From Fundidesulfovibrio terrae (GTDB lineage: Bacteria; Desulfobacterota; Desulfovibrionia; Desulfovibrionales; Desulfovibrionaceae): DNA of 64,000 nucleotides. The notes beneath the pieces were generated by a model. That model saw only the letters and a list, made by a program, of their open reading frames with translations, was not told the origin of the DNA and ran no database searches. The position numbers and the translations under genes are program-made. This document shows positions 1-64,000 of the stretch, piece after piece. Positions within the stretch are counted from its first letter, which is position 1. Every line of letters starts with the position of its first letter. Location of the stretch: NCBI RefSeq assembly GCF_022808915.1, contig NZ_JAKZFS010000004.1:62001-126000 (forward strand), given 5' to 3'.

Positions 1-1077
1 GAGATCGCCGCCGCCCTGCTCAAGGAGCTGTGCGCCCGCTTCCGGATCGAGGCCGTAGCCATCGGCAACGGCACCGCGGGCCGGGAAACCGAGGCCTTCG
101 TGCGCGAGCTGGGCCTTGGGCTGCCCGTGGTGCTGGTGAACGAGGCCGGGGCTTCGATCTACTCCGCGTCGGAGACCGCGCGGCGGGAATTCCCTGACCT
201 GGACCTGACCGTACGCGGATCCGTAAGCATAGGGCGCAGGCTCATGGACCCCCTGGCCGAGCTGGTGAAGCTCGACCCCAAATCCATCGGCGTGGGCCAA
301 TACCAACACGACGTGGACCAGGCCGGGCTGCGCCGGGCCCTGGACGACGTGGTCATGAGCTGCGTGAACGCCGTGGGCGTGGATGTGAACACGGCCAGCC
401 AGGAGCTGCTGACGGCGGTGTCCGGGCTGGGCCCGGCCCTGGCCAAGGCCGTGGTGGCGCACCGCGACGAGAACGGCCCTTTCCGCTCCCGGGACGCCCT
501 GCGCAAGGTCAAAAGGCTCGGGCCCAAGGCCTACGAGCAGGCTGCCGGATTTTTGCGGGTGCGCGGGGAAGAGCCGCTGGACGCGAGCGCCGTACACCCC
601 GAACGCTACGCCCTGGTGCGGCGCATGGCCCGGGACGCGCAATGCACCGTGGACCAGCTCCTGTCCGACCCCTCCGCCAGGGCCAGGGTGCGCCTGGAGG
701 AGTACGTCTCGGAAGACATCGGCATGCCCACCCTGACGGACATCATGGCCGAACTGGAAAAGCCCGGCCGGGATCCCAGGGCCGGTTTCAGCGCCTTCGC
801 CTTCGCCGAGGGCGTGAACCGTATCGAGGACCTGACCCCCGGCATGGAACTGCCCGGCATCGTCACCAACGTGACCAAGTTCGGGGCCTTCGTGGACGTA
901 GGCGTGCACCGCGACGGAATGGTGCACGTGAGCCAGCTGGCGGACCGCTTCGTGTCGGACCCGGCGGAGGTCGTGTCCGTCGGACGGGAGGTGCTGGTGC
1001 GGGTGGTGGACGTCGATTTGCAGCGCGGCCGCATCGGGCTCAGCATGCGCGGCCTTTCTGCGAAAAGGGGCGGCTAA
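1..1077 (+). CDS. tex: Tex-family transcription accessory protein, 3' part
   Basis: This is the C-terminal half of a Tex-type nucleic-acid-binding protein; the reading frame is open from the first base of the window, so the start lies upstream. The 358 visible residues hold the end of the YqgF/RNase H-like domain (AIGNGTAGRETE near residue 20), a helix-hairpin-helix segment around residues 130-185 (SGLGPALAKAVVAHRDENG) and a C-terminal S1 RNA-binding domain from about residue 279 (GIVTNVTKFGAFVDVGV, ending in RGRIGLSMRGL). Full Tex proteins are roughly 720-780 residues, so about half is missing. Members bind RNA and affect transcription and stress tolerance. The order HhH then S1 is diagnostic. 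Confidence 0.93.
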   Translation, partial: EIAAALLKELCARFRIEAVAIGNGTAGRETEAFVRELGLGLPVVLVNEAGASIYSASETARREFPDLDLTVRGSVSIGRRLMDPLAELVKLDPKSIGVGQYQHDVDQAGLRRALDDVVMSCVNAVGVDVNTASQELLTAVSGLGPALAKAVVAHRDENGPFRSRDALRKVKRLGPKAYEQAAGFLRVRGEEPLDASAVHPERYALVRRMARDAQCTVDQLLSDPSARARVRLEEYVSEDIGMPTLTDIMAELEKPGRDPRAGFSAFAFAEGVNRIEDLTPGMELPGIVTNVTKFGAFVDVGVHRDGMVHVSQLADRFVSDPAEVVSVGREVLVRVVDVDLQRGRIGLSMRGLSAKRGG

Positions 1078-1113
1078 CTTTCCGTTAACCGGTCATTTCC
1101 CTTGGGGAAATTC

Positions 1114-1158
1114 TGGTCGGGATGAGAGGATTTGAACCTCCGACCCCTTGAACCCCAT
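1114..1158 (-). repeat. 3'-end remnant of tRNA-Pro (att-like site, distal copy)
   Basis: These 45 bases match the 3' part of the tRNA-Pro gene at 4570-4646 with one mismatch (T for C at 1149). The match runs from the CCA end through the T arm and variable region and stops inside the anticodon loop, where identity ends abruptly. It cannot fold as a complete tRNA. Partial tRNA 3' ends of this kind are usual scars of tyrosine-recombinase integration into a tRNA gene. No integrase is visible, so the element would be decayed. Confidence 0.8.
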
Positions 1159-1205
1159 AAGCAGAATGTCAGTATCTCTTGCAAAACCGCCCAGGCACGA
1201 CGCCA

Positions 1206-3110
1206 TCAGAAACTGACGTTCACGCCCAGTTCGCCGCCGTAGGTCACCGTCTGCGGGTTGCTGAACATGGTGGAGAACGAGGCCTTGAGCATCACCCGCT
1301 CACTCACCTTGAAGGATGTGCCGAACATCACGGTGCCCCAATCGGTGGTCACCGGCACGGCGTCCATGGAATACGCGGGGGCTGAAATGGTGGTGAGCGC
1401 GGCCTTCACCGTGCGCTTGGGGTCGGCCAGCTCGTGGTTCCATTTGGCTTCGGCGAAGGGCTGGAACCGCCCCACGTCAGCGAGGATCCGCCAGCCCAGC
1501 TGGGTGACGGCGGAATCGCGCTTCTGCTCGCCGTAGGAAAGGGCGGTGACGCCGCTCAATCCGGACTCGGTGAATCCCTTGATGGTCACGCGCTGCAGCA
1601 CCAGGCCAGCTACCGGCCCGGTGGTCACAAGGCCCCACTTCAGGTCCCCGCCCAGGCGCAGGGCCAAGCCCAGGGAATCGCCGGTGGTGTTGGCGCTGTT
1701 CTCGTCCATGAACAGGCCCAGGGGCGCGTTGCGGCTGACCTTGTCCTGGTACAGGCCGTAGGAGGCCACGGCGTTTCCCCACACCGGCCCGTATTTGTAG
1801 GCGGTGTAGAGGCTTATGGCCTGGTCGTTCTGGTCGTAATGTCCTGCCCCCTGGGAGAAGTTCTGGGTCTGGGTGCCGGCCGCGAAGGCCGCGCCCAGGA
1901 TGAGCCCGAAGCTGGTCTGATAGTCCGCGCCCACGGAGCCCACGAACGGGGTGCCGGTATCTTCCACAAAGCCCGAGTAGTTCTTGATTTGAAGCGAGCT
2001 GACCCCGCCGCTGGCCCAGACGTTGATGCCGGTGTCGCCTCGGTGCTGCCCGGACAGGTCGATCTGTCCCTGGATGGTGGCCGCGCGCGCGAGGCCGCCC
2101 TGCACCGGGCCTTCGGCCAGAAGCGACATGAGGCTTGGCGCAACGAGCAGGCTGTGCTCGTAATCGGTTTCTATCTGCTGTCCAGCCGTGGTCAGGTGCT
2201 TGCCGTCGATGAAGAGATAGGTCTGCATCTGGAGGGGGGTGATGTCGGCCCAACTGGTAAACAGGGCGGCCACGGGTGAAGGGGCGTTGGACGACAGCAC
2301 CGAGGACGGCGTGAATCCGAACAGAGTGGGATTTGTGGATACGAACCGGAACATGCTGGTGAGGTCGGCGGGGATGAAGCGCACGCCCGCAGCCGCAAGA
2401 TACGTCCACTTCGTATTCCCGTAGTTGATGGCCCGGGCGTAGGAATCGGCGTTGCTCGCGGGGATGACGCCGCCAAGGTCCAACAGGGCCGAGGTGTAGA
2501 AGGTGTTGGGCACCATGATGGTGCGGGCTCCGGCGGCCTGCAGGGCGGCCACGCTCAGAGTGAGTTGGGAAGCCACGTTACTGAGGAAGTTGGGGTTGGC
2601 GGCGATCCAGGCTGCGCTCTGGTTCTGCACGAAGATCAGGTCGTTGTTGCCGGTGTTGACGACATACAGGGCGCTGGGATTGGCTGCGCCTCCCCCGGAG
2701 GCAAGGTGATTGGCGATCTGCTGGGTCGTGGCCACGTTCCCGGGCAGACTTCCCGGGATGGAGGGGCCGCCGGGGGTGAAACTCAGGAGCGTCGTATAGG
2801 CGGCGCCGTTGGCGTAGATGGTTCCACCGGCGCTGACCGGTTGGGCGCTCAGGCCGAAGCGGCCCCCAAGCATGGTGGTGGTCATCACGCCCGGTCCGGC
2901 GAACCCGCCCTGGGCCCCGGCCGCGATGGCTGAGACGAGATTCGCGTTGAGCATCGCGTTTCCCGTGGAAGCATAGCGGAAATAGCCTGTGTCCAGGGTG
3001 CTGTCGCCAAGGCCGATGAGCTGGTTGAACTTCCCTGCCGCGCTGGCGGGCGCGGAGGCGATGAGAGTGGCCAGGGAGAGCACGGCGGCGACAAGGGCAA
3101 CACGTTTCAT
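1206..3110 (-). CDS. GDSL/SGNH-type autotransporter esterase
   Basis: A surface-anchored or secreted lipase/esterase of the type V autotransporter class. The N-terminus has a Sec signal peptide (MKRVALVAAV... ending ASAPASAAG). The GDSL block follows (GLGDSTLDTG, nucleophile Ser near residue 36), then the GNND block (VNTGNNDL) and the DxxH block (IDGKHLTTAG), so the catalytic Ser-Asp-His set appears present. The last ~270 residues look like an outer-membrane beta barrel and the protein ends in Phe (NVSF), as expected for Bam-assembled barrels. An upstream ATG at 3122 abuts its own AAGGA, so the ATG at 3110, 12 bases past that Shine-Dalgarno, is preferred. It lies between two tRNA-Pro remnants and may be island cargo. 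The substrate is unknown. Confidence 0.88.
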   Translation of the reverse strand: MKRVALVAAVLSLATLIASAPASAAGKFNQLIGLGDSTLDTGYFRYASTGNAMLNANLVSAIAAGAQGGFAGPGVMTTTMLGGRFGLSAQPVSAGGTIYANGAAYTTLLSFTPGGPSIPGSLPGNVATTQQIANHLASGGGAANPSALYVVNTGNNDLIFVQNQSAAWIAANPNFLSNVASQLTLSVAALQAAGARTIMVPNTFYTSALLDLGGVIPASNADSYARAINYGNTKWTYLAAAGVRFIPADLTSMFRFVSTNPTLFGFTPSSVLSSNAPSPVAALFTSWADITPLQMQTYLFIDGKHLTTAGQQIETDYEHSLLVAPSLMSLLAEGPVQGGLARAATIQGQIDLSGQHRGDTGINVWASGGVSSLQIKNYSGFVEDTGTPFVGSVGADYQTSFGLILGAAFAAGTQTQNFSQGAGHYDQNDQAISLYTAYKYGPVWGNAVASYGLYQDKVSRNAPLGLFMDENSANTTGDSLGLALRLGGDLKWGLVTTGPVAGLVLQRVTIKGFTESGLSGVTALSYGEQKRDSAVTQLGWRILADVGRFQPFAEAKWNHELADPKRTVKAALTTISAPAYSMDAVPVTTDWGTVMFGTSFKVSERVMLKASFSTMFSNPQTVTYGGELGVNVSF

Positions 3111-3296
3111 GCCGGGCACCATTCCTTGTGTTGAGTGCGGGTCAATGTGAAATTGCCTGGATGTTTCGAGGAGTTAGGTATGCGTAATGTGTCGATAACT
3201 CAACATGAAATATATCCGGCAGGCACTCTTGCGGAATCCGGACAGGGACTTTGGGAGGAGAGCGCAAGGCGGGCCTGTGAAAAGTGTTGTGAAAAG

Positions 3297-3327
3297 AAAA
3301 AGGGCTTACGATTTTCATCGTAAGCCC
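3297..3327 (-). terminator. Copy of the tRNA-Pro terminator hairpin
   Basis: An 11-bp perfect stem (3302-3312 with 3317-3327) with a four-base loop that reads GAAA on the minus strand, followed there by a T run. It copies the hairpin at 4529-4559. The one differing base pair is changed on both sides (GGT/ACC versus GAT/ATC), so pairing is preserved. It sits just past a tRNA-Pro remnant, the same arrangement as at the intact tRNA. Confidence 0.8.
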
Positions 3328-3337
3328 TTGATCGCGC

Positions 3338-3358
3338 TGGCCGGGATGAGAGGATTTG
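3338..3358 (-). repeat. Short 3'-end remnant of tRNA-Pro (middle copy)
   Basis: Twenty-one bases match the CCA end, acceptor strand and start of the T arm of the tRNA-Pro at 4570-4646 with one mismatch; sequence beyond is unrelated. The terminator copy at 3297-3327 and its short spacer are also conserved, so the shared block covers about 60 bases. It divides the 1.1-4.6 kb segment into two cargo intervals. Confidence 0.7.
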
Positions 3359-3392
3359 CCCCCCCGCCCCGAGTCCCATGGGTATTTCCGTT

Positions 3393-4175
3393 TTAGGGGT
3401 TCACCTTTCTGCGGCGCAGCCAGGGCAAGCCAAGAGCGCCGATGCCGATGAGGGCCAGGGTGCAGGGTTCGGGGACGCTCCTGCTGCTCGCCGTGGTCGT
3501 CGTGCGCAGCGAAGCGCCGCCAGTGTCTTTAATGCCGATCGAAATCGGAAAGCTCCCGCCGCCGGCGTATGTGTGGGACCCCTCCAATGCGAACTCACCC
3601 GGGCTTCCGGCGAGGATGATGCCCGGCGTTTGCGTGCCGTCGCCCCAATCGATCATCCCCGTGAAATCTATGACCGAGCCAAATGGGTTGGCGTCGCCAA
3701 AGGTCGCTAACAGGAAGTTGCTCAGGGGAACGCCTGGCGTGAACGGGATCGGGGGAGCGGTGGAGAGAAGGCTCAGGGCGGCGTCGGCCACGCCCGCCGT
3801 TTCACTTATTCCGATGGCGGTCAACGGAAGGGGTGAAAAGGTGACGTCTGTCGAATACGAATAATTTCCCTCATCCGCGTAAGTGTGCGATCCGGTCACG
3901 GTGAAGGATCCACCACCCCCGCTGGTGATGTCGCCAGGTGACGTCGTGCCGTCGCCCCAATGGATCGCGGCCGTATAGTCGGCAAGAGCGCCGGGGTTCA
4001 AATCGCTGAAGGTGGCGACCGTGACGTTCGTAAAGGCGGCGCCTTCGACCAGGCCGGAAATCAAAACCGGTGACGAAACGATATCACCGGGCAAAATCGC
4101 GGCCGAGGCGGGCGATGAATAACAGAGCACGGTCGCGATCAGGCTGCAGACGGCGATGAGCTTTGAGTGGCGCAT
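3393..4175 (-). CDS. PEP-CTERM sorting-signal protein with two PKD-like repeats
   Basis: A 260-residue exported protein. It has a signal peptide (MRHSKLIAVCSLIATVLC... ending PASAA) and two related PKD-like repeats recognisable by IHWGDGTT...GSHTYADEG and IDWGDGTQ...GSHTYAGGG. The end is a textbook PEP-CTERM tail: VPEP, a hydrophobic stretch (CTLALIGIGALGLPWL), then RRRK. Such proteins are processed by an exosortase and are linked to exopolysaccharide. No exosortase gene is in the window. A strong Shine-Dalgarno (GGAGGAGG) precedes the ATG. It lies between the middle tRNA-Pro remnant and the intact tRNA, which suggests acquired cargo. Confidence 0.85.
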   Translation of the reverse strand: MRHSKLIAVCSLIATVLCYSSPASAAILPGDIVSSPVLISGLVEGAAFTNVTVATFSDLNPGALADYTAAIHWGDGTTSPGDITSGGGGSFTVTGSHTYADEGNYSYSTDVTFSPLPLTAIGISETAGVADAALSLLSTAPPIPFTPGVPLSNFLLATFGDANPFGSVIDFTGMIDWGDGTQTPGIILAGSPGEFALEGSHTYAGGGSFPISIGIKDTGGASLRTTTTASSRSVPEPCTLALIGIGALGLPWLRRRKVNP

Positions 4176-4528
4176 TCTTCCTCCTCCGCACAGGTTTCGC
4201 GATTATCTGTCACGCATGGCTCACGATACCCTGGCCGATGGTTGATGGAGATAAACAGGCGAGAAAGCTCTGCAAAATGTATACGCCACCTATTGTATAA
4301 TAAATGTCATGTGTTGAGCTGAAGCCGTGGGGTTGAAATCTCTATACTGTAAGATTTGTCAACGAAGATTTGTAAACTTCAGAGAGGGTCGGCACGTGAG
4401 TCGGCAGGTGTACTGCTGTAGTTGTTGATATTGAGTAATCGCTAAAACAGGGAGGTGTGTGCACTGGGCCAGAATTGTTTTATGGCTAGGTCCTAAATAT
4501 TTCATCAGGGTTATCCCATAGGCCATAG
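4176..4528. other. AT-rich intergenic stretch
   Basis: About 350 bases between the PEP-CTERM gene and the tRNA-Pro terminator, clearly more AT-rich than the surroundings. It presumably carries the promoter of the minus-strand PEP-CTERM gene. AT-rich hexamers such as TATACA occur, but no promoter could be fixed with confidence and no coding potential was seen. Confidence 0.5.
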
Positions 4529-4559
4529 AAAAAGGGCTTACGGTTTTCACCGTAAGCCC
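4529..4559 (-). terminator. Rho-independent terminator of tRNA-Pro
   Basis: A perfect 11-bp stem (4534-4544 with 4549-4559), GAAA loop and TTTTT on the minus strand, lying 11 bases beyond the CCA end of tRNA-Pro. Confidence 0.92.
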
Positions 4560-4569
4560 TTGATCTAGC

Positions 4570-4646
4570 TGGTCGGGATGAGAGGATTTGAACCTCCGAC
4601 CCCCTGAACCCCATTCAGGTGCGCTCCCAGACTGCGCTACATCCCG
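4570..4646 (-). tRNA. tRNA-Pro(GGG)
   Basis: A 77-base cloverleaf on the minus strand: 7-bp acceptor stem CGGGATG/CATCCCG, discriminator A and encoded CCA; anticodon stem CCTGA/TCAGG with loop ATGGGGT, giving anticodon GGG (reads proline CCC/CCU codons); T arm with GGTTCAAATCC. It is followed by its own terminator. Its 3' end is duplicated at 1114-1158 and partly at 3338-3358, so it appears to be an integration target. Confidence 0.96.
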
Positions 4647-4771
4647 ACGCGAAGGAAGGGACATTTACCGCCGCAACCCGGGGCTGTCAACGCGAAATTC
4701 GAGCCAAGGGGATTTTGTTTTCCTTTGCCAGCAAATTCAGGGTGTCGTATCAACCGGAGCAGGTGGATACG

Positions 4772-6319
4772 ATGACGACCGATCATCCCGAAAACGCTCC
4801 CATCCTTGTGACCGGGGCCACCGGATACGTCGGGGGCAGGCTGGTCCCCCTGCTGCTGGCGCGGGGCGTGCGCGTGCGCGCCGTGGCCCGCTCCCTGGAC
4901 AAACTCGCCTGCCGCCCCTTCGCCTCCCATCCGGCCTGCGAACTGGCCCGGGCCGACGTGCGCGACTTAGAAAGCCTGCGCACGGCCCTTCAGGGCTGCC
5001 GGGCGGCCTATTACCTGGTTCACTCCATGGGTTCGGCCGGAAAGGATTTCGCCTCCTCCGACGTGGAATCCGCCCGCGCCTTCGCTACGGCCTGCGCCGA
5101 GGCGGGCGTTTCGCGCATCATCTACCTGGGCGGCCTCGGCGACGAGCGCGCCGACCTCTCCCACCATCTGCGCTCCCGCCTGGAAACCGCCAAGGCCCTG
5201 GCCTCGGGGCCTGTGCCGGTGACCTTTCTGCGCGCGGCGGCCATCCTGGGCGCGGGCAGCGCCTCCTACGAGATCCTACGCTCGCTGGTGGAGCGCCTGC
5301 CCGTGATGCTCACCCCGCGCTGGGTGCACACCCGCTGCCAACCCATCTCCATCCGCGACGTGCTCGACTATCTGGCCGGATGCCTGGAGCACCCCGAGAC
5401 CGTCGGGCAGACCTACGACATCGGCGGGCCGGACATCCTCACCTATGAGGACCTGTTCCACCTCTACGCCGAGGTGGCCGGGCTGAAAAAGCGCCTCATC
5501 ATCCCCGTTCCCTTCCTGAGCACCGCCCTGTCCGCCCTGTGGGTGCGCTTCGTCACGCCCGTGCCGCCTTCGGTTGCCGGGCCGCTCATCGAGGGGCTTC
5601 GAAACGAGGTAGTCTGCCGCGACACGCGCATCCGGGATATCATTCCCCTGCCTCTGCAGAGCTGCCGCGAGACCTTTCAGGCCGCCCGGCGTGAGCTCAA
5701 GGACCGGCTCGTCCCCACATGCTGGGCCGACGCCGGGCTTGTGCTCCCCCCGGAGTGGCTGGTCTGCGGCGACGCCCCCTACGCCGGAGGGCCGGTGTAC
5801 GAGATCGGCTACGAGGCCGTTTTCGACGCCCCACCCGAAAAAGTCTGGCCCGCCGTGGAATCCATCGGCGGGGAGCGCGGCTGGTATTTCGCCAACATCC
5901 TCTGGAAGCTGCGCGGCGGGATCGACCGCCTGCTCGGCGGCGCGGGTCTCGGGCCCGGCCGGCGCGATCCGCAGTGCCTGCTGACGGGCGACTCCCTGGA
6001 CTGCTGGCGCGTGTGGGAGTCTTCCCCGCCGAGCCGGCTGACCCTGCTGGCGGCCATGAAGTCCCCCGGCGAGGCGGCGCTTACGCTGACGCTCGCGCCC
6101 TCGCCCGGCGGACGCGCCCGGTTCACCCTGCTGGCCCGGTTCCAGCCCAGGGGGCTTGCGGGCCTGGCGTACTGGTACGCCATGTTCCTGCCCCATCTGG
6201 CCCTGTTCACCGGGCTTGTCCGGGGGCTGGCCCGCGCGGCCGGTGCCGGGATCGTGTCCGGACCCACCCGCGCAACCCCCCTCGTGCCCGGGCAATGCCG
6301 TCTGCCGAACCGCCCATGA
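4772..6319 (+). CDS. NAD(P)-binding SDR-like protein with DUF2867 domain
   Basis: A 515-residue two-domain protein. The N-terminal ~300 residues form an atypical short-chain dehydrogenase/epimerase fold with the dinucleotide-binding motif VTGATGYVGGRL near residue 11 and YYLVHSMG around residue 85. From about residue 340 it has a DUF2867 domain (YEIGYEAVFDAPPEKVWPAVE... RGWYFANILWKLRGGIDR). The combination matches the YbjT/Ycf39-like group that carries DUF2867; substrates are unknown. The ATG at 4772 is chosen because GGAGCAGGTGG precedes it and the Rossmann motif begins soon after; upstream in-frame ATGs fall inside the tRNA gene. It appears to be transcribed alone. Confidence 0.82.
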   Translation: MTTDHPENAPILVTGATGYVGGRLVPLLLARGVRVRAVARSLDKLACRPFASHPACELARADVRDLESLRTALQGCRAAYYLVHSMGSAGKDFASSDVESARAFATACAEAGVSRIIYLGGLGDERADLSHHLRSRLETAKALASGPVPVTFLRAAAILGAGSASYEILRSLVERLPVMLTPRWVHTRCQPISIRDVLDYLAGCLEHPETVGQTYDIGGPDILTYEDLFHLYAEVAGLKKRLIIPVPFLSTALSALWVRFVTPVPPSVAGPLIEGLRNEVVCRDTRIRDIIPLPLQSCRETFQAARRELKDRLVPTCWADAGLVLPPEWLVCGDAPYAGGPVYEIGYEAVFDAPPEKVWPAVESIGGERGWYFANILWKLRGGIDRLLGGAGLGPGRRDPQCLLTGDSLDCWRVWESSPPSRLTLLAAMKSPGEAALTLTLAPSPGGRARFTLLARFQPRGLAGLAYWYAMFLPHLALFTGLVRGLARAAGAGIVSGPTRATPLVPGQCRLPNRP

Positions 6320-6423
6320 GGGTCGCACCCAGGATGACATTTGGGTCACAATGGGGCGCAGCGCTTGATTTTTGCCTATCCTGGGGGTAGCGGGGCAGGG
6401 CCTCGGAAAGGGGGATTTTTTTC

Positions 6424-8127
<1,704 letters not shown>

Positions 8128-8130
8128 GCC

Positions 8131-9438
8131 ATGCGCGAAGTTCTCCAGCATCTCAAGAAGGTTTCCCAGATTTACGGCATCGGCGACCGGCAGTTCACCG
8201 CCATCTCCGACGTGGAGCTGGACATCGGCGAGGGCGAGTTCGTCTCGCTGCTCGGCCCCTCCGGCTGCGGCAAGTCCACGCTTCTGCGCATCATCACCGG
8301 CCTGCAGAAGCCCACCTCCGGCGAGGTGCTCTACCGGGGCGAAGCGCTCAACGGCGTGAACCCCCGTTCGTCCATCATCTTCCAGAGCTTCGCCCTCTAT
8401 CCCTGGCTCACCGTGCAGGAGAACGTCGAGGTGGCCCTCAAGGCGCGCGGCGTCACTCCCAAGCAGCGCGCCCGCCGCGCTCTGGACATGCTCCACCGCG
8501 TGGGCCTGGAGGGCTTCGAGACCGCCTACCCGCGCGAGCTTTCCGGCGGCATGCGCCAGAAGGTGGGTTTCGCTCGCGCCCTGTCCATCGAGCCGGAGCT
8601 TCTGTGCCTGGACGAGCCCTTCTCCGCCCTGGACCCCCTCTCGGCCGAGGCCCTGCGCGGCGAACTCCTGGAACTCTGGACCACGGGGGCCATCCCCACC
8701 AAGAGTCTGCTCATGGTCTCCCACAACATCGAGGAGGCCGTGTTCATGTCCGACCGCATCGTGCTCATGGAAAAGGAGCCCGGGCGCGTGGTGGCTGAAC
8801 TGGCCGTGGACCTGCCCCATCCGAGAAACCGCAAGTCAAAGGAATTCTTGGAAATCGTGGACAAGGTCTTCGCCATCCTGGCCGGCCAGACCCTGCCCGA
8901 GGCCGACGAGCACGGCTCCGCCCCCGGCGCGCCCGGCAAGACCCGCCCGCTGCCGCACATCGTGCTCCCCGACCTCTTCGGCCTGGTGGAGCACATCGAC
9001 TTAAGCCCCGGCAACACCGCCGACATCTACCGCCTGGCCGACGAGTTCCAAATGGAGGTCGATGACGTGCTGCCCCTGGTGGAGACTGCGGAAATCCTGG
9101 GCCTGGCCGTGGTCAGCAAGGGCGACATCGCCCTGACCACCCTGGGCGAGACCTTCGCCGAGGCCTCCATCGCCGCGCGCAAGGAGATCTTCGCCAGCCG
9201 CATCCGCAGGCTGCCGTTCTTCCAGTGGATGCTGGCGCTGCTGCGCAAGTCGGACAGGCAGCAGCTCAAGTGGGACGTGGTCCAGATGGCCCTGGAGCTG
9301 GAATTCCCGCCCCACGAGGCCGAAAAGCAGCTGGAGACCGCCGTCACCTGGGGCCGCTACGCCACGGTGCTGGCCTACGAGGACGACACCGGCATCCTCA
9401 GCCTGGAGCCCGAGGCCGCGCCCGGGAAGGCGGCGTAG
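8131..9438 (+). CDS. ABC transporter ATP-binding protein with C-terminal AAA-associated domain
   Basis: The ATPase partner of the fused permease immediately upstream. Residues 1-255 are a nitrate/sulfonate-type ABC ATPase: Walker A GPSGCGKST near residue 49, signature LSGGMRQK near 138, Walker B LLCLDEPFSALD near 160. Residues from about 270 to 435 form an extra domain (LPDLFGLVEHIDLSPGNTADIYRLA...) of the AAA-associated type found on some such ATPases, probably regulatory. The ATG at 8131 directly follows the permease stop, so the two are co-translated. Substrate cannot be told from sequence. Confidence 0.88.
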   Translation: MREVLQHLKKVSQIYGIGDRQFTAISDVELDIGEGEFVSLLGPSGCGKSTLLRIITGLQKPTSGEVLYRGEALNGVNPRSSIIFQSFALYPWLTVQENVEVALKARGVTPKQRARRALDMLHRVGLEGFETAYPRELSGGMRQKVGFARALSIEPELLCLDEPFSALDPLSAEALRGELLELWTTGAIPTKSLLMVSHNIEEAVFMSDRIVLMEKEPGRVVAELAVDLPHPRNRKSKEFLEIVDKVFAILAGQTLPEADEHGSAPGAPGKTRPLPHIVLPDLFGLVEHIDLSPGNTADIYRLADEFQMEVDDVLPLVETAEILGLAVVSKGDIALTTLGETFAEASIAARKEIFASRIRRLPFFQWMLALLRKSDRQQLKWDVVQMALELEFPPHEAEKQLETAVTWGRYATVLAYEDDTGILSLEPEAAPGKAA

Positions 9439-9512
9439 GAATTGAGGTTCATGACGCTATCCCGTAAGGATGTGCGAGTTGAGAGAGCGGGAACCCATTA
9501 TCGGAGGACTGC

Positions 9513-9983
9513 ATGATCGACCTCGACAGCGCGCGCGACGCGGTGGCGGCGTTTGAGGAACTTCTGGACCGGACGGACGCCGAGGCGGCGCATGTCCGTG
9601 TTTCGCCGGACGCCTGGACCCTGGCGGAAATCACGGGCCACCTCATCGACTCGGCGGCCAACAACCATCAGCGATTCGCCCGGCTGCGGCTGGGCGACCT
9701 GGAAGGCTTTCCGGGCTACGAGGCGCAGCAATGGGTCGAGGCGCAGAACTACGACCGTTGCGACTTCCTGATCCTCGCCACCCTGTGGTCGAGCTACAAC
9801 GCCTTTCTGCTGCACCTGGCCGAAAACACCCCGGAGCAGGCGCTTGGCAACGCCTGGATACGTCCGGACGGCCCGCAAACGCTGGAATTCCTCATTTCCG
9901 ATTACTACGCGCACCTGCGCCTGCACAGCGACCACTACGCAGGAAGGCTGTCCGAGGTGGAGGCGGCGAGCGAGAACCGGTGA
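9513..9983 (+). CDS. DinB-family protein
   Basis: A 156-residue protein of the DinB/YfiT four-helix superfamily, metal-dependent thiol-transferase-like enzymes or uncharacterised relatives. Likely metal ligands are the His in ITGHLID (near residue 48) and those in YYAHLRLHSDHYAGRL near the C-terminus, in the spacing typical of DinB folds. GGAGG precedes the ATG by a few bases. It lies about 75 bases downstream of the ABC ATPase on the same strand; a functional link is not evident. Confidence 0.8.
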   Translation: MIDLDSARDAVAAFEELLDRTDAEAAHVRVSPDAWTLAEITGHLIDSAANNHQRFARLRLGDLEGFPGYEAQQWVEAQNYDRCDFLILATLWSSYNAFLLHLAENTPEQALGNAWIRPDGPQTLEFLISDYYAHLRLHSDHYAGRLSEVEAASENR

Positions 9984-10082
9984 ATCTGGCCCGCCGCATG
10001 CATGCGCACAGCCCGGACGTTGCATCACGTCGGGATTCTGCCTATGCATCGTCAAACCTGATCCGCCCAAGCGAGGCCGCAC

Positions 10083-10655
10083 ATGAAATCCTTCAGGCGC
10101 ACCGCCTTCTTTTTCCTGATGCTTCTGCTTGTTGCGTTTCCGGCCGTGGCAGCCAAAAAGGCCGCCCGTCAGGAAGCCGCCGCCCCCCAGGACGCCAACG
10201 CCTCCAGCCTGGTTGACTTCTTCAAGGGCGAAGCCGCCACCACCCCCAAGTCCCTGGATTTCGTCATCCAGGGCGGCTACGCCGACATACGCACCGAAAC
10301 CCCCGAATCCTCCGGCCGCTACTTCATGGCCGGCCAGTCCATCGTCGCCGTGGCCCAGGACATCTACCGCCTGGACATGACCTTCAAGAAAAAATACGAG
10401 CGCGACGTCATCGACCTGACACCGGAGTATTTCTTCACGCAGCAGCGTTCGTATTACTTCTGGTATAACGGCGGGAGCAAGATCGTCTTCAAAATCGGCG
10501 GCGGCAAGAAGGAAATCAAGATCGGCAAGAAGGAACTCACAGAAATCAAAGTGAAATCGTTGGAAACCTACAGCGTCGAAAAGACCAAGCTGCCCCTGGA
10601 CATGTCCCTCCAGGACGGCGGCACGCGCATCTACCTGCAGCTCAGATTCATTTAG
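10083..10655 (+). CDS. Exported protein of unknown function
   Basis: A 190-residue protein with a clear signal peptide (MKSFRRTAFFFLMLLLVAFPAVAA), a linker rich in Ala and Lys, then a basic domain rich in alternating Lys and hydrophobic residues (GGGKKEIKIGKKELTEIKVKS), likely beta-rich. I do not recognise a family. It is probably periplasmic. It stands alone between the DinB gene and the convergent zur gene. Confidence 0.7.
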   Translation: MKSFRRTAFFFLMLLLVAFPAVAAKKAARQEAAAPQDANASSLVDFFKGEAATTPKSLDFVIQGGYADIRTETPESSGRYFMAGQSIVAVAQDIYRLDMTFKKKYERDVIDLTPEYFFTQQRSYYFWYNGGSKIVFKIGGGKKEIKIGKKELTEIKVKSLETYSVEKTKLPLDMSLQDGGTRIYLQLRFI

Positions 10656-10662
10656 GGCGAGC

Positions 10663-10700
10663 GGACGCTCCCCGGCGGCGCCGCCGAGCAGGAGCCGTCC
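10663..10700. terminator. Strong GC hairpin between convergent genes
   Basis: The outer arms (GGACGCTCC and GGAGCCGTCC) pair with one bulged base and enclose CGGCGG/CCGCCG. There is no T run, so it is a hairpin that may aid termination rather than a classical Rho-independent terminator. Confidence 0.4.
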
Positions 10701-10781
10701 CGCCGCTCACGCACGCCATGCATCCAGCGCCTTGCTGCCGCCTTGTACCTTCGGTAGCCTCGGCGGCCAGTCCGATCCGCT

Positions 10782-11189
10782 TCACCCCCGGCACTGGGGA
10801 CAGGTGCCGTCCAGGCGCACGCTGACGTGCTCCACCCCCGCGATGTCCGCCCCCACCGTCACGGCGTCGGGCTTAAGGCACAGAAGCCTGCGGCAGCGCA
10901 GGCAGTAGAAGTGGTGGTGGTCCGGATGTCCCGGCCCGGCCGCGCAGTAGCGCAGCGACCCGTCCCCGGCCTCGTGGCGGGTGATGATGCCGTGTTCGGT
11001 CAAGGCGTCCAGGGCGCGGTAGAGCGTGACCTTGTCCATGGGCTCCTCTTCCCGGAGCCTGGCCAGCAGCGCGGGCGCGGCCAGGGCTTCCGGCGCTCCC
11101 AGAACCGCCTCCAGCACCCGCACCCGCTGGGGCGTGGCCTTGAGGGCGCTTGCCTCAAGAAGCGCCCTGGGGTCGCAGTGCGAGCACAT
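10782..11189 (-). CDS. zur: Fur-family zinc uptake regulator
   Basis: A 135-residue Fur-family metalloregulator: winged helix in residues 15-80 (KATPQRVRVLEAVL, DKVTLYRALDAL), a metal-sensing His cluster at 91-93 (PDHHHFYC) and two CxxC structural-zinc motifs (C96/C99 and C130/C133). It is the last gene of znuA-znuC-znuB-zur; its ATG overlaps the znuB stop by one base. That context makes Zur by far the likeliest identity among Fur, PerR and Zur. It would repress the operon, itself included, when zinc is plentiful, probably through the inverted repeat at 13741-13757. Confidence 0.9.
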   Translation of the reverse strand: MCSHCDPRALLEASALKATPQRVRVLEAVLGAPEALAAPALLARLREEEPMDKVTLYRALDALTEHGIITRHEAGDGSLRYCAAGPGHPDHHHFYCLRCRRLLCLKPDAVTVGADIAGVEHVSVRLDGTCPQCRG

Positions 11190-11992
11190 CAGGCGGCCCT
11201 CCTCTTGCCCAGCAGGTGGTCCAGGAAGAACCACAGCGTGGCCACGGCGATGATGCTGGCCCCGCTGGTCAGGTCGAAGGCGTAGGACAGGGCCAGCCCG
11301 GCCATGCAGAACGCCGCCGAATAGCCCGCCGACGAGAGCATCATCCCCCCCAGCGACCGGCAGCGCCGCTCGGCCAGATAGGGCGGGATGGTCAAAAGCG
11401 CGATCACCAGGATAAGCCCCACCACGCGGATGATCATGACCACCGAGGCCGCGATCATGGCCAGCATGGCGAAGTGCAGGAACTTGACCGGCACGCCGCG
11501 CAGCCCGGCGAATTCCGGGTCGAAGCTCATGGCCATGAAGCCCCGGTAGTAGAGGGTTGCGGCCGCCAGCAGCAGGGCGTCCAGGCCCGCCATGAGCAGC
11601 AGGTCGGAGGAGGGCACGGCCAGGATGGACCCGAACAAAAAGCTCATGAGGTCCACGTTGTAGCCGTGGGTCAGGTCCATGAGGATGATGCCGAAGGCCA
11701 TGCCCGCGGCCCACAGGACGCCGACCACGGTGTCGGCGCGCTCCCTGCGTCCGAAGGTCACCGTGGCCATGATGGCCGACACGCCCAGGCTGAAGGCGAT
11801 GGTCACGGGCAGCACGGGAAGGCCCAGGAAAAAGGCCAGCCCCACGCCGCCGTATGCCGCGTGGGAGATGCCGCCCGCCACGAACACCACCCGGTTCACC
11901 ACCACCAGGCTGCCGATGACTCCGCAGGCGATGCTGGCCAGCAGTCCCGCCAGGATGGCGTGGCGCATGAAGTCGAAGGAGAGGATGTCCAT
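11189..11992 (-). CDS. znuB: Zinc ABC transporter permease
   Basis: A 267-residue ABC-3 family metal permease with about eight membrane helices (for example GLLASIACGVIGSLVVVNR and VGLILVIALLTIPPYLA). It forms the inner-membrane channel for Zn(II), receiving metal from ZnuA and driven by ZnuC. Its ATG overlaps the znuC stop (TGATG) and its stop overlaps the zur start in the same way, so the three are translationally coupled. A manganese- or iron-type permease is possible by sequence alone; the Fur-like regulator and His-rich binding protein favour zinc. Confidence 0.9.
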   Translation of the reverse strand: MDILSFDFMRHAILAGLLASIACGVIGSLVVVNRVVFVAGGISHAAYGGVGLAFFLGLPVLPVTIAFSLGVSAIMATVTFGRRERADTVVGVLWAAGMAFGIILMDLTHGYNVDLMSFLFGSILAVPSSDLLLMAGLDALLLAAATLYYRGFMAMSFDPEFAGLRGVPVKFLHFAMLAMIAASVVMIIRVVGLILVIALLTIPPYLAERRCRSLGGMMLSSAGYSAAFCMAGLALSYAFDLTSGASIIAVATLWFFLDHLLGKRRAA

Positions 11993-12771
11993 CACGGCTT
12001 CACCTCGTGGCGCGGAAGAATCCTGTGGGGAATGCCGTGGGCGATGAGCTCCACCGGGCAGCCATGGGGGCCGCACTGGTACATCATGCCGAACATCTCG
12101 GGGGTAATCTCCGGGCGGGGATGGAAGTGCACGGTGCGGTTGACGCAGACCACGCTTGTGACATGGCGCGAGATCACCGAGATGTCGTGGCTCACGAGCA
12201 CCACGGTGAGGCTCTTGGCCAGCTCGCCCAGAAGCTCCTGGAGCGAAGCCCTGCCTTCGGGATCGACGCTCGCGGTGGGCTCGTCCAGAAGGAGCAGCTC
12301 CGGGCCGCAGGCCAGGGCGCGGGCGATGAACACCCGCTGGCGCTGTCCGCCCGAGAGGTCGCCCAGGGCCTTGTCCGCCAGATGCGCCGCGCCCACGCGC
12401 GCAAGGCATTCCAGGGCCTTGTCCCGGTCGGCCTTGGGCCACCAGGGCCAGTAGGAGCGCTGCGTGAGCCTGCCCATGAGCACGGTCTGCAGCACGCTTA
12501 TGGGAAAGGCCCGGCCGCTGGCCGTGAACTGCGGCATGTAGCCCACCCGGCCCGAGGCCCGGGACGGCTCCCCGCCCAGCACCCTGACCGTGCCGGAGGA
12601 CGGCTGGATGAGCCCCAGCAGCAGCTTGAGAAGGGTGGTCTTGCCGCCCCCGTTGGGGCCGAGCACGGCCAGGTATTCGCCCTTGGGCACGTGAAGGCTC
12701 ACGTCCTGGAGGGCGGGGGAGACGTCGTAGCCGTAGCTGACGCCCGAGAGTTCGATGGCGGATTCGTTCAT
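11992..12771 (-). CDS. znuC: Zinc ABC transporter ATP-binding protein
   Basis: A 259-residue ABC ATPase of the metal-uptake type: Walker A GPNGGGKTT at residues 38-46, signature LSGGQRQR near 140, Walker B LLLLDEPTASVD near 158, and the switch His in VLVSHDIS. The C-terminal part contains His and Cys (MYQCGPHGCP), as in several ZnuC proteins. It powers zinc import through ZnuB. It follows znuA by about 34 bases and overlaps znuB. Confidence 0.92.
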   Translation of the reverse strand: MNESAIELSGVSYGYDVSPALQDVSLHVPKGEYLAVLGPNGGGKTTLLKLLLGLIQPSSGTVRVLGGEPSRASGRVGYMPQFTASGRAFPISVLQTVLMGRLTQRSYWPWWPKADRDKALECLARVGAAHLADKALGDLSGGQRQRVFIARALACGPELLLLDEPTASVDPEGRASLQELLGELAKSLTVVLVSHDISVISRHVTSVVCVNRTVHFHPRPEITPEMFGMMYQCGPHGCPVELIAHGIPHRILPRHEVKP

Positions 12772-12805
12772 GGGTCCTCGTGGCCGGTCGGGTTCGCGCC
12801 CGGGT

Positions 12806-13708
12806 CTACTTCCTTAGCGCATCCGCCAGGGAGTTGGCTACCGCTAGCAGATTGGCGGACCAGTCCGGGGCCAGATCGTCGGCTTCCACCAGCTTGGCTC
12901 CGATGGCCTCGGCCACGGTCTGGGCGGACTTGCGCGAAAACTGCGGCTGCACGAACACCACCCTGGCCTTGGACGCCTTGGCGTGCTCCACCAGTTCCTT
13001 GAGCTTGCGCGGACCGGGTTCCTTCCCGCCGGACTCGATGGCCTGCTCCTTGAGGCCGTAGTCGCGGGCGAAATAGGCCCAGGCCGGATGGAACACGATG
13101 AATTCGCTCCCGGCGGGGACGCCCTCCAGGATCTTGCGGATCCGGGCGTCGAGCGCGTCGATCTCGGCCTGGAGCGCGGCCAGGTTGGCGGCGTAGGCGC
13201 CCGCGTTGGCCGGGTCGGCCTGGGTCAGCGCCCGGGCGATATTCACGGCCTGCACCTTGGCCAGGGACGGAGAGGTCCAGGTGTGCACGTCCATCTCCTT
13301 CTCGGAGTGCTCGTGCGGTTTGCCGTCGTGGTCCTCGTGGTGTTCGTCCATGGGCATGAGTTCGATGCCCGCCAGGGTGTCGGCCACCGTGAGGCCGGAG
13401 TTGGTCTTGGCCAGCTTGGGCAGCCAGGTCTGCTCGAACTCCACGCCCTGGGCCAGGTAGAGCCGGGCCTTGGCCGCCTGGACCATCTGGCTGGGCTTGG
13501 GCTCGAAGGAGTGGGCGTCGGCTCCGGGCTGGACCATGACGCTCACCTCGGCCAGGGGGCCGGCGAGTCTCTCCACGAGATATTTCTGGGGCGCCACGCT
13601 CACCATCACCGGCAGCGGAGCGGCCAGGGCCGGGGCGGCCCCGAGCGCCAGGGCCAGCGCCAGCAGCAGGGCTGCGAGCGCGGAAGATCCCGCGTGTGTG
13701 CGTTTCAT
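12806..13708 (-). CDS. znuA: Zinc ABC transporter periplasmic binding protein
   Basis: A 300-residue cluster A-I metal-binding protein with a Sec signal peptide (ending ALAAPLP). Zinc ligands expected for ZnuA are visible: H66 in GADAHSFEP, H142 in DVHTWTSP and a third His in VFHPAWAYF. A His/Asp-rich flexible loop lies between them (DEHHEDHDGKPHEHSEKE, residues 121-138), the hallmark that separates zinc-specific members from manganese binders. It is the first gene of the operon, with the proposed Zur operator 33 bases upstream of its ATG. Confidence 0.93.
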   Translation of the reverse strand: MKRTHAGSSALAALLLALALALGAAPALAAPLPVMVSVAPQKYLVERLAGPLAEVSVMVQPGADAHSFEPKPSQMVQAAKARLYLAQGVEFEQTWLPKLAKTNSGLTVADTLAGIELMPMDEHHEDHDGKPHEHSEKEMDVHTWTSPSLAKVQAVNIARALTQADPANAGAYAANLAALQAEIDALDARIRKILEGVPAGSEFIVFHPAWAYFARDYGLKEQAIESGGKEPGPRKLKELVEHAKASKARVVFVQPQFSRKSAQTVAEAIGAKLVEADDLAPDWSANLLAVANSLADALRK

Positions 13709-13740
13709 GCCATCCTCCGGGGAATGTGTCTGGGCGTGAG

Positions 13741-13757
13741 ATGCAACTTGGTTGCAT
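13741..13757. promoter_or_regulatory. Proposed Zur operator
   Basis: Perfect inverted repeat ATGCAAC-TTG-GTTGCAT, 33 bases upstream of the znuA start codon. Symmetry, position at the head of an operon ending in a Fur-family gene and size fit a Fur-family site. No second copy was seen in the window. Confidence 0.75.
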
Positions 13758-13795
13758 TGATGTCAACGGAAAAGGGTGTTGACGGGTGGCCAGTA

Positions 13796-13816
13796 ACACG
13801 ATTACATGTTTCGTGT
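13796..13816. promoter_or_regulatory. Inverted repeat between znuA and cbiM
   Basis: Arms ACACGA and TCGTGT separated by nine bases, about 150 bases upstream of cbiM and 90 upstream of znuA. It could bind a nickel/cobalt regulator or be chance; the GTAACAC overlapping its left edge resembles NikR half-sites, but a matching right half is not present. Confidence 0.35.
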
Positions 13817-13964
13817 GTGAGTGGTGGGCGCATCCTCCCCTGCCTCAGGACAGGGTAGGGAAGGCAACCCGCGCCTTACTGCTGGCGTGCTTGGCGTGAG
13901 CCTGACATTAAACCTCTTCGTGGGCGCTCAGCTCTCGGGGCGAAAGATCCGCAGGCGTTAAGCG

Positions 13965-14555
13965 ATGCATATTTCCGAAGGAGTGCTCTCCGCCCCGGTG
14001 CTTGCCGGGGGCGCGGTGTTGGCCGCGGCCGGAGTGGCCGTGGGCATCAGGAAGCTGGACGGCGAAGCCCTGGTGCGCACGGGCATCCTGTCCTCCGCCT
14101 TCTTCGCCGCGAGCCTGATCCATCTGCCCATCGGGCCCACAAGCATCCACCTGATCCTTTCCGGCCTCATGGGGGCCATGCTCGGCTGGGCCGCGTTCCC
14201 GGCCATCTTCGTGGGGCTTCTCCTGCAGGCGCTGCTCTTCCAGTTTGGCGGGCTCACCGTGCTTGGCGTCAACGCAGTGGTCATGGGGCTGCCCGCCGTG
14301 GTCTGCGGGCTGGCCGTGCGCCCGTTTCTCAAGAAGTCCGGGGTGGTGTTCACCGCCGCGTCCTTCGCCTGCGGGGCGCTGGCCATCCTGGGCAGCCTGG
14401 TCCTGCTCTATCTCTCCCTGGTGCTCTCGGGCGACGCCCTGTCCGTGTTCGCGAACCTGTTCTTCTGGGCGCATCTGGCCCTCATGGGCATCGAGGGGGC
14501 CATCACCATGGTCATACTGGGATTCCTCAAGCGCATGCGCCCGGAGCTTTTGTGA
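13965..14555 (+). CDS. cbiM: Energy-coupling factor S component for cobalt/nickel
   Basis: A 196-residue membrane protein, the substrate-capture subunit of a cobalt or nickel ECF transporter. It begins MHISEG, the conserved N-terminus whose free amine and His2 coordinate the metal, and contains the family stretch HLPIGPTSIHLILSGLMG. It has about six membrane helices. It is followed by overlapping cbiQ and cbiO genes. No separate CbiN or NikN is present. Co versus Ni cannot be decided from sequence. Confidence 0.9.
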   Translation: MHISEGVLSAPVLAGGAVLAAAGVAVGIRKLDGEALVRTGILSSAFFAASLIHLPIGPTSIHLILSGLMGAMLGWAAFPAIFVGLLLQALLFQFGGLTVLGVNAVVMGLPAVVCGLAVRPFLKKSGVVFTAASFACGALAILGSLVLLYLSLVLSGDALSVFANLFFWAHLALMGIEGAITMVILGFLKRMRPELL

Positions 14556-15265
14556 GCGGCCTCGACGCCCGTTCCCGCCTCCTCTGCGCGCTGTGCGTCT
14601 CGGTGGCGGTGGCCGTGTGCCACGGCTGGCCTGCGGCGTATCTGGGCCTCGCTTGCGGGATCGCGGCGTTGGCGCTCGGCGACCGGCAGTGGGGCCGCCT
14701 AGTCAGGCGCCTGGCCCTGGTGAACGTCTTCTTCGCGGGCATCCTGGTCACGGTCCCCCTGGCCGTGCCCGGCGACGCCCTCGTCATGCTGGGTCGCGTG
14801 CCCTTCACCCGCCAGGGGCTCCTGCTGGCCCTGCACATGGCCGCCAAGGGCAACGCCATCTTCCTGGTGTTCTGGGGCCTGGTGCGCCCGCTCTCGCCTC
14901 CCCGGCTCGGTTCGGCGCTCTCGGCGCTGGGCGTGCCGGACAAGCTCTGCCTGATCCTCTCGCTCACCTACCGCTACCTGGACCTCATGCGCCACGAGTG
15001 GGACCGCCTGGTCACCTCGGCCAGGCTGCGCGGCTTCACCCCTGGCACCAGCCGCCGGGCCTGGCGCACCTACGGGCTCATGCTGGCGCTTCTGTTCATG
15101 CGCGCCCTGGACCGCTCCACGGCCATCCATCAGGCCATGGTCTGCCGGGGCTTCGATGGACGCTTCCGGAGCCTGGGCGGGCTCCGCTGGAACGGAGCGG
15201 ACACCGCCCTCGCCGTGGCCGGCCTACTGGCCGTGGCCGGGATAACCGTGTTGGAGGTTGCGTGA
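14552..15265 (+). CDS. cbiQ: Energy-coupling factor transmembrane (T) component
   Basis: A 237-residue T component linking CbiM to the ATPase. It is a polytopic protein with the conserved coupling segment containing RLRGFTPG (TSARLRGFTP near residue 153) and a second Arg-Gly motif, MVCRGFDGRFRSL, both characteristic of CbiQ/EcfT coupling helices. The GTG start overlaps the cbiM stop by four bases (GTGA), so translation is coupled. Confidence 0.9.
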   Translation: MSGLDARSRLLCALCVSVAVAVCHGWPAAYLGLACGIAALALGDRQWGRLVRRLALVNVFFAGILVTVPLAVPGDALVMLGRVPFTRQGLLLALHMAAKGNAIFLVFWGLVRPLSPPRLGSALSALGVPDKLCLILSLTYRYLDLMRHEWDRLVTSARLRGFTPGTSRRAWRTYGLMLALLFMRALDRSTAIHQAMVCRGFDGRFRSLGGLRWNGADTALAVAGLLAVAGITVLEVA

Positions 15266-15972
15266 GTCTGTTGGAGATCGAGAATCTGTGTTGCGGCTAC
15301 AACGGCCGTGAGGTGCTCCAGGGCCTGAGCCTCTCGATGGTTCCCGGTGCGCGCGTGGGGCTGGCCGGGCACACCGGCAGCGGCAAGACCACGCTCCTCA
15401 AGACCGTCATGGGCCTTCTGCGCCCCAAGTCCGGCAGCGTGCGCGTGGAAGGGTGCGAGTGCCGCCAGGAGCGCGACTTCGCCCAGGCCCGCCGGGTGCT
15501 CGGATACCTGTTCCAGAACCCAGACGACCAACTCTTCTGCCCGACCGTCCTCGAGGACGTGGCCTTCGGGCCCCTCAATCTGGGCGTCGCCCCGGACGAA
15601 GCCAGGGACAGAGCCGGGCAGTGCCTCGCGGCCGTGGGGCTGGCCGGGTTCGAGGACCGGCTCACCCATTGCCTGTCCGGCGGCGAGAAGCGCTTGGCCT
15701 CCCTGGCCGGGGTGCTGGCCATGCGCCCCAAGGCTCTTCTTTTGGACGAGCCCACCACCGGCCTGGACCCCGCGAGCAAGGCCCGCGTGGCCGAGGTGCT
15801 CTGCGGGCTTGATCTGGCGCTGCTGATCGTGTCCCACGAATGGGATTTCCTGACGCAGGTGACGGCTCGGTATTACGTTCTGTCGCACGGGCACCTGCAC
15901 GAAGCCGCCGAGGCCCCCCACGTGCACCGCCACGTGCACGCCCTGGGCGAAGTGCCGCACAGCCACGAATAA
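15262..15972 (+). CDS. cbiO: Energy-coupling factor ATPase with His-rich tail
   Basis: A 236-residue ECF ATPase: Walker A GHTGSGKTT (residues 36-44), Q-loop FQNPDDQLF, signature LSGGEKR near 135, Walker B LLLDEPTTGLDP. The GTG start overlaps the cbiQ stop (GTGA). The last ~30 residues are unusual, with His repeated in HGHLHEA, PHVHRHVHA and PHSHE, nine His in all. Such a tail is not part of the ATPase fold and could bind the transported metal in the cytoplasm. Confidence 0.9.
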   Translation: MSLLEIENLCCGYNGREVLQGLSLSMVPGARVGLAGHTGSGKTTLLKTVMGLLRPKSGSVRVEGCECRQERDFAQARRVLGYLFQNPDDQLFCPTVLEDVAFGPLNLGVAPDEARDRAGQCLAAVGLAGFEDRLTHCLSGGEKRLASLAGVLAMRPKALLLDEPTTGLDPASKARVAEVLCGLDLALLIVSHEWDFLTQVTARYYVLSHGHLHEAAEAPHVHRHVHALGEVPHSHE

Positions 15973-15995
15973 GAAAAAGGCGGGAAGAGGAAGAG

Positions 15996-16050
15996 GCCTC
16001 CGGCGGCCAAAGGAACTTCGTTCCTTTGGAATCCTTTACCGCTTCGCGGG
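15996..16050. repeat. Dispersed intergenic hairpin repeat, copy A
   Basis: Perfect 10-bp hairpin CCAAAGGAAC-TTC-GTTCCTTTGG (16007-16029) preceded by GCCTCCGGCGG and followed by AATCC and the TTCGCGGG module. Same element as at 22500, 39080, 56440 and 57155. Confidence 0.8.
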
Positions 16051-16070
16051 AGTCGGGAACGGTTCTGAAA

Positions 16071-16112
16071 ATGAAAACGGGGAGCATGCCAGGCATGCTC
16101 CCCGTTCTTGTT
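16071..16112. terminator. Bidirectional terminator between cbiO and ilvD
   Basis: Perfect 13-bp stem (16077-16089 with 16093-16105), loop CAG, flanked by AAAA on the left and TTCTTGTTT on the right, so it can terminate both convergent genes. Confidence 0.85.
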
Positions 16113-16128
16113 TGAGGCAGAGAGCGGG

Positions 16129-17790
16129 CTACTTGTAGGCCGCGCCCTGGGCCGCGGACTTCACCGACCGGGCGTAGCGACGAAGCAGTCCGGAGGGCAG
16201 GGGCTTTTCCACAGGCTTGAAGGCCGCGCGGCGGGCGGCGAACTCCTCCTCGGAGATGGCCAGGTCAAGCTTGCGCGCGGGAATGTCGATCACGATGGTG
16301 TCGCCGTCGCGCACCAGCCCGATGGGCCCGCCCTCGGCCGCCTCGGGGGAGACGTGCCCGATGGCCGGGCCGCGCGTGCCGCCCGAGAAGCGCCCGTCCG
16401 TGATCAAGGCCACGTCCGAGCCCAGGCCCATGCCCATGATGGCCGCCGTGGGCGAGAGCATCTCGCGCATGCCCGGGCCGCCCTGGGGGCCTTCGTAGCG
16501 GATGATGATGGCCTGTCCCTTGACGATCTCGCCGGCCAGGATGGCCGCGTAGGCGTCCTCTTCGGAGTCGAAGCACCGGGCCGTGAGGCTGCGCTGCATC
16601 ATCTCCGGGGCCACGGCCGACTGCTTCACCACCGCGCCGTCCGGGGCGAGAGATCCCTTGAGCACGGCGATGCCGCCCTGCTGCGAATAGGGGGTGTCCA
16701 CGCGGATGACGTCCGGGTCCGCGATGCGGGGCTTAAGCTCGGCCAGGTTCTCGCCCACGGTCTTGCCGGTGACGGTCAGCGCCGAGGTGTCGATGAGGCC
16801 CTTTGAGGCCAGGGCGTTCATCACCGCCGGGATGCCGCCGGCGCGGTGCAGGTCCTCGATGTGATGGTGGCCCGCAGGGGAGAGCTTGCACAGGTTGGGG
16901 GTCTTGGCGCTCACCTGGTCGAAGATGTCCAGGGTGAGGTCCAGCCCGGCCTCGGCGAAGATGGCCGGCAGGTGCAGCACCGTGTTGGTGGAGCAGCCCA
17001 GGGCCATGTCCATGGTCACGGCGTTGGCCACCGAGGCCTTGGTGACGATGTCGCGGGGCTTGATGTCCTTTTTCAGCAGGTCCATCACCAGCATGCCCGC
17101 GCGCTTGGCCAGGCGCACGCGGTCGGCGGTCACGGCGGGGACGGTGCCGTTTCCGGGCAGGGCCAGGCCGATGGACTCGGAGAGGCAGTTCATGGAGTTG
17201 GCCGTGAACATGCCCGAGCACGAGCCGCAGCCCGGGCAGGCCTTGCACTCCAGGTCAGCGAGCTCGGATTCGTCCATCTGGCCCTGCTTGACCTTGCCCA
17301 CGGCCTCGAACACGCTGATGAGGTCCACAGGGCCCCCGGCCGAGGCCCCGGCCAGCATGGGGCCGCCGGAAATGAGGATCGAGGGGATGTTCAGCCGGAG
17401 CATGGCCATGAGCATGGCCGGCACGGTCTTGTCGCAGTTGGGGATCAACACCAGCGCGTCGAAGGGGTGCGCCGTGGCCATGATCTCGATGGAGTCGGCG
17501 ATGATCTCGCGGCTGGGCAGCGAAAAGCGCATGCCCGCGTGGTTCATAGCCAGGCCGTCGCACACGCCGATGACCGGGAACTCCATGGGGGTTCCTCCGG
17601 CCATGCGCACGCCTGCCTTGGCGGCGGTGGCGATGGTGTCCAGGTGGATATGTCCGGGAACGACCTCGTTGGCGGAGTTGACGATGCCCACCAGGGGGCG
17701 GTCGATCTCCTCGCGGGTGAGCCCGAGTGCGTGAAGAAGGGAACGGTGGGGGGCCTTCTCGACCCCGCCGGTCATGAGCTTGCTGCGCAT
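16129..17790 (-). CDS. ilvD: Dihydroxy-acid dehydratase
   Basis: A 553-residue cytoplasmic Fe-S dehydratase of branched-chain amino acid and pantothenate synthesis; it converts 2,3-dihydroxy-isovalerate and -methylvalerate to the 2-oxo acids. Cluster-binding cysteines appear in [12 protein letters not shown] and [17 protein letters not shown], and the C-terminal [20 protein letters not shown] motif is intact. Length is normal for IlvD. The ATG at 17790 is preceded by AAGGA and the protein starts MRSKLMTGG as in homologues; upstream in-frame ATGs add unrelated sequence. It is monocistronic. Confidence 0.95.
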
Positions 17791-17995
17791 AGGAATTCCT
17801 TGGGGTGGGATGGGTTCGGGATAGCCCCAAAGGGATTCGATGTCATCCGTGAATTCGGCTGGTCGCTTCGGCCGTGTGGCCCTGTTGTGCTTTTTCACGA
17901 ATAGTGGAAAAACACATGAGAGTCGTCCGTCATGCGGCCGGATTCCTTCCGGCCCGGCGGCTGATTGAGGATTACTGCGCTCTGGAGACGTCCGC

Positions 17996-19297
17996 ATGCC
18001 CGCTAGACATCGTGAAGGATTGACCACTTTCGACCTGTGGCGCACGGCCCGGGTCGTCACGCGCACCATGGCCGCTCCGGCCGAGCGCAAGGGGATTCAG
18101 CTGCAGTTGGAGATCCACCCCGACACCCCCAGGCATGTCCGCTCCGACGTGGGCAAGCTGCGCAGGATCATGGCCACCATGGCGGAAACCGCCGTGGAGT
18201 CCGCCGGGGCGGGGCACGTGGCCGTCAAGGTCTGGCCGGACCCGGCCCAGAGCGCCGCCACCTGTCCGGTCACGTTCAGTGTGACCGGCACCGGCGTCAA
18301 GGAACCGCGCGGCTGGCCAGACGTGCCCGGGAAATCATGCGTCACGCCCGTGGACGGCCCCAAAAGCGGACTGGCCGCGTGCAAGGTGCTGGTGGAGCAG
18401 CTCGGCGGATCGATCCGGGTGGAAAGCGTGGCGGGCCTCGGCTTTTCGTATCGCGTCACCATCGCCCTGGAGCGTGCCGCACCGCCTCCTGGGGCCGCGC
18501 CGGATGTCTCCCGGGCCGAGGCTGAGCGGACGTATCCGCTGAGCATCCTCCTGGCCGAAGACAACGAGCTCAACAAGCGCTTCATCGTGGAGTTCCTTCG
18601 CCAACGCGGCTACGAGGTCCAGGCCGTGTCCGACGGAAGCCAAGCCCTGGATGCCCTGGCCAGCCGGAGCTTCGATCTGGTGCTCATGGACGTGTCCATG
18701 CCCGTCATGGATGGGCTGGAGGCCACCAGGGCGGTGCGGGCCCACGACGGTTCCAGCTACGACCCGGGCATTCCCATCGTGGCCGTCACGGCCCACGCCG
18801 TGAAGGGCGACGAGGAGCGCTTCCTGGCCGCAGGCATGGACGCCTACCTGTCCAAGCCCCTGGACCTGAACCTGCTCGACCGGGTTGTGGCCGGTTTCGC
18901 CGGCGCGCAGGCTTCCGCCGGGGATTCCGCCACGGCCGCCGCGTCAGACCAGGCGGGCCACGACCCCTTCGACACGGCCCTGCAGCGGGAGCGGTTCAAG
19001 AACATGACGGATTTCCTGCCGGAACTGCTTGCGCTCTACCGGGAGAACTCCGTCGTGAGCCTGGACAATATCCGGCAGGCCCTGGATGCGGGCGACCTGT
19101 CCGGAGCCTCCGCCGCGGCCCACACCCTGAAGGGGATGTCCGCCGTGGTCTGCGCCACGCCGGTGCAGGTTCTGTCCGGTGAGATGGAGTCGGCGGCCAA
19201 CGAGGGTAACCTTGAGTCGTGCCTGTCATTGCTGGAGTCTCTGGACGAGCAGATCGGCAAGGCCGTGGCCTGCCTGGACGCCACGCTGACGGTGTGA
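17996..19297 (+). CDS. ATPase-like / receiver / Hpt signalling protein without a dimerisation domain
   Basis: A 433-residue cytoplasmic signalling protein. Residues 1-165 resemble a histidine-kinase ATPase domain ([42 protein letters not shown]) but lack a HisKA helix with a phosphorylatable His, and the N-box Asn is not evident. Residues ~180-300 are a complete receiver (LLAEDNELN, phospho-acceptor in [16 protein letters not shown]). Residues ~330-433 are an Hpt domain with AAHTLKGMS. No membrane segments or sensor. It likely relays phosphate from another kinase. It starts 205 bases from divergent ilvD; metX follows five bases after its stop. Confidence 0.82.
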
Positions 19298-19301
19298 AGC
19301 C

Positions 19302-20480
19302 ATGAGCGAATACGCCGAGCACTCCCTTGACGACGCGGGCGAGGGCCTGGTTGAGAAGAAAAGCTTCACCTTCGCCCAAACCGAGCCCTTTCCCCTGGAG
19401 AGCGGGGCGTCCATCGGCCCCGTGACCCTGGCCTACGAGACCTACGGCCGGCTGGCCCCCGACGGCTCCAACGCCGTGCTGGTCTGCCACGCCCTCACGG
19501 GCGACTCCCACGCGGCCGGGGTCTATTCCCTCTCCGACCCCAAGCCGGGCTGGTGGGAGGTCATGGTGGGGCCGGGCAAGGGCATCGACACGGACAAATA
19601 TTTCGTGGTGTGCGCCAACGTGCTGGGCGGCTGCATGGGCTCCACGGGGCCTGCCAGCATCGACCCGGCCACGGGCAAACCCTACGGCATCTCCTTTCCC
19701 GTGCTCACCATCGGGGACATGGTGCGCGCCCAGAAGGTCCTGCTGGAGCACCTGGGCGTCACGCGCCTGCTCTCCGTGATAGGCGGGTCCATGGGCGGCA
19801 TGCAGGTGCTGGAGTGGGCCGCCCGCTACCCGGACATGGCCGCCTCGGCCATCGCCCTGGCCACCGCCGCCAGGCATTCGGCCCTGCACATCGCCTTCCA
19901 CGAGGTGGCCCGCCAGGCCATCCTGGCCGACCCCGACTGGAACGGCGGCGACTACTACGCCTCGGGCAAGCCCGAGCACGGCCTGGCCGTGGCCCGCATG
20001 ATCGGCCACATCACCTACCTCTCGGACGAGGCCATGCGCCACAAGTTCGGGCGCGGCCTGCAGGACCGGGCGGACTTTTCCTTCAGCTTCGACGCCGACT
20101 TCCAGGTGGAATCCTATCTGCGATACCAGGGGCGCAAGTTCGTGGAGCGCTTCGACGCCAACTCCTTTCTCTACATCACCCGGGCGGCGGACTATTTCGA
20201 CCTGGGAGCCACACACGGCAAGGGTTCGCTCACCCGAGCCTTCTCGCGCGGCAGCACCCGCTTCCTGGTGGTGTCCTTCAGCTCGGACTGGCTCTATCCC
20301 ACCTACCAGTCCCGCGAGCTGGTGCAGGCCCTCAAGCGCGCCGGAAAGGACGTGAGTTTCTGCGAGATCGAGGCCCAGTGGGGGCACGACGCCTTCCTGC
20401 TGGACAGCCCGCGCCTGGCCGGGCTCATCTCCGGCCACCTGGAGCGCACGCGCCGCGACATGGAAAAAGGACTCATCTGA
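19302..20480 (+). CDS. metX: Homoserine O-acetyltransferase
   Basis: A 392-residue alpha/beta-hydrolase enzyme of methionine synthesis that acetylates homoserine from acetyl-CoA. Nucleophile elbow GGSMGGMQ near residue 167; catalytic Asp in FSSDWLYP and His in WGHDAFLLD near the C-terminus. The oxyanion region CHALTGDSHAAG is intact. It is followed by metW with overlapping stop and start, the conserved arrangement in many proteobacteria. Some MetX-like enzymes use succinyl-CoA; I cannot exclude that here. Confidence 0.93.
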   Translation: MSEYAEHSLDDAGEGLVEKKSFTFAQTEPFPLESGASIGPVTLAYETYGRLAPDGSNAVLVCHALTGDSHAAGVYSLSDPKPGWWEVMVGPGKGIDTDKYFVVCANVLGGCMGSTGPASIDPATGKPYGISFPVLTIGDMVRAQKVLLEHLGVTRLLSVIGGSMGGMQVLEWAARYPDMAASAIALATAARHSALHIAFHEVARQAILADPDWNGGDYYASGKPEHGLAVARMIGHITYLSDEAMRHKFGRGLQDRADFSFSFDADFQVESYLRYQGRKFVERFDANSFLYITRAADYFDLGATHGKGSLTRAFSRGSTRFLVVSFSSDWLYPTYQSRELVQALKRAGKDVSFCEIEAQWGHDAFLLDSPRLAGLISGHLERTRRDMEKGLI

Positions 20481-21082
20481 TGATGCGCTACGACCTGGAC
20501 CTTATCGCCTCCTGGATCGCGCCCGGCTCGCGGGTATTGGACCTGGGCTGCGGCCAGGGGGAGCTGCTCGAGTACCTGCATGAGGCCAAGCAGGTGCGCG
20601 GTTTCGGCGTGGAGCGCGACGAGGAGAAGGCCGCCGCCGGCATCGCCCGGGGCGTGTCCATCCTGCAGGGGGACCTGATCGAGGAGGTGCGCGATTATCC
20701 CGACTTCGCCTTCGATTTCGTGGTGCTCTCCCAGACCCTGCAGCAGGTGACCGAGCCCCTGGAACTCCTGCAGCAGATCCTCCGGGTGGGGCGGCGAGCC
20801 GTGGTCAGCTTCCCCAACTTCGCCCACTGGCGCAACCGCTGCCAGCTCTTCTTCCAGGGCCAGGCCCCGGTGACGCCGGAGCTGCCCTACGACTGGCACG
20901 ACACCCCCAACATTCGAGTGATAACCTTCAAGGATTTCTCGCGTTTCTGCGGTCATTACGGCATCCGCGTGCTGGAGCGCGTGGCCATCAAGAGCGAACC
21001 GTCCACCTTGACGGGGCTGGTTCTCAAGTGGTTGCCCAACCTGCGGGCCTCGTACGGGATATTTTTGCTGAGTAAGGAGTAG
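20480..21082 (+). CDS. metW: Methionine biosynthesis protein MetW
   Basis: A 200-residue class I methyltransferase-fold protein with motif I VLDLGCGQGELL and the family stretches FDFVVLSQTLQQ and VSFPNFAHWRNRCQ, diagnostic for MetW. MetW partners MetX and stimulates homoserine acylation in other bacteria. The first ATG shares its A with the metX stop (TGATG) and a second ATG follows directly; either may be used. Confidence 0.92.
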   Translation: MMRYDLDLIASWIAPGSRVLDLGCGQGELLEYLHEAKQVRGFGVERDEEKAAAGIARGVSILQGDLIEEVRDYPDFAFDFVVLSQTLQQVTEPLELLQQILRVGRRAVVSFPNFAHWRNRCQLFFQGQAPVTPELPYDWHDTPNIRVITFKDFSRFCGHYGIRVLERVAIKSEPSTLTGLVLKWLPNLRASYGIFLLSKE

Positions 21083-21099
21083 CCGGTGCTTATGCCCCG

Positions 21100-21175
21100 G
21101 ATCCCGCACGGGCTCCGCCCTTGACCCGCCAGGGGGAGAAGCCCCCCCCTGGACCCGGCAGTAGCTTCGCGGGAT
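21100..21175. repeat. GC-rich intergenic repeat of the CTCCGCCC type
   Basis: Contains CACGGGCTCCGCCCTTGACC and CCAGGGGGAG...CCCCCCCTGGACCC, inverted arms around GAAG. The same layout recurs at 35461-35560. It follows metW and may help terminate it. Confidence 0.6.
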
Positions 21176-21222
21176 TTGCGCGCAGGCCTGTATCCGTTCT
21201 GTGTCACTGGCAGGATTATTAG

Positions 21223-21241
21223 ATTTAACAGGCTGTTAAAT
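21223..21241. promoter_or_regulatory. Perfect 19-bp palindrome ahead of the acyltransferase gene
   Basis: ATTTAACAG-G-CTGTTAAAT, nine-base arms with one central base, 22 bases before the ATG at 21263. It is a good candidate operator, or a leader hairpin near the ribosome-binding site. Confidence 0.5.
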
Positions 21242-21262
21242 TGTAATTACTGCGAGTATATT

Positions 21263-22489
21263 ATGTCAGAAAGTCACCACTCAGGATCAATGCGAACCCG
21301 ATATGATGTGCTTGATGGAATGCGAGGGATTGCTGCGATAACGGTTATGGTTGCTCATTATCTCCCGAATTCTGATTTAACAATTGAAAATATAAAATTC
21401 GTCACACTTAACAATGCAGGACTTGCGGTTGATTTTTTCTTCATACTTAGTGGATTCGTTATTACGCACTCGTATGGACGCCGACTGTTGAACGGCATGT
21501 CTGTTTGGGAGTATTTGTGCAAGAGAATAATTCGTCTGTATCCAATGTTTTTTGTTGGGCTATTGATTGGTGTTCCGGCCATGATCTATTTTATGAAGAC
21601 CGGCGTTTCAACCTATTCCAATAGAAGTGTCGTCGGGTCATTCGTATATAATTCTGCGTTCATTCCGTTTCTTAGCAGCTCAATGATCCGTTTCATTGGA
21701 GGGAAAGGTGCAATTGTTGGGGAAATATTCCCGGCGAACCCTCCGGCGTGGTCATTGTTTTTTGAGATGGTGGCCAGCATCGCCTTTGTGGCTCTGTTGA
21801 AATACGATAGGAAGATTCTTCTAAGATCGACAGTCGCTTGCTACGCCATGCTTGTGGTTGGCGGCCTGATCTCGTCATTTTCAGATTATGCGCCTTTTTA
21901 TTTGCATCTCGCGTCTGGACCAACCATGGATACGTTTATTGGTGGGTTTCCGCGGGTATTTTATGGGTTTACATGTGGGATTCTGATTTATCAGATTGCT
22001 CGCGATGATCAATGCAGTCGTGTTTTTCGGGATGTGGTTGCTAGACTTATCAGAAGTTCCTATTCATTGTATTTTGTTCTTGTGGCAGTATTTTTGTTTC
22101 CAAGTGAAGTCATGGGGTTATACACGTGTTTTATCTTGGCAGTTGTAGCTCCTTGCCTTGTGCTGGTTGGATCAACAACAAGATGCACGCAACAGGCGGG
22201 GGTGCTATTGGCCAGATTTCTGGGTTGGATTTCATATCCAGTGTATTGTCTTCATTATCCGGTAGGGAGAGCGGTGTTTTCGTTTGGAGACAGGGTCGCC
22301 GTTCCAAGAGAAGTGCTCGTCCTGGTGTCCATAGCTGTCACTTTTATTGCGTCGATAGTTATCGTAAAGTTTCTTGAAGAACCTGTTCGAAGATATCTGT
22401 CCGGTAGGCTCGCAAAGCATGCGTACTTTCTTGAGCGCAATAAGCAGGTGCCATCCGCCCAAAAGGCTGGTGAGCCAGTCAATTTGTGA
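21263..22489 (+). CDS. Acyltransferase 3 (OafA/YrhL-type) membrane protein
   Basis: A 408-residue integral membrane acyltransferase with about ten helices. The family motif is at the N-terminus (DVLDGMRGIAAITVMVAHY, catalytic-type His in VAHY) with FFILSGFVITHSYGRR, and the conserved arginine segment RIIRLYPMF follows. Such enzymes O-acylate cell-surface polysaccharides. Base composition is markedly more AT-rich than neighbours and codon use differs, suggesting recent acquisition. The ATG at 21263 is chosen because the catalytic motif starts soon after. A repeat of the CCAAAGG family follows the stop. Confidence 0.87.
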   Translation: MSESHHSGSMRTRYDVLDGMRGIAAITVMVAHYLPNSDLTIENIKFVTLNNAGLAVDFFFILSGFVITHSYGRRLLNGMSVWEYLCKRIIRLYPMFFVGLLIGVPAMIYFMKTGVSTYSNRSVVGSFVYNSAFIPFLSSSMIRFIGGKGAIVGEIFPANPPAWSLFFEMVASIAFVALLKYDRKILLRSTVACYAMLVVGGLISSFSDYAPFYLHLASGPTMDTFIGGFPRVFYGFTCGILIYQIARDDQCSRVFRDVVARLIRSSYSLYFVLVAVFLFPSEVMGLYTCFILAVVAPCLVLVGSTTRCTQQAGVLLARFLGWISYPVYCLHYPVGRAVFSFGDRVAVPREVLVLVSIAVTFIASIVIVKFLEEPVRRYLSGRLAKHAYFLERNKQVPSAQKAGEPVNL

Positions 22490-22499
22490 AGAAGGCAGC

Positions 22500-22570
22500 C
22501 TCGCATCGATCGACGCGAAGCTATAAAGGATTCCAAAGGGACTCAAGTCCCTTTGGCCGCCGGAGCATCT
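22500..22570. repeat. Dispersed intergenic hairpin repeat, copy B
   Basis: Module TCGCATCGATCGACGCGAAG (22501-22520), then GGATT and the 11-bp hairpin CCAAAGGGACT/AGTCCCTTTGG (22533-22556), then GGCCGCCGGAGC. Opposite orientation to copy A. Confidence 0.8.
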
Positions 22571-22585
22571 TCCTCCTGCTCTTCT

Positions 22586-24472
22586 CTACCGAGGCAGCGC
22601 CTTGTTCCCGTCGCCCGCTTCGAAATCCCGTATGACCTCGCCGAGCCGGGCCTGTTCGCTGGTGAGCCTGCGCAGGGCCTCGAGCGACTCCGAGGCGTTG
22701 CTGGCGATCTCCTGGGCGGTGGCGGAGATGGATTCCACGGCCTGGGCCACCGCGTCCATGGTTTCGGATTGGCGCCGGGCGTTGTCGGCGATGGCCGAGG
22801 TCTGCCCGGCCGAGCGCCCCACGATGTCCACGATGGTGACGAACACCTCGCCGGACTCCCTGGCCAGTCCCGTGGCCTTGGCGATGGCCTGGGAGGCGCG
22901 TTCCATGCGTTCCAGGTTGCCCTTGGCCCCTTCCTGGATGGCTCCCACGGACCTGGAGACCTCCTGGGTGGCGGTCATGGTCTTTTCGGCGAGCTTTCTC
23001 ACCTCGTCGGCCACCACGGCGAAGCCGCGCCCGGCCTCACCGGCCCGGGCGGCCTCGATGGCCGCGTTCAGGGCCAGCAGGTTGGTCTGGTCGGCGATGT
23101 CGGCGATAGTGGTGAGGATGGCCCCGATGGCCTGGCTCTGCTTGCCCAGCTCGTGCATGGACTGGGACAGTGCCAGGGCCTGGGTGTTGACCTCCTCGAT
23201 GGCCTGGGCGGAGCTTTCCACCACCTTGGAGCCCGCCTGGGCCTTGGCGCTGGCTTCCCCGGCCAGGCCGGCGGCCCCGGAAGCAAGGCCGGAGACGCCG
23301 GTCAGGGCGCGGGCGGCCTGGTCCACGTCCCGGGCGGCGTCCTGGGCCTGGCGGCTCTGGCGGCCGGTGCCGTCCACGGCCTCGGAGAGAAGCCCAGAGA
23401 GGTCCTGGGACACGTGGCCCATGCCGTCGGCGGCCTCGGCCATGGCGGCCACGGCGGTCATTTCGCCTTCGTGCTTGGCCTGTTCGGCCATGCGGCAGGC
23501 CTGCTCGGCCAGGCGGGTCTGCTCCTTGGCCTGCTCGGCCTGGAGCCCCGCCTCGCGGGTCTTTTCCTCGGCCAGGGCGATGGACTGGCGCAGGCGCTCC
23601 ACCATGGTGAGCAGGGCGGCCTTGAGAGCGCCCAGTTCCGCCCTGAAGGACACGGGCGGCACCTGGGCGGCAAGGTCGCCCTCGGCCACCTTGCCCGAGA
23701 AATTCACCAGGGCGTCCACCTGGCGGCCCACGAAGGCGCGCGTCAGCCACAGGGTGACGGCGAGCCCCACCACGAAGACCGCGGCCAGCACCGCGTAGCC
23801 CAGCCCACGCAGGGTGGCGATGCGGGCGTCGATGTGGTCGATGTACACGCCGCTGCCCACCAGCCAGCCCCAGGGCTTGAAGACCACGCCGTAGGACAGC
23901 TTGGGGAAGAGCTCCGTGGTGACGCCGCCACCGGCCAGGGGCTTGAACCAGCGGTAGATGATGAACCCCCGTCCGTCGTTCTGCGAGGCCTCCAGAAGGG
24001 CCTGGAAGAGGTTGGCCTTGCCTCCGGGAGTGGGATTGAGCTCTCCGTCTGTTCCCTTTTGGGAGTGCGTGGCGCAGAAGAACTTGGGGTCGTCCAGCAC
24101 CTTTCCGTCCAGGGCGGGCACGGTGGGGTGCATGACCATGCGCGGGTAGGGCAGCGTGAGGTCGTTGATCCAGAAATAATCGTTGTTACCGTATCGAAGC
24201 ATCTTGATGCGGTGGACGGCTCTTTTCTGGGCTTCTTCCAGGGTCAGGTCGCCGCGCTTCACTTGGCTGTCGTATTCTTTCAAGAGCGATTCAATGGTGC
24301 CGACTACGGCCCGAAGGGAGTCTTGATGCACGTGAAGGAGTTCCGTCTCCATCTTCGGGAGAATGACCCCGAAGAGCGACCCGGCGAAAATAGCCAGGGA
24401 GAAGAGCGATATGGTGAGGAATTTGACGGTAAGACGCGTTTCGGAAAGCCTTTCGAAGAGTCCTGCGGACAT
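22586..24472 (-). CDS. Methyl-accepting chemotaxis protein with single Cache sensor
   Basis: A 628-residue chemoreceptor. One transmembrane helix near residues 15-37, a periplasmic Cache-type sensor (~40-190) with [19 protein letters not shown] and [11 protein letters not shown]-like sequence, a second helix (~210-232), HAMP, then a coiled-coil signalling domain with tip [16 protein letters not shown] near residue 500. Family sCache_2 members often sense small organic acids; the ligand here is not known. The ATG at 24472 has GGGGGGAG ahead of it. No CheR-binding pentapeptide at the C-terminus. Confidence 0.9.
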
Positions 24473-24498
24473 CGCTCCCCCCTCAACGTGATCCTTTC

Positions 24499-24530
24499 TT
24501 GAATGCAGGGCGACGATGCTTTGCATTCAA
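24499..24530. promoter_or_regulatory. Inverted repeat upstream of the Cache receptor
   Basis: TTGAATGCA (24499-24507) and TGCATTCAA (24522-24530), nine-base arms separated by 14 bases, 27 bases upstream of the receptor ATG. Could be an operator or leader hairpin. Confidence 0.35.
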
Positions 24531-24570
24531 AGAAAAGTAAAGGGCGGCTTCCTGTCGGGGAAGCCGCCCT
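24531..24570 (-). terminator. Terminator of acs
   Basis: Perfect 12-bp stem (24541-24552 with 24559-24570) followed on the minus strand by TTACTTTTCTTT, 25 bases past the acs stop. Confidence 0.85.
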
Positions 24571-24594
24571 GCGTTTTTTCACTTCGCGCGTCCG

Positions 24595-26577
24595 CTACCC
24601 GAAGAGCTTGTCCTTGCCCTCGATGAGGTCCGTGACCACGCCCGGATCGGCCAGGGTGGAAGTGTCGCCCAACTGGCCGATCTCGCCCTCGGCGATCTTG
24701 CGCAGGATGCGGCGCATGATCTTGCCCGAGCGGGTCTTGGGCAACCCTTGCGCGAACTGGATGACCTCGGGGGTGGCGATGGGGCCGATTTCCGAACGCA
24801 CGTGCTTTTTGAGCGCCGCCAGCAACTCGTCGGAGGCGTCCACGCCCTCCTTCAGGGTGACGTAGGCGTAGATGGCCTGGCCCTTGATGTCGTGGGGCAT
24901 GCCCACCACTGCGGCCTCGGCCACGTCCGGGTGCGCCACCAGGGCGGACTCGATCTCGGCCGTGCCCATGCGGTGGCCGGACACGTTCACCACGTCGTCC
25001 ACGCGGCCCATGATCCAGACGTAGCCGTCAGCGTCCATGCGCGCGCCGTCGCCGGTCTCGTAGACGCCGGGGAAGGCCTCGAAATACTGCTTGCGGTAGC
25101 GCTCCTGGTCGCCCCAGACGCCGCGCAGCATGCCGGGCCAGGCCTGGGTGATCACCAGGAAGCCGCCCTGGCCGCAGCAGACCTCCTTGCCGTCCTTGTC
25201 CACCACCTTGGGGACGATGCCGGGCAGGGGCAGCGAAGCCGAGCCGGGCTTCAAGGGAGTGGCGTAGGGCAGGGGGGAGATCATGAGGCCGCCGGTCTCG
25301 GTCTGCCACCAGGTGTCCACGATGGGCAGTTTCCCCGCGCCGATGTTGTCGTGGTACCACATCCAGGCCTCGGGGTTGATGGGCTCGCCCACGCTGCCCA
25401 GGATGCGAAGCGAGGAGAGATCGTGGTTCTTGGTCCACTTCACGCCTTCGCGCATGAGCGCCCGGATGGCCGTGGGGGCGGTGTAGAAGGTGTTGACCTT
25501 GAACTTTGCCACGGTGGCCCAGAAACGGTCGGGGCCGGGCCAGGTGGGCACGCCCTCGAACATCACCGACGTGGCCCCAAGGGCCAGCGGCCCGTAGACG
25601 ATGTAGCTGTGGCCCGTGACCCAGCCGATGTCGGCGGTACACCAGTGCACGTCCTCTTCCTGGATGTCGAAGACCAGCTGGGTGGTGTGTGCCGCGTAGG
25701 CCAGGTAGCCGCCGGTGGTGTGGAACACGCCCTTGGGCTTGCCGGTGGAGCCGGAGGTGTAGAGGATGAAGAGCACGTCCTCGGAGTCCATGGGCACGGG
25801 GGGGCAGGGGGCCAGCATGTCCGGGTCGGCCATGGCCTCGTGCCACCAGATGTCGCGCTCCTCCACCCAGTCGATCTGGGTGTTCGCGCTGTTGTGCACC
25901 ACCACGCGGGTGACGCTGGGGCATTCCTTGAGGGCCTCGTCCACGTTGTGCTTGAGCCCAATGGCCTTGCCGGCGCGGCGCACGGCGTCGCCGCAGACCA
26001 CCACCTTGGCGTGGCAATCGTTGATGCGGTCGCGCAGGGAGTGGGCCGAGAATCCGGCGAACACGATGGAGTGGGCCGCGCCGATGCGGGCGCAGGCCAG
26101 CATGGCGATGGCCAGCTCCGGCACCATGCCCAGGTACAGTGCCACGCGGTCGCCCTTGTGCACGCCCAGGCTTTTCAGGACGTTGGCGAACTTGCAGACC
26201 TCGTCGTGCAGCATCTGGTAGGTGAGCACGCGCACGTCGTCCGGGCGGTCGCCCTGCCAGATGATGGCCGCCTTGTTGCGGCGGGGGCCGTCCAGGTGGC
26301 GGTCCAGGCAGTTGTAGGCGGCGTTGAGCGTGCCGCCCTGGAACCACTTGAAGGATGCTTTGTCGAAATCGCAGTCCATGACCTTGCCGAAGGGGGAGGC
26401 CCAGGTCAGAAGCTCGCGGGCGCGATCGCCCCAGTAGCCTTCGGGGTCTTCCACGGAGCGTTTGTATACTGCGCGGTACTCTTCGAGGCTTTTAATATGG
26501 GCGCGGGCGTGGTGCGGCCCGACCGGGGGCTGGAAGATGCGGTCTTCGTGGAGCAGGGTTTCGATGTTGTCGGTCAT
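24595..26577 (-). CDS. acs: Acetyl-CoA synthetase
   Basis: A 660-residue AMP-forming acetate-CoA ligase of normal length. AMP-binding P-loop [11 protein letters not shown] near residue 265, WWQTETGG near 413, and the C-terminal [11 protein letters not shown] whose Lys is the acetylation-controlled catalytic residue. It activates acetate scavenged by the ActP transporter encoded upstream on the same strand. The ATG has AAGGAG seven bases ahead. A GTGATA/TATCAC inverted repeat lies 23 bases upstream. A diverged paralogue is at 35610. Confidence 0.95.
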
Positions 26578-26599
26578 GGACGGCTCCTTAACGTGTGAA

Positions 26600-26622
26600 G
26601 TGATATGGTGTCTGTCTATCAC
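26600..26622. promoter_or_regulatory. Inverted repeat upstream of acs
   Basis: Arms GTGATA and TATCAC separated by 11 bases, 23 bases ahead of the acs ATG. Candidate operator; it does not match the Crp/Fnr TGTGA-N6-TCACA spacing. Confidence 0.4.
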
Positions 26623-26695
26623 GAATACATCTGATTCATAGAGTTTTTTAGGCCAGCGGCCGCCAGGGCACGGTGAGCGGTCGCCCGAGACGGCG

Positions 26696-27385
26696 TCAGA
26701 AGAAGGCGGGCTGGGCCGTGGCTCTGGGCTGCGAGGCGGGCGAGGCCAGGCGCAGAACCGTCTGCAGGGTGGGCTCCTCCCCCTGCCGCGAGGAGCGCAG
26801 GATGGACAGGAACCGCTGGAGCACCTGGGCGGTGAGCCAGGCGTCGCCAAGGGCGTTGTGGGCTCCCCGGGGGGAGACCCCCAGCGCTCGGGCCACGCTG
26901 TAGAGGGTGGCGTCCTTGAGCGGCAGTTCGTCCAGCAGGTGCGATCCCCGCCCGCCCCGGATAGCCAGGTACAGCCCCAGGACGTCCAGGCTCCGGTTGG
27001 GGGGGGGAGGGAGCTTCAGCCGCTTGGCCCAGGAGCGCAGGAAAGCCATGTCCAGCTCCACGTGCCAGCCCGTGAGCACCGCGTCGCCGCAGTATTCCAG
27101 GAAGGCGGGCAGGGCCTCCTCGATGGGGGGCTTGTCCTTGAGCTCCGAGGGCGTGAGCAGGTGCACCCGCACGCTCTCGTGTGAAGGGACCTTGCCCGAG
27201 GGGCGCACCAGCATCTCGAACACGCTGCCCAGGTCGATGCGCCCGCCGTGCATCTTCACCGCCCCCATGGACAGGACGGCGTCGCGCGAGGGGTCGAGCC
27301 CGCCGGTCTCCAGGTCGAAGACCACGAACTCCGCGCGTCCTACGGGCTCGTCCGGCTCACGGCCGGACCAGGGCCACCATTTCAT
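26696..27385 (-). CDS. DnaQ-like 3'-5' exonuclease
   Basis: A 229-residue DEDDh exonuclease of the Pol III epsilon type. Acidic residues D24 and E26 in FDLETGG, D112 in VELDMAF, H176 and D181 in AHNALGDAW form the complete catalytic set. It lacks a polymerase-binding region typical of true epsilon and probably is a stand-alone nuclease. Its start overlaps the 3' end of the upstream gene by 29 bases, so it is co-translated with the CBS/nucleotidyltransferase pair and ActP. This linkage of exonuclease, DUF294-type protein and acetate transporter recurs in other proteobacteria without an agreed role. Confidence 0.9.
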
Positions 27386-29036
27386 CGTTCACCCTCCCCG
27401 CCGCGGCGCGGCACATGCGCGTGAACGCCCGGGCCAGGGGGGAGCGCCGCGAGGGCTCGCCCACCCATTGCCAGGCTGTGAGATACTCCAGGGCGTGGGC
27501 CAGTTCCGCTCCCAACGGGCTCAGCTGATCCAGGGCCAGGGCCCGCTCCACGCTCGAGATGCGCGGCAGCCCCAGGCGAAGCGCCCAGCTGCGGGCCGTG
27601 CCCGCCAGGGATTCCGCAAGGTCTGCGCCTTCGGGGGCGCAGTCCATGCGGCAAGCTGCGCCCATGAGCCCGGACAGGTGCGTTCGCAACGCCTCGCCCA
27701 GCCAGAGCTGGCCGTGCACCGGCCGGAAGTCGAACCAGGCCGGATCGAATTGTCCGGCCGATCCGTGCGGCGATCCGGGCCGGGCATGGACCCAGTCGTC
27801 CAGCCGCGCGCGCCACTGGGCGAGCGTGCCGCGCCAGGCCGGGTTCTCGGCCGACGGCGTGCCCGGAGCGCCCGAAAGGTTGGCGATCTCGAACGCCTCG
27901 GACAGAAACGCCCCCAGCCGCTCGAACCAGACGTCGCCGCCCGGGGCTTCCTCATGGACCACGGCGTGCCACATGGGGCACAGGGCCGGGCCTTCGCGCC
28001 GGGCGGCCCGGCCCAGAAGCAGCAAGGCGTAGCCCGCCGGGGGCGGCCCCAGGACCTCCTGGGCGAGCTGGCAGGCCCGCGAGGCCAGGGCCTCGCGCAG
28101 CCCGCCCACGATGCGTCCGAGTCCGGAGGCTCGCGCACCCTCCCGAAGAAGCCCCAGCGCGAGCGGATCCAGAAGTTCGGCCACGCGGGCCAGTTCCTCC
28201 GCCGACGCGGCCCCGGCCATCCTGGCGGCCAGTCCGGGCGGGGAGCCCACCTGCTTGAGCAAGAGTTCCTGGGCCGAGAGCACCCCGGCGGGCAGCCTTC
28301 CGGCCATGACCACCACATGCCGGAGGTGGTGGCGGGTCATGGCCATGAGGGCGTCGAAACAGGAGGCGCAGGAATCCACGGACACCACCGGCGAGGTCAT
28401 GATGGCCTCCACCGGGGCGTCCGGGGAGAGCCCGGCCTCCACCGCCTTGGAACGGAAGTCCCGGTCCGTGACCACGCCCGAGGGCCGCCCTTCGCGGCCA
28501 AGCACCACCACCGCATCCCGGGCGGTGGCGCTCATGATTTTCGCGGCCTGGCGCAGGGTCGTGCCCGCGGGCAGCGGGTCGCCCACGCGCAACGCCTCGC
28601 CCGCCGTCACCGCGGCCAGGGGACGCTTGGCCAGCCAGGCCGGAATCTCGCGCACGATGCCCGCCAGACCCAGCTCCAGCACGCCCGCGCTCAAGCGTCC
28701 CTCCAGAAAGTCGAACAGCTCGGGCCGTCCGCGCAGGGCGTCGGCCACGTCCTCGGGGGGCAGCAGGTAGCAGACGCAGTCTTCCGCCGCGTCCGCCTCC
28801 ATCCCGGTCCAGCCCAGCACCTCGCCCTCGCCCCAGTCCTCGCCGCCGGCGCGCAGGACGCCCTTCTTCACCGCCAGCACGAAGCCTTCGCCGGCCCCTC
28901 CCGCCCCCAGCACCCGCGTCCCCTCGGGGAAGAAGTCCAGCCCTGCACGCCGGGCCAGGGCCGCGAGCCTGGCCGGTTCCAGAAACGACAGGGGGGGGGC
29001 CTCCCGGAAGAAATCCACCACGTCTTCGATGATCAT
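27357..29036 (-). CDS. Cyclic-nucleotide-like/CBS/DUF294 protein with degenerate nucleotidyltransferase
   Basis: A 559-residue soluble protein. Residues 1-125 resemble a cyclic-nucleotide-binding fold, 140-265 hold two CBS motifs (RPSGVVTDRDF, RLPAGVLSAQEL), and from ~320 there is a DUF294-type nucleotidyltransferase region. Here the catalytic block is ruined: residues 341-361 read LGRAARREGPALCPMWHAVV where the intact homologue next door has [20 protein letters not shown], so the Ser-Glu and both Asp are gone. It overlaps the flanking genes on both sides. It may be a pseudo-enzyme that senses adenosyl ligands and controls its partner. Confidence 0.8.
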   Translation of the reverse strand: MIIEDVVDFFREAPPLSFLEPARLAALARRAGLDFFPEGTRVLGAGGAGEGFVLAVKKGVLRAGGEDWGEGEVLGWTGMEADAAEDCVCYLLPPEDVADALRGRPELFDFLEGRLSAGVLELGLAGIVREIPAWLAKRPLAAVTAGEALRVGDPLPAGTTLRQAAKIMSATARDAVVVLGREGRPSGVVTDRDFRSKAVEAGLSPDAPVEAIMTSPVVSVDSCASCFDALMAMTRHHLRHVVVMAGRLPAGVLSAQELLLKQVGSPPGLAARMAGAASAEELARVAELLDPLALGLLREGARASGLGRIVGGLREALASRACQLAQEVLGPPPAGYALLLLGRAARREGPALCPMWHAVVHEEAPGGDVWFERLGAFLSEAFEIANLSGAPGTPSAENPAWRGTLAQWRARLDDWVHARPGSPHGSAGQFDPAWFDFRPVHGQLWLGEALRTHLSGLMGAACRMDCAPEGADLAESLAGTARSWALRLGLPRISSVERALALDQLSPLGAELAHALEYLTAWQWVGEPSRRSPLARAFTRMCRAAAGRVNDEMVALVRP

Positions 29037-30454
29037 GTGAGCAGGTGCAGGGCGTATTTGTTTGCGAGCATGGCTTGGAACTCCGCCACGGCCTTGAGGC
29101 AGTCCTTGAGGCGCGAGCGCTCCAGGCGCGTGAGCTTCTCGGGATAGACGAAGTTGTCCGGCTCGCGTCCGTCCGCCACGGCCTCGGCCTGGAAGCGCAG
29201 GCGAAGCTCCTGCAGGAAGGCCATGGCCTGGGCCAGGGTCCGGGCGGTGTCGTTCGAGAGCGCGCCGGCCTCGGCCGCGCCAGAAAGGCGCGAAGCCGTG
29301 TCCGTGGGCTCGATTTCGTATTCCAGGGCCAGCACCCGCGCGCCCTGGGTCAGGGGGAAGATGCCCCCCCGCTTGATGTCCAGCCCTCCGAGCCCGGGCT
29401 CGCGCTTGCGCACGGAAAGGCCCCCGAACACGGTGACGGGGGGCTCGAAGCGCGCGGCCTCGCGGGCCATGTAGCGGAGCGCCCGGGGAGCCTCGCGCAC
29501 GGCGTGCAGGAGGGCCCCGCGCAGCCCGGCGGTGAGATCCGGGCGGCCGAACACGTGACGGGCGTCGGCCAGGAGCGAGAGCGAAAGCACCGCGTCCGGG
29601 CCGAGATCACGTCCCAGGGCGTCCAGGCGTTCGCCCCAGCCGTCGAGGTCCATGCGCCAGGGGGCGTTGTCGGCGGTGACGCCGTTTTCGCAGGGCGGCA
29701 GCCCCGCCCGGGCCAGGATGTCCATGAGCCGTTTGGCGAAAGTCGAGGCTTTCGCCGGATCAGCCCCTTCGCCCAGCACCAGGGCGTTGTCCTGGTCCGT
29801 GGCCAGGAACTGTTCGCGCCTGCCCTCGCTTCCAAGCGCCGCCAGGGCCAGCGGGCCGGGATCGGGACCGGCGGCCAGGGCCAGCTCGGCCGCCCGCGCG
29901 AACAGCTGGTCGCGCACTGCGGCGGCCAGGGCTCCGGCGCGCGTTACGTCCGCGCCCTGTTTGAGCCAGCGCGGCACCAGTGCTCCCAGTCCCGCGTAGG
30001 CCGTGGCCAGGGCCTCGGCGTCCGGGGCCTTGGCCATGGCGGCGGCCAGAGCCACCGGGCTCTCCAGGCGCGCGGCCATGAGGTCGCGCTCCTCGATCAT
30101 GGAGACCACCCGTCCGTTCGCGTCCGTGACGGCCAGGCGGCGGATCGAATGGCGGATCATGGCCAGGAAGGCCTCGCAGACCAGTTCCCCCTGGCCCACT
30201 CCGACCACTCCCTGGCTCATGAGCGCCGAGGCCGGGCCTTCGAGGTCCTGCTCCTCGGCCACGGCGCGCACGATGTCGCGCTCGGTGAGGATGCCCGCGA
30301 CGGATTCCGGGGAGCCCACCAGGCAGGCCGTGGCGTTGGCGGCGCGCATGGCGCGCGCCGCCTCGGTCACGGAAGCTTCCGCCCCGACGAACACCGGATG
30401 TTTCAGCGTAAGGCTGCCGGTGGTGAGCCCCAGGAAGCCGTCGTCGGCGTTCAT
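29033..30454 (-). CDS. CBS-domain DUF294 nucleotidyltransferase
   Basis: A 473-residue protein with two CBS motifs (residues ~15-130; [19 protein letters not shown]) and a DUF294-type nucleotidyltransferase with intact GSEGRREQ (208-215) and DQD (220-222), then a C-terminal helical DUF294_C region. This family resembles GlnD-type uridylyl/adenylyltransferases; its targets near ActP are unknown. The ATG overlaps the actP stop (ATGA), and the stop overlaps the next start. It is the catalytic-looking member of the pair. Confidence 0.87.
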
Positions 30455-31998
30455 TCCAGTCCCACGCCCAGGTAGTTGCGGATGTTCTGCTCTTCGTAGC
30501 GCGCCTTGGCCTCGGGTTCGGGCACGAACACCGAGCCCAGCCATCCAGCCAGGAAGGCCGCGGGCATGGAGATGAGCGCCGGGTTCTTCCAGGGGAAGAT
30601 GGCCGCCTTGAAGCCCAGCACGTCAACCCACACGGTGGGCGAGATGAGGATGAGCCCCACCGCCAGCACCGAGCCGGTGATGATGGCCGCCGTGGCCCCG
30701 AAGGTGGACATGCCCCGCCACAGGATGGACATGAGCAGCGCCGGGAAGTTGCCGCTGGCCGCGATGGCGAAGGCCAGGCCCACCATGAAGGCCACGTTCT
30801 GGCCCTTGAAGGCGATGCCCAGGACCATGGCCACGATGCCCAGGCACACGGTGGCCCGCTTGGCCATGCGCACTTCCTGCTCCTCGGTGGTTTTGCCGGA
30901 CTTGAACACGTTCACGTACAGGTCGTGCGAGAAGGTGGCGGCGCCCGCCAGGGTGAGTCCCGCCACCACGGCCAGGATGGTGGCGAAGGCCACGGCCGCT
31001 ATGAAGCCCAGGAATATGGTGCCGCCCGTGGTCTCGGCCAGGAGCAGCGCGGACATGTTGCCGCCCTTGTCGAAGTGGGTGATCACGTCCTGGCCCACCA
31101 GCACCATGGCTCCGAAGCCGATGATGAAGGTGAGGATGTAGAAGTATGAGATGAAGCCCGTGGCGTAGAACACGCTCTTGCGGGCCTGTTCGGCGTCGGG
31201 AACGGTGTAGAAGCGCATGAGGATGTGCGGCAGGCCGGCCGTGCCGAACATGAGCGCGATGCCGAGGCTCAGCGCGTCCCAGGGGTTGGAGACCAGGCCG
31301 CCGGGCTCCAGCACCTTCTGGCCGTACTTGGTGGCCGCGGCCGAGAAGAGCTCCGCCGGGTTGAAGCCGAACTTCGAAAGCACCATGCCCACCATCACCG
31401 TGGCGCCGCCGAGCAGCAGCACGGCCTTGATGATCTGCACCCAGGTGGTGGCCAGCATGCCGCCGAAGAGCACGTACATGATCATCACCACGCCCACGAT
31501 GGCCACGGCCAGCTCGTAGGGCAGGCCGAACATCAGGTTGACCAGCGACCCCGAGCCCACCATCTGGGCGATCAGGTAGAAGCACACCGTCATGAGCGAG
31601 CCGCAGGAAGCTGCGATGCGGATGGGCTTCTGGCGCAGGCGGTAGGCCACCACGTCGGCGAAGGTGTACTTGCCCAGGTTGCGAAGCGGTTCGGCGATGA
31701 GGAACATGATGAGCGGCCAGCCCACCAGAAAGCCGATGGAGTAGATGAGGCCGTCGTAGCCCTTGAGGGCCACCAGGCCCGCGATGCCCAGAAACGACGC
31801 GGCGGACATGTAGTCCCCGGCCAGGGCCAGGCCGTTCTGGAAGCCCGTGACCGAGCGCCCGGCGGCGTAAAAGTCCGAAGCGGTCTTGGATTTCTTGGCC
31901 GCGAACCAGGTGATGACCAGGGTGAACGCCACGAACACGAAGAAAAAGCCGATGGAGATGGCGTTGGGCTGACCGATGGTGGAAGTGAATGGGTTCAT
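30451..31998 (-). CDS. actP: Cation/acetate symporter
   Basis: A 515-residue sodium:solute symporter family protein with about 13 membrane helices. Family stretches include [30 protein letters not shown] near residue 45 and [18 protein letters not shown] near 335, both typical of ActP. It imports acetate, and possibly other short monocarboxylates. It follows the DUF485 gene by five bases and overlaps the CBS-nucleotidyltransferase gene. A longer upstream start is unnecessary; this ATG aligns with ActP mature regions. Confidence 0.93.
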
Positions 31999-32003
31999 GG
32001 GGG

Positions 32004-32300
32004 CTACCTCTTCATCCCGTCGATGATGTCTTTCACGGTTCGGTCGTAGCTGGTGTTGGCCCAGCGCACATAGAGCCCGGTGAGCACGCAGGCGGAAATG
32101 ATGACGCCCAGGCCGATGGGGATGCCCAGCGTCATGTGCTCGCCGATCTTCTGGGCCAGGATGGACCTGTTGAAGGCCAGCAAGAGGATGAAGCCGAAAT
32201 AGATGGCCAGCATGAGCGCCGTCATGGACAGGGAGACCGACCACTTCTTGCGCACGAGTCCGCTGAAGCGGGTCTCGTCGATCTTGTGGGGATTTGGCAT
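32004..32300 (-). CDS. DUF485 membrane protein, ActP partner
   Basis: A 98-residue inner-membrane protein with two helices (residues ~20-45 and ~58-80), belonging to DUF485 (YjcH). In most genomes it is encoded directly before actP, as here, and is assumed to assist the symporter. GGAGG six bases before the ATG. It is the first gene of the acetate operon. Confidence 0.9.
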
Positions 32301-32605
32301 CGGGAACCTCCTGTTTTTCGTTTGGCGGGTAGGTCCGGCGCGCTTTCCGGCCAGTCCGCGATTTGTACCTAACAGGGGCGGCAAGAAATAAAAGGGGTGT
32401 TTCGGCGAGCGGTTAAAACCTTGGCGATGATCGGTGAACGGTTCGGAAGGCGAACGACGAACGGTGGGTGGATGCGCCGTTCACCGGGGCGGAGGGGCCG
32501 TTTGCCGGGGGTGAGCGGCGGCGGGTAGTGAGCGTGTTCGCGCGACGAGTCGTCGTTAGGATGCGGCAGTCCGCTCGGCGGGGCGCGGACCCTCCAGCGC
32601 AATCC
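32301..32605. other. Intergenic region upstream of the acetate operon
   Basis: About 305 bases between two minus-strand genes. It must hold the promoter of DUF485-actP. Several GAACGG/CGTTC motifs occur near 32440-32485, but I could not define a promoter or operator. No coding potential. Confidence 0.4.
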
Positions 32606-32965
32606 CTATGAGAAGATCGCGATGAGGACGGCCGCCGCCAGGACCGCCGCAATCCCCATGAGCGGGATCAGACGGTACAGGTTGAGGACGAATATGTTGC
32701 GCAAGGCGCGCTCCAGCCACTGGCCGAACGTCTCGTCGTGGTCGGAGACCCGCTCCGGCTCACCGGGTATTTCCCAGGGGAGCGGCATGCGCGGCTCCCG
32801 GAAGGAGCTCTCCGGCGGTTCGCGCAGCGCCTCAGACATTGCCGAAGGGGAGTTGCCTCGGGGAGGCCGGTAGGGCCTGGGCTTGAAGGCCAGGAAAAGG
32901 ACAGTGAGCGGCACGAGGGCTACCGCACAGAGACCCAAGAGCGTCCATATTCCGTCGCTCATCAT
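32606..32965 (-). CDS. Small protein with two terminal membrane helices
   Basis: A 119-residue protein with one hydrophobic helix at each end (WTLLGLCAVALVPLTVLFLA near 6-26; LIPLMGIAAVLAAAVLIAIF at the C-terminus) and a Pro/Glu-rich soluble middle. No family recognised. GAGGAAG precedes two adjacent ATGs. Confidence 0.65.
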   Translation of the reverse strand: MMSDGIWTLLGLCAVALVPLTVLFLAFKPRPYRPPRGNSPSAMSEALREPPESSFREPRMPLPWEIPGEPERVSDHDETFGQWLERALRNIFVLNLYRLIPLMGIAAVLAAAVLIAIFS

Positions 32966-33119
32966 CGCTTCCTCTCTCCCGGATTGTGGCGTGATCGATT
33001 TCAATCGATGGGCAAATTTAATATGTCGACATTTCGATTCATAGCGGAAATTTTCGCGCCTTCCGAGGCCCTGTCTATGCGGCCGGTTTGGGCGGCGGAG
33101 TTCCGCCGCCCGTGGCCTA

Positions 33120-33575
33120 TCAATCGTGGTTTTCCAGCCACCATTTTTCGTTTTCAGCAGGATCAGGCCTGTCCCAGATCTGCTTGCCCATGGCTTGTTC
33201 CAGGGTGTCTTCAGCTTTCGCCATCCAGCCGAAGGGACCAAGGAATCCCATTCCCGCTTTATCAAGAGCAGAGGACATTCCTGTCCCTGTCAGTGGAGAG
33301 TTGGCCGAAGGGGGAATCGATTTCGGATCAAATCCTGGCTTGAAGCGTTCGCTCATCGACGGAGCAATGGCGTCGTACACATTCCCCCTGAATAGGTGCT
33401 GCAAGCGCGCGTTAATCTCACGCTGTCCCGGGGTCCAACTGGGGTCGTCAAAGAACGGTTTCGGATATCCACGATTATCCTCGGGATTCGTTTGCAGAAC
33501 CGGCCCCAGTGTGGCGTCCACATCGTCCGCCAGCGTGTAGTTCTCGAATTTCGGGTCACCTAAACGTTCGCTCAC
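33120..33575 (-). CDS. Protein of unknown function
   Basis: A 151-residue soluble, acidic protein without recognisable domains. It contains a Pro/Asp-rich first half (NPEDNRGYPKPFFDDPSW) and ends in ENEKWWLENHD. The GTG at 33575 is chosen because AAGGAGG lies five bases upstream, an excellent ribosome-binding site; upstream in-frame ATGs have none. It stands alone. Confidence 0.6.
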   Translation of the reverse strand: MSERLGDPKFENYTLADDVDATLGPVLQTNPEDNRGYPKPFFDDPSWTPGQREINARLQHLFRGNVYDAIAPSMSERFKPGFDPKSIPPSANSPLTGTGMSSALDKAGMGFLGPFGWMAKAEDTLEQAMGKQIWDRPDPAENEKWWLENHD

Positions 33576-33974
33576 GGTTTCCTCCTTGAGCATCTGAAAG
33601 TTCCGCTTTCCCCTCCCGGAGGAGGATCCCCCTGCCATTGCGGCTCGTCGCCGTCTCGCGGCCGGATGGGCCGCCCTGCGCCACGCGGGCGCGCACAGCC
33701 TCCTTCACCGAGGCATGATGATCCCCGGCGTCCTGGCCGGATTGGCGGGAGATTCTATGCAGAGGGCGCGGAAAATCACCCCATATAGGGCTATGTGGGG
33801 AAACAGCCGAAAATTTTACGAGAGAGGAGCTGGGTACGCGATGTTCTCCGGGGCGAAGACCGTCGTGCCCGTGCGGCGCAGCCCTCCGGACGTCCCGGCA
33901 AGTTCACGCTTCCCATTGCGCCGTAGAATGGTACAGTAGCAATTGAGCAACAAAACATGGCGCAGGAGAGAACT
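33576..33974. other. Intergenic region without recognised features
   Basis: About 400 bases between divergent genes. Open frames are short and have no convincing ribosome-binding sites. It should hold promoters for both sides; none could be assigned. Confidence 0.4.
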
Positions 33975-34439
33975 ATGAATGAGGGTGCCGACACCTCGAC
34001 TTCGCATCCGTCACTCAATATTCTTTTCGCGGAAGACGACTATGTCAGCAGGATGCTGGTGGAAGAGATTTTCCGGCTCAATGGGCACACCGTCACAAGC
34101 GTGGTTACGGGCCATGAGGTCCTGAAGGCTCTCAAGCTTGAGAAATTCGACATCATCTTCATGGACGTGAGCATGCCCAGGCTGGACGGCATCAAAGCGA
34201 CGAAGCGCATCCGGGAGGATACCTCCGGGCTGTTCGATCCGGCGATTCCCATAGTGGCCATGACCGGCCACGTCCTTCCCAGCGACAGGGATAGAATCAT
34301 GGAGGCGGGAATGGACGACTTCATCGCCAAGCCCATCGACATATCTGAACTGAGCAAGATTCTGAACAAATTCGTTGCCAGGATAGAGGACGCGCGGAGC
34401 GACAGCCCGCAAGGCGCCCGGACAGGGCGGCCTGATTGA
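33975..34439 (+). CDS. Stand-alone receiver-domain response regulator
   Basis: A 154-residue single-domain response regulator: acidic pocket FAEDDYVSR, phospho-acceptor Asp in IIFMDVSMP, Thr/Lys in MTGHV and FIAKPID. No output domain, so it acts as a relay or by protein contact. Sequence is like the receiver in the protein at 17996. ATG at 33975 has AGGAGAG four bases upstream; an ATG at 33957 is possible. Confidence 0.88.
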   Translation: MNEGADTSTSHPSLNILFAEDDYVSRMLVEEIFRLNGHTVTSVVTGHEVLKALKLEKFDIIFMDVSMPRLDGIKATKRIREDTSGLFDPAIPIVAMTGHVLPSDRDRIMEAGMDDFIAKPIDISELSKILNKFVARIEDARSDSPQGARTGRPD

Positions 34440-34584
34440 GGAAAAGCCCTCCGATACATTCCGGACAGCCACGAGGACACCGTTCACCGGACGGCAAGCG
34501 CCATTCATCGGATCAATATTTTCCGGCGGTTGCGGGCGACCCTGTTTCCGGCTACCAATGCCCAAATACGGGAGCCTTCAGCCC

Positions 34585-35457
34585 ATGCCCCAGGTCAAGA
34601 CCCTCATCGTCCATGCCGATCCCGCCGTGCGCGCGGGGCTGCGCCAGCTTCTGGCGGGCGTGGAGGCCTTGCGCGTGCTGGGCGAGGCGGCCACGGCCTT
34701 CGAGGCCCTGGAAATGCTCGAGGCCATCCCCTACGGCGTCTTTTTTCTGAGTCCGGGGCTCCCGGGCCCCACCTCCGGCATGGAGTTGGCCCAGATGCTG
34801 GCCGGACGCCGCACGCGCCCGGCCCTGGTGTTCGTGGCCGACGACGAATCCCAGGCCTACAAGGCCTTCGAGCTGGGCGCCGTGGACTACCTCATCTGGC
34901 CCGCCACCCCGGAACGCCTGGATATGACCCTGGTCCGCCTCAAGGGCCTGTCCCCGGGTTTCAAGCAGGCCCAACCCGCCGGGGCGTGGCTCGAGGAGCG
35001 TTCCGCCTCCGCCCAGGACGACCAGCAGACCCTGTCCCTGCCCATCGAGGAGGAGGAGGAAGGTCCCTTCATCTCCGCCCTCAAGCAAGCATGGGATCTT
35101 ACTCAGAAAAAGAAGCCCGTGGATATCGAGAAGTTGCCGATCACCCTGGACGGGCGGACGCTTCTCCTGCCCTATCCGCAGATACTCTTCGTGGAGGCCT
35201 ATGAGGACTATTCCTTCGTGCACACGGCCCAGCAGAAGTACCTGACCTCCTACAGGCTGAAGAACCTGGAGGAGCGCCTGGGACCGCACGGATTCTTCCG
35301 GGTGCACCGCAAGTTCCTGGTGAACCTGGAAGCGGTCACCGAGATCGCGAGCCTGCCGGGCGGGCAGTTCATGCTGCGCACCCAGGGCAAGACCCGCATC
35401 GAGCTGCCCATCAGCCGCCGCAGGATCGGCGAGCTCAAGCAGGTGCTTGGATTGTAA
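34585..35457 (+). CDS. LytTR-type transcription regulator with degenerate receiver
   Basis: A 290-residue protein with an N-terminal receiver-like domain (residues 1-118) and a C-terminal LytTR DNA-binding domain (~190-290; LFVEAYEDYSFVHT, FFRVHRKFLVNLEAV). The receiver has lost its key residues: the phospho-acceptor position reads FFLSPGLPG (Ser, not Asp) and the conserved Lys is Trp (YLIWPATP). It probably works without phosphorylation. A Glu-rich linker separates the domains. It lies 150 bases upstream of an acetyl-CoA synthetase paralogue on the same strand and could regulate it. The start could also be 34558. Confidence 0.84.
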   Translation: MPQVKTLIVHADPAVRAGLRQLLAGVEALRVLGEAATAFEALEMLEAIPYGVFFLSPGLPGPTSGMELAQMLAGRRTRPALVFVADDESQAYKAFELGAVDYLIWPATPERLDMTLVRLKGLSPGFKQAQPAGAWLEERSASAQDDQQTLSLPIEEEEEGPFISALKQAWDLTQKKKPVDIEKLPITLDGRTLLLPYPQILFVEAYEDYSFVHTAQQKYLTSYRLKNLEERLGPHGFFRVHRKFLVNLEAVTEIASLPGGQFMLRTQGKTRIELPISRRRIGELKQVLGL

Positions 35458-35460
35458 GAG

Positions 35461-35560
35461 CAGGGCGGGGCGCTGCCCCGCACCCCGCTGGGGCTCCGCC
35501 CCAGACCCCGCCAGGGGAAATGATTTCCCCTGGACCCCTCGATGGGGGGTGTCGAGGGTC
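35461..35560. repeat. GC-rich intergenic repeat of the CTCCGCCC type
   Basis: Contains nested inverted arms: GGGGCGCTGCCCC, CTGGGGCTCCGCCCCAG, and CCAGGGGAAATGATTTCCCC. The second half parallels the repeat at 21100-21175. It lies between the LytTR gene and acs paralogue and may terminate the former. Confidence 0.65.
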
Positions 35561-35609
35561 GCCACGCCGGACGCGGTGCGGCGACTTGGAGAAAAAGCAG
35601 GAGTGATGC

Positions 35610-37538
35610 ATGGAAACCGGTCTCGTCGATAGCTTGCTCAGGGAGGAGCGCGTCTTCCGCCCCCTGCCCCAGGTGGTGCGCGAGGCCAACATGGGCCAGC
35701 CCGAGCTCAAGGCCGCCCAGGCCCTGGCCGAGGCTGACTACCGCCTGTTCTGGGAAGAGCAGGCCTCCGACCTGGACTGGTTCGAGAAGTGGGAGCATGT
35801 GCTCGACGAGTCCAACCCGCCCTTCTACAAGTGGTTCCTGGGCGGCAAGTGCAACCTGGTCCACAACGCCCTGGACCGCCACATCCTCACCGCCAACAAG
35901 AACAAGCTGGCCATCGTCTGGGAAGGCGAGTCCGGCGAGTGCCGCAAATACACGTATTACGAGCTCTTCCGCGAGGTCTGCCGCTTCGCCAACGCCCTGC
36001 GGGCCATGGGCGTGGGCAAGGGCGACCGCATCCTCATCTATCTGCCGCCCCTGCCCGAGACCATCATCTCCATGCTGGCCGCGGCCAAGATCGGCGCGGT
36101 GCAGACCCTGGTGTTCGCCGGGTACTCTGCCCGGTCGCTTCGCGAACGCATCGAGAGCTGCCAACCCAAGATCATCGTCACCGCCGACGGCTTCTACCGC
36201 AACGGCCGGGTCATCAACCTGAAGTCCGTGGTGGACGAGGCCCTGTTCGGCCAGGACGGCGACTGCGTGCAGAGCGTCATCGTGGTGCACCGGGCGGGTG
36301 TGGAGCTGGACATGGTGGAGCCCCGCGACCTGCGCTACGAGGACCTCCTGCGCCAGGAGCGGCCCCAGTCCCCCACCGAGGTCATGGACGCCGAGGACCC
36401 GCTTTTCCTGCTCTACACCTCCGGGGCCACGGGCAAGCCCAAGGGACTTCTGCACACCCACGGCGGCTACATGGTGGGCGTGCACGCCACCTACCGCTGG
36501 GTCATGGACGTGAAACCCACGGACCTCTACCTGTGCACCGCCGACCCCGGCTGGATCACAGGCCACAGTTACGTGGTGTTCGGCCCCCTCATGGCCGGGA
36601 CCACCGTGGTGCTCTACGAGGGCCACCCGCTCTACCCGCAGGCGGACCGGCTCTGGGCCATCGTGGCCCGCTACGGCGTGACCATCCTCTACACCACGCC
36701 CACGCTGATTCGCATGCTCATGCGCTACGGCGGCCAGTATCCCAAGAAGCACGACCTCTCGACGCTCAGGTTGCTTGGCAGCGTGGGCGAGCCCATCGGC
36801 CCCGAGCCCTGGGTGTGGTTCCACAAGTACATCGGGCGCAGCGAATGCCCCCTGCTGGACACCTGGTGGCAGACCGAGACCGGCATGTTCATGGTGTCGC
36901 CGCTGCCCATCTCGCTTCTGAAGCCCGGTTCGGCCGGGCGGCCCCTGCCCGGCGTGGACGTGGACGTGGTGGACCGCAACGGCAACCCCGCCGGCCCCGA
37001 CAAGGGCGGCTTCGTGGTGGTGAGAAAGCCTTGGCCGGCCATGGCCCGCACGCTCTTCGGCGACGACGAGGGCTACAGGAAAGCGTACTGGGAGAAGATC
37101 CCGGGCGTGTACTTCGCGGGCGACGTGGCCAGAAAGGACGAGGACGGCTACTTCTGGTTCCAGGGCCGGGCTGACGACGTGCTGAACATCGGCGGGCACC
37201 GCATCGGCCCGGCCGAGGTGGAGGCGGCGCTGGTGGCGCATAAGGCCGTGGCCGAGGCCGCGGTGATCGGCGTGCCGGACGCCATCAAGGGCGAGGCGGC
37301 CAAGTGTTTCGTGGTGCGCCGCGAGGGCTGGGAAAAGGACTTCGACAGCGAGGTCGAGCTGATCAAGGCCCTGACCACCCATGTGAAGCGGGAACTCGGG
37401 CCGTTCGTGGACATCAAGGCCATCGCTTTCCGGGAGAAGCTGCCCCACACCAAGAGCGGCAAGATTTTGAGAAGGCTTTTGAAGGCCGAAGAGACGGGAT
37501 CAGCGCCCGGGGATTTGTCGAGTTTGGAAGAGGAGTAG
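35610..37538 (+). CDS. Acetyl-CoA synthetase-like AMP-forming acyl-CoA ligase
   Basis: A 642-residue paralogue of Acs. AMP-binding motif YTSGATGKPKG near residue 270, WWQTETG near 418, and PHTKSGKILRR near the C-terminus with the catalytic Lys. The N-terminal half is clearly diverged from the acs at 24595 (for example FLGGKCNLVHNALDRH). It may prefer acetate or another short acid such as propionate. It has its own leader and follows the LytTR gene. No transporter is adjacent. Confidence 0.9.
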   Translation: METGLVDSLLREERVFRPLPQVVREANMGQPELKAAQALAEADYRLFWEEQASDLDWFEKWEHVLDESNPPFYKWFLGGKCNLVHNALDRHILTANKNKLAIVWEGESGECRKYTYYELFREVCRFANALRAMGVGKGDRILIYLPPLPETIISMLAAAKIGAVQTLVFAGYSARSLRERIESCQPKIIVTADGFYRNGRVINLKSVVDEALFGQDGDCVQSVIVVHRAGVELDMVEPRDLRYEDLLRQERPQSPTEVMDAEDPLFLLYTSGATGKPKGLLHTHGGYMVGVHATYRWVMDVKPTDLYLCTADPGWITGHSYVVFGPLMAGTTVVLYEGHPLYPQADRLWAIVARYGVTILYTTPTLIRMLMRYGGQYPKKHDLSTLRLLGSVGEPIGPEPWVWFHKYIGRSECPLLDTWWQTETGMFMVSPLPISLLKPGSAGRPLPGVDVDVVDRNGNPAGPDKGGFVVVRKPWPAMARTLFGDDEGYRKAYWEKIPGVYFAGDVARKDEDGYFWFQGRADDVLNIGGHRIGPAEVEAALVAHKAVAEAAVIGVPDAIKGEAAKCFVVRREGWEKDFDSEVELIKALTTHVKRELGPFVDIKAIAFREKLPHTKSGKILRRLLKAEETGSAPGDLSSLEEE

Positions 37539-37574
37539 GGACCCGGTTAACTCTCGTTAAATAACGATCAGAGC

Positions 37575-37991
37575 ATGATACAATTATTGTTTAAAAGCAT
37601 ATTTTGTATTGTCGCGATAACTTTTTTGTTGCCTGCCTGCAGCCAGGCAGGTGCTTCTCCTTGCGATGGGATAAGCACGGTTGCCGATAACACTGGTCAA
37701 CTGGGTGAGGTGGTTGCGAAACAGTTGAATGTCGATAGCGTAGAAATATTGCGATCATTCTCTTTTGGCGGATGGACTATATTTTTTGTCGAAACACATG
37801 TGTCAGATGAGCCATTCGTGTTTTATTCAGGCGATCCGATTAAAAATAAATATATCGCTCTTTGGAGTGGCGCGGCTAGAATGGATGAAGAACAAGATAT
37901 TTATAATTGGGTGATTGTGAATGCGCCAGGGATTCCCATCGAACTTGCCAAATGTTTCTCCTGGCATGTCACGAAGGGGCGCGCAATGTAA
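37575..37991 (+). CDS. Small AT-rich putative lipoprotein
   Basis: A 138-residue protein with a hydrophobic N-terminus ending LLPACSQAG, which fits a lipobox with Cys near residue 22. The rest has no recognised domain; later Cys residues could form a disulfide. Base composition is much more AT-rich than neighbours, suggesting acquisition. No clear Shine-Dalgarno. Confidence that it is expressed is moderate. Confidence 0.6.
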   Translation: MIQLLFKSIFCIVAITFLLPACSQAGASPCDGISTVADNTGQLGEVVAKQLNVDSVEILRSFSFGGWTIFFVETHVSDEPFVFYSGDPIKNKYIALWSGAARMDEEQDIYNWVIVNAPGIPIELAKCFSWHVTKGRAM

Positions 37992-38035
37992 GTGCTGTAA
38001 GAAGCATAAAACGTTGTGTTCATTTGTGTTATTCC

Positions 38036-39061
38036 ATGCCGCCTTTTGTTGATCTTCTCGTCAATTGGAACCTCTCCTTCGTCCGCCTTCGTCCCGACCT
38101 CGCCATTCCCGGCAGCCCGGAGCGGTGCATTTGGCGTCACGTGGTGGAAGATGGGGAAGGGGGGCTGTGGCTGCTTGAGCAGCTGGGGCCGAATCAGGTC
38201 CAGCGCCGGGAGGCCATGGGGCAGGTTCTCGATGGTCTGGCCGGGCGAGGGTTGCATGGCCTCGCGCCGTACCGGCGGACCTCACCCGGTTCCTTCGTGT
38301 GCCGCGACCTCGGCCACTCCTGGCAGCTTTCCCCGTTCATCCTGGGCGAGCCCCTGATCCAGCCCGACTACCTGGACGACAGCGCCAGGGGTGACGCTCT
38401 CGGCGCATGGCTGGCGGCCTTCCGCCAAGCCTCGGACGGCCTTGCCCTGCCGCCGGGGCTCTTCCCGCTGGACCTGCCCGCCTACATCACGGACCTTCTC
38501 GACCGCATCGCCCGCGCCGGTCTGTCTCACGCCGGGGACGTTCAGTCCGCCGCTAACCGCCTGGCGGGGGGCGCCAGCCCTGAAATCTCGCGCCCGGCCG
38601 GGATCGACCTTATCCAGGTCCACGCCCGGGCCTCGCGCCTGCTCCCCGCGCTGGCGGAATTTTTCGAAACGTATGACGAACTGCTACACACTTTGTGCCA
38701 CGGAGACATCCATCCCCTGAACGTTGTCTGGGGCCCGTCCGCCCCCAATGCGGTCATCGACTGGGAGTTCTGCGGCATCCGCCCGGAAATCTACGACCTG
38801 GCCAACTGTCTAGGGTGCCTGGCCATCGAGGGCGACGGCGGTCTTTCCACCCCCTTCGCCCAGGCCGTGCTCGCGCGCACCCTTCCCGCCGGGCTCTTCT
38901 CCCCCGAATCCGCCCGCATGCTCGCACCGGCCATCCTGGCCACGCGCTTCGGTTGGCTTTCCGAGTGGCTGCGCCGCCGCGACGAGGAAATGATCACTCT
39001 CGAGCTCGACTTCATGGAGCACCTGTCCGCCACCGGCAACGGCCTGCTCCTCAACGCCTGA
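38036..39061 (+). CDS. Aminoglycoside phosphotransferase-fold kinase
   Basis: A 341-residue APH/choline-kinase family protein. Catalytic loop CHGDIHPLNVVW near residue 222 with the Asp base and Asn, and the metal-binding Asp in VIDWEFCGIRPEIYDLAN. It phosphorylates a small hydroxylated substrate; the substrate is unknown and antibiotic resistance should not be assumed. The ATG at 38036 lacks a good Shine-Dalgarno. A dispersed repeat follows the stop. Confidence 0.82.
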   Translation: MPPFVDLLVNWNLSFVRLRPDLAIPGSPERCIWRHVVEDGEGGLWLLEQLGPNQVQRREAMGQVLDGLAGRGLHGLAPYRRTSPGSFVCRDLGHSWQLSPFILGEPLIQPDYLDDSARGDALGAWLAAFRQASDGLALPPGLFPLDLPAYITDLLDRIARAGLSHAGDVQSAANRLAGGASPEISRPAGIDLIQVHARASRLLPALAEFFETYDELLHTLCHGDIHPLNVVWGPSAPNAVIDWEFCGIRPEIYDLANCLGCLAIEGDGGLSTPFAQAVLARTLPAGLFSPESARMLAPAILATRFGWLSEWLRRRDEEMITLELDFMEHLSATGNGLLLNA

Positions 39062-39079
39062 CCGACAGCGTCTCGCGAT

Positions 39080-39145
39080 TCCCCGACACCCCTATACGGG
39101 ATTCCAAAGGGAAGTAGTCCCTTTGGCCGCCGGAGGCCTCCCCCT
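39080..39145. repeat. Dispersed intergenic hairpin repeat, copy C
   Basis: Hairpin CCAAAGGGA/TCCCTTTGG (39104-39126) preceded by GGGATT and followed by GGCCGCCGGAGGC. The TCGCATCGATCG module is only weakly preserved here (TCTCGCGATTCCC). Confidence 0.75.
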
Positions 39146-39297
39146 TCTCAAATCACCCGCGCCTCTCCCAAGAAAAATCATCCTTCCCGCTCAAAGTTTC
39201 CCGCTTTATCGCCCCCGCGATAGTCCTCTTCCCCTCCCCGGGCTAGACCGCCACCATCCAAAAGCCGCATCCGCGCGGCGCATCCAGGAGGTGGCGC

Positions 39298-40854
39298 ATG
39301 GCCAACGGGTCGGTTGAGACCGTAAACGTATGCAGGGGAGGGCTCGGAACCTACATTTCCGAGAACCTCACCCTGTGCGGGCAGAGCGCCCGCGTGGCCT
39401 GGGCCGGGTACGCCGCGGCGTGGGGCCTGTTCTTCCTCATCAACTGCGTCCTACCGCTGCCCGAGGGTCTCAAGCCCGAGGGCATGTCCGTGCTGGCCAT
39501 CCTCCTGTGGGCTTCGGTCATGTGGGTCACCGAGGCCATGCCCGTGGGCATCACCGGCATATCCATACCCACGCTCCTGGTGCTCACCAGGGCCATCCCC
39601 TGGAACGGCGCCAACCCTCCCATGGGCCAGGTGTTCTCGGGCTTCACCACCCACGAGGTGTGGCTGTGCCTGTTCGCCTTCTTCGCCGGGGCCATCATCC
39701 AGCTCCTGAACATGGACAAGCGCATTGCCTTGGCCATTCTGGACAAGATCAAGGCCTCGAGCGTCGGGCGCATCATCTGGGGCATGTTCTGGGTCAACGT
39801 GGTGCTGGCCTTTCTGATCCCGGCGGCCAACGCCCGCGCGGCCACGGTGATGCCCGTGGTGCAGGGCATCACCAACCTGCTGGGCGACACCCCCCGCGAG
39901 CGCGAGGCCAAGAAGGCCATCGTGATCCAGTCCATGGTCTACGCCAGCATGATCTCGGGCATCTTCATCCTCACCGGCCACATGCCCAACCTGATCATGA
40001 CCGGCCTCTTCGAGAAGAGCGGCTTCAAGAACCTGGGCTACTTCAACTGGATGCTCCTGCACGCGCCCTACATCCTGATGTTCGCCATGACCCATTGGTG
40101 GGTGCGCTTCCACTTCAAGACGGGCGGCGTGGTCATCGCGGGCGGCCATGAGCAGATCAGGCGCAAGCACAAGGAGCTGGGCCCCATGACCCGGCCCGAG
40201 TGGGCCATGCTGGCGGCCTTCGTGCTGGTCGGCGTGCTGTTCATGACCGGCAAGGGAAGCCCCGTTGTGCTGCACAACTACCAGCTGGGCATCGTGGGGC
40301 TTATCGGCATTATGATCCTCTTCATCCCGGGGCTCTTCCCCTTCAAGTGGAAGGCCGTGCAGGACCGCACCATCTGGGGCACCTTCCTGCTGCTCGGCGG
40401 TGCCATCACCATGACCGACGCCATGAGCAAGTCCGGACTGGCCTCCTGGATGGCGGACCACATCCACCACATGGTGGAGGGCATGGGCTGGTGGCAGACT
40501 CTCCTGGTGATGATGCTGGGCACGCAGGTGCTGCGCATCGGCATGCTCTCCAACGTGGCGGCCGTGGCCATGCTGGCTCCCATCGTGTTCGCCATGGGCC
40601 CCAAGGTGGGGCTGCATCCGGTGGCCTTTACGCTGCTCATCTGCAACGTGGACACCTTCGCCTACCTCCTGCCCACGCAGATCACGGCGGCGGTCATTGC
40701 CTACGGCACCAATACTTTCTCCACGGCGGACTACGCCCGCTCCGGCTGGGTGTGCATCCTCATGGCCATCGCCTTCGGCATCTGCGTCATGGCCCCGTGG
40801 TACGCCATGCTCGGCCTGCCCGTGTGGAACCCGGCCGCTCCCTGGCCCTACTAG
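39298..40854 (+). CDS. DASS-family (SLC13-type) anion transporter
   Basis: A 518-residue inner-membrane protein with about 12-14 helices of the divalent anion:sodium symporter family. Two pseudo-symmetric signature loops are visible: IPAANARAATVMPVV near residue 178 and LSNVAAVAMLAPIV near 420. The usual SNT in the first is replaced by AANAR, which resembles the TPSNTARAGG loop of dicarboxylate exchangers (SodiT/DiT group) more than Na+/succinate symporters. AGGAGG precedes the ATG. The AprA-like flavoprotein gene starts 59 bases after its stop, so it probably brings in that enzyme's substrate or exchanges substrate for product. Confidence 0.88.
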   Translation: MANGSVETVNVCRGGLGTYISENLTLCGQSARVAWAGYAAAWGLFFLINCVLPLPEGLKPEGMSVLAILLWASVMWVTEAMPVGITGISIPTLLVLTRAIPWNGANPPMGQVFSGFTTHEVWLCLFAFFAGAIIQLLNMDKRIALAILDKIKASSVGRIIWGMFWVNVVLAFLIPAANARAATVMPVVQGITNLLGDTPREREAKKAIVIQSMVYASMISGIFILTGHMPNLIMTGLFEKSGFKNLGYFNWMLLHAPYILMFAMTHWWVRFHFKTGGVVIAGGHEQIRRKHKELGPMTRPEWAMLAAFVLVGVLFMTGKGSPVVLHNYQLGIVGLIGIMILFIPGLFPFKWKAVQDRTIWGTFLLLGGAITMTDAMSKSGLASWMADHIHHMVEGMGWWQTLLVMMLGTQVLRIGMLSNVAAVAMLAPIVFAMGPKVGLHPVAFTLLICNVDTFAYLLPTQITAAVIAYGTNTFSTADYARSGWVCILMAIAFGICVMAPWYAMLGLPVWNPAAPWPY

Positions 40855-40913
40855 AATCCGGCAACAGCCCGCAACACATACGCTTTCACAGACGATACAG
40901 GAGGAGAACCCAC

Positions 40914-42671
40914 ATGCCCCGCATGGCCCAAAACCCCCCAAGCCTGGACGCGGTCGAGACCGTCCGGGTGGACTGCGACATCCTCATCATCGGCGGCGGC
41001 AACGCCGGATGCTTCTCGGCCGTGGAGGCCGCCAAGATCGACCCCTCCCTCAAGGTGGTCATCATGGAAAAGGCCCAGATCATGCGTTCCGGCGCGTGCT
41101 CGGCGGGCATGGACGCCATCAACACCTACATCCCCGAGGGCAAGACCCCCGAAGATCTCGTCAGGTGGTGCCGCTCCCAGGTGGGCGGCGGGCCCATCCG
41201 GGAAGACCTGGCCTTGTCCAATGCGAAGGAGCTGAACGAATCCGTGGACGACCTGGAGCGCTGGGGCCTGCCCATCCTGCGCGACGAGAACGGCAAGATC
41301 CGCTACCGGGGCGCCTGGGACATCTCCATCCACGGCGAGCAGTTGAAGCCCATCATGGCCGAGAAAGCCATCGAGGCCGGGGCCGAGGTGTACAACCGCG
41401 TGGCCTGCACCCAGCTCTTGATGGACAACGGCCGCTGCGCGGGGGCGCTGGGCTTCGGGGTTCGCGACGGCAAATTCTACGTGTTCCGGGCCAAGGCCAC
41501 CATCAACGCCACGGGCGGCGCGGCCGGGCTCTACAAGAGCTACACCGCCGACGCCACGGACAGCCACCACCAGATCTGGATGTGCCCCTACTGCGTGGGC
41601 ACGGGATATGCGGTCGGAATCCGCCAGGGCGCGGAGATGACCTCCATGGAGCAGCGCTGGGTGGCCACGCGCACCAAGGACTTCTGCGGACCCGTGGACA
41701 CCATCTCGGTGGGCTACAAGGCGCCCATAATAAACGCCAAGGGCGAGCGCATCATGCAGAAGCGCTATGCCCACCTGGGCGCGGACAAGGCTCCGCGCTA
41801 CATCCGGGCCAACGCCCCCATGGAGGAGTGGCTGGCCGGACGCGGCCCCACCTACTGCGACACGCGCGGCATGAAGCCCGAGCTGGCCGAGCAGATGATG
41901 ACCGACTACCTGAACGAGCGCCCGAGTTTCGTGTTGTTTCTGGCCAGCCGGGGGCAGGACCCGGTCAAGGAGCCCATCGAGATCTACGGCTCCGACCCCT
42001 ACATCGTGGGCGGGCACACCCAGTCCGGCTTCTGGGTGGACCTTGACCGCATGACCACCGTCCCGGGCCTGTTCGCGGCCGGCGAGACCGCGGGCGGCAA
42101 CCCCAACAAGTTCGTTGGCGGGTGCGCGGCCGAGGGCAAGCTGGCCCTGCGCGGAGCGGCGGACTACATCAAGAATCTCGTCCTGCCCGAGCCGGACGCC
42201 GCCCAGGTGGCCGCCGAGAAGGCCCGGGTGTTCGAACCGCTCTTGCGCGGCGAGGACTTCGACGGCCTCAAGGCCCTGGAGATGGAAGAGCGACTGCAGC
42301 GCCTCATGGACGAATACGCCGGCGGCACCAGCCAGTTCTACCGCACCAACGAGGAACGGCTGGACTATGCGCTCAAGCACCTGACCATGCTGCGCGAGCA
42401 GACGAAGTACCTGAAGGCCGCCGACCTGCACGACCTCATGAGCGTGCACGAGGTCATCGACCGCATCGACGTGGCCGAGGTGCTCTGCCACCACCTGAAG
42501 TTCCGCAAGGAGACCCGCTGGCAGGGCTGGCAGACCCGCTCGGACTACCCCGAGGTGGATCCGGCCTATGATTGCCACGTGGAGAGCCGCCGGAATCTCG
42601 AGACAGGCGAGATCGAGACTTTCACCCGCCCCTACGAGCAGCTCGTGCCGGGCGACCGGTACAAGCCCTAA
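40914..42671 (+). CDS. AprA-like flavoprotein (adenylylsulfate reductase alpha family)
   Basis: A 585-residue FAD enzyme of the fumarate reductase/AprA superfamily. Rossmann motif ILIIGGGNAGCFSAVEAAK near residue 21; AprA-like stretches follow (MRSGACSAGMDAINTYIPEG, ATINATGGAAGLYK, GRGPTYCDT, MTTVPGLFAAGETAGG, and the C-terminal LKAADLHDLMSVHEVIDR and FRKETRW). The family Arg region is kept as RTKDFCGPV. It is about 70 residues shorter than sulfate-reduction AprA and differs where AprA has SGHKFSSGSHAEG (here GGNPNKFVGGCAAEG). With the ferredoxin gene 12 bases on it forms an AprBA-like pair. The substrate is unknown; APS is doubtful. Confidence 0.87.
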   Translation: MPRMAQNPPSLDAVETVRVDCDILIIGGGNAGCFSAVEAAKIDPSLKVVIMEKAQIMRSGACSAGMDAINTYIPEGKTPEDLVRWCRSQVGGGPIREDLALSNAKELNESVDDLERWGLPILRDENGKIRYRGAWDISIHGEQLKPIMAEKAIEAGAEVYNRVACTQLLMDNGRCAGALGFGVRDGKFYVFRAKATINATGGAAGLYKSYTADATDSHHQIWMCPYCVGTGYAVGIRQGAEMTSMEQRWVATRTKDFCGPVDTISVGYKAPIINAKGERIMQKRYAHLGADKAPRYIRANAPMEEWLAGRGPTYCDTRGMKPELAEQMMTDYLNERPSFVLFLASRGQDPVKEPIEIYGSDPYIVGGHTQSGFWVDLDRMTTVPGLFAAGETAGGNPNKFVGGCAAEGKLALRGAADYIKNLVLPEPDAAQVAAEKARVFEPLLRGEDFDGLKALEMEERLQRLMDEYAGGTSQFYRTNEERLDYALKHLTMLREQTKYLKAADLHDLMSVHEVIDRIDVAEVLCHHLKFRKETRWQGWQTRSDYPEVDPAYDCHVESRRNLETGEIETFTRPYEQLVPGDRYKP

Positions 42672-42683
42672 AAGGAGGACGCC

Positions 42684-43013
42684 ATGCCGCCCATTATCGA
42701 CCCCAAGAAATGCAACGGCTGCGAAGGCCGCGAAGAATCGTTCTGCGAGGAGGCCTGCCCGGGCGACCTCATGTACGTGGGCGCGGACGGCAAGTCCCAC
42801 TGCCACGCCAGCCGCGACTGCTGGGACTGCATGTCCTGCGTGAAGATGTGCCCGCGTAACGCCATAGAAACGCGCGTGCCGTACCAGCTGGGCTACCACA
42901 AGGCCACGCTCAAGCCCCTCATGGGCAAGAACAGCATCACCTGGAAGTGTACGGACATAAACGGCCAGACCGTCACCTACAAGTACCGCAACCGCCTGGA
43001 TATCAAGGATTGA
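42684..43013 (+). CDS. AprB-like two-cluster ferredoxin subunit
   Basis: A 109-residue protein with eight Cys in two [4Fe-4S] motifs of the AprB pattern: CNGCEGREESFCEEACP (first, with the AprB-like insertion) and CWDCMSCVKMCP (second). The following MGKNSITWKC... matches AprB's beta segment, but the protein stops there (RNRLDIKD), lacking the ~40-60-residue tail that wraps round AprA in sulfate-reducing enzymes. It should pass electrons to or from the flavoprotein encoded just upstream. AGGAGG-type site precedes the ATG. Confidence 0.88.
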   Translation: MPPIIDPKKCNGCEGREESFCEEACPGDLMYVGADGKSHCHASRDCWDCMSCVKMCPRNAIETRVPYQLGYHKATLKPLMGKNSITWKCTDINGQTVTYKYRNRLDIKD

Positions 43014-43192
43014 GGCCGCGAGGCGGCGGGACGGACGCGTCACGGCGCCTTTCTTCGCGCAGCCGGGCAGGGCCGCGGACATGCCTCGCGGTCCCGTTGC
43101 TGGAGCCGGGCTCCGGCAATGACGGAACAACGACCCGCTGGCGGGGGACGCGAGTTGCTCGCGCAAACCTCCGCCCGGGCCATGCCCCGGCC

Positions 43193-43220
43193 TTGACCTT
43201 GGCCGGGGCGGGCCTATGTT
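43193..43220 (+). promoter_or_regulatory. Sigma-70-like promoter of the Crp/Fnr gene
   Basis: TTGACC (43193-43198), 16-base spacer, TATGTT (43215-43220). Transcription would begin near 43227, right at the first ATG. A GC hairpin (CCCCGGCC/GGCCGGGG, 43185-43208) overlaps it. Confidence 0.5.
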
Positions 43221-43226
43221 GCGGGC

Positions 43227-43934
43227 ATGTCTTCGCATGGAACCCAGATGGACTGGCACCTGATCAAGGGCGGCTTCTTCGACGGCCTGGAGCGCGAGTT
43301 CGCGGCCTTCCGCGTTGTCGCGGACAAGCGGCGCATCAAGAAGAACGAGATCGTGTTCTTCGAGAACGACCTGTGCGACCGCTCCTTCTACCTGGACCAG
43401 GGCTCGGTGAAGATTTTCCGGGTGTCCCTGCACGGCAAGGAGCCCACCTTCTTCATCCGCTCGCCGGGCGAGATGTTCGGGCTGGCCGAGGTGGTGGGCG
43501 GGGAGCGCCGCAAGGCCTCCGCCCAGGCCCTGACGGATTGCGCGCTGCTGGAGGTGGCCCGCGACGATTTCCTCACGCTCATGCTCGAGCATCCCCTGCT
43601 GGCCCGGCGGGTGATCGAGGTGCTGGGCAAGCGCATCCGGTATCTCAGCGAGCAGTTGGAGAACGTGATGACCTGCGGCGTGGGCACGAGGCTCCTGAAG
43701 CTCCTGCTGTGCCTCTCCCACGACGAGATCGCCCAGGCCAGGGGCGGCCCGGTGGACGTGCCCGTGCGCCTCACCCAGGGACAGATCGCGGCCATGACCG
43801 GCTCCTGCCAGCAGACCGTGAGCGAGACCCTGGCGGCCTTCGAGCAGCGCGGGCTCATAAGCGTATCGCGGCGCAGCATACGGCTTCTGGACCCAGGGGC
43901 CATCGTGGACGCCCTGTCCGAGCCGGAATCCTGA
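43227..43934 (+). CDS. Crp/Fnr-family transcription regulator
   Basis: A 235-residue regulator: cyclic-nucleotide-like sensor domain (residues 20-140; FYLDQGSVKIFRVSLHGKE, SPGEMFGLAEVVGG) and a C-terminal winged helix (VRLTQGQIAAMTGSCQQTVSETLAAFEQRGLI). It lacks the N-terminal Cys cluster of oxygen-sensing Fnr; Cys at 'CDRSFY' and 'MTCGVG' are unlikely cluster ligands. It lies 213 bases after the AprB-like gene on the same strand and may control the transporter-reductase genes. If transcription starts near 43227 the mRNA would be leaderless, or the ATG at 43248, preceded by GGAA, is used. Confidence 0.85.
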   Translation: MSSHGTQMDWHLIKGGFFDGLEREFAAFRVVADKRRIKKNEIVFFENDLCDRSFYLDQGSVKIFRVSLHGKEPTFFIRSPGEMFGLAEVVGGERRKASAQALTDCALLEVARDDFLTLMLEHPLLARRVIEVLGKRIRYLSEQLENVMTCGVGTRLLKLLLCLSHDEIAQARGGPVDVPVRLTQGQIAAMTGSCQQTVSETLAAFEQRGLISVSRRSIRLLDPGAIVDALSEPES

Positions 43935-44025
43935 CGGGGGCGTCAATTCGTGATTCCCCCATGGCGGCGCGCCCGCTCAAGGAGTAACGGGCAGGCAAAA
44001 GACGCATCAAACGGAATCGATTTCC

Positions 44026-44601
44026 ATGCATACCCACGACGAATCACGCAAATCCCACGAGGAGCTCCAGGCCGAAGTGGAACGCCTGCGCAGGGAAGTG
44101 ACCCACCTGGAGGCGGCCCAGTTGGCCAGGCGCAGGGTGCAGGCCCTGCTCACGTCCGAGCGGGACTCGTTCCGCGAGGCCTTTGACGGCTCCTCCGTTC
44201 CCCAGGTGTGGCTCGACCGGAGCGGGCGCGTACTGCGCCTCAACAGGGTCGCGCAGGCCATGCTCGGGGTGGACATCCCCCCCAGCGACTTCACCGTTTT
44301 CAACGATCCCCAGCTCATCATGCTGGGCGTCCCCCCGTATTTCGAGCGGGCCCTTTCGGGCGAGACGGTCCGCGTTCCCGCCCACGTCTTCAACCCGGCC
44401 AGGACCCATTACAGTGCTCCCGACGTGGATTTGACGGTGGAAACCGTGCTGTATCCGCTCGCGGGCGACGTAAGCGGCCAGGCCACCGTGGTGGTGCAGT
44501 TCTTCGACGTCAGCGCCCTTGCCGCCGCAGAAGCCGAGGTCCGGCAGTTGCGCGACGAACTCTCGCGGATGAAAGCCGCCCCGCACGACACGGACCGTTA
44601 A
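44026..44601 (+). CDS. PAS-domain protein flanked by coiled coils
   Basis: A 191-residue soluble protein: an N-terminal coiled coil (ELQAEVERLRREVTHLEAAQ), a PAS domain (~45-165; VPQVWLDRSGRVLRLNRVAQAML) and a short C-terminal coiled coil. No kinase, cyclase or DNA-binding output. It is probably a sensor that acts on a partner protein. It starts about 90 bases after the Crp/Fnr gene. Confidence 0.78.
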   Translation: MHTHDESRKSHEELQAEVERLRREVTHLEAAQLARRRVQALLTSERDSFREAFDGSSVPQVWLDRSGRVLRLNRVAQAMLGVDIPPSDFTVFNDPQLIMLGVPPYFERALSGETVRVPAHVFNPARTHYSAPDVDLTVETVLYPLAGDVSGQATVVVQFFDVSALAAAEAEVRQLRDELSRMKAAPHDTDR

Positions 44602-44623
44602 TATCCCGTCATAGCGGCCCGGA

Positions 44624-45208
44624 TCATTTGACGTCGTCGAAGCTCCGCCGCACTTTCTCGAGTCTTTCCCGGTATCCCTCTGCGTCGCCGTATTCAAAAA
44701 AATGCCGGTATCGGCTGTGAATGGATTTCAGGGGCCGGGCGTGCCGCACGGGGCACCAGTACTGTTCCGTTCGCGCGGCCACTTCGGTGACGTAGGCCAT
44801 CAACCCGTTGAAATAGCTGCAGTATGAGCAGTTCAATTTCTCGATCCAGTTCAGGTAGCTCAGCACGTGGCGGTCCATGACGATGTACTCGCCGCGCTTC
44901 ACCCGGGGGATGCCGTATACGGGGAAGCAGACGGCCTGATAGACGCTCACGACCGCATCCATGATCGCGGCAGGGACGAGGGCCGACCAGATCACCGGGA
45001 TGGTCAGCATCTTCATGGCCCCGGATTCAGAGACATACTCCGGCCACTTCGCCGCCAGCTTCCGGTGGTACTGCCTGACCTCCTCGCTGAACCGGACCTT
45101 CTTGTCGCGCACGGTATAGAGCAGGTCGTGTTCCGTCTTGCGCAACTCCTCGAGGAGCTCCTTCTCCAGCGCCTCCATCCGGTCCAGAATGTCGTCGACC
45201 CTGCTCAT
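44624..45208 (-). CDS. Conserved protein of unknown function with CxxC and membrane segment
   Basis: A 194-residue protein: helical N-terminus (DILDRMEALEKELLEELRK), one hydrophobic segment (LTIPVIWSALVPAAIMDAVVS, near 70-90), then a strongly patterned region with VKRGEYIVMDRHVLSYLNW, KLNCSYCSYFNG and EQYWCPVRHARP. The three Cys (CxxC plus WCP) may bind metal. I believe homologues are widespread and uncharacterised, but cannot name a family. AAGGAG precedes the ATG. It converges on the PAS gene. Confidence 0.75.
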   Translation of the reverse strand: MSRVDDILDRMEALEKELLEELRKTEHDLLYTVRDKKVRFSEEVRQYHRKLAAKWPEYVSESGAMKMLTIPVIWSALVPAAIMDAVVSVYQAVCFPVYGIPRVKRGEYIVMDRHVLSYLNWIEKLNCSYCSYFNGLMAYVTEVAARTEQYWCPVRHARPLKSIHSRYRHFFEYGDAEGYRERLEKVRRSFDDVK

Positions 45209-45781
45209 GAACGCTCCTTCGCGGTTCCCCGGCGGGGCAGGGGACATCCCGGCGCCGCTCCTGGGAATACATCTACAGGTATTTCCGGAAGAATTAACCG
45301 GAATCATACGGTGTCCAAAAAAAGGCCGTGTTTTTCGGTTTGCCGGCCAGGGGCAACCGGACGACGATCATGCGGAATTGATTGGCCAAAGGGCTCTGGC
45401 CGGGGCGGAAGAGGGGGCGCGGGGAAGAAATTGCTGGCACGCGTTCTGCATTACGAATCATGACGCTGGACGGTGCGCGAGCAGGCCACGGCGATGAACC
45501 AACAACTACAGAAACGAACGTAGAAACCAGGTTCGATCCCCATACCCGCCGCGCCCGAATCGGCCAAAGCCCGGCATCTGCGCCCGGACGGACCAACACC
45601 CTCAAGAACATACCTATACAAGAGGGTCCGCCGGAAACACCTGCGGGGCTTTTCCTTTTTCGATCCCCCACGCATGAAATCTTCGTTCATGAAGGCTCCT
45701 CCGGGCCGGATTCTCTTGCCAGCGCGGTTCTTCCTGTCTATTTTACGGGGAGTTTTGTGGATTCAACACAGGAGAATCGAC
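45209..45781. other. Long intergenic region upstream of the BI-1 gene
   Basis: About 570 bases with no convincing gene. Near 45494 there is a nine-codon frame (MNQQLQKRT). A terminator-like hairpin follows at 45628-45660. The combination could mark a small RNA or leader transcript on the plus strand; no known RNA family was recognised. Confidence 0.35.
45628..45660 (+). terminator. Terminator-like hairpin ahead of the BI-1 gene
   Basis: CCGCCGG (45628-45634), loop AAACA, CCTGCGG (45640-45646) with one mismatch, then GGCTTTTCCTTTTT. It lies 120 bases before the BI-1 start, so it could end a small transcript or act in attenuation. Confidence 0.5.
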
Positions 45782-46486
45782 ATGTACAACGCCTACAATG
45801 CCCAGCAGACCATACCTCGCGCCGAAGCGCTCAGCGCCTTCATGCGCGGCGTGTACGGCTGGATGGCGGCGGGCCTGGGCCTGACCTCCGTGGTGGCCGT
45901 GGCCGTGGCCTCGAGCCCGGCCATGCTCAGACTGGTCTTCAACCCCGTGGCCCTCATCGTGCTGGTCATCGCCGAACTGGGCCTGGTGATGATGCTCTCG
46001 GCCCGCATCAACCGCATGGCCGCAGGCACCGCCACGGGCATGTTCCTGGCCTACAGCGCGCTTAACGGCCTGACCCTCTCCGGCGTCTTCATCGCCTACA
46101 CGGCCTCCACCATCGCCTCGGCCTTCGCCGTGAGCGCGGGCATGTTCCTGGCCATGAGCGTGTACGGCCTGGTCACCAAGCGCGACCTCACCTCCTGGGG
46201 CAGCTTCCTGTTCATGGGCCTGATCGGCATGGTGCTGGCCTCGCTGGTGAACATCTTCGTGCGGAGCTCGGCGCTCGGCATGCTGCTCAACTACGTGGGC
46301 GTGCTGGTCTTCGTGGGCCTCACCGCCTACGACACCCAGCGCCTCAAGGACATGGGCAGCTACGCTCCCATGAACGACGCCACGGCCATCCGCCGGGGCT
46401 CCATCCTGGGCGCGCTGACCCTGTACCTGGACTTCATCAACCTTTTCCTCATCATGCTGCGCCTGTTCAGCGGCAACCGCGACTGA
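45782..46486 (+). CDS. Bax inhibitor-1 family membrane protein
   Basis: A 234-residue inner-membrane protein with seven helices of the BI-1/YccA/YbhL family. Diagnostic stretches: FMRGVYGWMAAGLGLT near the N-terminus and VGLTAYDTQRLKDM near 190, where Asp residues gate a calcium leak in BsYetJ-type members; FINLFLIMLRLF ends the protein. AGGAG eight bases before the ATG. A strong terminator follows. Confidence 0.92.
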   Translation: MYNAYNAQQTIPRAEALSAFMRGVYGWMAAGLGLTSVVAVAVASSPAMLRLVFNPVALIVLVIAELGLVMMLSARINRMAAGTATGMFLAYSALNGLTLSGVFIAYTASTIASAFAVSAGMFLAMSVYGLVTKRDLTSWGSFLFMGLIGMVLASLVNIFVRSSALGMLLNYVGVLVFVGLTAYDTQRLKDMGSYAPMNDATAIRRGSILGALTLYLDFINLFLIMLRLFSGNRD

Positions 46487-46496
46487 TCCTTTCAGG

Positions 46497-46528
46497 CCGG
46501 GGGGCCGCAAGGTCCCCCGGAATTTTTT
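46497..46528 (+). terminator. Rho-independent terminator of the BI-1 gene
   Basis: Ten-pair stem CCGGGGGGCC/GGTCCCCCGG with a GCAA tetraloop (46507-46510), followed by AATTTTTT; 10 bases past the stop. Confidence 0.92.
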
Positions 46529-46533
46529 CCCCC

Positions 46534-47601
46534 ATGCAGGATATCATCGCCTGGCAACAGCGCCTCCGACTCCTTCTGGCCCCGCCGGCGGCCCTGACGT
46601 CGCTGGCCATGCGCGCCAGGGCTTCGCTCTACGCCAGGAAGATCCTGCCGTCGTGGAATCCGCCCGCGCCCGCCGTGGGCGTGGGGGGTATCAACCCCAC
46701 GGCGAGGGGCAAGGTGCTGGTGTCGGCCTGGCTCATGGGCTGGGCCGCGGCCAAGGGGATCACCCCGGCGCTTTTGGCCTGTCCGCGCGACGCCTCCCCG
46801 CAGGACATGCCCCTTTCCGTCACGGCGGACACCCCCGCCTTCGAATGCGGCACGGACGCGGCGCTTCTGGCCAGGTACCGCCCCGACTCGGTCATTCTCT
46901 CGGACGTGAACCCCGTGCGGGCCGGAAAATCCGCCTGGGCGGCCGTCTCCCCACGCATCTTCATCCTGCACGATTTCTATTCGGCCTTGTCCGCCAAGCG
47001 CTCGGCCGACCTGGCGCTTTTGAACGCCTACGACCTGGACAAAGGCTGGAACCGCCCCTTCCCGGCCGGATTCTGGCGGGAGGGCGTGCGCGCCCTCTCC
47101 AGGGCTTCGGCCTTCATTCTGCACATCCCTCCGGATGAGGTTCCCCTGCGCGCGCCCCTGGCCGAGCGCCGGCTGGGACGATTCGGCAAGCCTGTTTTCA
47201 CCGTGCACCCGAGCATCTGGCGTCTCCGGCAGCCGGACGGCCAGGTGGCCACGGATCTTGGCGGGGAGCCGTACCTGCTGGTCACCGCCGAATCCAACCA
47301 GGAGATGGCCGCCAAGGCGGCTCAGTCTTTCCTGAAGCTGCCGCCGCGCCTGCGGGTGGTGTTCTCCGACTCCCACCGCTTCACCCAGCAGGACCAGGAC
47401 CAGATCGCGGCGGACGCCGCGCGCATGCGCACCCCCCATGTGCTGGCCACCCCCGAGGCCGCCCTGCGCCTGGGCGGAGTGCCCGGCCGCACCCTCTGGA
47501 CGTACGACCCCGACGTTGTGCTCGGCCCTTGCCTGCTGGGCGGAGGGGCGTTCACCCCCTGGTGGGAGAACGCCTGGGCCGGGATACGCCAGCAAGCCTA
47601 A
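46534..47601 (+). CDS. LpxK-like protein with altered P-loop
   Basis: A 355-residue protein of the tetraacyldisaccharide 4'-kinase (LpxK) fold by overall pattern: N-terminal amphipathic helix, then VGVGGINPTARGKVLVSAWL where LpxK has a GNxxVGGxGKTP P-loop, later ILSDVNPVRAG where LpxK has SDDGFQH, and DLDKGWNRPFPAGFWREGV where LpxK has GNGRLLPAGPLRE. The GK pair is kept, but the Thr/Ser and the Asp-Asp-x-x-x-His residues are not. It either has shifted chemistry or is inactive. It is 6 bases past the BI-1 terminator. Confidence 0.68.
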   Translation: MQDIIAWQQRLRLLLAPPAALTSLAMRARASLYARKILPSWNPPAPAVGVGGINPTARGKVLVSAWLMGWAAAKGITPALLACPRDASPQDMPLSVTADTPAFECGTDAALLARYRPDSVILSDVNPVRAGKSAWAAVSPRIFILHDFYSALSAKRSADLALLNAYDLDKGWNRPFPAGFWREGVRALSRASAFILHIPPDEVPLRAPLAERRLGRFGKPVFTVHPSIWRLRQPDGQVATDLGGEPYLLVTAESNQEMAAKAAQSFLKLPPRLRVVFSDSHRFTQQDQDQIAADAARMRTPHVLATPEAALRLGGVPGRTLWTYDPDVVLGPCLLGGGAFTPWWENAWAGIRQQA

Positions 47602-47676
47602 TCCGCTCTATTTCTTCAGGAAAAAACTTTCGCTGTTTTTCCGGCCAGGCATTGCCTTCTTCTGGAGCTGCTGCTA

Positions 47677-47694
47677 ACTGAATGAACATTCAGT
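47677..47694. promoter_or_regulatory. TetR-type operator
   Basis: Perfect inverted repeat ACTGAATG-AA-CATTCAGT, 13 bases before the GTG of the TetR gene; typical size and symmetry for an autoregulatory TetR site (TGAATG/CATTCA half-sites). Confidence 0.82.
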
Positions 47695-47706
47695 CAGGAG
47701 ATTTCA

Positions 47707-48315
47707 GTGGCAGAGCAGACCATCGAGACCATCATCGACGCCGCCACCGCCTTGTTCGCGCAAAGGGGGGCCGAGGGCATCACCGTGCTCGAAATAGCCA
47801 AGCGGGCCAGCGTGTCGGCCGGCACGGTGATCTACCACTTCAAGTCCAAGGACAATCTGCTGTTCATAATCTCGCGCGAAATATTCTCCCGGCTGCTCAG
47901 GCAGTCCCAGCAGGCCATGCGCCAATCGGGCACGCCGCTTGCCGCCCTCCACGCCTTCCTCGACGCCTTCTTTGCCCTGGCGGAGAAAAGCCGCGACAGC
48001 ATCGTCTTCCTCGCCCGGTTCGACCCGTTCACCCGTCTGGACCTGGAGACTTTTCCCAATGCCGACCTGCTTGTATTGAGGGACCAATATATCGGCCTGG
48101 TGGTGGATTGCGTTGCGGAAGGCGTTGCCGGAAAATGTTTTAATCCGGTGGATCCTGCCGCGTTCGGCATGTTGACATGGGCGGCATTGCAAGGAATTTG
48201 TCGAATATATAGTCAAGCATCTTCTCTCCGGGAACTCTCCCGGGAGCTCAAAAGCATGGTCGCGTTCAGACTTACGGGTACGCTGGCCGACGAAATGGAC
48301 CCGAGCCTTACTTGA
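47707..48315 (+). CDS. TetR-family transcription regulator
   Basis: A 202-residue repressor-type regulator. The N-terminal helix-turn-helix is classical ([44 protein letters not shown]); the C-terminal ligand domain is unassigned. The start is GTG with GGAG seven bases upstream. A perfect operator overlaps its promoter region, so it should repress itself. It lies 29 bases before the first tandem chemoreceptor gene on the same strand and may affect it by read-through. Confidence 0.9.
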
Positions 48316-48343
48316 GCGGAACATTTTAACCAAGGGCCTTGTG

Positions 48344-50377
48344 ATGAAAAATTTAAAGCTCGGAATGAAGATCGGCTTGGGATTTGGCATTCTCATCCTC
48401 ATCGCCGCGCTCTTGGGTGGGATGGCCATGCTGAACATGGGCTTGGTTGGCAAACAGGCTGACCGCCTGGCCGAGGAGATCGCGCCGGAAGTGCAAATTG
48501 CCAACATGGTCGAGAGAAGCGCCCAGAACGCCATGCTGGCCATGCGTACCTACGGCCTGACCGGCGAGGACGCATACTGGGACACGGCCTCCAAAGCCCT
48601 GGACGAGATGGAAAAAAACATCAAAGATGCCAGGGATCTGGCCCAGAAGTATCCCGGCTTGGTCAAGCTCAAGGAGAACGCCGAGAAGGCGGCCGCGGCC
48701 GCGGCCGAGTACAGGCGCCTGGCTGGACAGACCCGTGAGGCCGACAAGGCCATGGCCACCGGGCGCAAGGTCACGGAAGAGGGCGCGCAACTCTTCATCA
48801 AGAACTGCACCGACTTCCAGGACAGCCAGACCGAGGCCATGCAGAGGGAGATCGAGGCCAAGCTCGATCCGGCCAAGCTCAGGGAGCGCACGGACAAGCT
48901 CGACTGGATCGTGGACGTCACCAACATGGGCAACGCCATCCGCGTGGCCAACCTCAATGCCCAGGTGAAGCGCGACCCCAAGGTTCTCGAAGAGGCCATG
49001 AAGCATTTCGACTCCATCAACGGCCTGCTGGAGAAGCTCAAGCCCATCACCCGCAACGAGGCCAACATCCGCCAGCTGACCGAGATCAAGAAGGGCGCGG
49101 ACATGTATCGCGAGGGTATGGTCTCGCTGCTCAAAGGCATGGTGAGCCTGCAGGAGTTGGGCAAGAAGCGCAACGAGGCCGGAGTTGCCATGATCAAGGC
49201 TTCCCAGGATACCGCCGAGGGCGGCGTGAAGGAGACCCGGGACGTCACGACCGAGGCGTCCAGCAGCCTGGCGTCGGCCTCCACCATCATGGGCGTGGGA
49301 CTGGTCCTGGCCGTGATCGTGGGCGTGGGCGTGGCCATCTTCATCACCAAGGGCATCACCGGCCCCGTGGTCCAGGGCGTCGGATTCGCCCAGAAGATGG
49401 CCGAGGGCGACATGACCCAGGACTTGCACGTGGACCAGCAGGACGAGATCGGCGTGCTGGCCAACGCCCTGCGCGACATGACCCAGCGTCTGAACGAGGT
49501 CATGGGCGAGGTGGTGGAGGGGGCCAACAACGTGGCCTCCGGCTCGCAGGAGCTTTCGGCCACCTCCGAGACCCTCTCCCAGGGGGCCAGCGAGCAGGCA
49601 GCCAGCGTGGAGGAGGTTTCCTCCTCCATGGAGCAGATGGCCTCCAACATCCAGCAGAACGCGGACAACGCCGTGCAGACCGAGGCCATGGCCCTGAAGG
49701 CCGCTAGGGACGCCGAGGAAGGCGGGCAGGCCGTGGCCCAGACCGTGGGGGCCATGAAGCAGATCGCGGAGAAGATCTCCATCATCGAGGAGATCGCCCG
49801 CCAGACCAACCTGCTGGCCCTGAACGCGGCCATCGAGGCAGCCCGCGCTGGCGAGCACGGCAAGGGCTTCGCGGTGGTCGCGGCCGAAGTGCGCAAGCTG
49901 GCCGAGCGTTCCGGGTACGCGGCCTCCGAGATTTCGGCCCTGTCCTCGGAGTCCGTGGCCGTGGCCGAGAAGGCGGGCAGCATGCTCGGGGCCATCGTCC
50001 CGGACATCAAGAAGACCGCCGAGCTGGTGCAGGAGATCGCGGCCGCCTCGCGCGAGCAGAACGCCGGAGCCGACCAGATCAACAAGGCCATCCAACAGCT
50101 GGACCAGGTCATCCAGCAGAACGCTTCGGCCTCGGAGGAGATGGCCTCCACGTCCGAGGAGCTCTCCAGCCAGGCCGAACAACTGCTGGCCACGGTGGGA
50201 TTCTTCAGGCTTCGGGGAGGGCACACCCTGCGCCGGCCCGCGCCAAAGGCATTGCCCGCGGCCGCCCACGCCGCCCCGAGGCGCGCATCGGCTCCCGCGA
50301 AGGCTCCCGCCCCCAAGAAGGGCGTGGTGCTCGACCTCGCTTCGCAAACCCACGACGACGACTTCGAGAAATTCTAG
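48344..50377 (+). CDS. Methyl-accepting chemotaxis protein, tandem copy 1
   Basis: A 677-residue chemoreceptor: helix 1 near residues 8-30, a long all-helical periplasmic sensor of ~260 residues (size fits a helical bimodular sensor), helix 2 near 305-330, HAMP, methylation helices and the signalling tip [19 protein letters not shown] near 490. The C-terminus is Ala/Pro-rich and ends DDDFEKF, without a CheR-binding pentapeptide. From base 49223 on it is almost identical to the receptor at 51170. cheW follows 15 bases later. GTG at 48341 is an alternative start. Confidence 0.92.
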
Positions 50378-50840
50378 GGGAGGAAGCCGCCTGTGAGCGA
50401 CAGCACCAATCAGTTTCTGACCTTCACCCTGGGCGAGGAGGTCTTCGCCCTGGACATCGCCTCGGTGCGCGAGGTGCTGGAATACACCGCCATCACCAAG
50501 GTGCCGCGCACGCACGAGAGCATCCGCGGGGTCATCAACCTGCGCGGGCGCGCCGTGCCTGTGGTGGACGTGCGCCTCAAGTTCGGCATGGCCGAGACCC
50601 AGCGCACCGTGGACACCTGCATCATCATCGTGGAGGTGTCCCTGGGCGGCGAGGACACGGTCCTCGGCGCCCTGGCCGACTCGGTCAAGGAGGTCATGGA
50701 CATCGAACCGGGGGACATCGAACCGGCTCCCCGGATGGGCACATCCATCAAGGCCGACTTCATCCGGGGCATCGGCAAGCACAATGACGAGTTCATCATC
50801 GTGCTGGACATCGACAAGGTGTTCTCGGAAGAGGAGATCG
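49223..50840 (+). repeat. Tandem duplication, left near-identical segment
   Basis: DNA nearly identical to 52052-53669 at a constant offset of 2,829 bases without indels, covering the receptor's second membrane helix, HAMP, signalling domain, intergenic gap and most of cheW. Confidence 0.88.
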
Positions 50841-50887
50841 TTCACGCGGCGGCCGTCGTCGCCGAGGAGGCCCCTTCCGAGGCCTGA
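50393..50887 (+). CDS. cheW: CheW chemotaxis coupling protein, copy 1
   Basis: A 164-residue CheW: FLTFTLGEEVFALDIASVREVLEY, the HESIRGVINLRGRAVPVVDVRLKFGM core and the DSVKEVMDIEPGDI loop. It links receptors to the CheA kinase. GTG start with GGGGAGGAAG ahead, 15 bases after the receptor stop. Except for its last ~15 residues it equals the CheW at 53222. Confidence 0.95.
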   Translation: MSDSTNQFLTFTLGEEVFALDIASVREVLEYTAITKVPRTHESIRGVINLRGRAVPVVDVRLKFGMAETQRTVDTCIIIVEVSLGGEDTVLGALADSVKEVMDIEPGDIEPAPRMGTSIKADFIRGIGKHNDEFIIVLDIDKVFSEEEIVHAAAVVAEEAPSEA

Positions 50888-50937
50888 GGGCCCCTGTTTT
50901 CCCCGGCGGCACCGTGCCACCGGACTTCGCCGTCACG

Positions 50938-50969
50938 ACCGGGGCCCCGAGGCCCCGGTTTTATTTTTC
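50938..50969 (+). terminator. Rho-independent terminator after cheW copy 1
   Basis: Perfect nine-pair stem ACCGGGGCC/GGCCCCGGT with a CCGA loop, followed by TTTATTTTT. Confidence 0.9.
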
Positions 50970-51169
50970 CGTTCCTATGGCACATCTTCGCCCTTCTCGA
51001 TGCGACTGGCCGGTTTCATTGGCCCCGAGCCCATGTCATGGGAACGATTTTCCATCCTTCCCGTAGACCGATCTATCGAGTTCTGTTAGAAATATCTGCA
51101 AAATCGGCTGTGCCGCCACTATCCGCCGCTGATCAACGGGCGCAACTCACGAAACACGAAGGTATCCAG

Positions 51170-53206
51170 ATGCGTAACCTGAAGCTTGGGGTTAAGATCG
51201 GCTTGGGCTTCGGCATTCTCATCCTCATCGCCGCGCTGCTGGGCGGCATGGCCATGGTGAACATGGGCTCGGTGGGCAAACAGGCGGACCGTCTGGCCCA
51301 GGAAGTGGCCCCCGAGGTGGCGACCGCCAACACTCTGGAACGATCCTCCCTGCACACCCTGTACGAGATGCGTGGATTCGCCTTCACTGGCGACGAGACG
51401 TACTGGAAGGAAATGGCCAAAGAGTTGGCCTCGGTGGAGCAGAGCCTTCAAGGCGCTCAGGATCTGGCCAGGAAATTCCCCCATCTGACCAAGTTCAAGG
51501 AAAACGCTGACAATGCCTCGGCCAAAGTCGCCGAATACAAGAAACTGGCCGAGCAGACCTATTCCTTGAGCAAGGCCATCGACGAAAACCGTCGGGCCAT
51601 GGACCAAGCGGCCCAGACATTCATGAAGAGCTGCCTCGAGTATCTCGCGGACGAGGGCAAGAAGCTGAATGAGGCACTCGTCCCGGCTACCGTCGAATCG
51701 GCCAAAGTGAAGGGCCGGACGGAAAAGCTCGAACTCATGAACGGCATCATCGACGCGGGCAACGCCATCAGGCTGTCCAATTTCAAGGGCCAGGCCCTGC
51801 GCGATCCCAAACTCATCCAGGAAGGAATGAAGCGTTTCGAAACCATCGCTTCCAAGGTGCAGGCCATCCGTTCCAACACCACGCAGGAACTCAACCTGCG
51901 GCAGCTGGCCGAGATGCTCCAAGGCGCCGACAGCTACAAGGAAACCATGGCCAGCTACATAAAGAATTACATGGCGATAGAAGAATTAAACAAGAAGCTC
52001 AGGGAGACCTCCGCCGAGGTGATCAAAGCCGCGGAGGAAATTGCCGCCTCCGGCGTGAAGGAGACCCGGGACGTCACGGCCGAGGCGTCCCGCAGCCTGG
52101 CCTCGGCCTCTGCCATCCTGGGCGCGGGGCTGGTCCTCGCCTTGCTCCTGGGCGTGGGCGTGGCCTTCTTCATCACCAAGGGCATCACCGGCCCGGTGGT
52201 CCAGGGGGTCGGGTTCGCCCAGAAAATGGCCGAGGGCGACATGACCCAGGACTTGCACGTGGACCAGCAGGACGAGATCGGCGTGCTGGCCAACGCCCTG
52301 CGCGACATGACCCAGCGTCTGAACGAGGTGATGGGCGAGGTGGTGGAGGGGGCCAACAACGTGGCCTCCGGCTCGCAGGAGCTTTCGGCCACCTCCGAGA
52401 CCCTCTCCCAGGGGGCCAGCGAGCAGGCAGCCAGCGTGGAGGAGGTTTCCTCCTCCATGGAGCAGATGGCCTCCAACATCCAGCAGAACGCGGACAACGC
52501 CGTGCAGACCGAGGCCATGGCCCTCAAGGCCGCCAGGGACGCGGAAGAGGGCGGCCAGGCCGTGGCCCAGACCGTGGGAGCCATGAAGCAGATCGCGGAG
52601 AAGATCTCCATCATCGAGGAGATCGCCCGCCAGACCAACCTGCTGGCCCTGAACGCGGCCATCGAGGCGGCTCGCGCGGGCGAGCACGGCAAAGGCTTCG
52701 CGGTGGTCGCGGCAGAGGTGCGCAAGCTGGCCGAGCGCTCCGGGCACGCGGCCTCCGAGATATCAGGCTTATCCAGCGAATCCGTGGCCGTGGCGGAGAA
52801 GGCGGGCGCCATGCTCGGAGCCATCGTCCCGGACATCAGGAAGACCGCCGAGCTGGTGCAGGAGATCGCGGCCGCCTCGCGCGAGCAGAACGCCGGGGCC
52901 GACCAGATCAACAAGGCCATCCAGCAGCTGGACCAGGTCATCCAGCAGAACGCCTCGGCCTCGGAGGAGATGGCCTCCACGTCCGAGGAGCTCTCCAGCC
53001 AGGCCGAACAGCTGCTGGCCACGGTGGGATTCTTCAGGCTCCGGGGCGGACACGCCCTGCGCCGTTCCGCGCCAAAGGCATTGCCCGCGACCATCCATAC
53101 CACCCCGAGGCACGCATCGACGGCCCCGAAGGCTCCTGGCGGGCCCAGGAAAGGGGTGACGCTCGATCTCGCGCAAGACCAGGGTGACGACTTCGAGAAA
53201 TTCTAG
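51170..53206 (+). CDS. Methyl-accepting chemotaxis protein, tandem copy 2
   Basis: A 678-residue chemoreceptor with the same layout as its neighbour. The first ~35 residues and everything after residue ~295 are nearly identical to copy 1, but the periplasmic sensor (~40-290) has diverged widely (for example [22 protein letters not shown] against [22 protein letters not shown] in the same place, then little identity). Different ligand specificity on a shared signalling chassis is likely. It ends GDDFEKF. ATG chosen with AAGG upstream and the conserved [14 protein letters not shown] start. Confidence 0.92.
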
Positions 53207-53669
53207 GGGAGGAGGCCGCCCGTGAGCGACAGCACCAATCAGTTCTTGACCTTCACCCTGGGCGAGGAGGTCTTCGCCCTGGACATCGCCTCGGTGCGCG
53301 AGGTGCTGGAATACACCGCCATCACCAAGGTGCCGCGCACGCACGAGAGCATCCGCGGGGTCATCAACTTGCGCGGGCGCGCCGTGCCCGTGGTGGACGT
53401 GCGCCTCAAGTTCGGCATGGCCGAGACCCAGCGCACCGTGGACACCTGCATCATCATCGTGGAGGTGTCCCTGGGCGGCGAGGACACGGTCCTCGGCGCC
53501 CTGGCCGACTCGGTGAAGGAGGTCATGGACATCGAACCGGGGGACATGGAACCGGCTCCCCGGATGGGCACGTCCATCAAGGCCGACTTCATCCGGGGCA
53601 TCGGCAAGCAGGGTGACGAGTTCATCATCGTGCTGGACATCGACAAGGTGTTCTCGGAAGAGGAAATCG
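52052..53669 (+). repeat. Tandem duplication, right near-identical segment
   Basis: Partner of 49223-50840, offset 2,829 bases. Differences are scattered single bases; divergence rises in the Ala/Pro-rich receptor tail and again at the end of cheW. Confidence 0.88.
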
Positions 53670-53713
53670 GCGACGCCGTTGCAGTGGCGGGGGACGCCCG
53701 CGCCGAGGACTGA
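53222..53713 (+). CDS. cheW: CheW chemotaxis coupling protein, copy 2
   Basis: A 163-residue CheW differing from the copy at 50393 by only a few residues before the tail (DMEPAPRMG, GKQGDEF) and by the last ~14 residues (EEIGDAVAVAGDARAED). Same GTG start and GGGGAGGAGG site. Keeping a private CheW for each receptor gene is consistent with duplication of the whole pair. Confidence 0.95.
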   Translation: MSDSTNQFLTFTLGEEVFALDIASVREVLEYTAITKVPRTHESIRGVINLRGRAVPVVDVRLKFGMAETQRTVDTCIIIVEVSLGGEDTVLGALADSVKEVMDIEPGDMEPAPRMGTSIKADFIRGIGKQGDEFIIVLDIDKVFSEEEIGDAVAVAGDARAED

Positions 53714-53943
53714 CGGCACTGACCGTGCGGACCGAGGGAGCTGGCAGGCGACGGAGTCTGCCTCCTGCGCGCGTTGCGGCGCGTCAATGAGAGCCGCTTC
53801 GACCGTTTCATTGCCGGACCCTAAACTCCCGGGGCGAAACTGCCGAAAGGACAGGTGACGTGTCCGGCCTCTGCGGCCCCTGAGGCCGCGGAGGCCGGGC
53901 ATGAAACCATAGACGCGGCCCACGGCCGCGCATGAGGCGGATC

Positions 53944-54132
53944 ATGACCAGCCCCAGCGAACCACCCAGAATTCCGGACGCCATCGAACTCAACAAGGTC
54001 ATCCTGGAATTCATGATCGCCAGGTCGCACAAGCGGACCGCGGAGATAGACGCCTTCGTGAACGGCTCCAACAGGACGGACATGCTCGTCATGGAGGTCT
54101 TCAAGGGCCTCATCGCCAGCGCCAAAGCCTAA
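53944..54132 (+). CDS. Small protein of unknown function
   Basis: A 62-residue soluble protein (MTSPSEPPRIPDAIELNKVI...), helical in the second half, without a recognised family. The ATG at 53944 has GAGG six bases upstream; one at 53932 is also possible. Moderate coding confidence. Confidence 0.55.
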   Translation: MTSPSEPPRIPDAIELNKVILEFMIARSHKRTAEIDAFVNGSNRTDMLVMEVFKGLIASAKA

Positions 54133-54380
54133 CTTTCCGCCGGACCGGTCCGCACGGGACTCGCCCGGTCGCATCCTCAAGAAATCCCGTCCCACGAATA
54201 TCGCGCCCTGGCCCTAGCCGGTCAGGGCATTCCTGTCCTGGACGCCCCGGCGTCCCCCGCCTCCCGCAACTCATACGGATTAGAGCTATCCGGCCGACGG
54301 TTTCCGGAAACCGCCCCAAACGGGTGGCGCTTGACAGAGGCCCCCCTCGCGTTCATGAGAAATCATCGGCGATTCCCTAT

Positions 54381-54407
54381 CCGCCCGGGCCGGTCACGCT
54401 CGGGCGG
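54381..54407 (+). promoter_or_regulatory. Leader hairpin ahead of the superoxide dismutase gene
   Basis: Arms CCGCCCG (54381-54387) and CGGGCGG (54401-54407), 15 bases before the ATG and just ahead of GGAGG. A TTGACA at 54332-54337 may be the -35 element; no good -10 was found. Confidence 0.35.
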
Positions 54408-54422
54408 TCTTTGGAGGTTTCC

Positions 54423-55136
54423 ATGAGTGATCGCAGTGACGGCGGCCTGACCCGCAGAGAGTTCAACGCCCTCGCCGCCTCGGCCGTCGCAGCAGCCGCT
54501 TTCGGCGCGTTCTCACCCCAACCGGCCCATGCGCAAGGAGCTCCCGTGTTTCCCATCCCTGTGTTGCCCTTTCCGGAAGATGCCCTGGAACCTGTGATTT
54601 CCGCCAAAACCATCTCCTTCCATTACGGAAAGCACACCAAGACGTATTACGACAACATGAACAAGATGCTCGAAGGCAAGCCCAGCGCGGGCATGACCCT
54701 GGAGAAGGTGTTCCTGGACGCCTCCAAGGACGCAGCCGCCGTGGGCCTGTTCAACAACGCCGCCCAGGCGTGGAATCACACTTTCTACTTCGCGGGCCTG
54801 AAAAAGGGCGGAGGCGGCGCTCCCTCGGGCAAGCTCGGCGACGCCATCAAGGCCGCCTTCGGCGGTTTCGAGGAGTTCAAAAAGGCCTTCATCGACGCGG
54901 CCGTCACCCAGTTCGGCAGCGGCTGGGCCTGGCTGGTGGAGGACGCCGGAACGCTCAAGGTGGTCAAGACCCCCAACGCCATGAACCCCATGGTCAACAA
55001 CCAGAAGCCCATCCTCACAGTGGACGTCTGGGAGCACGCCTACTACCTCGACTACCAGAACCGCCGGGCCGATTACGTCAAGGACGTGCTGGAGAAACTG
55101 GTGAACTGGGACGTGGCGGCGAAGAATCTGGGCTAG
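54423..55136 (+). CDS. sodB: Fe-type superoxide dismutase, Tat-exported
   Basis: A 237-residue Fe/Mn superoxide dismutase with a twin-arginine signal (TRREF followed by a hydrophobic stretch and ending AHAQG near residue 38). Metal ligands are in place: His in SFHYGKH, His in AWNHTFYF, and Asp/His in DVWEHAYY. The GLFNNAAQAWNH and GGGGAPSG patterns favour the iron type. It would detoxify superoxide in the periplasm; export by Tat fits metal loading in the cytoplasm. GGAGG precedes the ATG. Confidence 0.92.
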   Translation: MSDRSDGGLTRREFNALAASAVAAAAFGAFSPQPAHAQGAPVFPIPVLPFPEDALEPVISAKTISFHYGKHTKTYYDNMNKMLEGKPSAGMTLEKVFLDASKDAAAVGLFNNAAQAWNHTFYFAGLKKGGGGAPSGKLGDAIKAAFGGFEEFKKAFIDAAVTQFGSGWAWLVEDAGTLKVVKTPNAMNPMVNNQKPILTVDVWEHAYYLDYQNRRADYVKDVLEKLVNWDVAAKNLG

Positions 55137-55339
55137 CCTCCGGACGCTCGGGCGCGCTGCCGTCCGAACGTCCCATGCCGATGGCCGCGGCCATATGAAA
55201 CGCGTTAAATCGGGCCGGGCCTGGAGCCATCCGGGGCCGGCCAGCCTCATTTTCCCCCTGCTGACGCTTATTTTCGTTGAAACGACGTTGCCCGGCGGCT
55301 ATATGGAGGCGAGAATCCCAAAAGCCAGGAGACCTCGCC

Positions 55340-56398
55340 ATGAAAATCGACGACATCGCCAAGCTCCTCGGCGGCGAAGCCGCATCGCTGCTGGAACACA
55401 CCTGCACCACCGTCTCCAAAAAGCAGCTGCATCTGCCCGGCCCCGACATGGTGGACCGCATCTATTCCCAGACCGACCGGCCCGTGCCCGTGCTGCGCAG
55501 CCTCCAGGCCCTGTACTCGGCCGGACGTCTCGCCAAGACCGGCTACGTGTCCATCCTGCCCGTGGACCAGGGCATCGAACACTCCGCCGGGGCCTCCTTC
55601 GCGCCCAACCCCGTCTATTTCGACCCGGAAAATATCGTGAAGCTGGCCATCGAGGCCGGATGCAACGGCGTGGCCTCCACCATGGGCGTGCTGGGAGCGG
55701 TGGCCCGCAGATACGCTCACAAGATTCCCTTCATCCTCAAGATCAACCACAACGAACTGCTCACCTACCCGGCCAAGGCAGACCAGATCATGTTCGCCCA
55801 GGTGGAGCAGGCCTTCTCCATGGGCTGCATTGCCGTTGGCGCCACCATCTACTTCGGCGCTCAGGAATCCACCCGGCAGATCCAGGAAGTCTCCAAGGCT
55901 TTCAGCCGCGCCCACGAGCTGGGCATGGCCACCATCCTGTGGTGCTACACGCGCAACCCCGGCTTCGTGAAGGACGGCGTGGACTACCACGCCTCGGCCG
56001 ACCTCACCGGGCAGGCCAACCACCTGGGCGTGACCATCGAGGCCGACATCATCAAGCAGAAACTGCCCGTCAACAACGGCGGCTACACGGCCATCAAGTT
56101 CGGCAAGACCGACAAGCGCGTCTACTCCGAACTGACCACCGATCATCCCATCGACCTGTGCCGCTACCAGGTGCTTAACTGCTACTGCGGCCGCATGGGG
56201 CTCATCAACTCGGGCGGACCGTCCGGCGGCGCGTCGGACCTGGCCGAGGCCGTCAAGACCGCCGTGGTCAACAAGCGAGCGGGCGGCATGGGACTCATCT
56301 CGGGGCGCAAGGCGTTTCAGCGGCCCATGAAGGAAGGCGTGGAGCTTCTGCGCGCGATTCAGGACGTGTATTTGTGCAAGCAGGTGACCGTGGCGTAG
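55340..56398 (+). CDS. fbaB: Class I fructose-bisphosphate aldolase, archaeal type
   Basis: A 352-residue Schiff-base aldolase of the DhnA/FbaB type that cleaves or forms fructose 1,6-bisphosphate. The pattern [18 protein letters not shown] near residue 72, catalytic Lys region FILKINHN, and a second Lys in [12 protein letters not shown] are visible. It acts in glycolysis/gluconeogenesis. AGGAG lies ahead of the ATG. Confidence 0.92.
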
Positions 56399-56439
56399 CT
56401 CCCGGTTTTTTGAGGCGTAGGAGCGAAGGGAAGAAGCAA

Positions 56440-56510
56440 GACGCCTCCGGCGGCCAAAGGGACCAGTCCCTTTGGAAACCCCTATCGCTTCGCGTCGATC
56501 GATGTGAAGT
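56440..56510. repeat. Dispersed intergenic hairpin repeat, copy D
   Basis: GCCTCCGGCGG, hairpin CCAAAGGGA/TCCCTTTGG (56454-56475), AAACCC and CTTCGCGTCGATCGATGTGAAG; same orientation as copy A, convergent genes on both sides. Confidence 0.8.
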
Positions 56511-56527
56511 CAGGCGGGTGCGAAAGA

Positions 56528-56568
56528 AGGCCGGAAGCGCGCAAGGCGCGCTTCCGGCCTGTTTGTTG
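56528..56568. terminator. Terminator between fbaB and the proline-rich gene
   Basis: Perfect 15-bp stem (56528-56542 with 56546-56560), loop AAG, followed by GTTTGTT on the plus strand and by TTCTTTC on the minus strand; serves both convergent genes. Confidence 0.85.
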
Positions 56569-56576
56569 AGGGGAGG

Positions 56577-56981
56577 CTACCAGCCGGGGCGGTAGCCGTG
56601 GGGCATGTGGTGCCAGGGCCTGCCTTGCTGGGCCGGGATATACGTGTAATGGCCCAGGCGTCCCGGATGGATGTGCGGCGGCAGCGGCCCGAGAACCCAC
56701 GACCCGTACTGGTACGACCAGTACTGGTGCGCCATGGGGTCCCAGTAGATGTTCCAGGCCGGGTAGTACACGTATTCCACCACCGGAACCTGATAGACGG
56801 GCGGCGGCGGAGGAGGGGGCGGCGGAGGCGGCGCCGGGGCGGGCACCACCACGACCGGCGGCGGAGGCGGCGCGGGAACTCCGATGCTTATGGAGATGTC
56901 CGGGCCTCCCCGGTACGCCCAGGACTGGGCGCTTACCAGCAGGCAGCATGCAGCCAGCAGGACGGAAACGGCTTTCTTCAT
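56577..56981 (-). CDS. Exported proline- and aromatic-rich protein
   Basis: A 134-residue protein with a signal peptide (MKKAVSVLLAACCLLVSAQSWA), two polyproline tracts (residues ~37-61) and a C-terminal part rich in Tyr, Trp and His (AHQYWSYQYGSWVLG, HIHPGRLGHYTY). No family recognised; it may be a cell-envelope or metal-binding protein. The ATG at 56981 starts a complete signal peptide. Confidence 0.7.
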   Translation of the reverse strand: MKKAVSVLLAACCLLVSAQSWAYRGGPDISISIGVPAPPPPPVVVVPAPAPPPPPPPPPPPVYQVPVVEYVYYPAWNIYWDPMAHQYWSYQYGSWVLGPLPPHIHPGRLGHYTYIPAQQGRPWHHMPHGYRPGW

Positions 56982-57154
56982 GACGGGCCTCGATTCGAAG
57001 CTGTGGCCGCGACAGGGGGAACGTCCCCGGATCACGGCCTGTTTTGCCTCGACCCAATAGAGTCATACGGCCCCCATTTCACGTTACAAAATATTCACCT
57101 CAAAACACAAAAAATGGGCATGAGGCGCGGTTTTGCGCGCTTCATGCCCCGGCC

Positions 57155-57225
57155 ATCCTCGCATCGATCGGCGCGAAGCCATACAGGATTCCAAAGGAAC
57201 GAAGTTCCTTTGGCCGCCGGAGGCT
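57155..57225. repeat. Dispersed intergenic hairpin repeat, copy E
   Basis: TCGCATCGATCGGCGCGAAG, GGATT, hairpin CCAAAGGAAC/GTTCCTTTGG (57191-57213, loop GAA), GGCCGCCGGAGGC. Closest to copy B in layout and to copy A in hairpin sequence. Confidence 0.8.
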
Positions 57226-57226
57226 C

Positions 57227-57973
57227 TTAAACGCTTTCCTCTTGGTCTTCTCTTCCGATCAATCTTCTGAACATGTCCTCGATCTTCCCGTGGTGCGACC
57301 CGGCCCAGTAGACCTTGCCGCAGCCGGGACAGCGGGAGAACTCCTCAAAATATCTCTTGGTCCTGGGTTCGAGCAGGTGCATGACGTCGGCCTTGGACGT
57401 GCTTTCGAGCAGCCCGTTGCAGCGCAGGCAGCGCCTGAAAGCCTCAGCCTTGCGTGCGAGCCCAAAGAACCGCACCACGTCGCGGGCCTGCTCCACGGGG
57501 TCGTTGGCGCGCACCAGGCGTCCCCAAACCACGATCCTGCGCCGCAGCACCCCCCGGTCCCGGGTGAGCAGGATGCGCGCCTGACTTGCGGCCAGTCGGG
57601 CCACGTCGGCGTCCTGGAAATGGCGGTCATAGAGCGTGTCGAAGCCCAGGAGGCGCAGGTAGGTGGCCAGGCGTCCCACGTTGGCGTCTGCGATGAAGCG
57701 AACCTGCGCGAGGGCGGGGCGTTCCAGGTGCGCCATGGTGACGTCCACCGGAGGCATCGCGGGGAAAATGTCGACGGCTTCGCCGCCGGCCGGAATGTGG
57801 CCGAAACCGGCGGGTTGCCCATTCACGCCTAGTCCGTATACTTCGGTGTGCGGCACGCCGAGCGATTCCACCGCGTCCTTGACGGACGCCCGGCGCGCCG
57901 TGGGAAAGTCCACGCGGCCGCTTCCCGCCAGGGAGGCGAGTTCGCCGTGAAAATGGAGTGTGGCCGTGTTCAT
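57227..57973 (-). CDS. Ubiquitin-like/Mut7-C RNase-fold protein
   Basis: A 248-residue protein. Residues ~1-85 form a MoaD/ThiS-like (ubiquitin) domain, and ~90-248 a Mut7-C PIN-like RNase domain (VRFIADANVGRLATYLRLLGFDT, ILLTRDRGVLRRR) with a zinc ribbon (CLRCNGLL, CPGCGKVYW). The first acidic residue (ADANVGRL) is present. The function in bacteria is not established; an RNA-degrading role is assumed. Its ATG shares the tetranucleotide CATG with the divergent protease gene. No good Shine-Dalgarno. Confidence 0.85.
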   Translation of the reverse strand: MNTATLHFHGELASLAGSGRVDFPTARRASVKDAVESLGVPHTEVYGLGVNGQPAGFGHIPAGGEAVDIFPAMPPVDVTMAHLERPALAQVRFIADANVGRLATYLRLLGFDTLYDRHFQDADVARLAASQARILLTRDRGVLRRRIVVWGRLVRANDPVEQARDVVRFFGLARKAEAFRRCLRCNGLLESTSKADVMHLLEPRTKRYFEEFSRCPGCGKVYWAGSHHGKIEDMFRRLIGREDQEESV

Positions 57974-59210
57974 GAACGGTTTCGTTGTTGCGATCCTGGT
58001 TTCGATGTTCGTTGTGTCCGCCATAACAGGGCTGGCCCGTTGGCTCAACGTGCGCGGGCTGACGGGCGTGATGCCGTGCGAGTTCGAGGGGGTGTTTCCC
58101 GAACAGGAGTACGTCCGGTCACGCGAGTACCTGCGGGCCGGGGCCGGCCTGGAGTGGGCGCGCGAGGGTTTCGATCTGCTGGTGGTGGCCGCATTCGCCA
58201 TGGCCGGGGGCTTCGGCTGGCTGGACGCCTGGGTGCGCACGCTCGGATTTGGCGAACTGGGTTCGGGCCTGGTGTTCCTGGGCGCTTTGGCGGCCGCGCA
58301 GGGCGTGCTGGGCCTGCCTTTCGACGTCTACGGGACGTTCGTGCTGGAAGCCCGCTTCGGCTTCAACGCCACCACGCCGGAAGTGTTCATCCTGGACAGG
58401 ATCAAGGGCGCTGCGTTGGGTGCGGTGCTCGGGGGCGGACTGCTTGCGGCGGTGTTGTGGGCCTACGGGCGGATGGGGAGCTACGCCTGGCTTGGCGCGT
58501 GGGCGGCTATCGCCGTGTTCACGGCGGTGCTGATGGTGGTGGCCCCGGTGTGGATTCTCCCGCTCTTCAACCGTTTCTCGCCGCTCGAAGAGGGATCGCT
58601 TCGCCGGTCCATCGAAGAGTACGCCGCGGCCAAGGGTTTCAGCCTGGACGGCATCTTTGTCATGGACGGCTCCAAACGGTCCTCCAAGGCCAACGCCTTT
58701 TTCACGGGCCTCGGCAAACGCAAGCGCATCAGTTTGTATGACACTCTGGTTGACAAGCTGTCTACGGACGAAGTTGTGGCCGTGCTGGCTCACGAAATGG
58801 GCCATGCCCGGCTCGGGCACATCCGCAAGGGGTTCATGCTGGCCATGCTGAAGATGGGGCTGACGCTCTGCGTGCTGCAGCTTTTTCTGGGCGCGTCCGG
58901 GATGCAGGAGGCGTTCGGGGTGGGGAGGCCGTCGGCCTACGTGGGGCTTGCGCTCTTCGGGCTGGCCTACCAGCCCCTGGCCCTGGCGCTGGGGGTGGTT
59001 GCCAACTGGTTCTCGCGGCGTTTCGAATTCGAGGCGGACGCCTATGCGGCGGACGCACCGGGCGGGGGGGCGGCCCTGGCCTCGGCGCTCAAGTCCTTAA
59101 GCGTGGCCAACCTCTCCAACCTGACGCCGCACGCGCTCACGGTCTGGCTGCACTACAGCCATCCGCCGGTGCTTCAGAGGATCAGGCGGCTTACGAACTC
59201 TTGCGGGTGA
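57972..59210 (+). CDS. M48-family (Ste24-like) membrane metalloprotease
   Basis: A 412-residue integral-membrane zinc protease. Zinc-binding HEMGH in VLAHEMGHARLGH near residue 275 and the third ligand in FEFEADAYAA near 352. The N-terminal half has several helices and the Ste24-like PEQEYVRSREYL and GLPFDVYGTFVLEARFGFN stretches. It degrades or matures membrane proteins. GTG at 57966, seven bases past GGAG, is a possible start. The start region is shared with the divergent Mut7-C gene; the stop overlaps the convergent EAL-HDOD gene by 20 bases. Confidence 0.9.
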   Translation: MNGFVVAILVSMFVVSAITGLARWLNVRGLTGVMPCEFEGVFPEQEYVRSREYLRAGAGLEWAREGFDLLVVAAFAMAGGFGWLDAWVRTLGFGELGSGLVFLGALAAAQGVLGLPFDVYGTFVLEARFGFNATTPEVFILDRIKGAALGAVLGGGLLAAVLWAYGRMGSYAWLGAWAAIAVFTAVLMVVAPVWILPLFNRFSPLEEGSLRRSIEEYAAAKGFSLDGIFVMDGSKRSSKANAFFTGLGKRKRISLYDTLVDKLSTDEVVAVLAHEMGHARLGHIRKGFMLAMLKMGLTLCVLQLFLGASGMQEAFGVGRPSAYVGLALFGLAYQPLALALGVVANWFSRRFEFEADAYAADAPGGGAALASALKSLSVANLSNLTPHALTVWLHYSHPPVLQRIRRLTNSCG

Positions 59211-60438
59211 AGGAGGCGGCGAATTCCATGGCCTGGGAATAGCTCTCGGCGGCCAGTTCGGCGGGGATGTCCAGGGCGACGAGGGCGCGCTCCAGGCCGG
59301 CCCAGTCCCCATGCTCGAAGCAGTGGGTCATGGTAAGCCAGGGCGCGAGGGGGCCGGTGCGGGCAAGCAGGGCCTCCTTCACGCGGGCGTCCAGGGGCAG
59401 ATTGCCCAGAAGCTCCTCAATGGGCGACTGGAGCATGGCGTCCAGCAGGGAGAAAAGTCCCAGGGTGAAGAGGTTGTCGACCTGTTGCTGGTCCAGGCCC
59501 TGCCCTGTGCCCGCCAGTTCGAAGAACCGGGCCCGCTGCAGGGACAGGAAGGCCAGCTCCCCGGCCTTGCCGGAGGGCGAGATGTCCGTGAGGGCGATGA
59601 CCCGCAGCCAGTGCCGGAGCTGGGTCCAGCCCAGGTACATGATGGCCCTGGGGATGGAGAGCTTCTCCATGCGCTGCCCGTGCAGGGGTGAATTCAGATA
59701 GCTGAGCAGGCGGTAGGTGAGGGACACGTCGGAGCGGATGGCCTCGGCCAGTGAGTCGGCATCGGGCTGGTCGGACTGGGTGAGGCGCAAGAGCTTCAGC
59801 CGGGCGATCTCGTTGGAGGCCAGGCGCCGTCCGGCCACTACCTCGGGTTTCTTGAAGAAATATCCCTGGAACAGGCTGAATCCCAGCTTTTTGGCAGTGG
59901 CGAAGGCGTCTTCGTCCTCGACCTTCCTGGCCATGGCCGTGATCTTGCGGTCGTGCAGGGGCTTGAGGATCGGGGCGAGGCTTTCCGGCGTTTTGCCCAG
60001 CACGTCCACAATGGCCAAATCGGCCAGTTCCAGCAGCGGAGCCGCATCCGGGCGGGCCTGGAAGCCATTGACGGCGATCTGAAAGCCCTCGGCCTTGAGG
60101 GCGTCCAAGGCGGCCAGCAGGGGATCGTCCAGGAGGATGCCTTCCTCCACCTGCACCACGGTCTTGTCCGCGGGTAGGGCGTAGGGGGCCTTGTCCAGGA
60201 TGGTCCTGCGCCCGAAGTTCACCAGGATTTTCTGGCTGCCGGAGAGATCTCCGGGCTGGAGCTGGAAGGCTCCGGCCACCACGGTGAGGGTGGCGGCGTC
60301 CAGGTCGGCGAACACGGCCTGGGTGGAGGCCAGACCCTGCCGATAGAGCAGCTCGTGCCCGAAAACGCGCAGATCGGCCGTGAAGACCGGTTGGCGGGCG
60401 AAAAGGGGTGGGGCGGCCAGGGCCTGGTATCCAAACAT
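59191..60438 (-). CDS. EAL-like/HDOD-domain signalling protein
   Basis: A 415-residue cytoplasmic protein of the YuxH/CdgJ type. The N-terminal half is an EAL fold (ARQPVFTADLRVFGHELLYRQG) without catalytic residues: ELLYR for EAL and AVNGFQ for the DDFG block, so it should not cleave c-di-GMP. The C-terminal half is HDOD (~200-400; IRSDVSLTYRLLSYLNS, RAIMYLGWTQLRHWL). Such proteins link c-di-GMP-type signals to motility and attachment. Confidence 0.87.
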   Translation of the reverse strand: MFGYQALAAPPLFARQPVFTADLRVFGHELLYRQGLASTQAVFADLDAATLTVVAGAFQLQPGDLSGSQKILVNFGRRTILDKAPYALPADKTVVQVEEGILLDDPLLAALDALKAEGFQIAVNGFQARPDAAPLLELADLAIVDVLGKTPESLAPILKPLHDRKITAMARKVEDEDAFATAKKLGFSLFQGYFFKKPEVVAGRRLASNEIARLKLLRLTQSDQPDADSLAEAIRSDVSLTYRLLSYLNSPLHGQRMEKLSIPRAIMYLGWTQLRHWLRVIALTDISPSGKAGELAFLSLQRARFFELAGTGQGLDQQQVDNLFTLGLFSLLDAMLQSPIEELLGNLPLDARVKEALLARTGPLAPWLTMTHCFEHGDWAGLERALVALDIPAELAAESYSQAMEFAASFTRKSS

Positions 60439-60499
60439 CGTAGGCGTACCCTATCCGGCTTGGCACGGGGTTGCAACAGCGCGGGGCGGTCCTGCGGGC

Positions 60500-62284
60500 T
60501 CAGTCGATCATGCAGAACCCGTCGGTGATGGATTCGCACTCCTTGAAGACCTTGGCTTCGCAACGGCAGCAGATGGAGTAGTCGATGTTTTTCAGCACCT
60601 CGCGGATGGCCTCGGCCTTGGTGTCGAACACGGAGTCCTTGCCCAGGCCCTGCATGCAGCCGCACAGGCGCAAGGTGTCCAGCACCTCCTGCTTGAGCGA
60701 ACACAGGTAGAGCCTGCGCCCCTCCTTGCCCAGGGTGGTCTCCTGCTGGAAGACCATCTGGCAGCCGGTCACGTCGATGAAGTTCACCCCGCTGGCCACC
60801 AGGATGACGTGCTTCTGCTCGGTGTCCTGCAGGATGTGGTGCAGCTCCTCGGAGATGTGGTTCACCGCGCCGAAGAAGATGGAGCCGTCCAGGCGTAGGA
60901 TCTTCACCTGGGGGCATTCCAGCAGGGGCTTGCGGGCGATGTTGGCCAGGTGGCGCTTGCGGCCGGCCGGGTCCGGGGCCAGGGTGATGAAGTGGGGATG
61001 CGAGGTGCGGTTCAGGTAGAACAGAAGCGACAACATGACCCCGGAGAACAGGGCGAACTCCAGGTTGACCGCCAGACACGACACCGCCGTGATGCCCATG
61101 ACCACGGCCTCGTGGCTGCTGGTGCGCACGATGCGGTGGATGTCCCGGCCGTGGATGAGCCCGCCGGCCACCACCATGAGCACCCCTGCCACCCCGGCCA
61201 TGGGCAGGTGGGCGGTCAGCGGGGCCACCAGCACCCCGGCCAGGGCCACGGCCACGGCCGAGAACACCGCCGCCAGGGGCGTCTTGGCCCCGGACTGCAG
61301 GTTCACCCCGGTCCTGGTGAAGGAGCCGGACGAGGCGTAGCCCGAGAAGAAGCTGCCCACGAGGTTGGAGATGCCCTGGCCCATGAATTCCTGGTTGTTG
61401 TCCAGGCGCTGGCCGCTGGCGGCGGCCACGGCGCGGGCGATGGCCACGGCCTCGGCCAGCCCGAGCATGGCCACGGCCAGCGCGCCCGGCACCAGGTCGC
61501 TTATGGACGAGGGCTCGGCCAGGGGCCAGGAGAACGGCGGCAGGCCTCCGGGCAGGGCTCCGGCCATCTTCAGCCCCCGCGCGTCTCCCCCCAGGGCCCA
61601 GGCCATCAGGCTTGCGGCCACCATGGCCAGGAGCAGGCCGGGCAGCTTGGGATACTTTTTCCGGAAGAACAAAGCCGTGCCCAGGGCTGTAGCGCCCACG
61701 GCCAGGGCGGCCGGATCGGACTCGAGGGAGGCCGCGGGCAGGGCTGCCAGCAGTTTCCATCCGGAGCCCTTGGGCAGGTCCACCCCGAGCAGGTGGCTCA
61801 GCTGGCCCAGCGCGATGAGCACCGCGGCCCCGGCTGTGAACCCGGTCATGACCGAGCGGGACACGAAATTGATGAGCGCGCCCATCCTGGCCATGCCCAG
61901 CGCCAGCTGGAACAGGCCGGTGAGGAAGGTCAGGGTCAGGGCCAGCTCGATGTAGCGCGGCGAGAAGGGCTCGGCCATGGCCGAGATGTTGGCGAATACC
62001 ACGATGGAGATGGCCGTTGTGGGTCCGGAGATCAGGTGGAGGCTCGATCCGAACACAGCCGCCAGGATGGTGGGCACGATGGCCGAATAGAGCCCGTACT
62101 GCGGCGGCAGCCCGGCGATGAGGGCGAAGGCCAGTCCCTGGGGCAGCACGATGATGGCCCCGGTGAGCCCGGCCATGAGGTCCGCCTTGACGGCCTGGCG
62201 GTCGAGCTTGCCGCGCCAGGCACAGCACGAGGGGAGTTGGATGGAGTTTCTGGCCAGTTCGGCGAGGTCGTGCAGTGCGGACAT
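60500..62284 (-). CDS. SulP-family anion transporter with STAS domain and Cys-rich tail
   Basis: A 594-residue inner-membrane protein. The membrane part (~20-415) shows the SulP start VKADLMAGLTGAIIVLPQGLAFALIAGLPP and GLYSAIVPTILAAVFGSS; a STAS domain follows (~440-560; VKILRLDGSIFFGAVNHI, VILVASGVNFIDVTGCQM). It carries sulfate, bicarbonate or another anion. The last ~40 residues are odd, with five Cys (YSICCRCEAKVFKEC...GFC), suggesting a metal or redox site after STAS. It is flanked by c-di-GMP genes. Confidence 0.9.
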   Translation of the reverse strand: MSALHDLAELARNSIQLPSCCAWRGKLDRQAVKADLMAGLTGAIIVLPQGLAFALIAGLPPQYGLYSAIVPTILAAVFGSSLHLISGPTTAISIVVFANISAMAEPFSPRYIELALTLTFLTGLFQLALGMARMGALINFVSRSVMTGFTAGAAVLIALGQLSHLLGVDLPKGSGWKLLAALPAASLESDPAALAVGATALGTALFFRKKYPKLPGLLLAMVAASLMAWALGGDARGLKMAGALPGGLPPFSWPLAEPSSISDLVPGALAVAMLGLAEAVAIARAVAAASGQRLDNNQEFMGQGISNLVGSFFSGYASSGSFTRTGVNLQSGAKTPLAAVFSAVAVALAGVLVAPLTAHLPMAGVAGVLMVVAGGLIHGRDIHRIVRTSSHEAVVMGITAVSCLAVNLEFALFSGVMLSLLFYLNRTSHPHFITLAPDPAGRKRHLANIARKPLLECPQVKILRLDGSIFFGAVNHISEELHHILQDTEQKHVILVASGVNFIDVTGCQMVFQQETTLGKEGRRLYLCSLKQEVLDTLRLCGCMQGLGKDSVFDTKAEAIREVLKNIDYSICCRCEAKVFKECESITDGFCMID

Positions 62285-62457
62285 GGTTTCTCCGGGAAGG
62301 ATTGCCACCAAGCATACGCCCCAGGGGGCGTTATTGGCAACACTCGGGCAGTCCTGGACAATCCCTCTTCGGTGGCTGCCCAGGTTCCATCGAGCCTGCG
62401 ATGACGAAGAACAATGCTCAACGCCGATGAGCACGGCCCAGTATCCTCGCCGTTGTT

Positions 62458-63684
62458 TTAAAGAAGCGTTCCCAGGTCGGGTGGAGCAATGACGGATGGC
62501 TCCACGTGGCGCACGATGTCATATCCGGAGGTGCCGCTTTCCGCGCCCAGGCGCAGGGTTTCCACGCGCCTGGGCTTCACGGGCAACCCTTCCGCATTGC
62601 GGAAAATGGTCATGAAGGGATTCAAGGGGCGGGCCGGGTCGTGGCCCGTGACCACCGCATAGCAGCCGTTGCGCAGTTGCACCACGCTGGAGGCCGGGTA
62701 GACTCCGACGCATTTGACGAAGCGGTCCAGCACGTTCTCGGCGAAGGCCACGCCGCGCTTCTCGAAGAGGGTCTTGAGGGCGGTGTGGGGGCTCAGGCGC
62801 ACGCGGTACACCCGGTCGCTGGTGAGGGCGTCGAAGACGTCCAGCACCGAGAGGATGCGCGACACGCCGTCCATCTCGCTCCCGGAGATCTGGTTGGGGT
62901 AGCCGGAGCCGTCCAGGCGCTCGTGATGCTCCAGGACTCCCCGGGCGGACTGCTCAGGAATGCCCTCCTGGTCCTTGATGTACTCCCAGCCGAGCACCGT
63001 GTGGTGCTTCATCACCTCGAATTCCTCGTCGGTGAGCCTTCCGGGCTTGTTCACGATCTCCTTGGGCAGCAGGCACTTGCCTACGTCGTGCAGCAGCCCT
63101 GAAAGGCCGAGCAGCTCCAGCTGCCGGTCCGGCAGGCCCATGTGGTTTCCGAAGAGCACGCCCATGGATGCCACGTTGAGGCAATGGGTGAAGGTGTATT
63201 CGTCGTAGTCCTTGAGCACCCCGAGCAGGCGCAGCACGTTCTGGTTGGCCTTCACCGAGGAGATGAGCCGGGCGATGAGCGCCCTGGCCTGGGCCAGCTG
63301 CACCGGCTTTCCCGCCTCGGCCACGCCGATGACCCGGCGGGTGCACTCCACGCCGTGGTCGAAGAGCTTCTTGGCGAAGCGCATGGTGCCCGCGGAGTCG
63401 GACACGGCCGGAACCCTGGGGGGCAGGGGCGGCAGGGGGGCGTTCTCCGGGCGGACATCCTTCTCTTGGCTGACCCTGACGGGGCCTTCCTCGTCCAGTC
63501 CCCGGTCCAGGTCGATCTCCACGAAATGCGCGCCCAGGGCCTTGAGCTCGGCCACCGCCTTGTCGTCCTTCAGAATTCCCACCCGGGACGACAGATACGG
63601 GTGCTTGAACCAGGACATCTCCAGGCGGCTTACGTACATGCCGGGCCTGAGCCTCTCGGCCGAAACGAGCTTGCGCACGCTCAT
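62458..63684 (-). CDS. HD-GYP-domain c-di-GMP phosphodiesterase
   Basis: A 408-residue cytoplasmic protein: N-terminal DUF3391 (~1-120) and HD-GYP domain (~135-335) with LSGLLHDVGKCLLPKEIV, HHTVLGWEY and HHERLDGSGYPN, all metal and substrate residues intact. It hydrolyses c-di-GMP. It lies 70 bases after the PilZ gene on the same strand, so they probably share a transcript. Confidence 0.92.
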   Translation of the reverse strand: MSVRKLVSAERLRPGMYVSRLEMSWFKHPYLSSRVGILKDDKAVAELKALGAHFVEIDLDRGLDEEGPVRVSQEKDVRPENAPLPPLPPRVPAVSDSAGTMRFAKKLFDHGVECTRRVIGVAEAGKPVQLAQARALIARLISSVKANQNVLRLLGVLKDYDEYTFTHCLNVASMGVLFGNHMGLPDRQLELLGLSGLLHDVGKCLLPKEIVNKPGRLTDEEFEVMKHHTVLGWEYIKDQEGIPEQSARGVLEHHERLDGSGYPNQISGSEMDGVSRILSVLDVFDALTSDRVYRVRLSPHTALKTLFEKRGVAFAENVLDRFVKCVGVYPASSVVQLRNGCYAVVTGHDPARPLNPFMTIFRNAEGLPVKPRRVETLRLGAESGTSGYDIVRHVEPSVIAPPDLGTLL

Positions 63685-63754
63685 CGGGCGGCTCCCGGGC
63701 GGCGGCGCCGGGCCGGGACGTCGCCCAGCCGGTGCCCGCAGGCGGACGTACGGG

Positions 63755-64000
63755 TCACGGCTGGCTGTCCTGTTCCAGCACGTTTTGGGCGTCTTCCATG
63801 CGGGAGACGAACCGGGCGATCCTTTCCCGGGCGTCCGGGGCCGGGGACGAGAACTCCAGGCCCAGACTCTGGCGGACCTTGCCGCCCTTGCGCCTGTGCA
63901 CGGAGGCGTCCACGCGCAGGGGGGCGTCTCCCTCGGTGTTCAGGGTGAGCACCACCGGGTCGCCGGTCATGATGTTGAGCACCTTTTCGCTTACGGCCCC
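63755..64000 (-). CDS. PilZ-domain protein, 3' part
   Basis: The visible 81 residues run off the window end and look like the C-terminal half of a c-di-GMP-binding PilZ protein (VLNIMTGDPVVLTLNTEGDAP, VHRRKGGKVRQSLGLEF, ending QDSQP). The RxxxR motif would be upstream, outside the window. It precedes the HD-GYP gene, which fits c-di-GMP signalling. Confidence 0.68.
   Translation of the reverse strand, partial: GAVSEKVLNIMTGDPVVLTLNTEGDAPLRVDASVHRRKGGKVRQSLGLEFSSPAPDARERIARFVSRMEDAQNVLEQDSQP

Follow-up and report, generated by a model that had tools for sequence, protein, structure and literature searches.

An AprBA-like flavoprotein and ferredoxin with their own importer and regulator: a candidate reductase cassette for an imported anion in Fundidesulfovibrio terrae and other Desulfobacterota

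In a stretch of 64,000 nucleotides from Fundidesulfovibrio terrae (contig NZ_JAKZFS010000004.1, positions 62,001 to 126,000; hereafter the window), the genes for a DASS transporter, an AprA-like flavoprotein, an AprB-like ferredoxin and a Crp/Fnr regulator follow each other on the forward strand, in the order given in a preliminary description of this DNA (Table 1). The flavoprotein belongs to a clade of its own, here termed W, with invariant active-site residues, and the cassette recurs together with its operator in other genomes, six of which have neither a detectable Sat nor a canonical AprA nor a CysN over cut-off. As a tentative reading which we regard as quite possible, the cassette may encode an enzyme dedicated to the two-electron reduction of a dianion that its carrier imports, maybe a sulfonate or a sulfur oxyanion giving sulfite to DsrAB.

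Table 1. Features of the cassette, with positions in the window
Feature	Position	Strand	Basis or remark
Operator TATCG-CCCCCG-CGATA	39207..39222		DASS start 75 bp further on; the Crp/Fnr regulator is presumed to bind here
DASS (SLC13) anion transporter, 518 aa	39298..40854	+	TIGR00785, PF00939
AprA-like FAD flavoprotein, 585 aa, clade W	40914..42671	+	Shine-Dalgarno start, tree, fold
AprB-like ferredoxin, 109 aa, two 4-Cys cluster motifs	42684..43013	+	PF00037, PF12838
Crp/Fnr-family regulator, 235 aa	43227..43934	+	PF00027 and PF13545, both above cut-off

Gene products and the flavoprotein clade

The open frame of the flavoprotein extends from 40200, and the start preceded by a Shine-Dalgarno sequence is the ATG at 40914; the resulting protein is indeed shorter than AprA, the frame of the genome's own AprA comprising 679 aa. 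In profile searches the DASS gene product scored 204.6 bits with TIGR00785 (cut-off 198.6). The flavoprotein passed the cut-off of NF005331, 'adenylyl-sulfate reductase alpha' (593.8 against 557), and fell below that of TIGR02061, aprA (388.7 against 641.75), and the ferredoxin likewise missed TIGR02060, aprB (73.9 against 135.65); it has the 8-Cys motif and resembles the beta subunits of 8a8o and 1jnr. As the preliminary description had it, Sat is absent from the window, and so is canonical AprA: both are encoded on another contig of the genome (C2, at 221979 and 236551, respectively; the window lies on C4). HdrA-like genes, probably qmoAB, are found 3' of the canonical AprA on C2 (locus L142).

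Phylogenetic reconstruction places the flavoprotein not within canonical AprA but in a third clade, W (support 100/99), outside both the dissimilatory AprA proteins (C) and the assimilatory (P)APS reductases (I), the latter including the enzyme MtPAPSR of Methanothermococcus thermolithotrophicus. In topology tests, grouping W with C gave a p-AU of 0.0215 and grouping W with I a p-AU of 0.0615. Identity with canonical AprA is ruled out by the separate clade and the missed TIGR02061 cut-off. The tree test alone would permit membership of the PAPS reductases, which was rejected on the misfit of the loop and the neighbouring genes, no APS kinase or PAP phosphatase being present among the W neighbours scanned. 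The loop in question, which contacts the 3'-phosphate in MtPAPSR and is given as Lys120-Arg121-Ser122 in an excerpt of PMC10322725, reads Ala-Trp-Asp in the window, and in 69/69 W sequences Af144 is Trp or Phe and Af145 is Asp. In other respects MtPAPSR (8a8o) is the nearest solved relative by sequence as well as by fold, with a similar length, the same catalytic residues and a small ferredoxin subunit. The structure model of the flavoprotein (pLDDT 86.4, pTM 0.90) retrieved 8a8o at rank 1 in Foldseek with AprA following, which bears out the earlier proposal that the AprA scaffold is retained.

With dissimilatory AprBA, the W pairs share the fold, the FAD site and the two-cluster ferredoxin, and Asn74, Trp234, Arg265 and Arg317 of AprA are kept in all 69 distinct W sequences, His398 in 68 of them with an X in the last one. 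We take Asn74, Arg265, His398 and Trp234 to be the catalytic residues of AprA. Unlike AprA, all 69 have R141, D145, S147, M235 and R314, the counterparts in dissimilatory AprBA being Gln145, Met147, Tyr235 and Thr or Ala at 314; Gln145 is found in 11/11 canonical rows. Judged from this alignment, the exchanges of Gln145 for Asp and of Met147 for Ser and the additional Arg at 314 are the telling changes. A divergent SGSHAEG segment had been suggested previously, and the GSHSG of A. fulgidus AprA does read GGHTQ here; its histidine is kept, however, and Af141-147 and Af314 differ more strongly.

Among more distant relatives, the assimilatory cassettes of clade I also combine flavoprotein and ferredoxin with an adjoining transporter, but carry CysD/CysN or cysteine/homocysteine-type genes (L131 and L126 scanned) that are missing among the W neighbours scanned. 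The PRK08275-type cassettes (group Z) resemble W in having a flavoprotein, a mini-ferredoxin and a TctCBA or ABC carrier; in contrast to W, they form a deep branch lacking Arg265 in 7/7 rows and having Asn74 and His398 in only 3/7 each. AsfA/AsfB serve in arylsulfonate desulfonation, and a relationship to them pointing to sulfonates was considered and dropped: the megaplasmid of Cupriavidus metallidurans, which we assume to hold AsfA (Rmet_4334, its place guessed from the tag), did not appear among the 51 records that the PRK08275 protein matched at 1e-80, and tblastn searches with four stretches chosen by guess, three of 50 kb and one of 5 kb, gave nothing better than E 0.02. Cassettes were also seen on plasmids of aerobes; for W itself, a plasmid search gave no match of at least 60% identity.

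Distribution, operator and importers

Clade W cassettes recur across the Desulfobacterota, in sulfate as well as sulfite reducers, including the gut genera Desulfovibrio, Bilophila, Mailhella and probably Taurinivorans as well as groundwater and lake MAGs. The four genes tend to stay together. Among the non-redundant loci, 50 have 1.5 kb or more of upstream sequence; in 49 of these an importer adjoins the flavoprotein gene, and in 45 a Crp/Fnr homologue lies between 5.5 kb before and 8.5 kb after the flavoprotein start. Since this genome has only four DASS genes and an importer is found in 49/50 loci, the pairing of DASS and flavoprotein is not due to chance. The importer itself is, however, exchangeable: DASS occurs in 25 of the 50 loci, TTT in 16 and TauE/SafE in 8 (including L046, assigned by Pfam, and L063, assigned in the first clustering), and with three carrier families in use a deduction of the substrate from the carrier is ruled out. 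The structural relatives of the DASS protein are NaDC3, VcINDY and plastid DiT2.1. The likeness of its AANAR loop to dicarboxylate exchangers, as put forward earlier, is seen with plastid DiT 2.1 (PSTTARAGG; 67.4 bits over 46-507), but Na+-coupled VcINDY scores about equally well (68.0), so that it is suggestive only.

The relaxed palindrome TATC[GA]-N6-[TC]GATA has a single match in the whole window, the one listed in Table 1, and the exact operator is present in a single copy in the 3.9-Mb genome, at this operon. In 39 of 57 non-redundant loci, as compared to a shuffle mean of 0.13, the palindrome lies no more than 300 bp upstream of a gene of the operon, and it precedes operons of all three importer types. 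The Crp/Fnr regulator is presumed to bind this operator. Its translation has its first Cys at residue 50 and lacks an Fnr-type N-terminal Cys cluster. Further regulon genes above chance were not found: among 48 exact sites in 25 genomes, 20 were allotted to W operons by coordinate comparison, and the other 28 compare with 25 in the control.

With respect to genome context, DsrA is over cut-off in 63 of the 69 W genomes and present as fragments in four more. Outside the class it occurs in 9/9 W genomes as opposed to 188/395 in the phylum sample, an association which, as the nine represent six families, is partly one of ancestry. A gene of the HdrA type lies beside W in 15/50 loci, in several of them with NarI-type, HdrB- or HdrC-like partners, which fits a reductase; NAD(P)H-side, Flx-like genes accompany W in L048 and L062.

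Candidate substrates and reactions

According to the reading that we tentatively favour, the DASS carrier would bring the dianion into the cytoplasm under local regulation, and electrons would pass from a Qmo/Hdr-type donor via the two [4Fe-4S] clusters of the ferredoxin to the FAD, where the AprBA-like enzyme would reduce the dianion by two electrons. Asn74, Arg265, His398 and Trp234 would handle an SO3-type group of a sulfonate or sulfur oxyanion, the leaving group would be protonated, perhaps by Arg314, and sulfite would be passed on to DsrAB; we infer the reductive direction, the sulfur substrate, the sulfite product and the role of Arg314. Weighing against this are the 35 of 50 loci without an adjoining HdrA-type gene, the incompleteness of four of the six Sat-less genomes, the presence of Sat in most W genomes, and a proteome result for Taurinivorans muris, by which three candidates would be poor ones in that species if the protein measured there is the W copy.

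It is unlikely that the W pair is instead a paralogous APS reductase, or a P/APS reductase with a changed affinity, with DASS and its substitutes importing sulfate and a distant Sat making the APS. The passed NF005331 cut-off, the retained catalytic and adenine-side residues, and an Asp145 that would suit a free ribose hydroxyl are in line with such an enzyme, as is the presence of Sat in 61/69 W genomes; moreover, the Ilyobacter operon DASS-cysC-AprA-like-ferredoxin-cysD-GTP-binding protein demonstrates that a DASS gene adjoining an AprA-like enzyme can belong to plain sulfate assimilation. However, in none of the 61 Sat-bearing genomes did a comparison of coordinates place a Sat match less than 40 kb from the W flavoprotein gene, and there was no CysD, CysN or CysC among 20 W-neighbour proteins scanned, unlike in the sister-clade locus L131 with its CysD and CysN. 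The replacement of the canonical Gln145 in all W sequences also argues against it, and we know of no sulfate import by TctABC. For the six W genomes in which the searches brought up no Sat, no canonical AprA and no CysN over cut-off (four of them 62-83% and two 98-99% complete), APS of intracellular origin is improbable as a substrate. To our knowledge, no DASS, TTT or TauE carrier moves nucleotides, and a use of APS or PAPS imported from neighbouring cells would be extremely improbable, even though the W residues could bind a nucleotide. Such an import has been proposed for Bilophila with Bacteroides in an excerpt of PMC11610557, where 10 mM APS raised the growth of Bilophila, but the proposal concerns Bilophila wadsworthia clusters whose membership of clade W is only putative, and the cassette also occurs in the groundwater and lake MAGs.

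A reaction of another kind, somewhat unlikely in our estimation, would be the reduction, as in fumarate reductase, of a C=C bond in an unsaturated acid taken up by the cell, either a di- or tricarboxylate or a sulfo-carboxylate, the importer swapping the substrate for the reduced product. Carboxylates are the best-known cargo of TTT carriers and mostly also of DASS carriers, the DASS loop is like that of the plastid exchanger, and the related Z flavoproteins also adjoin TctCBA. By alignment only, the W-invariant Arg314 coincides with the ASRD arginine of the FrdA encoded in this genome, where AprA and I rows have Thr or Ala; the catalytic Arg of E. coli FrdA is presumably R287. On the other hand, the covalent-FAD His and the HPTG His are both replaced (the window has RSGACSAGM and RWVATR where the own FrdA has the motif RSHSSAAQG and QFHPTG), the four catalytic AprA residues are kept without being needed by a C=C reductase, and by fold the closest structures are those of PAPS and APS reductases. 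Very improbable, finally, is an oxidative operation on sulfite or another reduced anion with export of the product: TauE/SafE, which bears the name of a sulfite exporter, is indeed used in 8/50 loci, but TTT systems are binding-protein-dependent importers and the Flx-like genes of L048 and L062 point to electron input. Dissimilatory APS reductase is reversible according to an excerpt of PMC10322725, in which, however, no measurement of the reverse direction was possible with MtPAPSR.

As a doubtful special case of the favoured reductase, clade W might be a flavin-dependent reductive desulfonase whose imported substrate is a sulfo-carboxylate resembling sulfoacetate or sulfosuccinate. In this case N5 of FADH- would attack the sulfur, the carbanion would receive its proton from Arg314, as in fumarate reductase, and DsrAB would be supplied with the sulfite.

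Relation to published AprAB pairs

Taurinivorans muris and Bilophila wadsworthia, taurine-respiring gut bacteria, have been published as having 'AprAB' without Sat (excerpts of PMC10507020 and PMC11610557); an excerpt of PMC8667426 states that B. wadsworthia lacks AprAB. One of the six genomes without Sat, canonical AprA and CysN over cut-off is probably that of T. muris, and its copy belongs to clade W. The gene pair called APS reductase by a public model and, probably, by two papers is likely to be a different enzyme.

A search of the literature yielded no title on this cassette, and if sulfite is released from an imported compound, this would constitute a route to sulfide found nowhere in the literature searched. 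A desulfonase, if true, would cleave C-S bonds without oxygen and without radicals. The regulator, the operator with its single exact copy in this genome and the swapping of importers make the question of the substrate directly testable, and W pairs may mislead surveys which take 'AprAB' as a sign of sulfate respiration.

Gene order and neighbours of the cassette

With respect to gene families, the window's AprA-like flavoprotein passes the cut-off of NF005331 (593.8 vs 557 bits) and misses that of the aprA model TIGR02061 (388.7 vs 641.75 bits), and the DASS protein passes that of TIGR00785. Ribosome sites are found 5' of the DASS, flavoprotein and ferredoxin genes.

Features of the window around the reductase cassette
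Feature	Position	Strand	Remark
DASS transporter	39298-40854	+	first gene of the four-gene cassette
AprA-like flavoprotein	40914-42671	+	second gene
AprB-like ferredoxin	42684-43013	+	third gene
Crp/Fnr regulator	43227-43934	+	fourth gene
Operator site	39207-39222		the one in the window; sole exact copy in the genome
PAS-domain protein	44026-44601		directly 3' of regulator; neighbour only in own genome and L012, same genus (tblastn of loci)
Acetyl-CoA-synthetase-like AMP-binding enzyme	24595-26850	-
Acetyl-CoA-synthetase-like AMP-binding enzyme	35610-37538	+	stops 1.8 kb ahead of cassette; no conserved adjacency in loci searched
G+C minimum	20001-22000		56% vs 61-73% elsewhere
Acyltransferase gene	21176-22489		G+C minimum lies around it
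ABC permease, then ATPase with C-terminal AAA-associated domain	6424-9438

The clade holding this flavoprotein (W) was represented by 57 non-redundant loci, 50 of which, with at least 1.5 kb upstream, were used for neighbour counts. The importer is of the DASS type in 25, TTT (TctA/B/C) in 16 and TauE in six; among the three loci without assignment, L046 is TauE by Pfam and L063 by the first clustering, leaving L078. A CRP-type regulator occurs in 45 of the 50 and an HdrA-type gene in 15, while a PhnD-like binding protein was found in six non-redundant loci. Neighbours named by Pfam and NCBIfam, on single members of each cluster, were TctA/B/C, TauE, HdrA2-like with FlpD, HdrC-like, HdrB-like and NarI-Fer4 proteins.

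A palindrome search 5' of 41 operons (two half-site lengths, seven gaps each) returned TATCG-N6-CGATA upstream of 24, against at most one in each of ten shuffles. When the pattern was relaxed, 39 of the 57 loci had a site no more than 300 bp from an operon gene (47 sites, 5 elsewhere), as compared to a shuffle mean of 0.13 loci (maximum 1) and 0 sites for the reversed pattern; six of the 14 loci that lack it offer less than 1.5 kb of upstream sequence. Across 25 genomes, 20 of 48 exact sites were assigned to W operons, in 19 genomes, the control pattern giving 25 sites. We infer that the cassette's Crp/Fnr regulator binds this operator.

Phylogenetic position and active site

The tree comprised 62 rows, i.e. 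29 from W, 11 canonical dissimilatory AprA (C), 15 assimilatory (P)APS reductases (I) including MtPAPSR, the PAPS reductase of Methanothermococcus thermolithotrophicus, and, as outgroup, seven PRK08275-type flavoproteins (Z). Each group falls on one side of a branch (support at least 100/98) and W lies outside C+I (99/95), in a tree with long branches in two I rows and odd make-up in six rows. Constraining W with C was disfavoured (p-AU 0.0215), and constraining it with I was not rejected (p-AU 0.0615).

Clade I served as control. In L131, CysD and CysN accompany sulfate-type ABC transporter genes, L126 has cysteine-synthase-like, HcyBio and ThiF genes, and members of these gene clusters occur at other I loci too. 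ABC transporter genes adjoin the AprA-like reductases of L122 and L129-L133, which are assimilatory enzymes within Desulfobacterota. Outside the tree, plasmid pILYOP02 of the fusobacterium Ilyobacter polytropus (6964-13733) bears an operon of DASS, cysC, AprA-like (43.9% identical), ferredoxin, cysD and GTP-binding protein genes, a compact sulfate assimilation set around an AprA-like reductase.

Other flavoprotein-ferredoxin pairs were also seen. In L138-L140, a Z-group flavoprotein of about 552 aa and a 65-aa ferredoxin lie 3' of TctC-TctB-TctA-like genes, constituting a second TTT-reductase cassette from another branch. PRK08275-type pairs on plasmids of aerobes and rhizobia (L209, L210, L211, L216-L218) have a HEAT-repeat protein nearby in most cases, and frequently ABC genes of the nitrate/sulfonate type. 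In Klebsiella, one small plasmid record (NZ_CP061967.1), possibly an odd assembly, contains an AprA-like stretch (36% identical).

The nearest PDB relative of the window's flavoprotein is MtPAPSR (504.5 bits), followed by A. fulgidus AprA (342.5 bits). Its AlphaFold model (29-row alignment; pLDDT 86.4, pTM 0.90) is weak at 211-221, 250-258 and 360-362, close to the presumed active site, and Foldseek ranked 8a8o (MtPAPSR) before AprA and then succinate/fumarate enzymes. Across 69 different W sequences, which share 68-94% identity with that of the window (own copy aside; A. fulgidus numbering), Asn74, Arg141, Asp145, Ser147, Trp234, Met235, Arg265, Arg314 and Arg317 are invariant, His398 is found in 68 (X in one), Val278 in 68, and position 144 is Trp in 67 and Phe in two. 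In contrast, canonical AprA rows have Gln145, Met147, Tyr235 and Thr or Ala314, and I rows Arg144 with Ser or Asn145. W keeps the residues presumed to bind the sulfonate group. Since PMC10322725 links MtPAPSR loop 104-123 to PAPS and AprA Gln145 to APS, W carries neither signature.

Distribution and sulfate activation

Of the 348 genomes of the class, 63 have a match to the flavoprotein with an E-value of 1e-100 or lower, with identity of at least 71% in 60 and of 40-41% in three. In the phylum sample 138 of 395 match at 1e-60 or better, many via AprA-length frames, and nine genomes outside the class do so at 70% identity or more. Scanning of named genomes yielded 44 loci, some truncated by contig ends, in hosts including Desulfovibrio, Solidesulfovibrio, Fundidesulfovibrio, Nitratidesulfovibrio, Bilophila, Mailhella, Desulfobacteraceae, Desulfomonile and Desulfarculus.

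The 3.9 Mb host genome (window on contig 4) has four DASS genes, Sat at C2:221979 and, on contig 2, a canonical AprA (679-aa frame, 37% identical) followed 3' by HdrA-like genes, probably qmoAB. Among 69 W genomes, canonical AprA above cut-off is present in 60 and Sat in 61; three genomes without AprA over cut-off have a Sat match (G324, in fragments, G434 and G653). AprA and Sat are both absent from six others (G068, G070, G071, G242, G332, G340), in all of which CysN is below cut-off; the weight of this set lies with G071 (98% complete) and G332 (99%, one contig, 2,172,708 bases), the others being 62-83% complete. CysN of the control genome G183 adjoins its I-clade gene. By its features G332 is probably Taurinivorans muris LT0009: a 19.5-kb stretch has 43.4% G+C, and PMC10507020 gives 2.2 Mbp and 43.6% G+C for that organism, describes an 'AprAB' without Sat and QmoAB, and reports that sulfate does not support its growth. 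AprA-model matches reach 15 per genome in some Desulfovibrionaceae (G157, G156, G332), one in G332 lying near a DASS-like gene. DsrA passes its cut-off in 63 of the 69 W genomes, compared with 188 of the 395 genomes sampled across the phylum, and is fragmentary in four more W genomes; it was not found in G097 and G340 (63 and 62% complete).

Possible substrates and mechanism

The AprA residue set favours a sulfonate or sulfur oxyanion as the putative substrate type over C=C reduction. The latter is less favoured, Arg314 pulling towards it: in the alignment this residue falls on the ASRD arginine of the FrdA encoded by the host genome, a residue that we take to be catalytic. Sulfate or APS is a live rival in W genomes with Sat; one section of PMC11610557 suggests imported APS for Bilophila, whose growth was better with APS, and describes no mutant.

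Literature searches returned no paper title naming clade W or the cassette; two gut papers probably already report W members, as AprAB, and the clade stays within the APS-reductase kind. The simplest account of these importers, of the Hdr/Qmo-like neighbours, of the retained residues and of the association with DsrA would be that an anion is imported, receives two electrons and yields a product that is passed to DsrAB.
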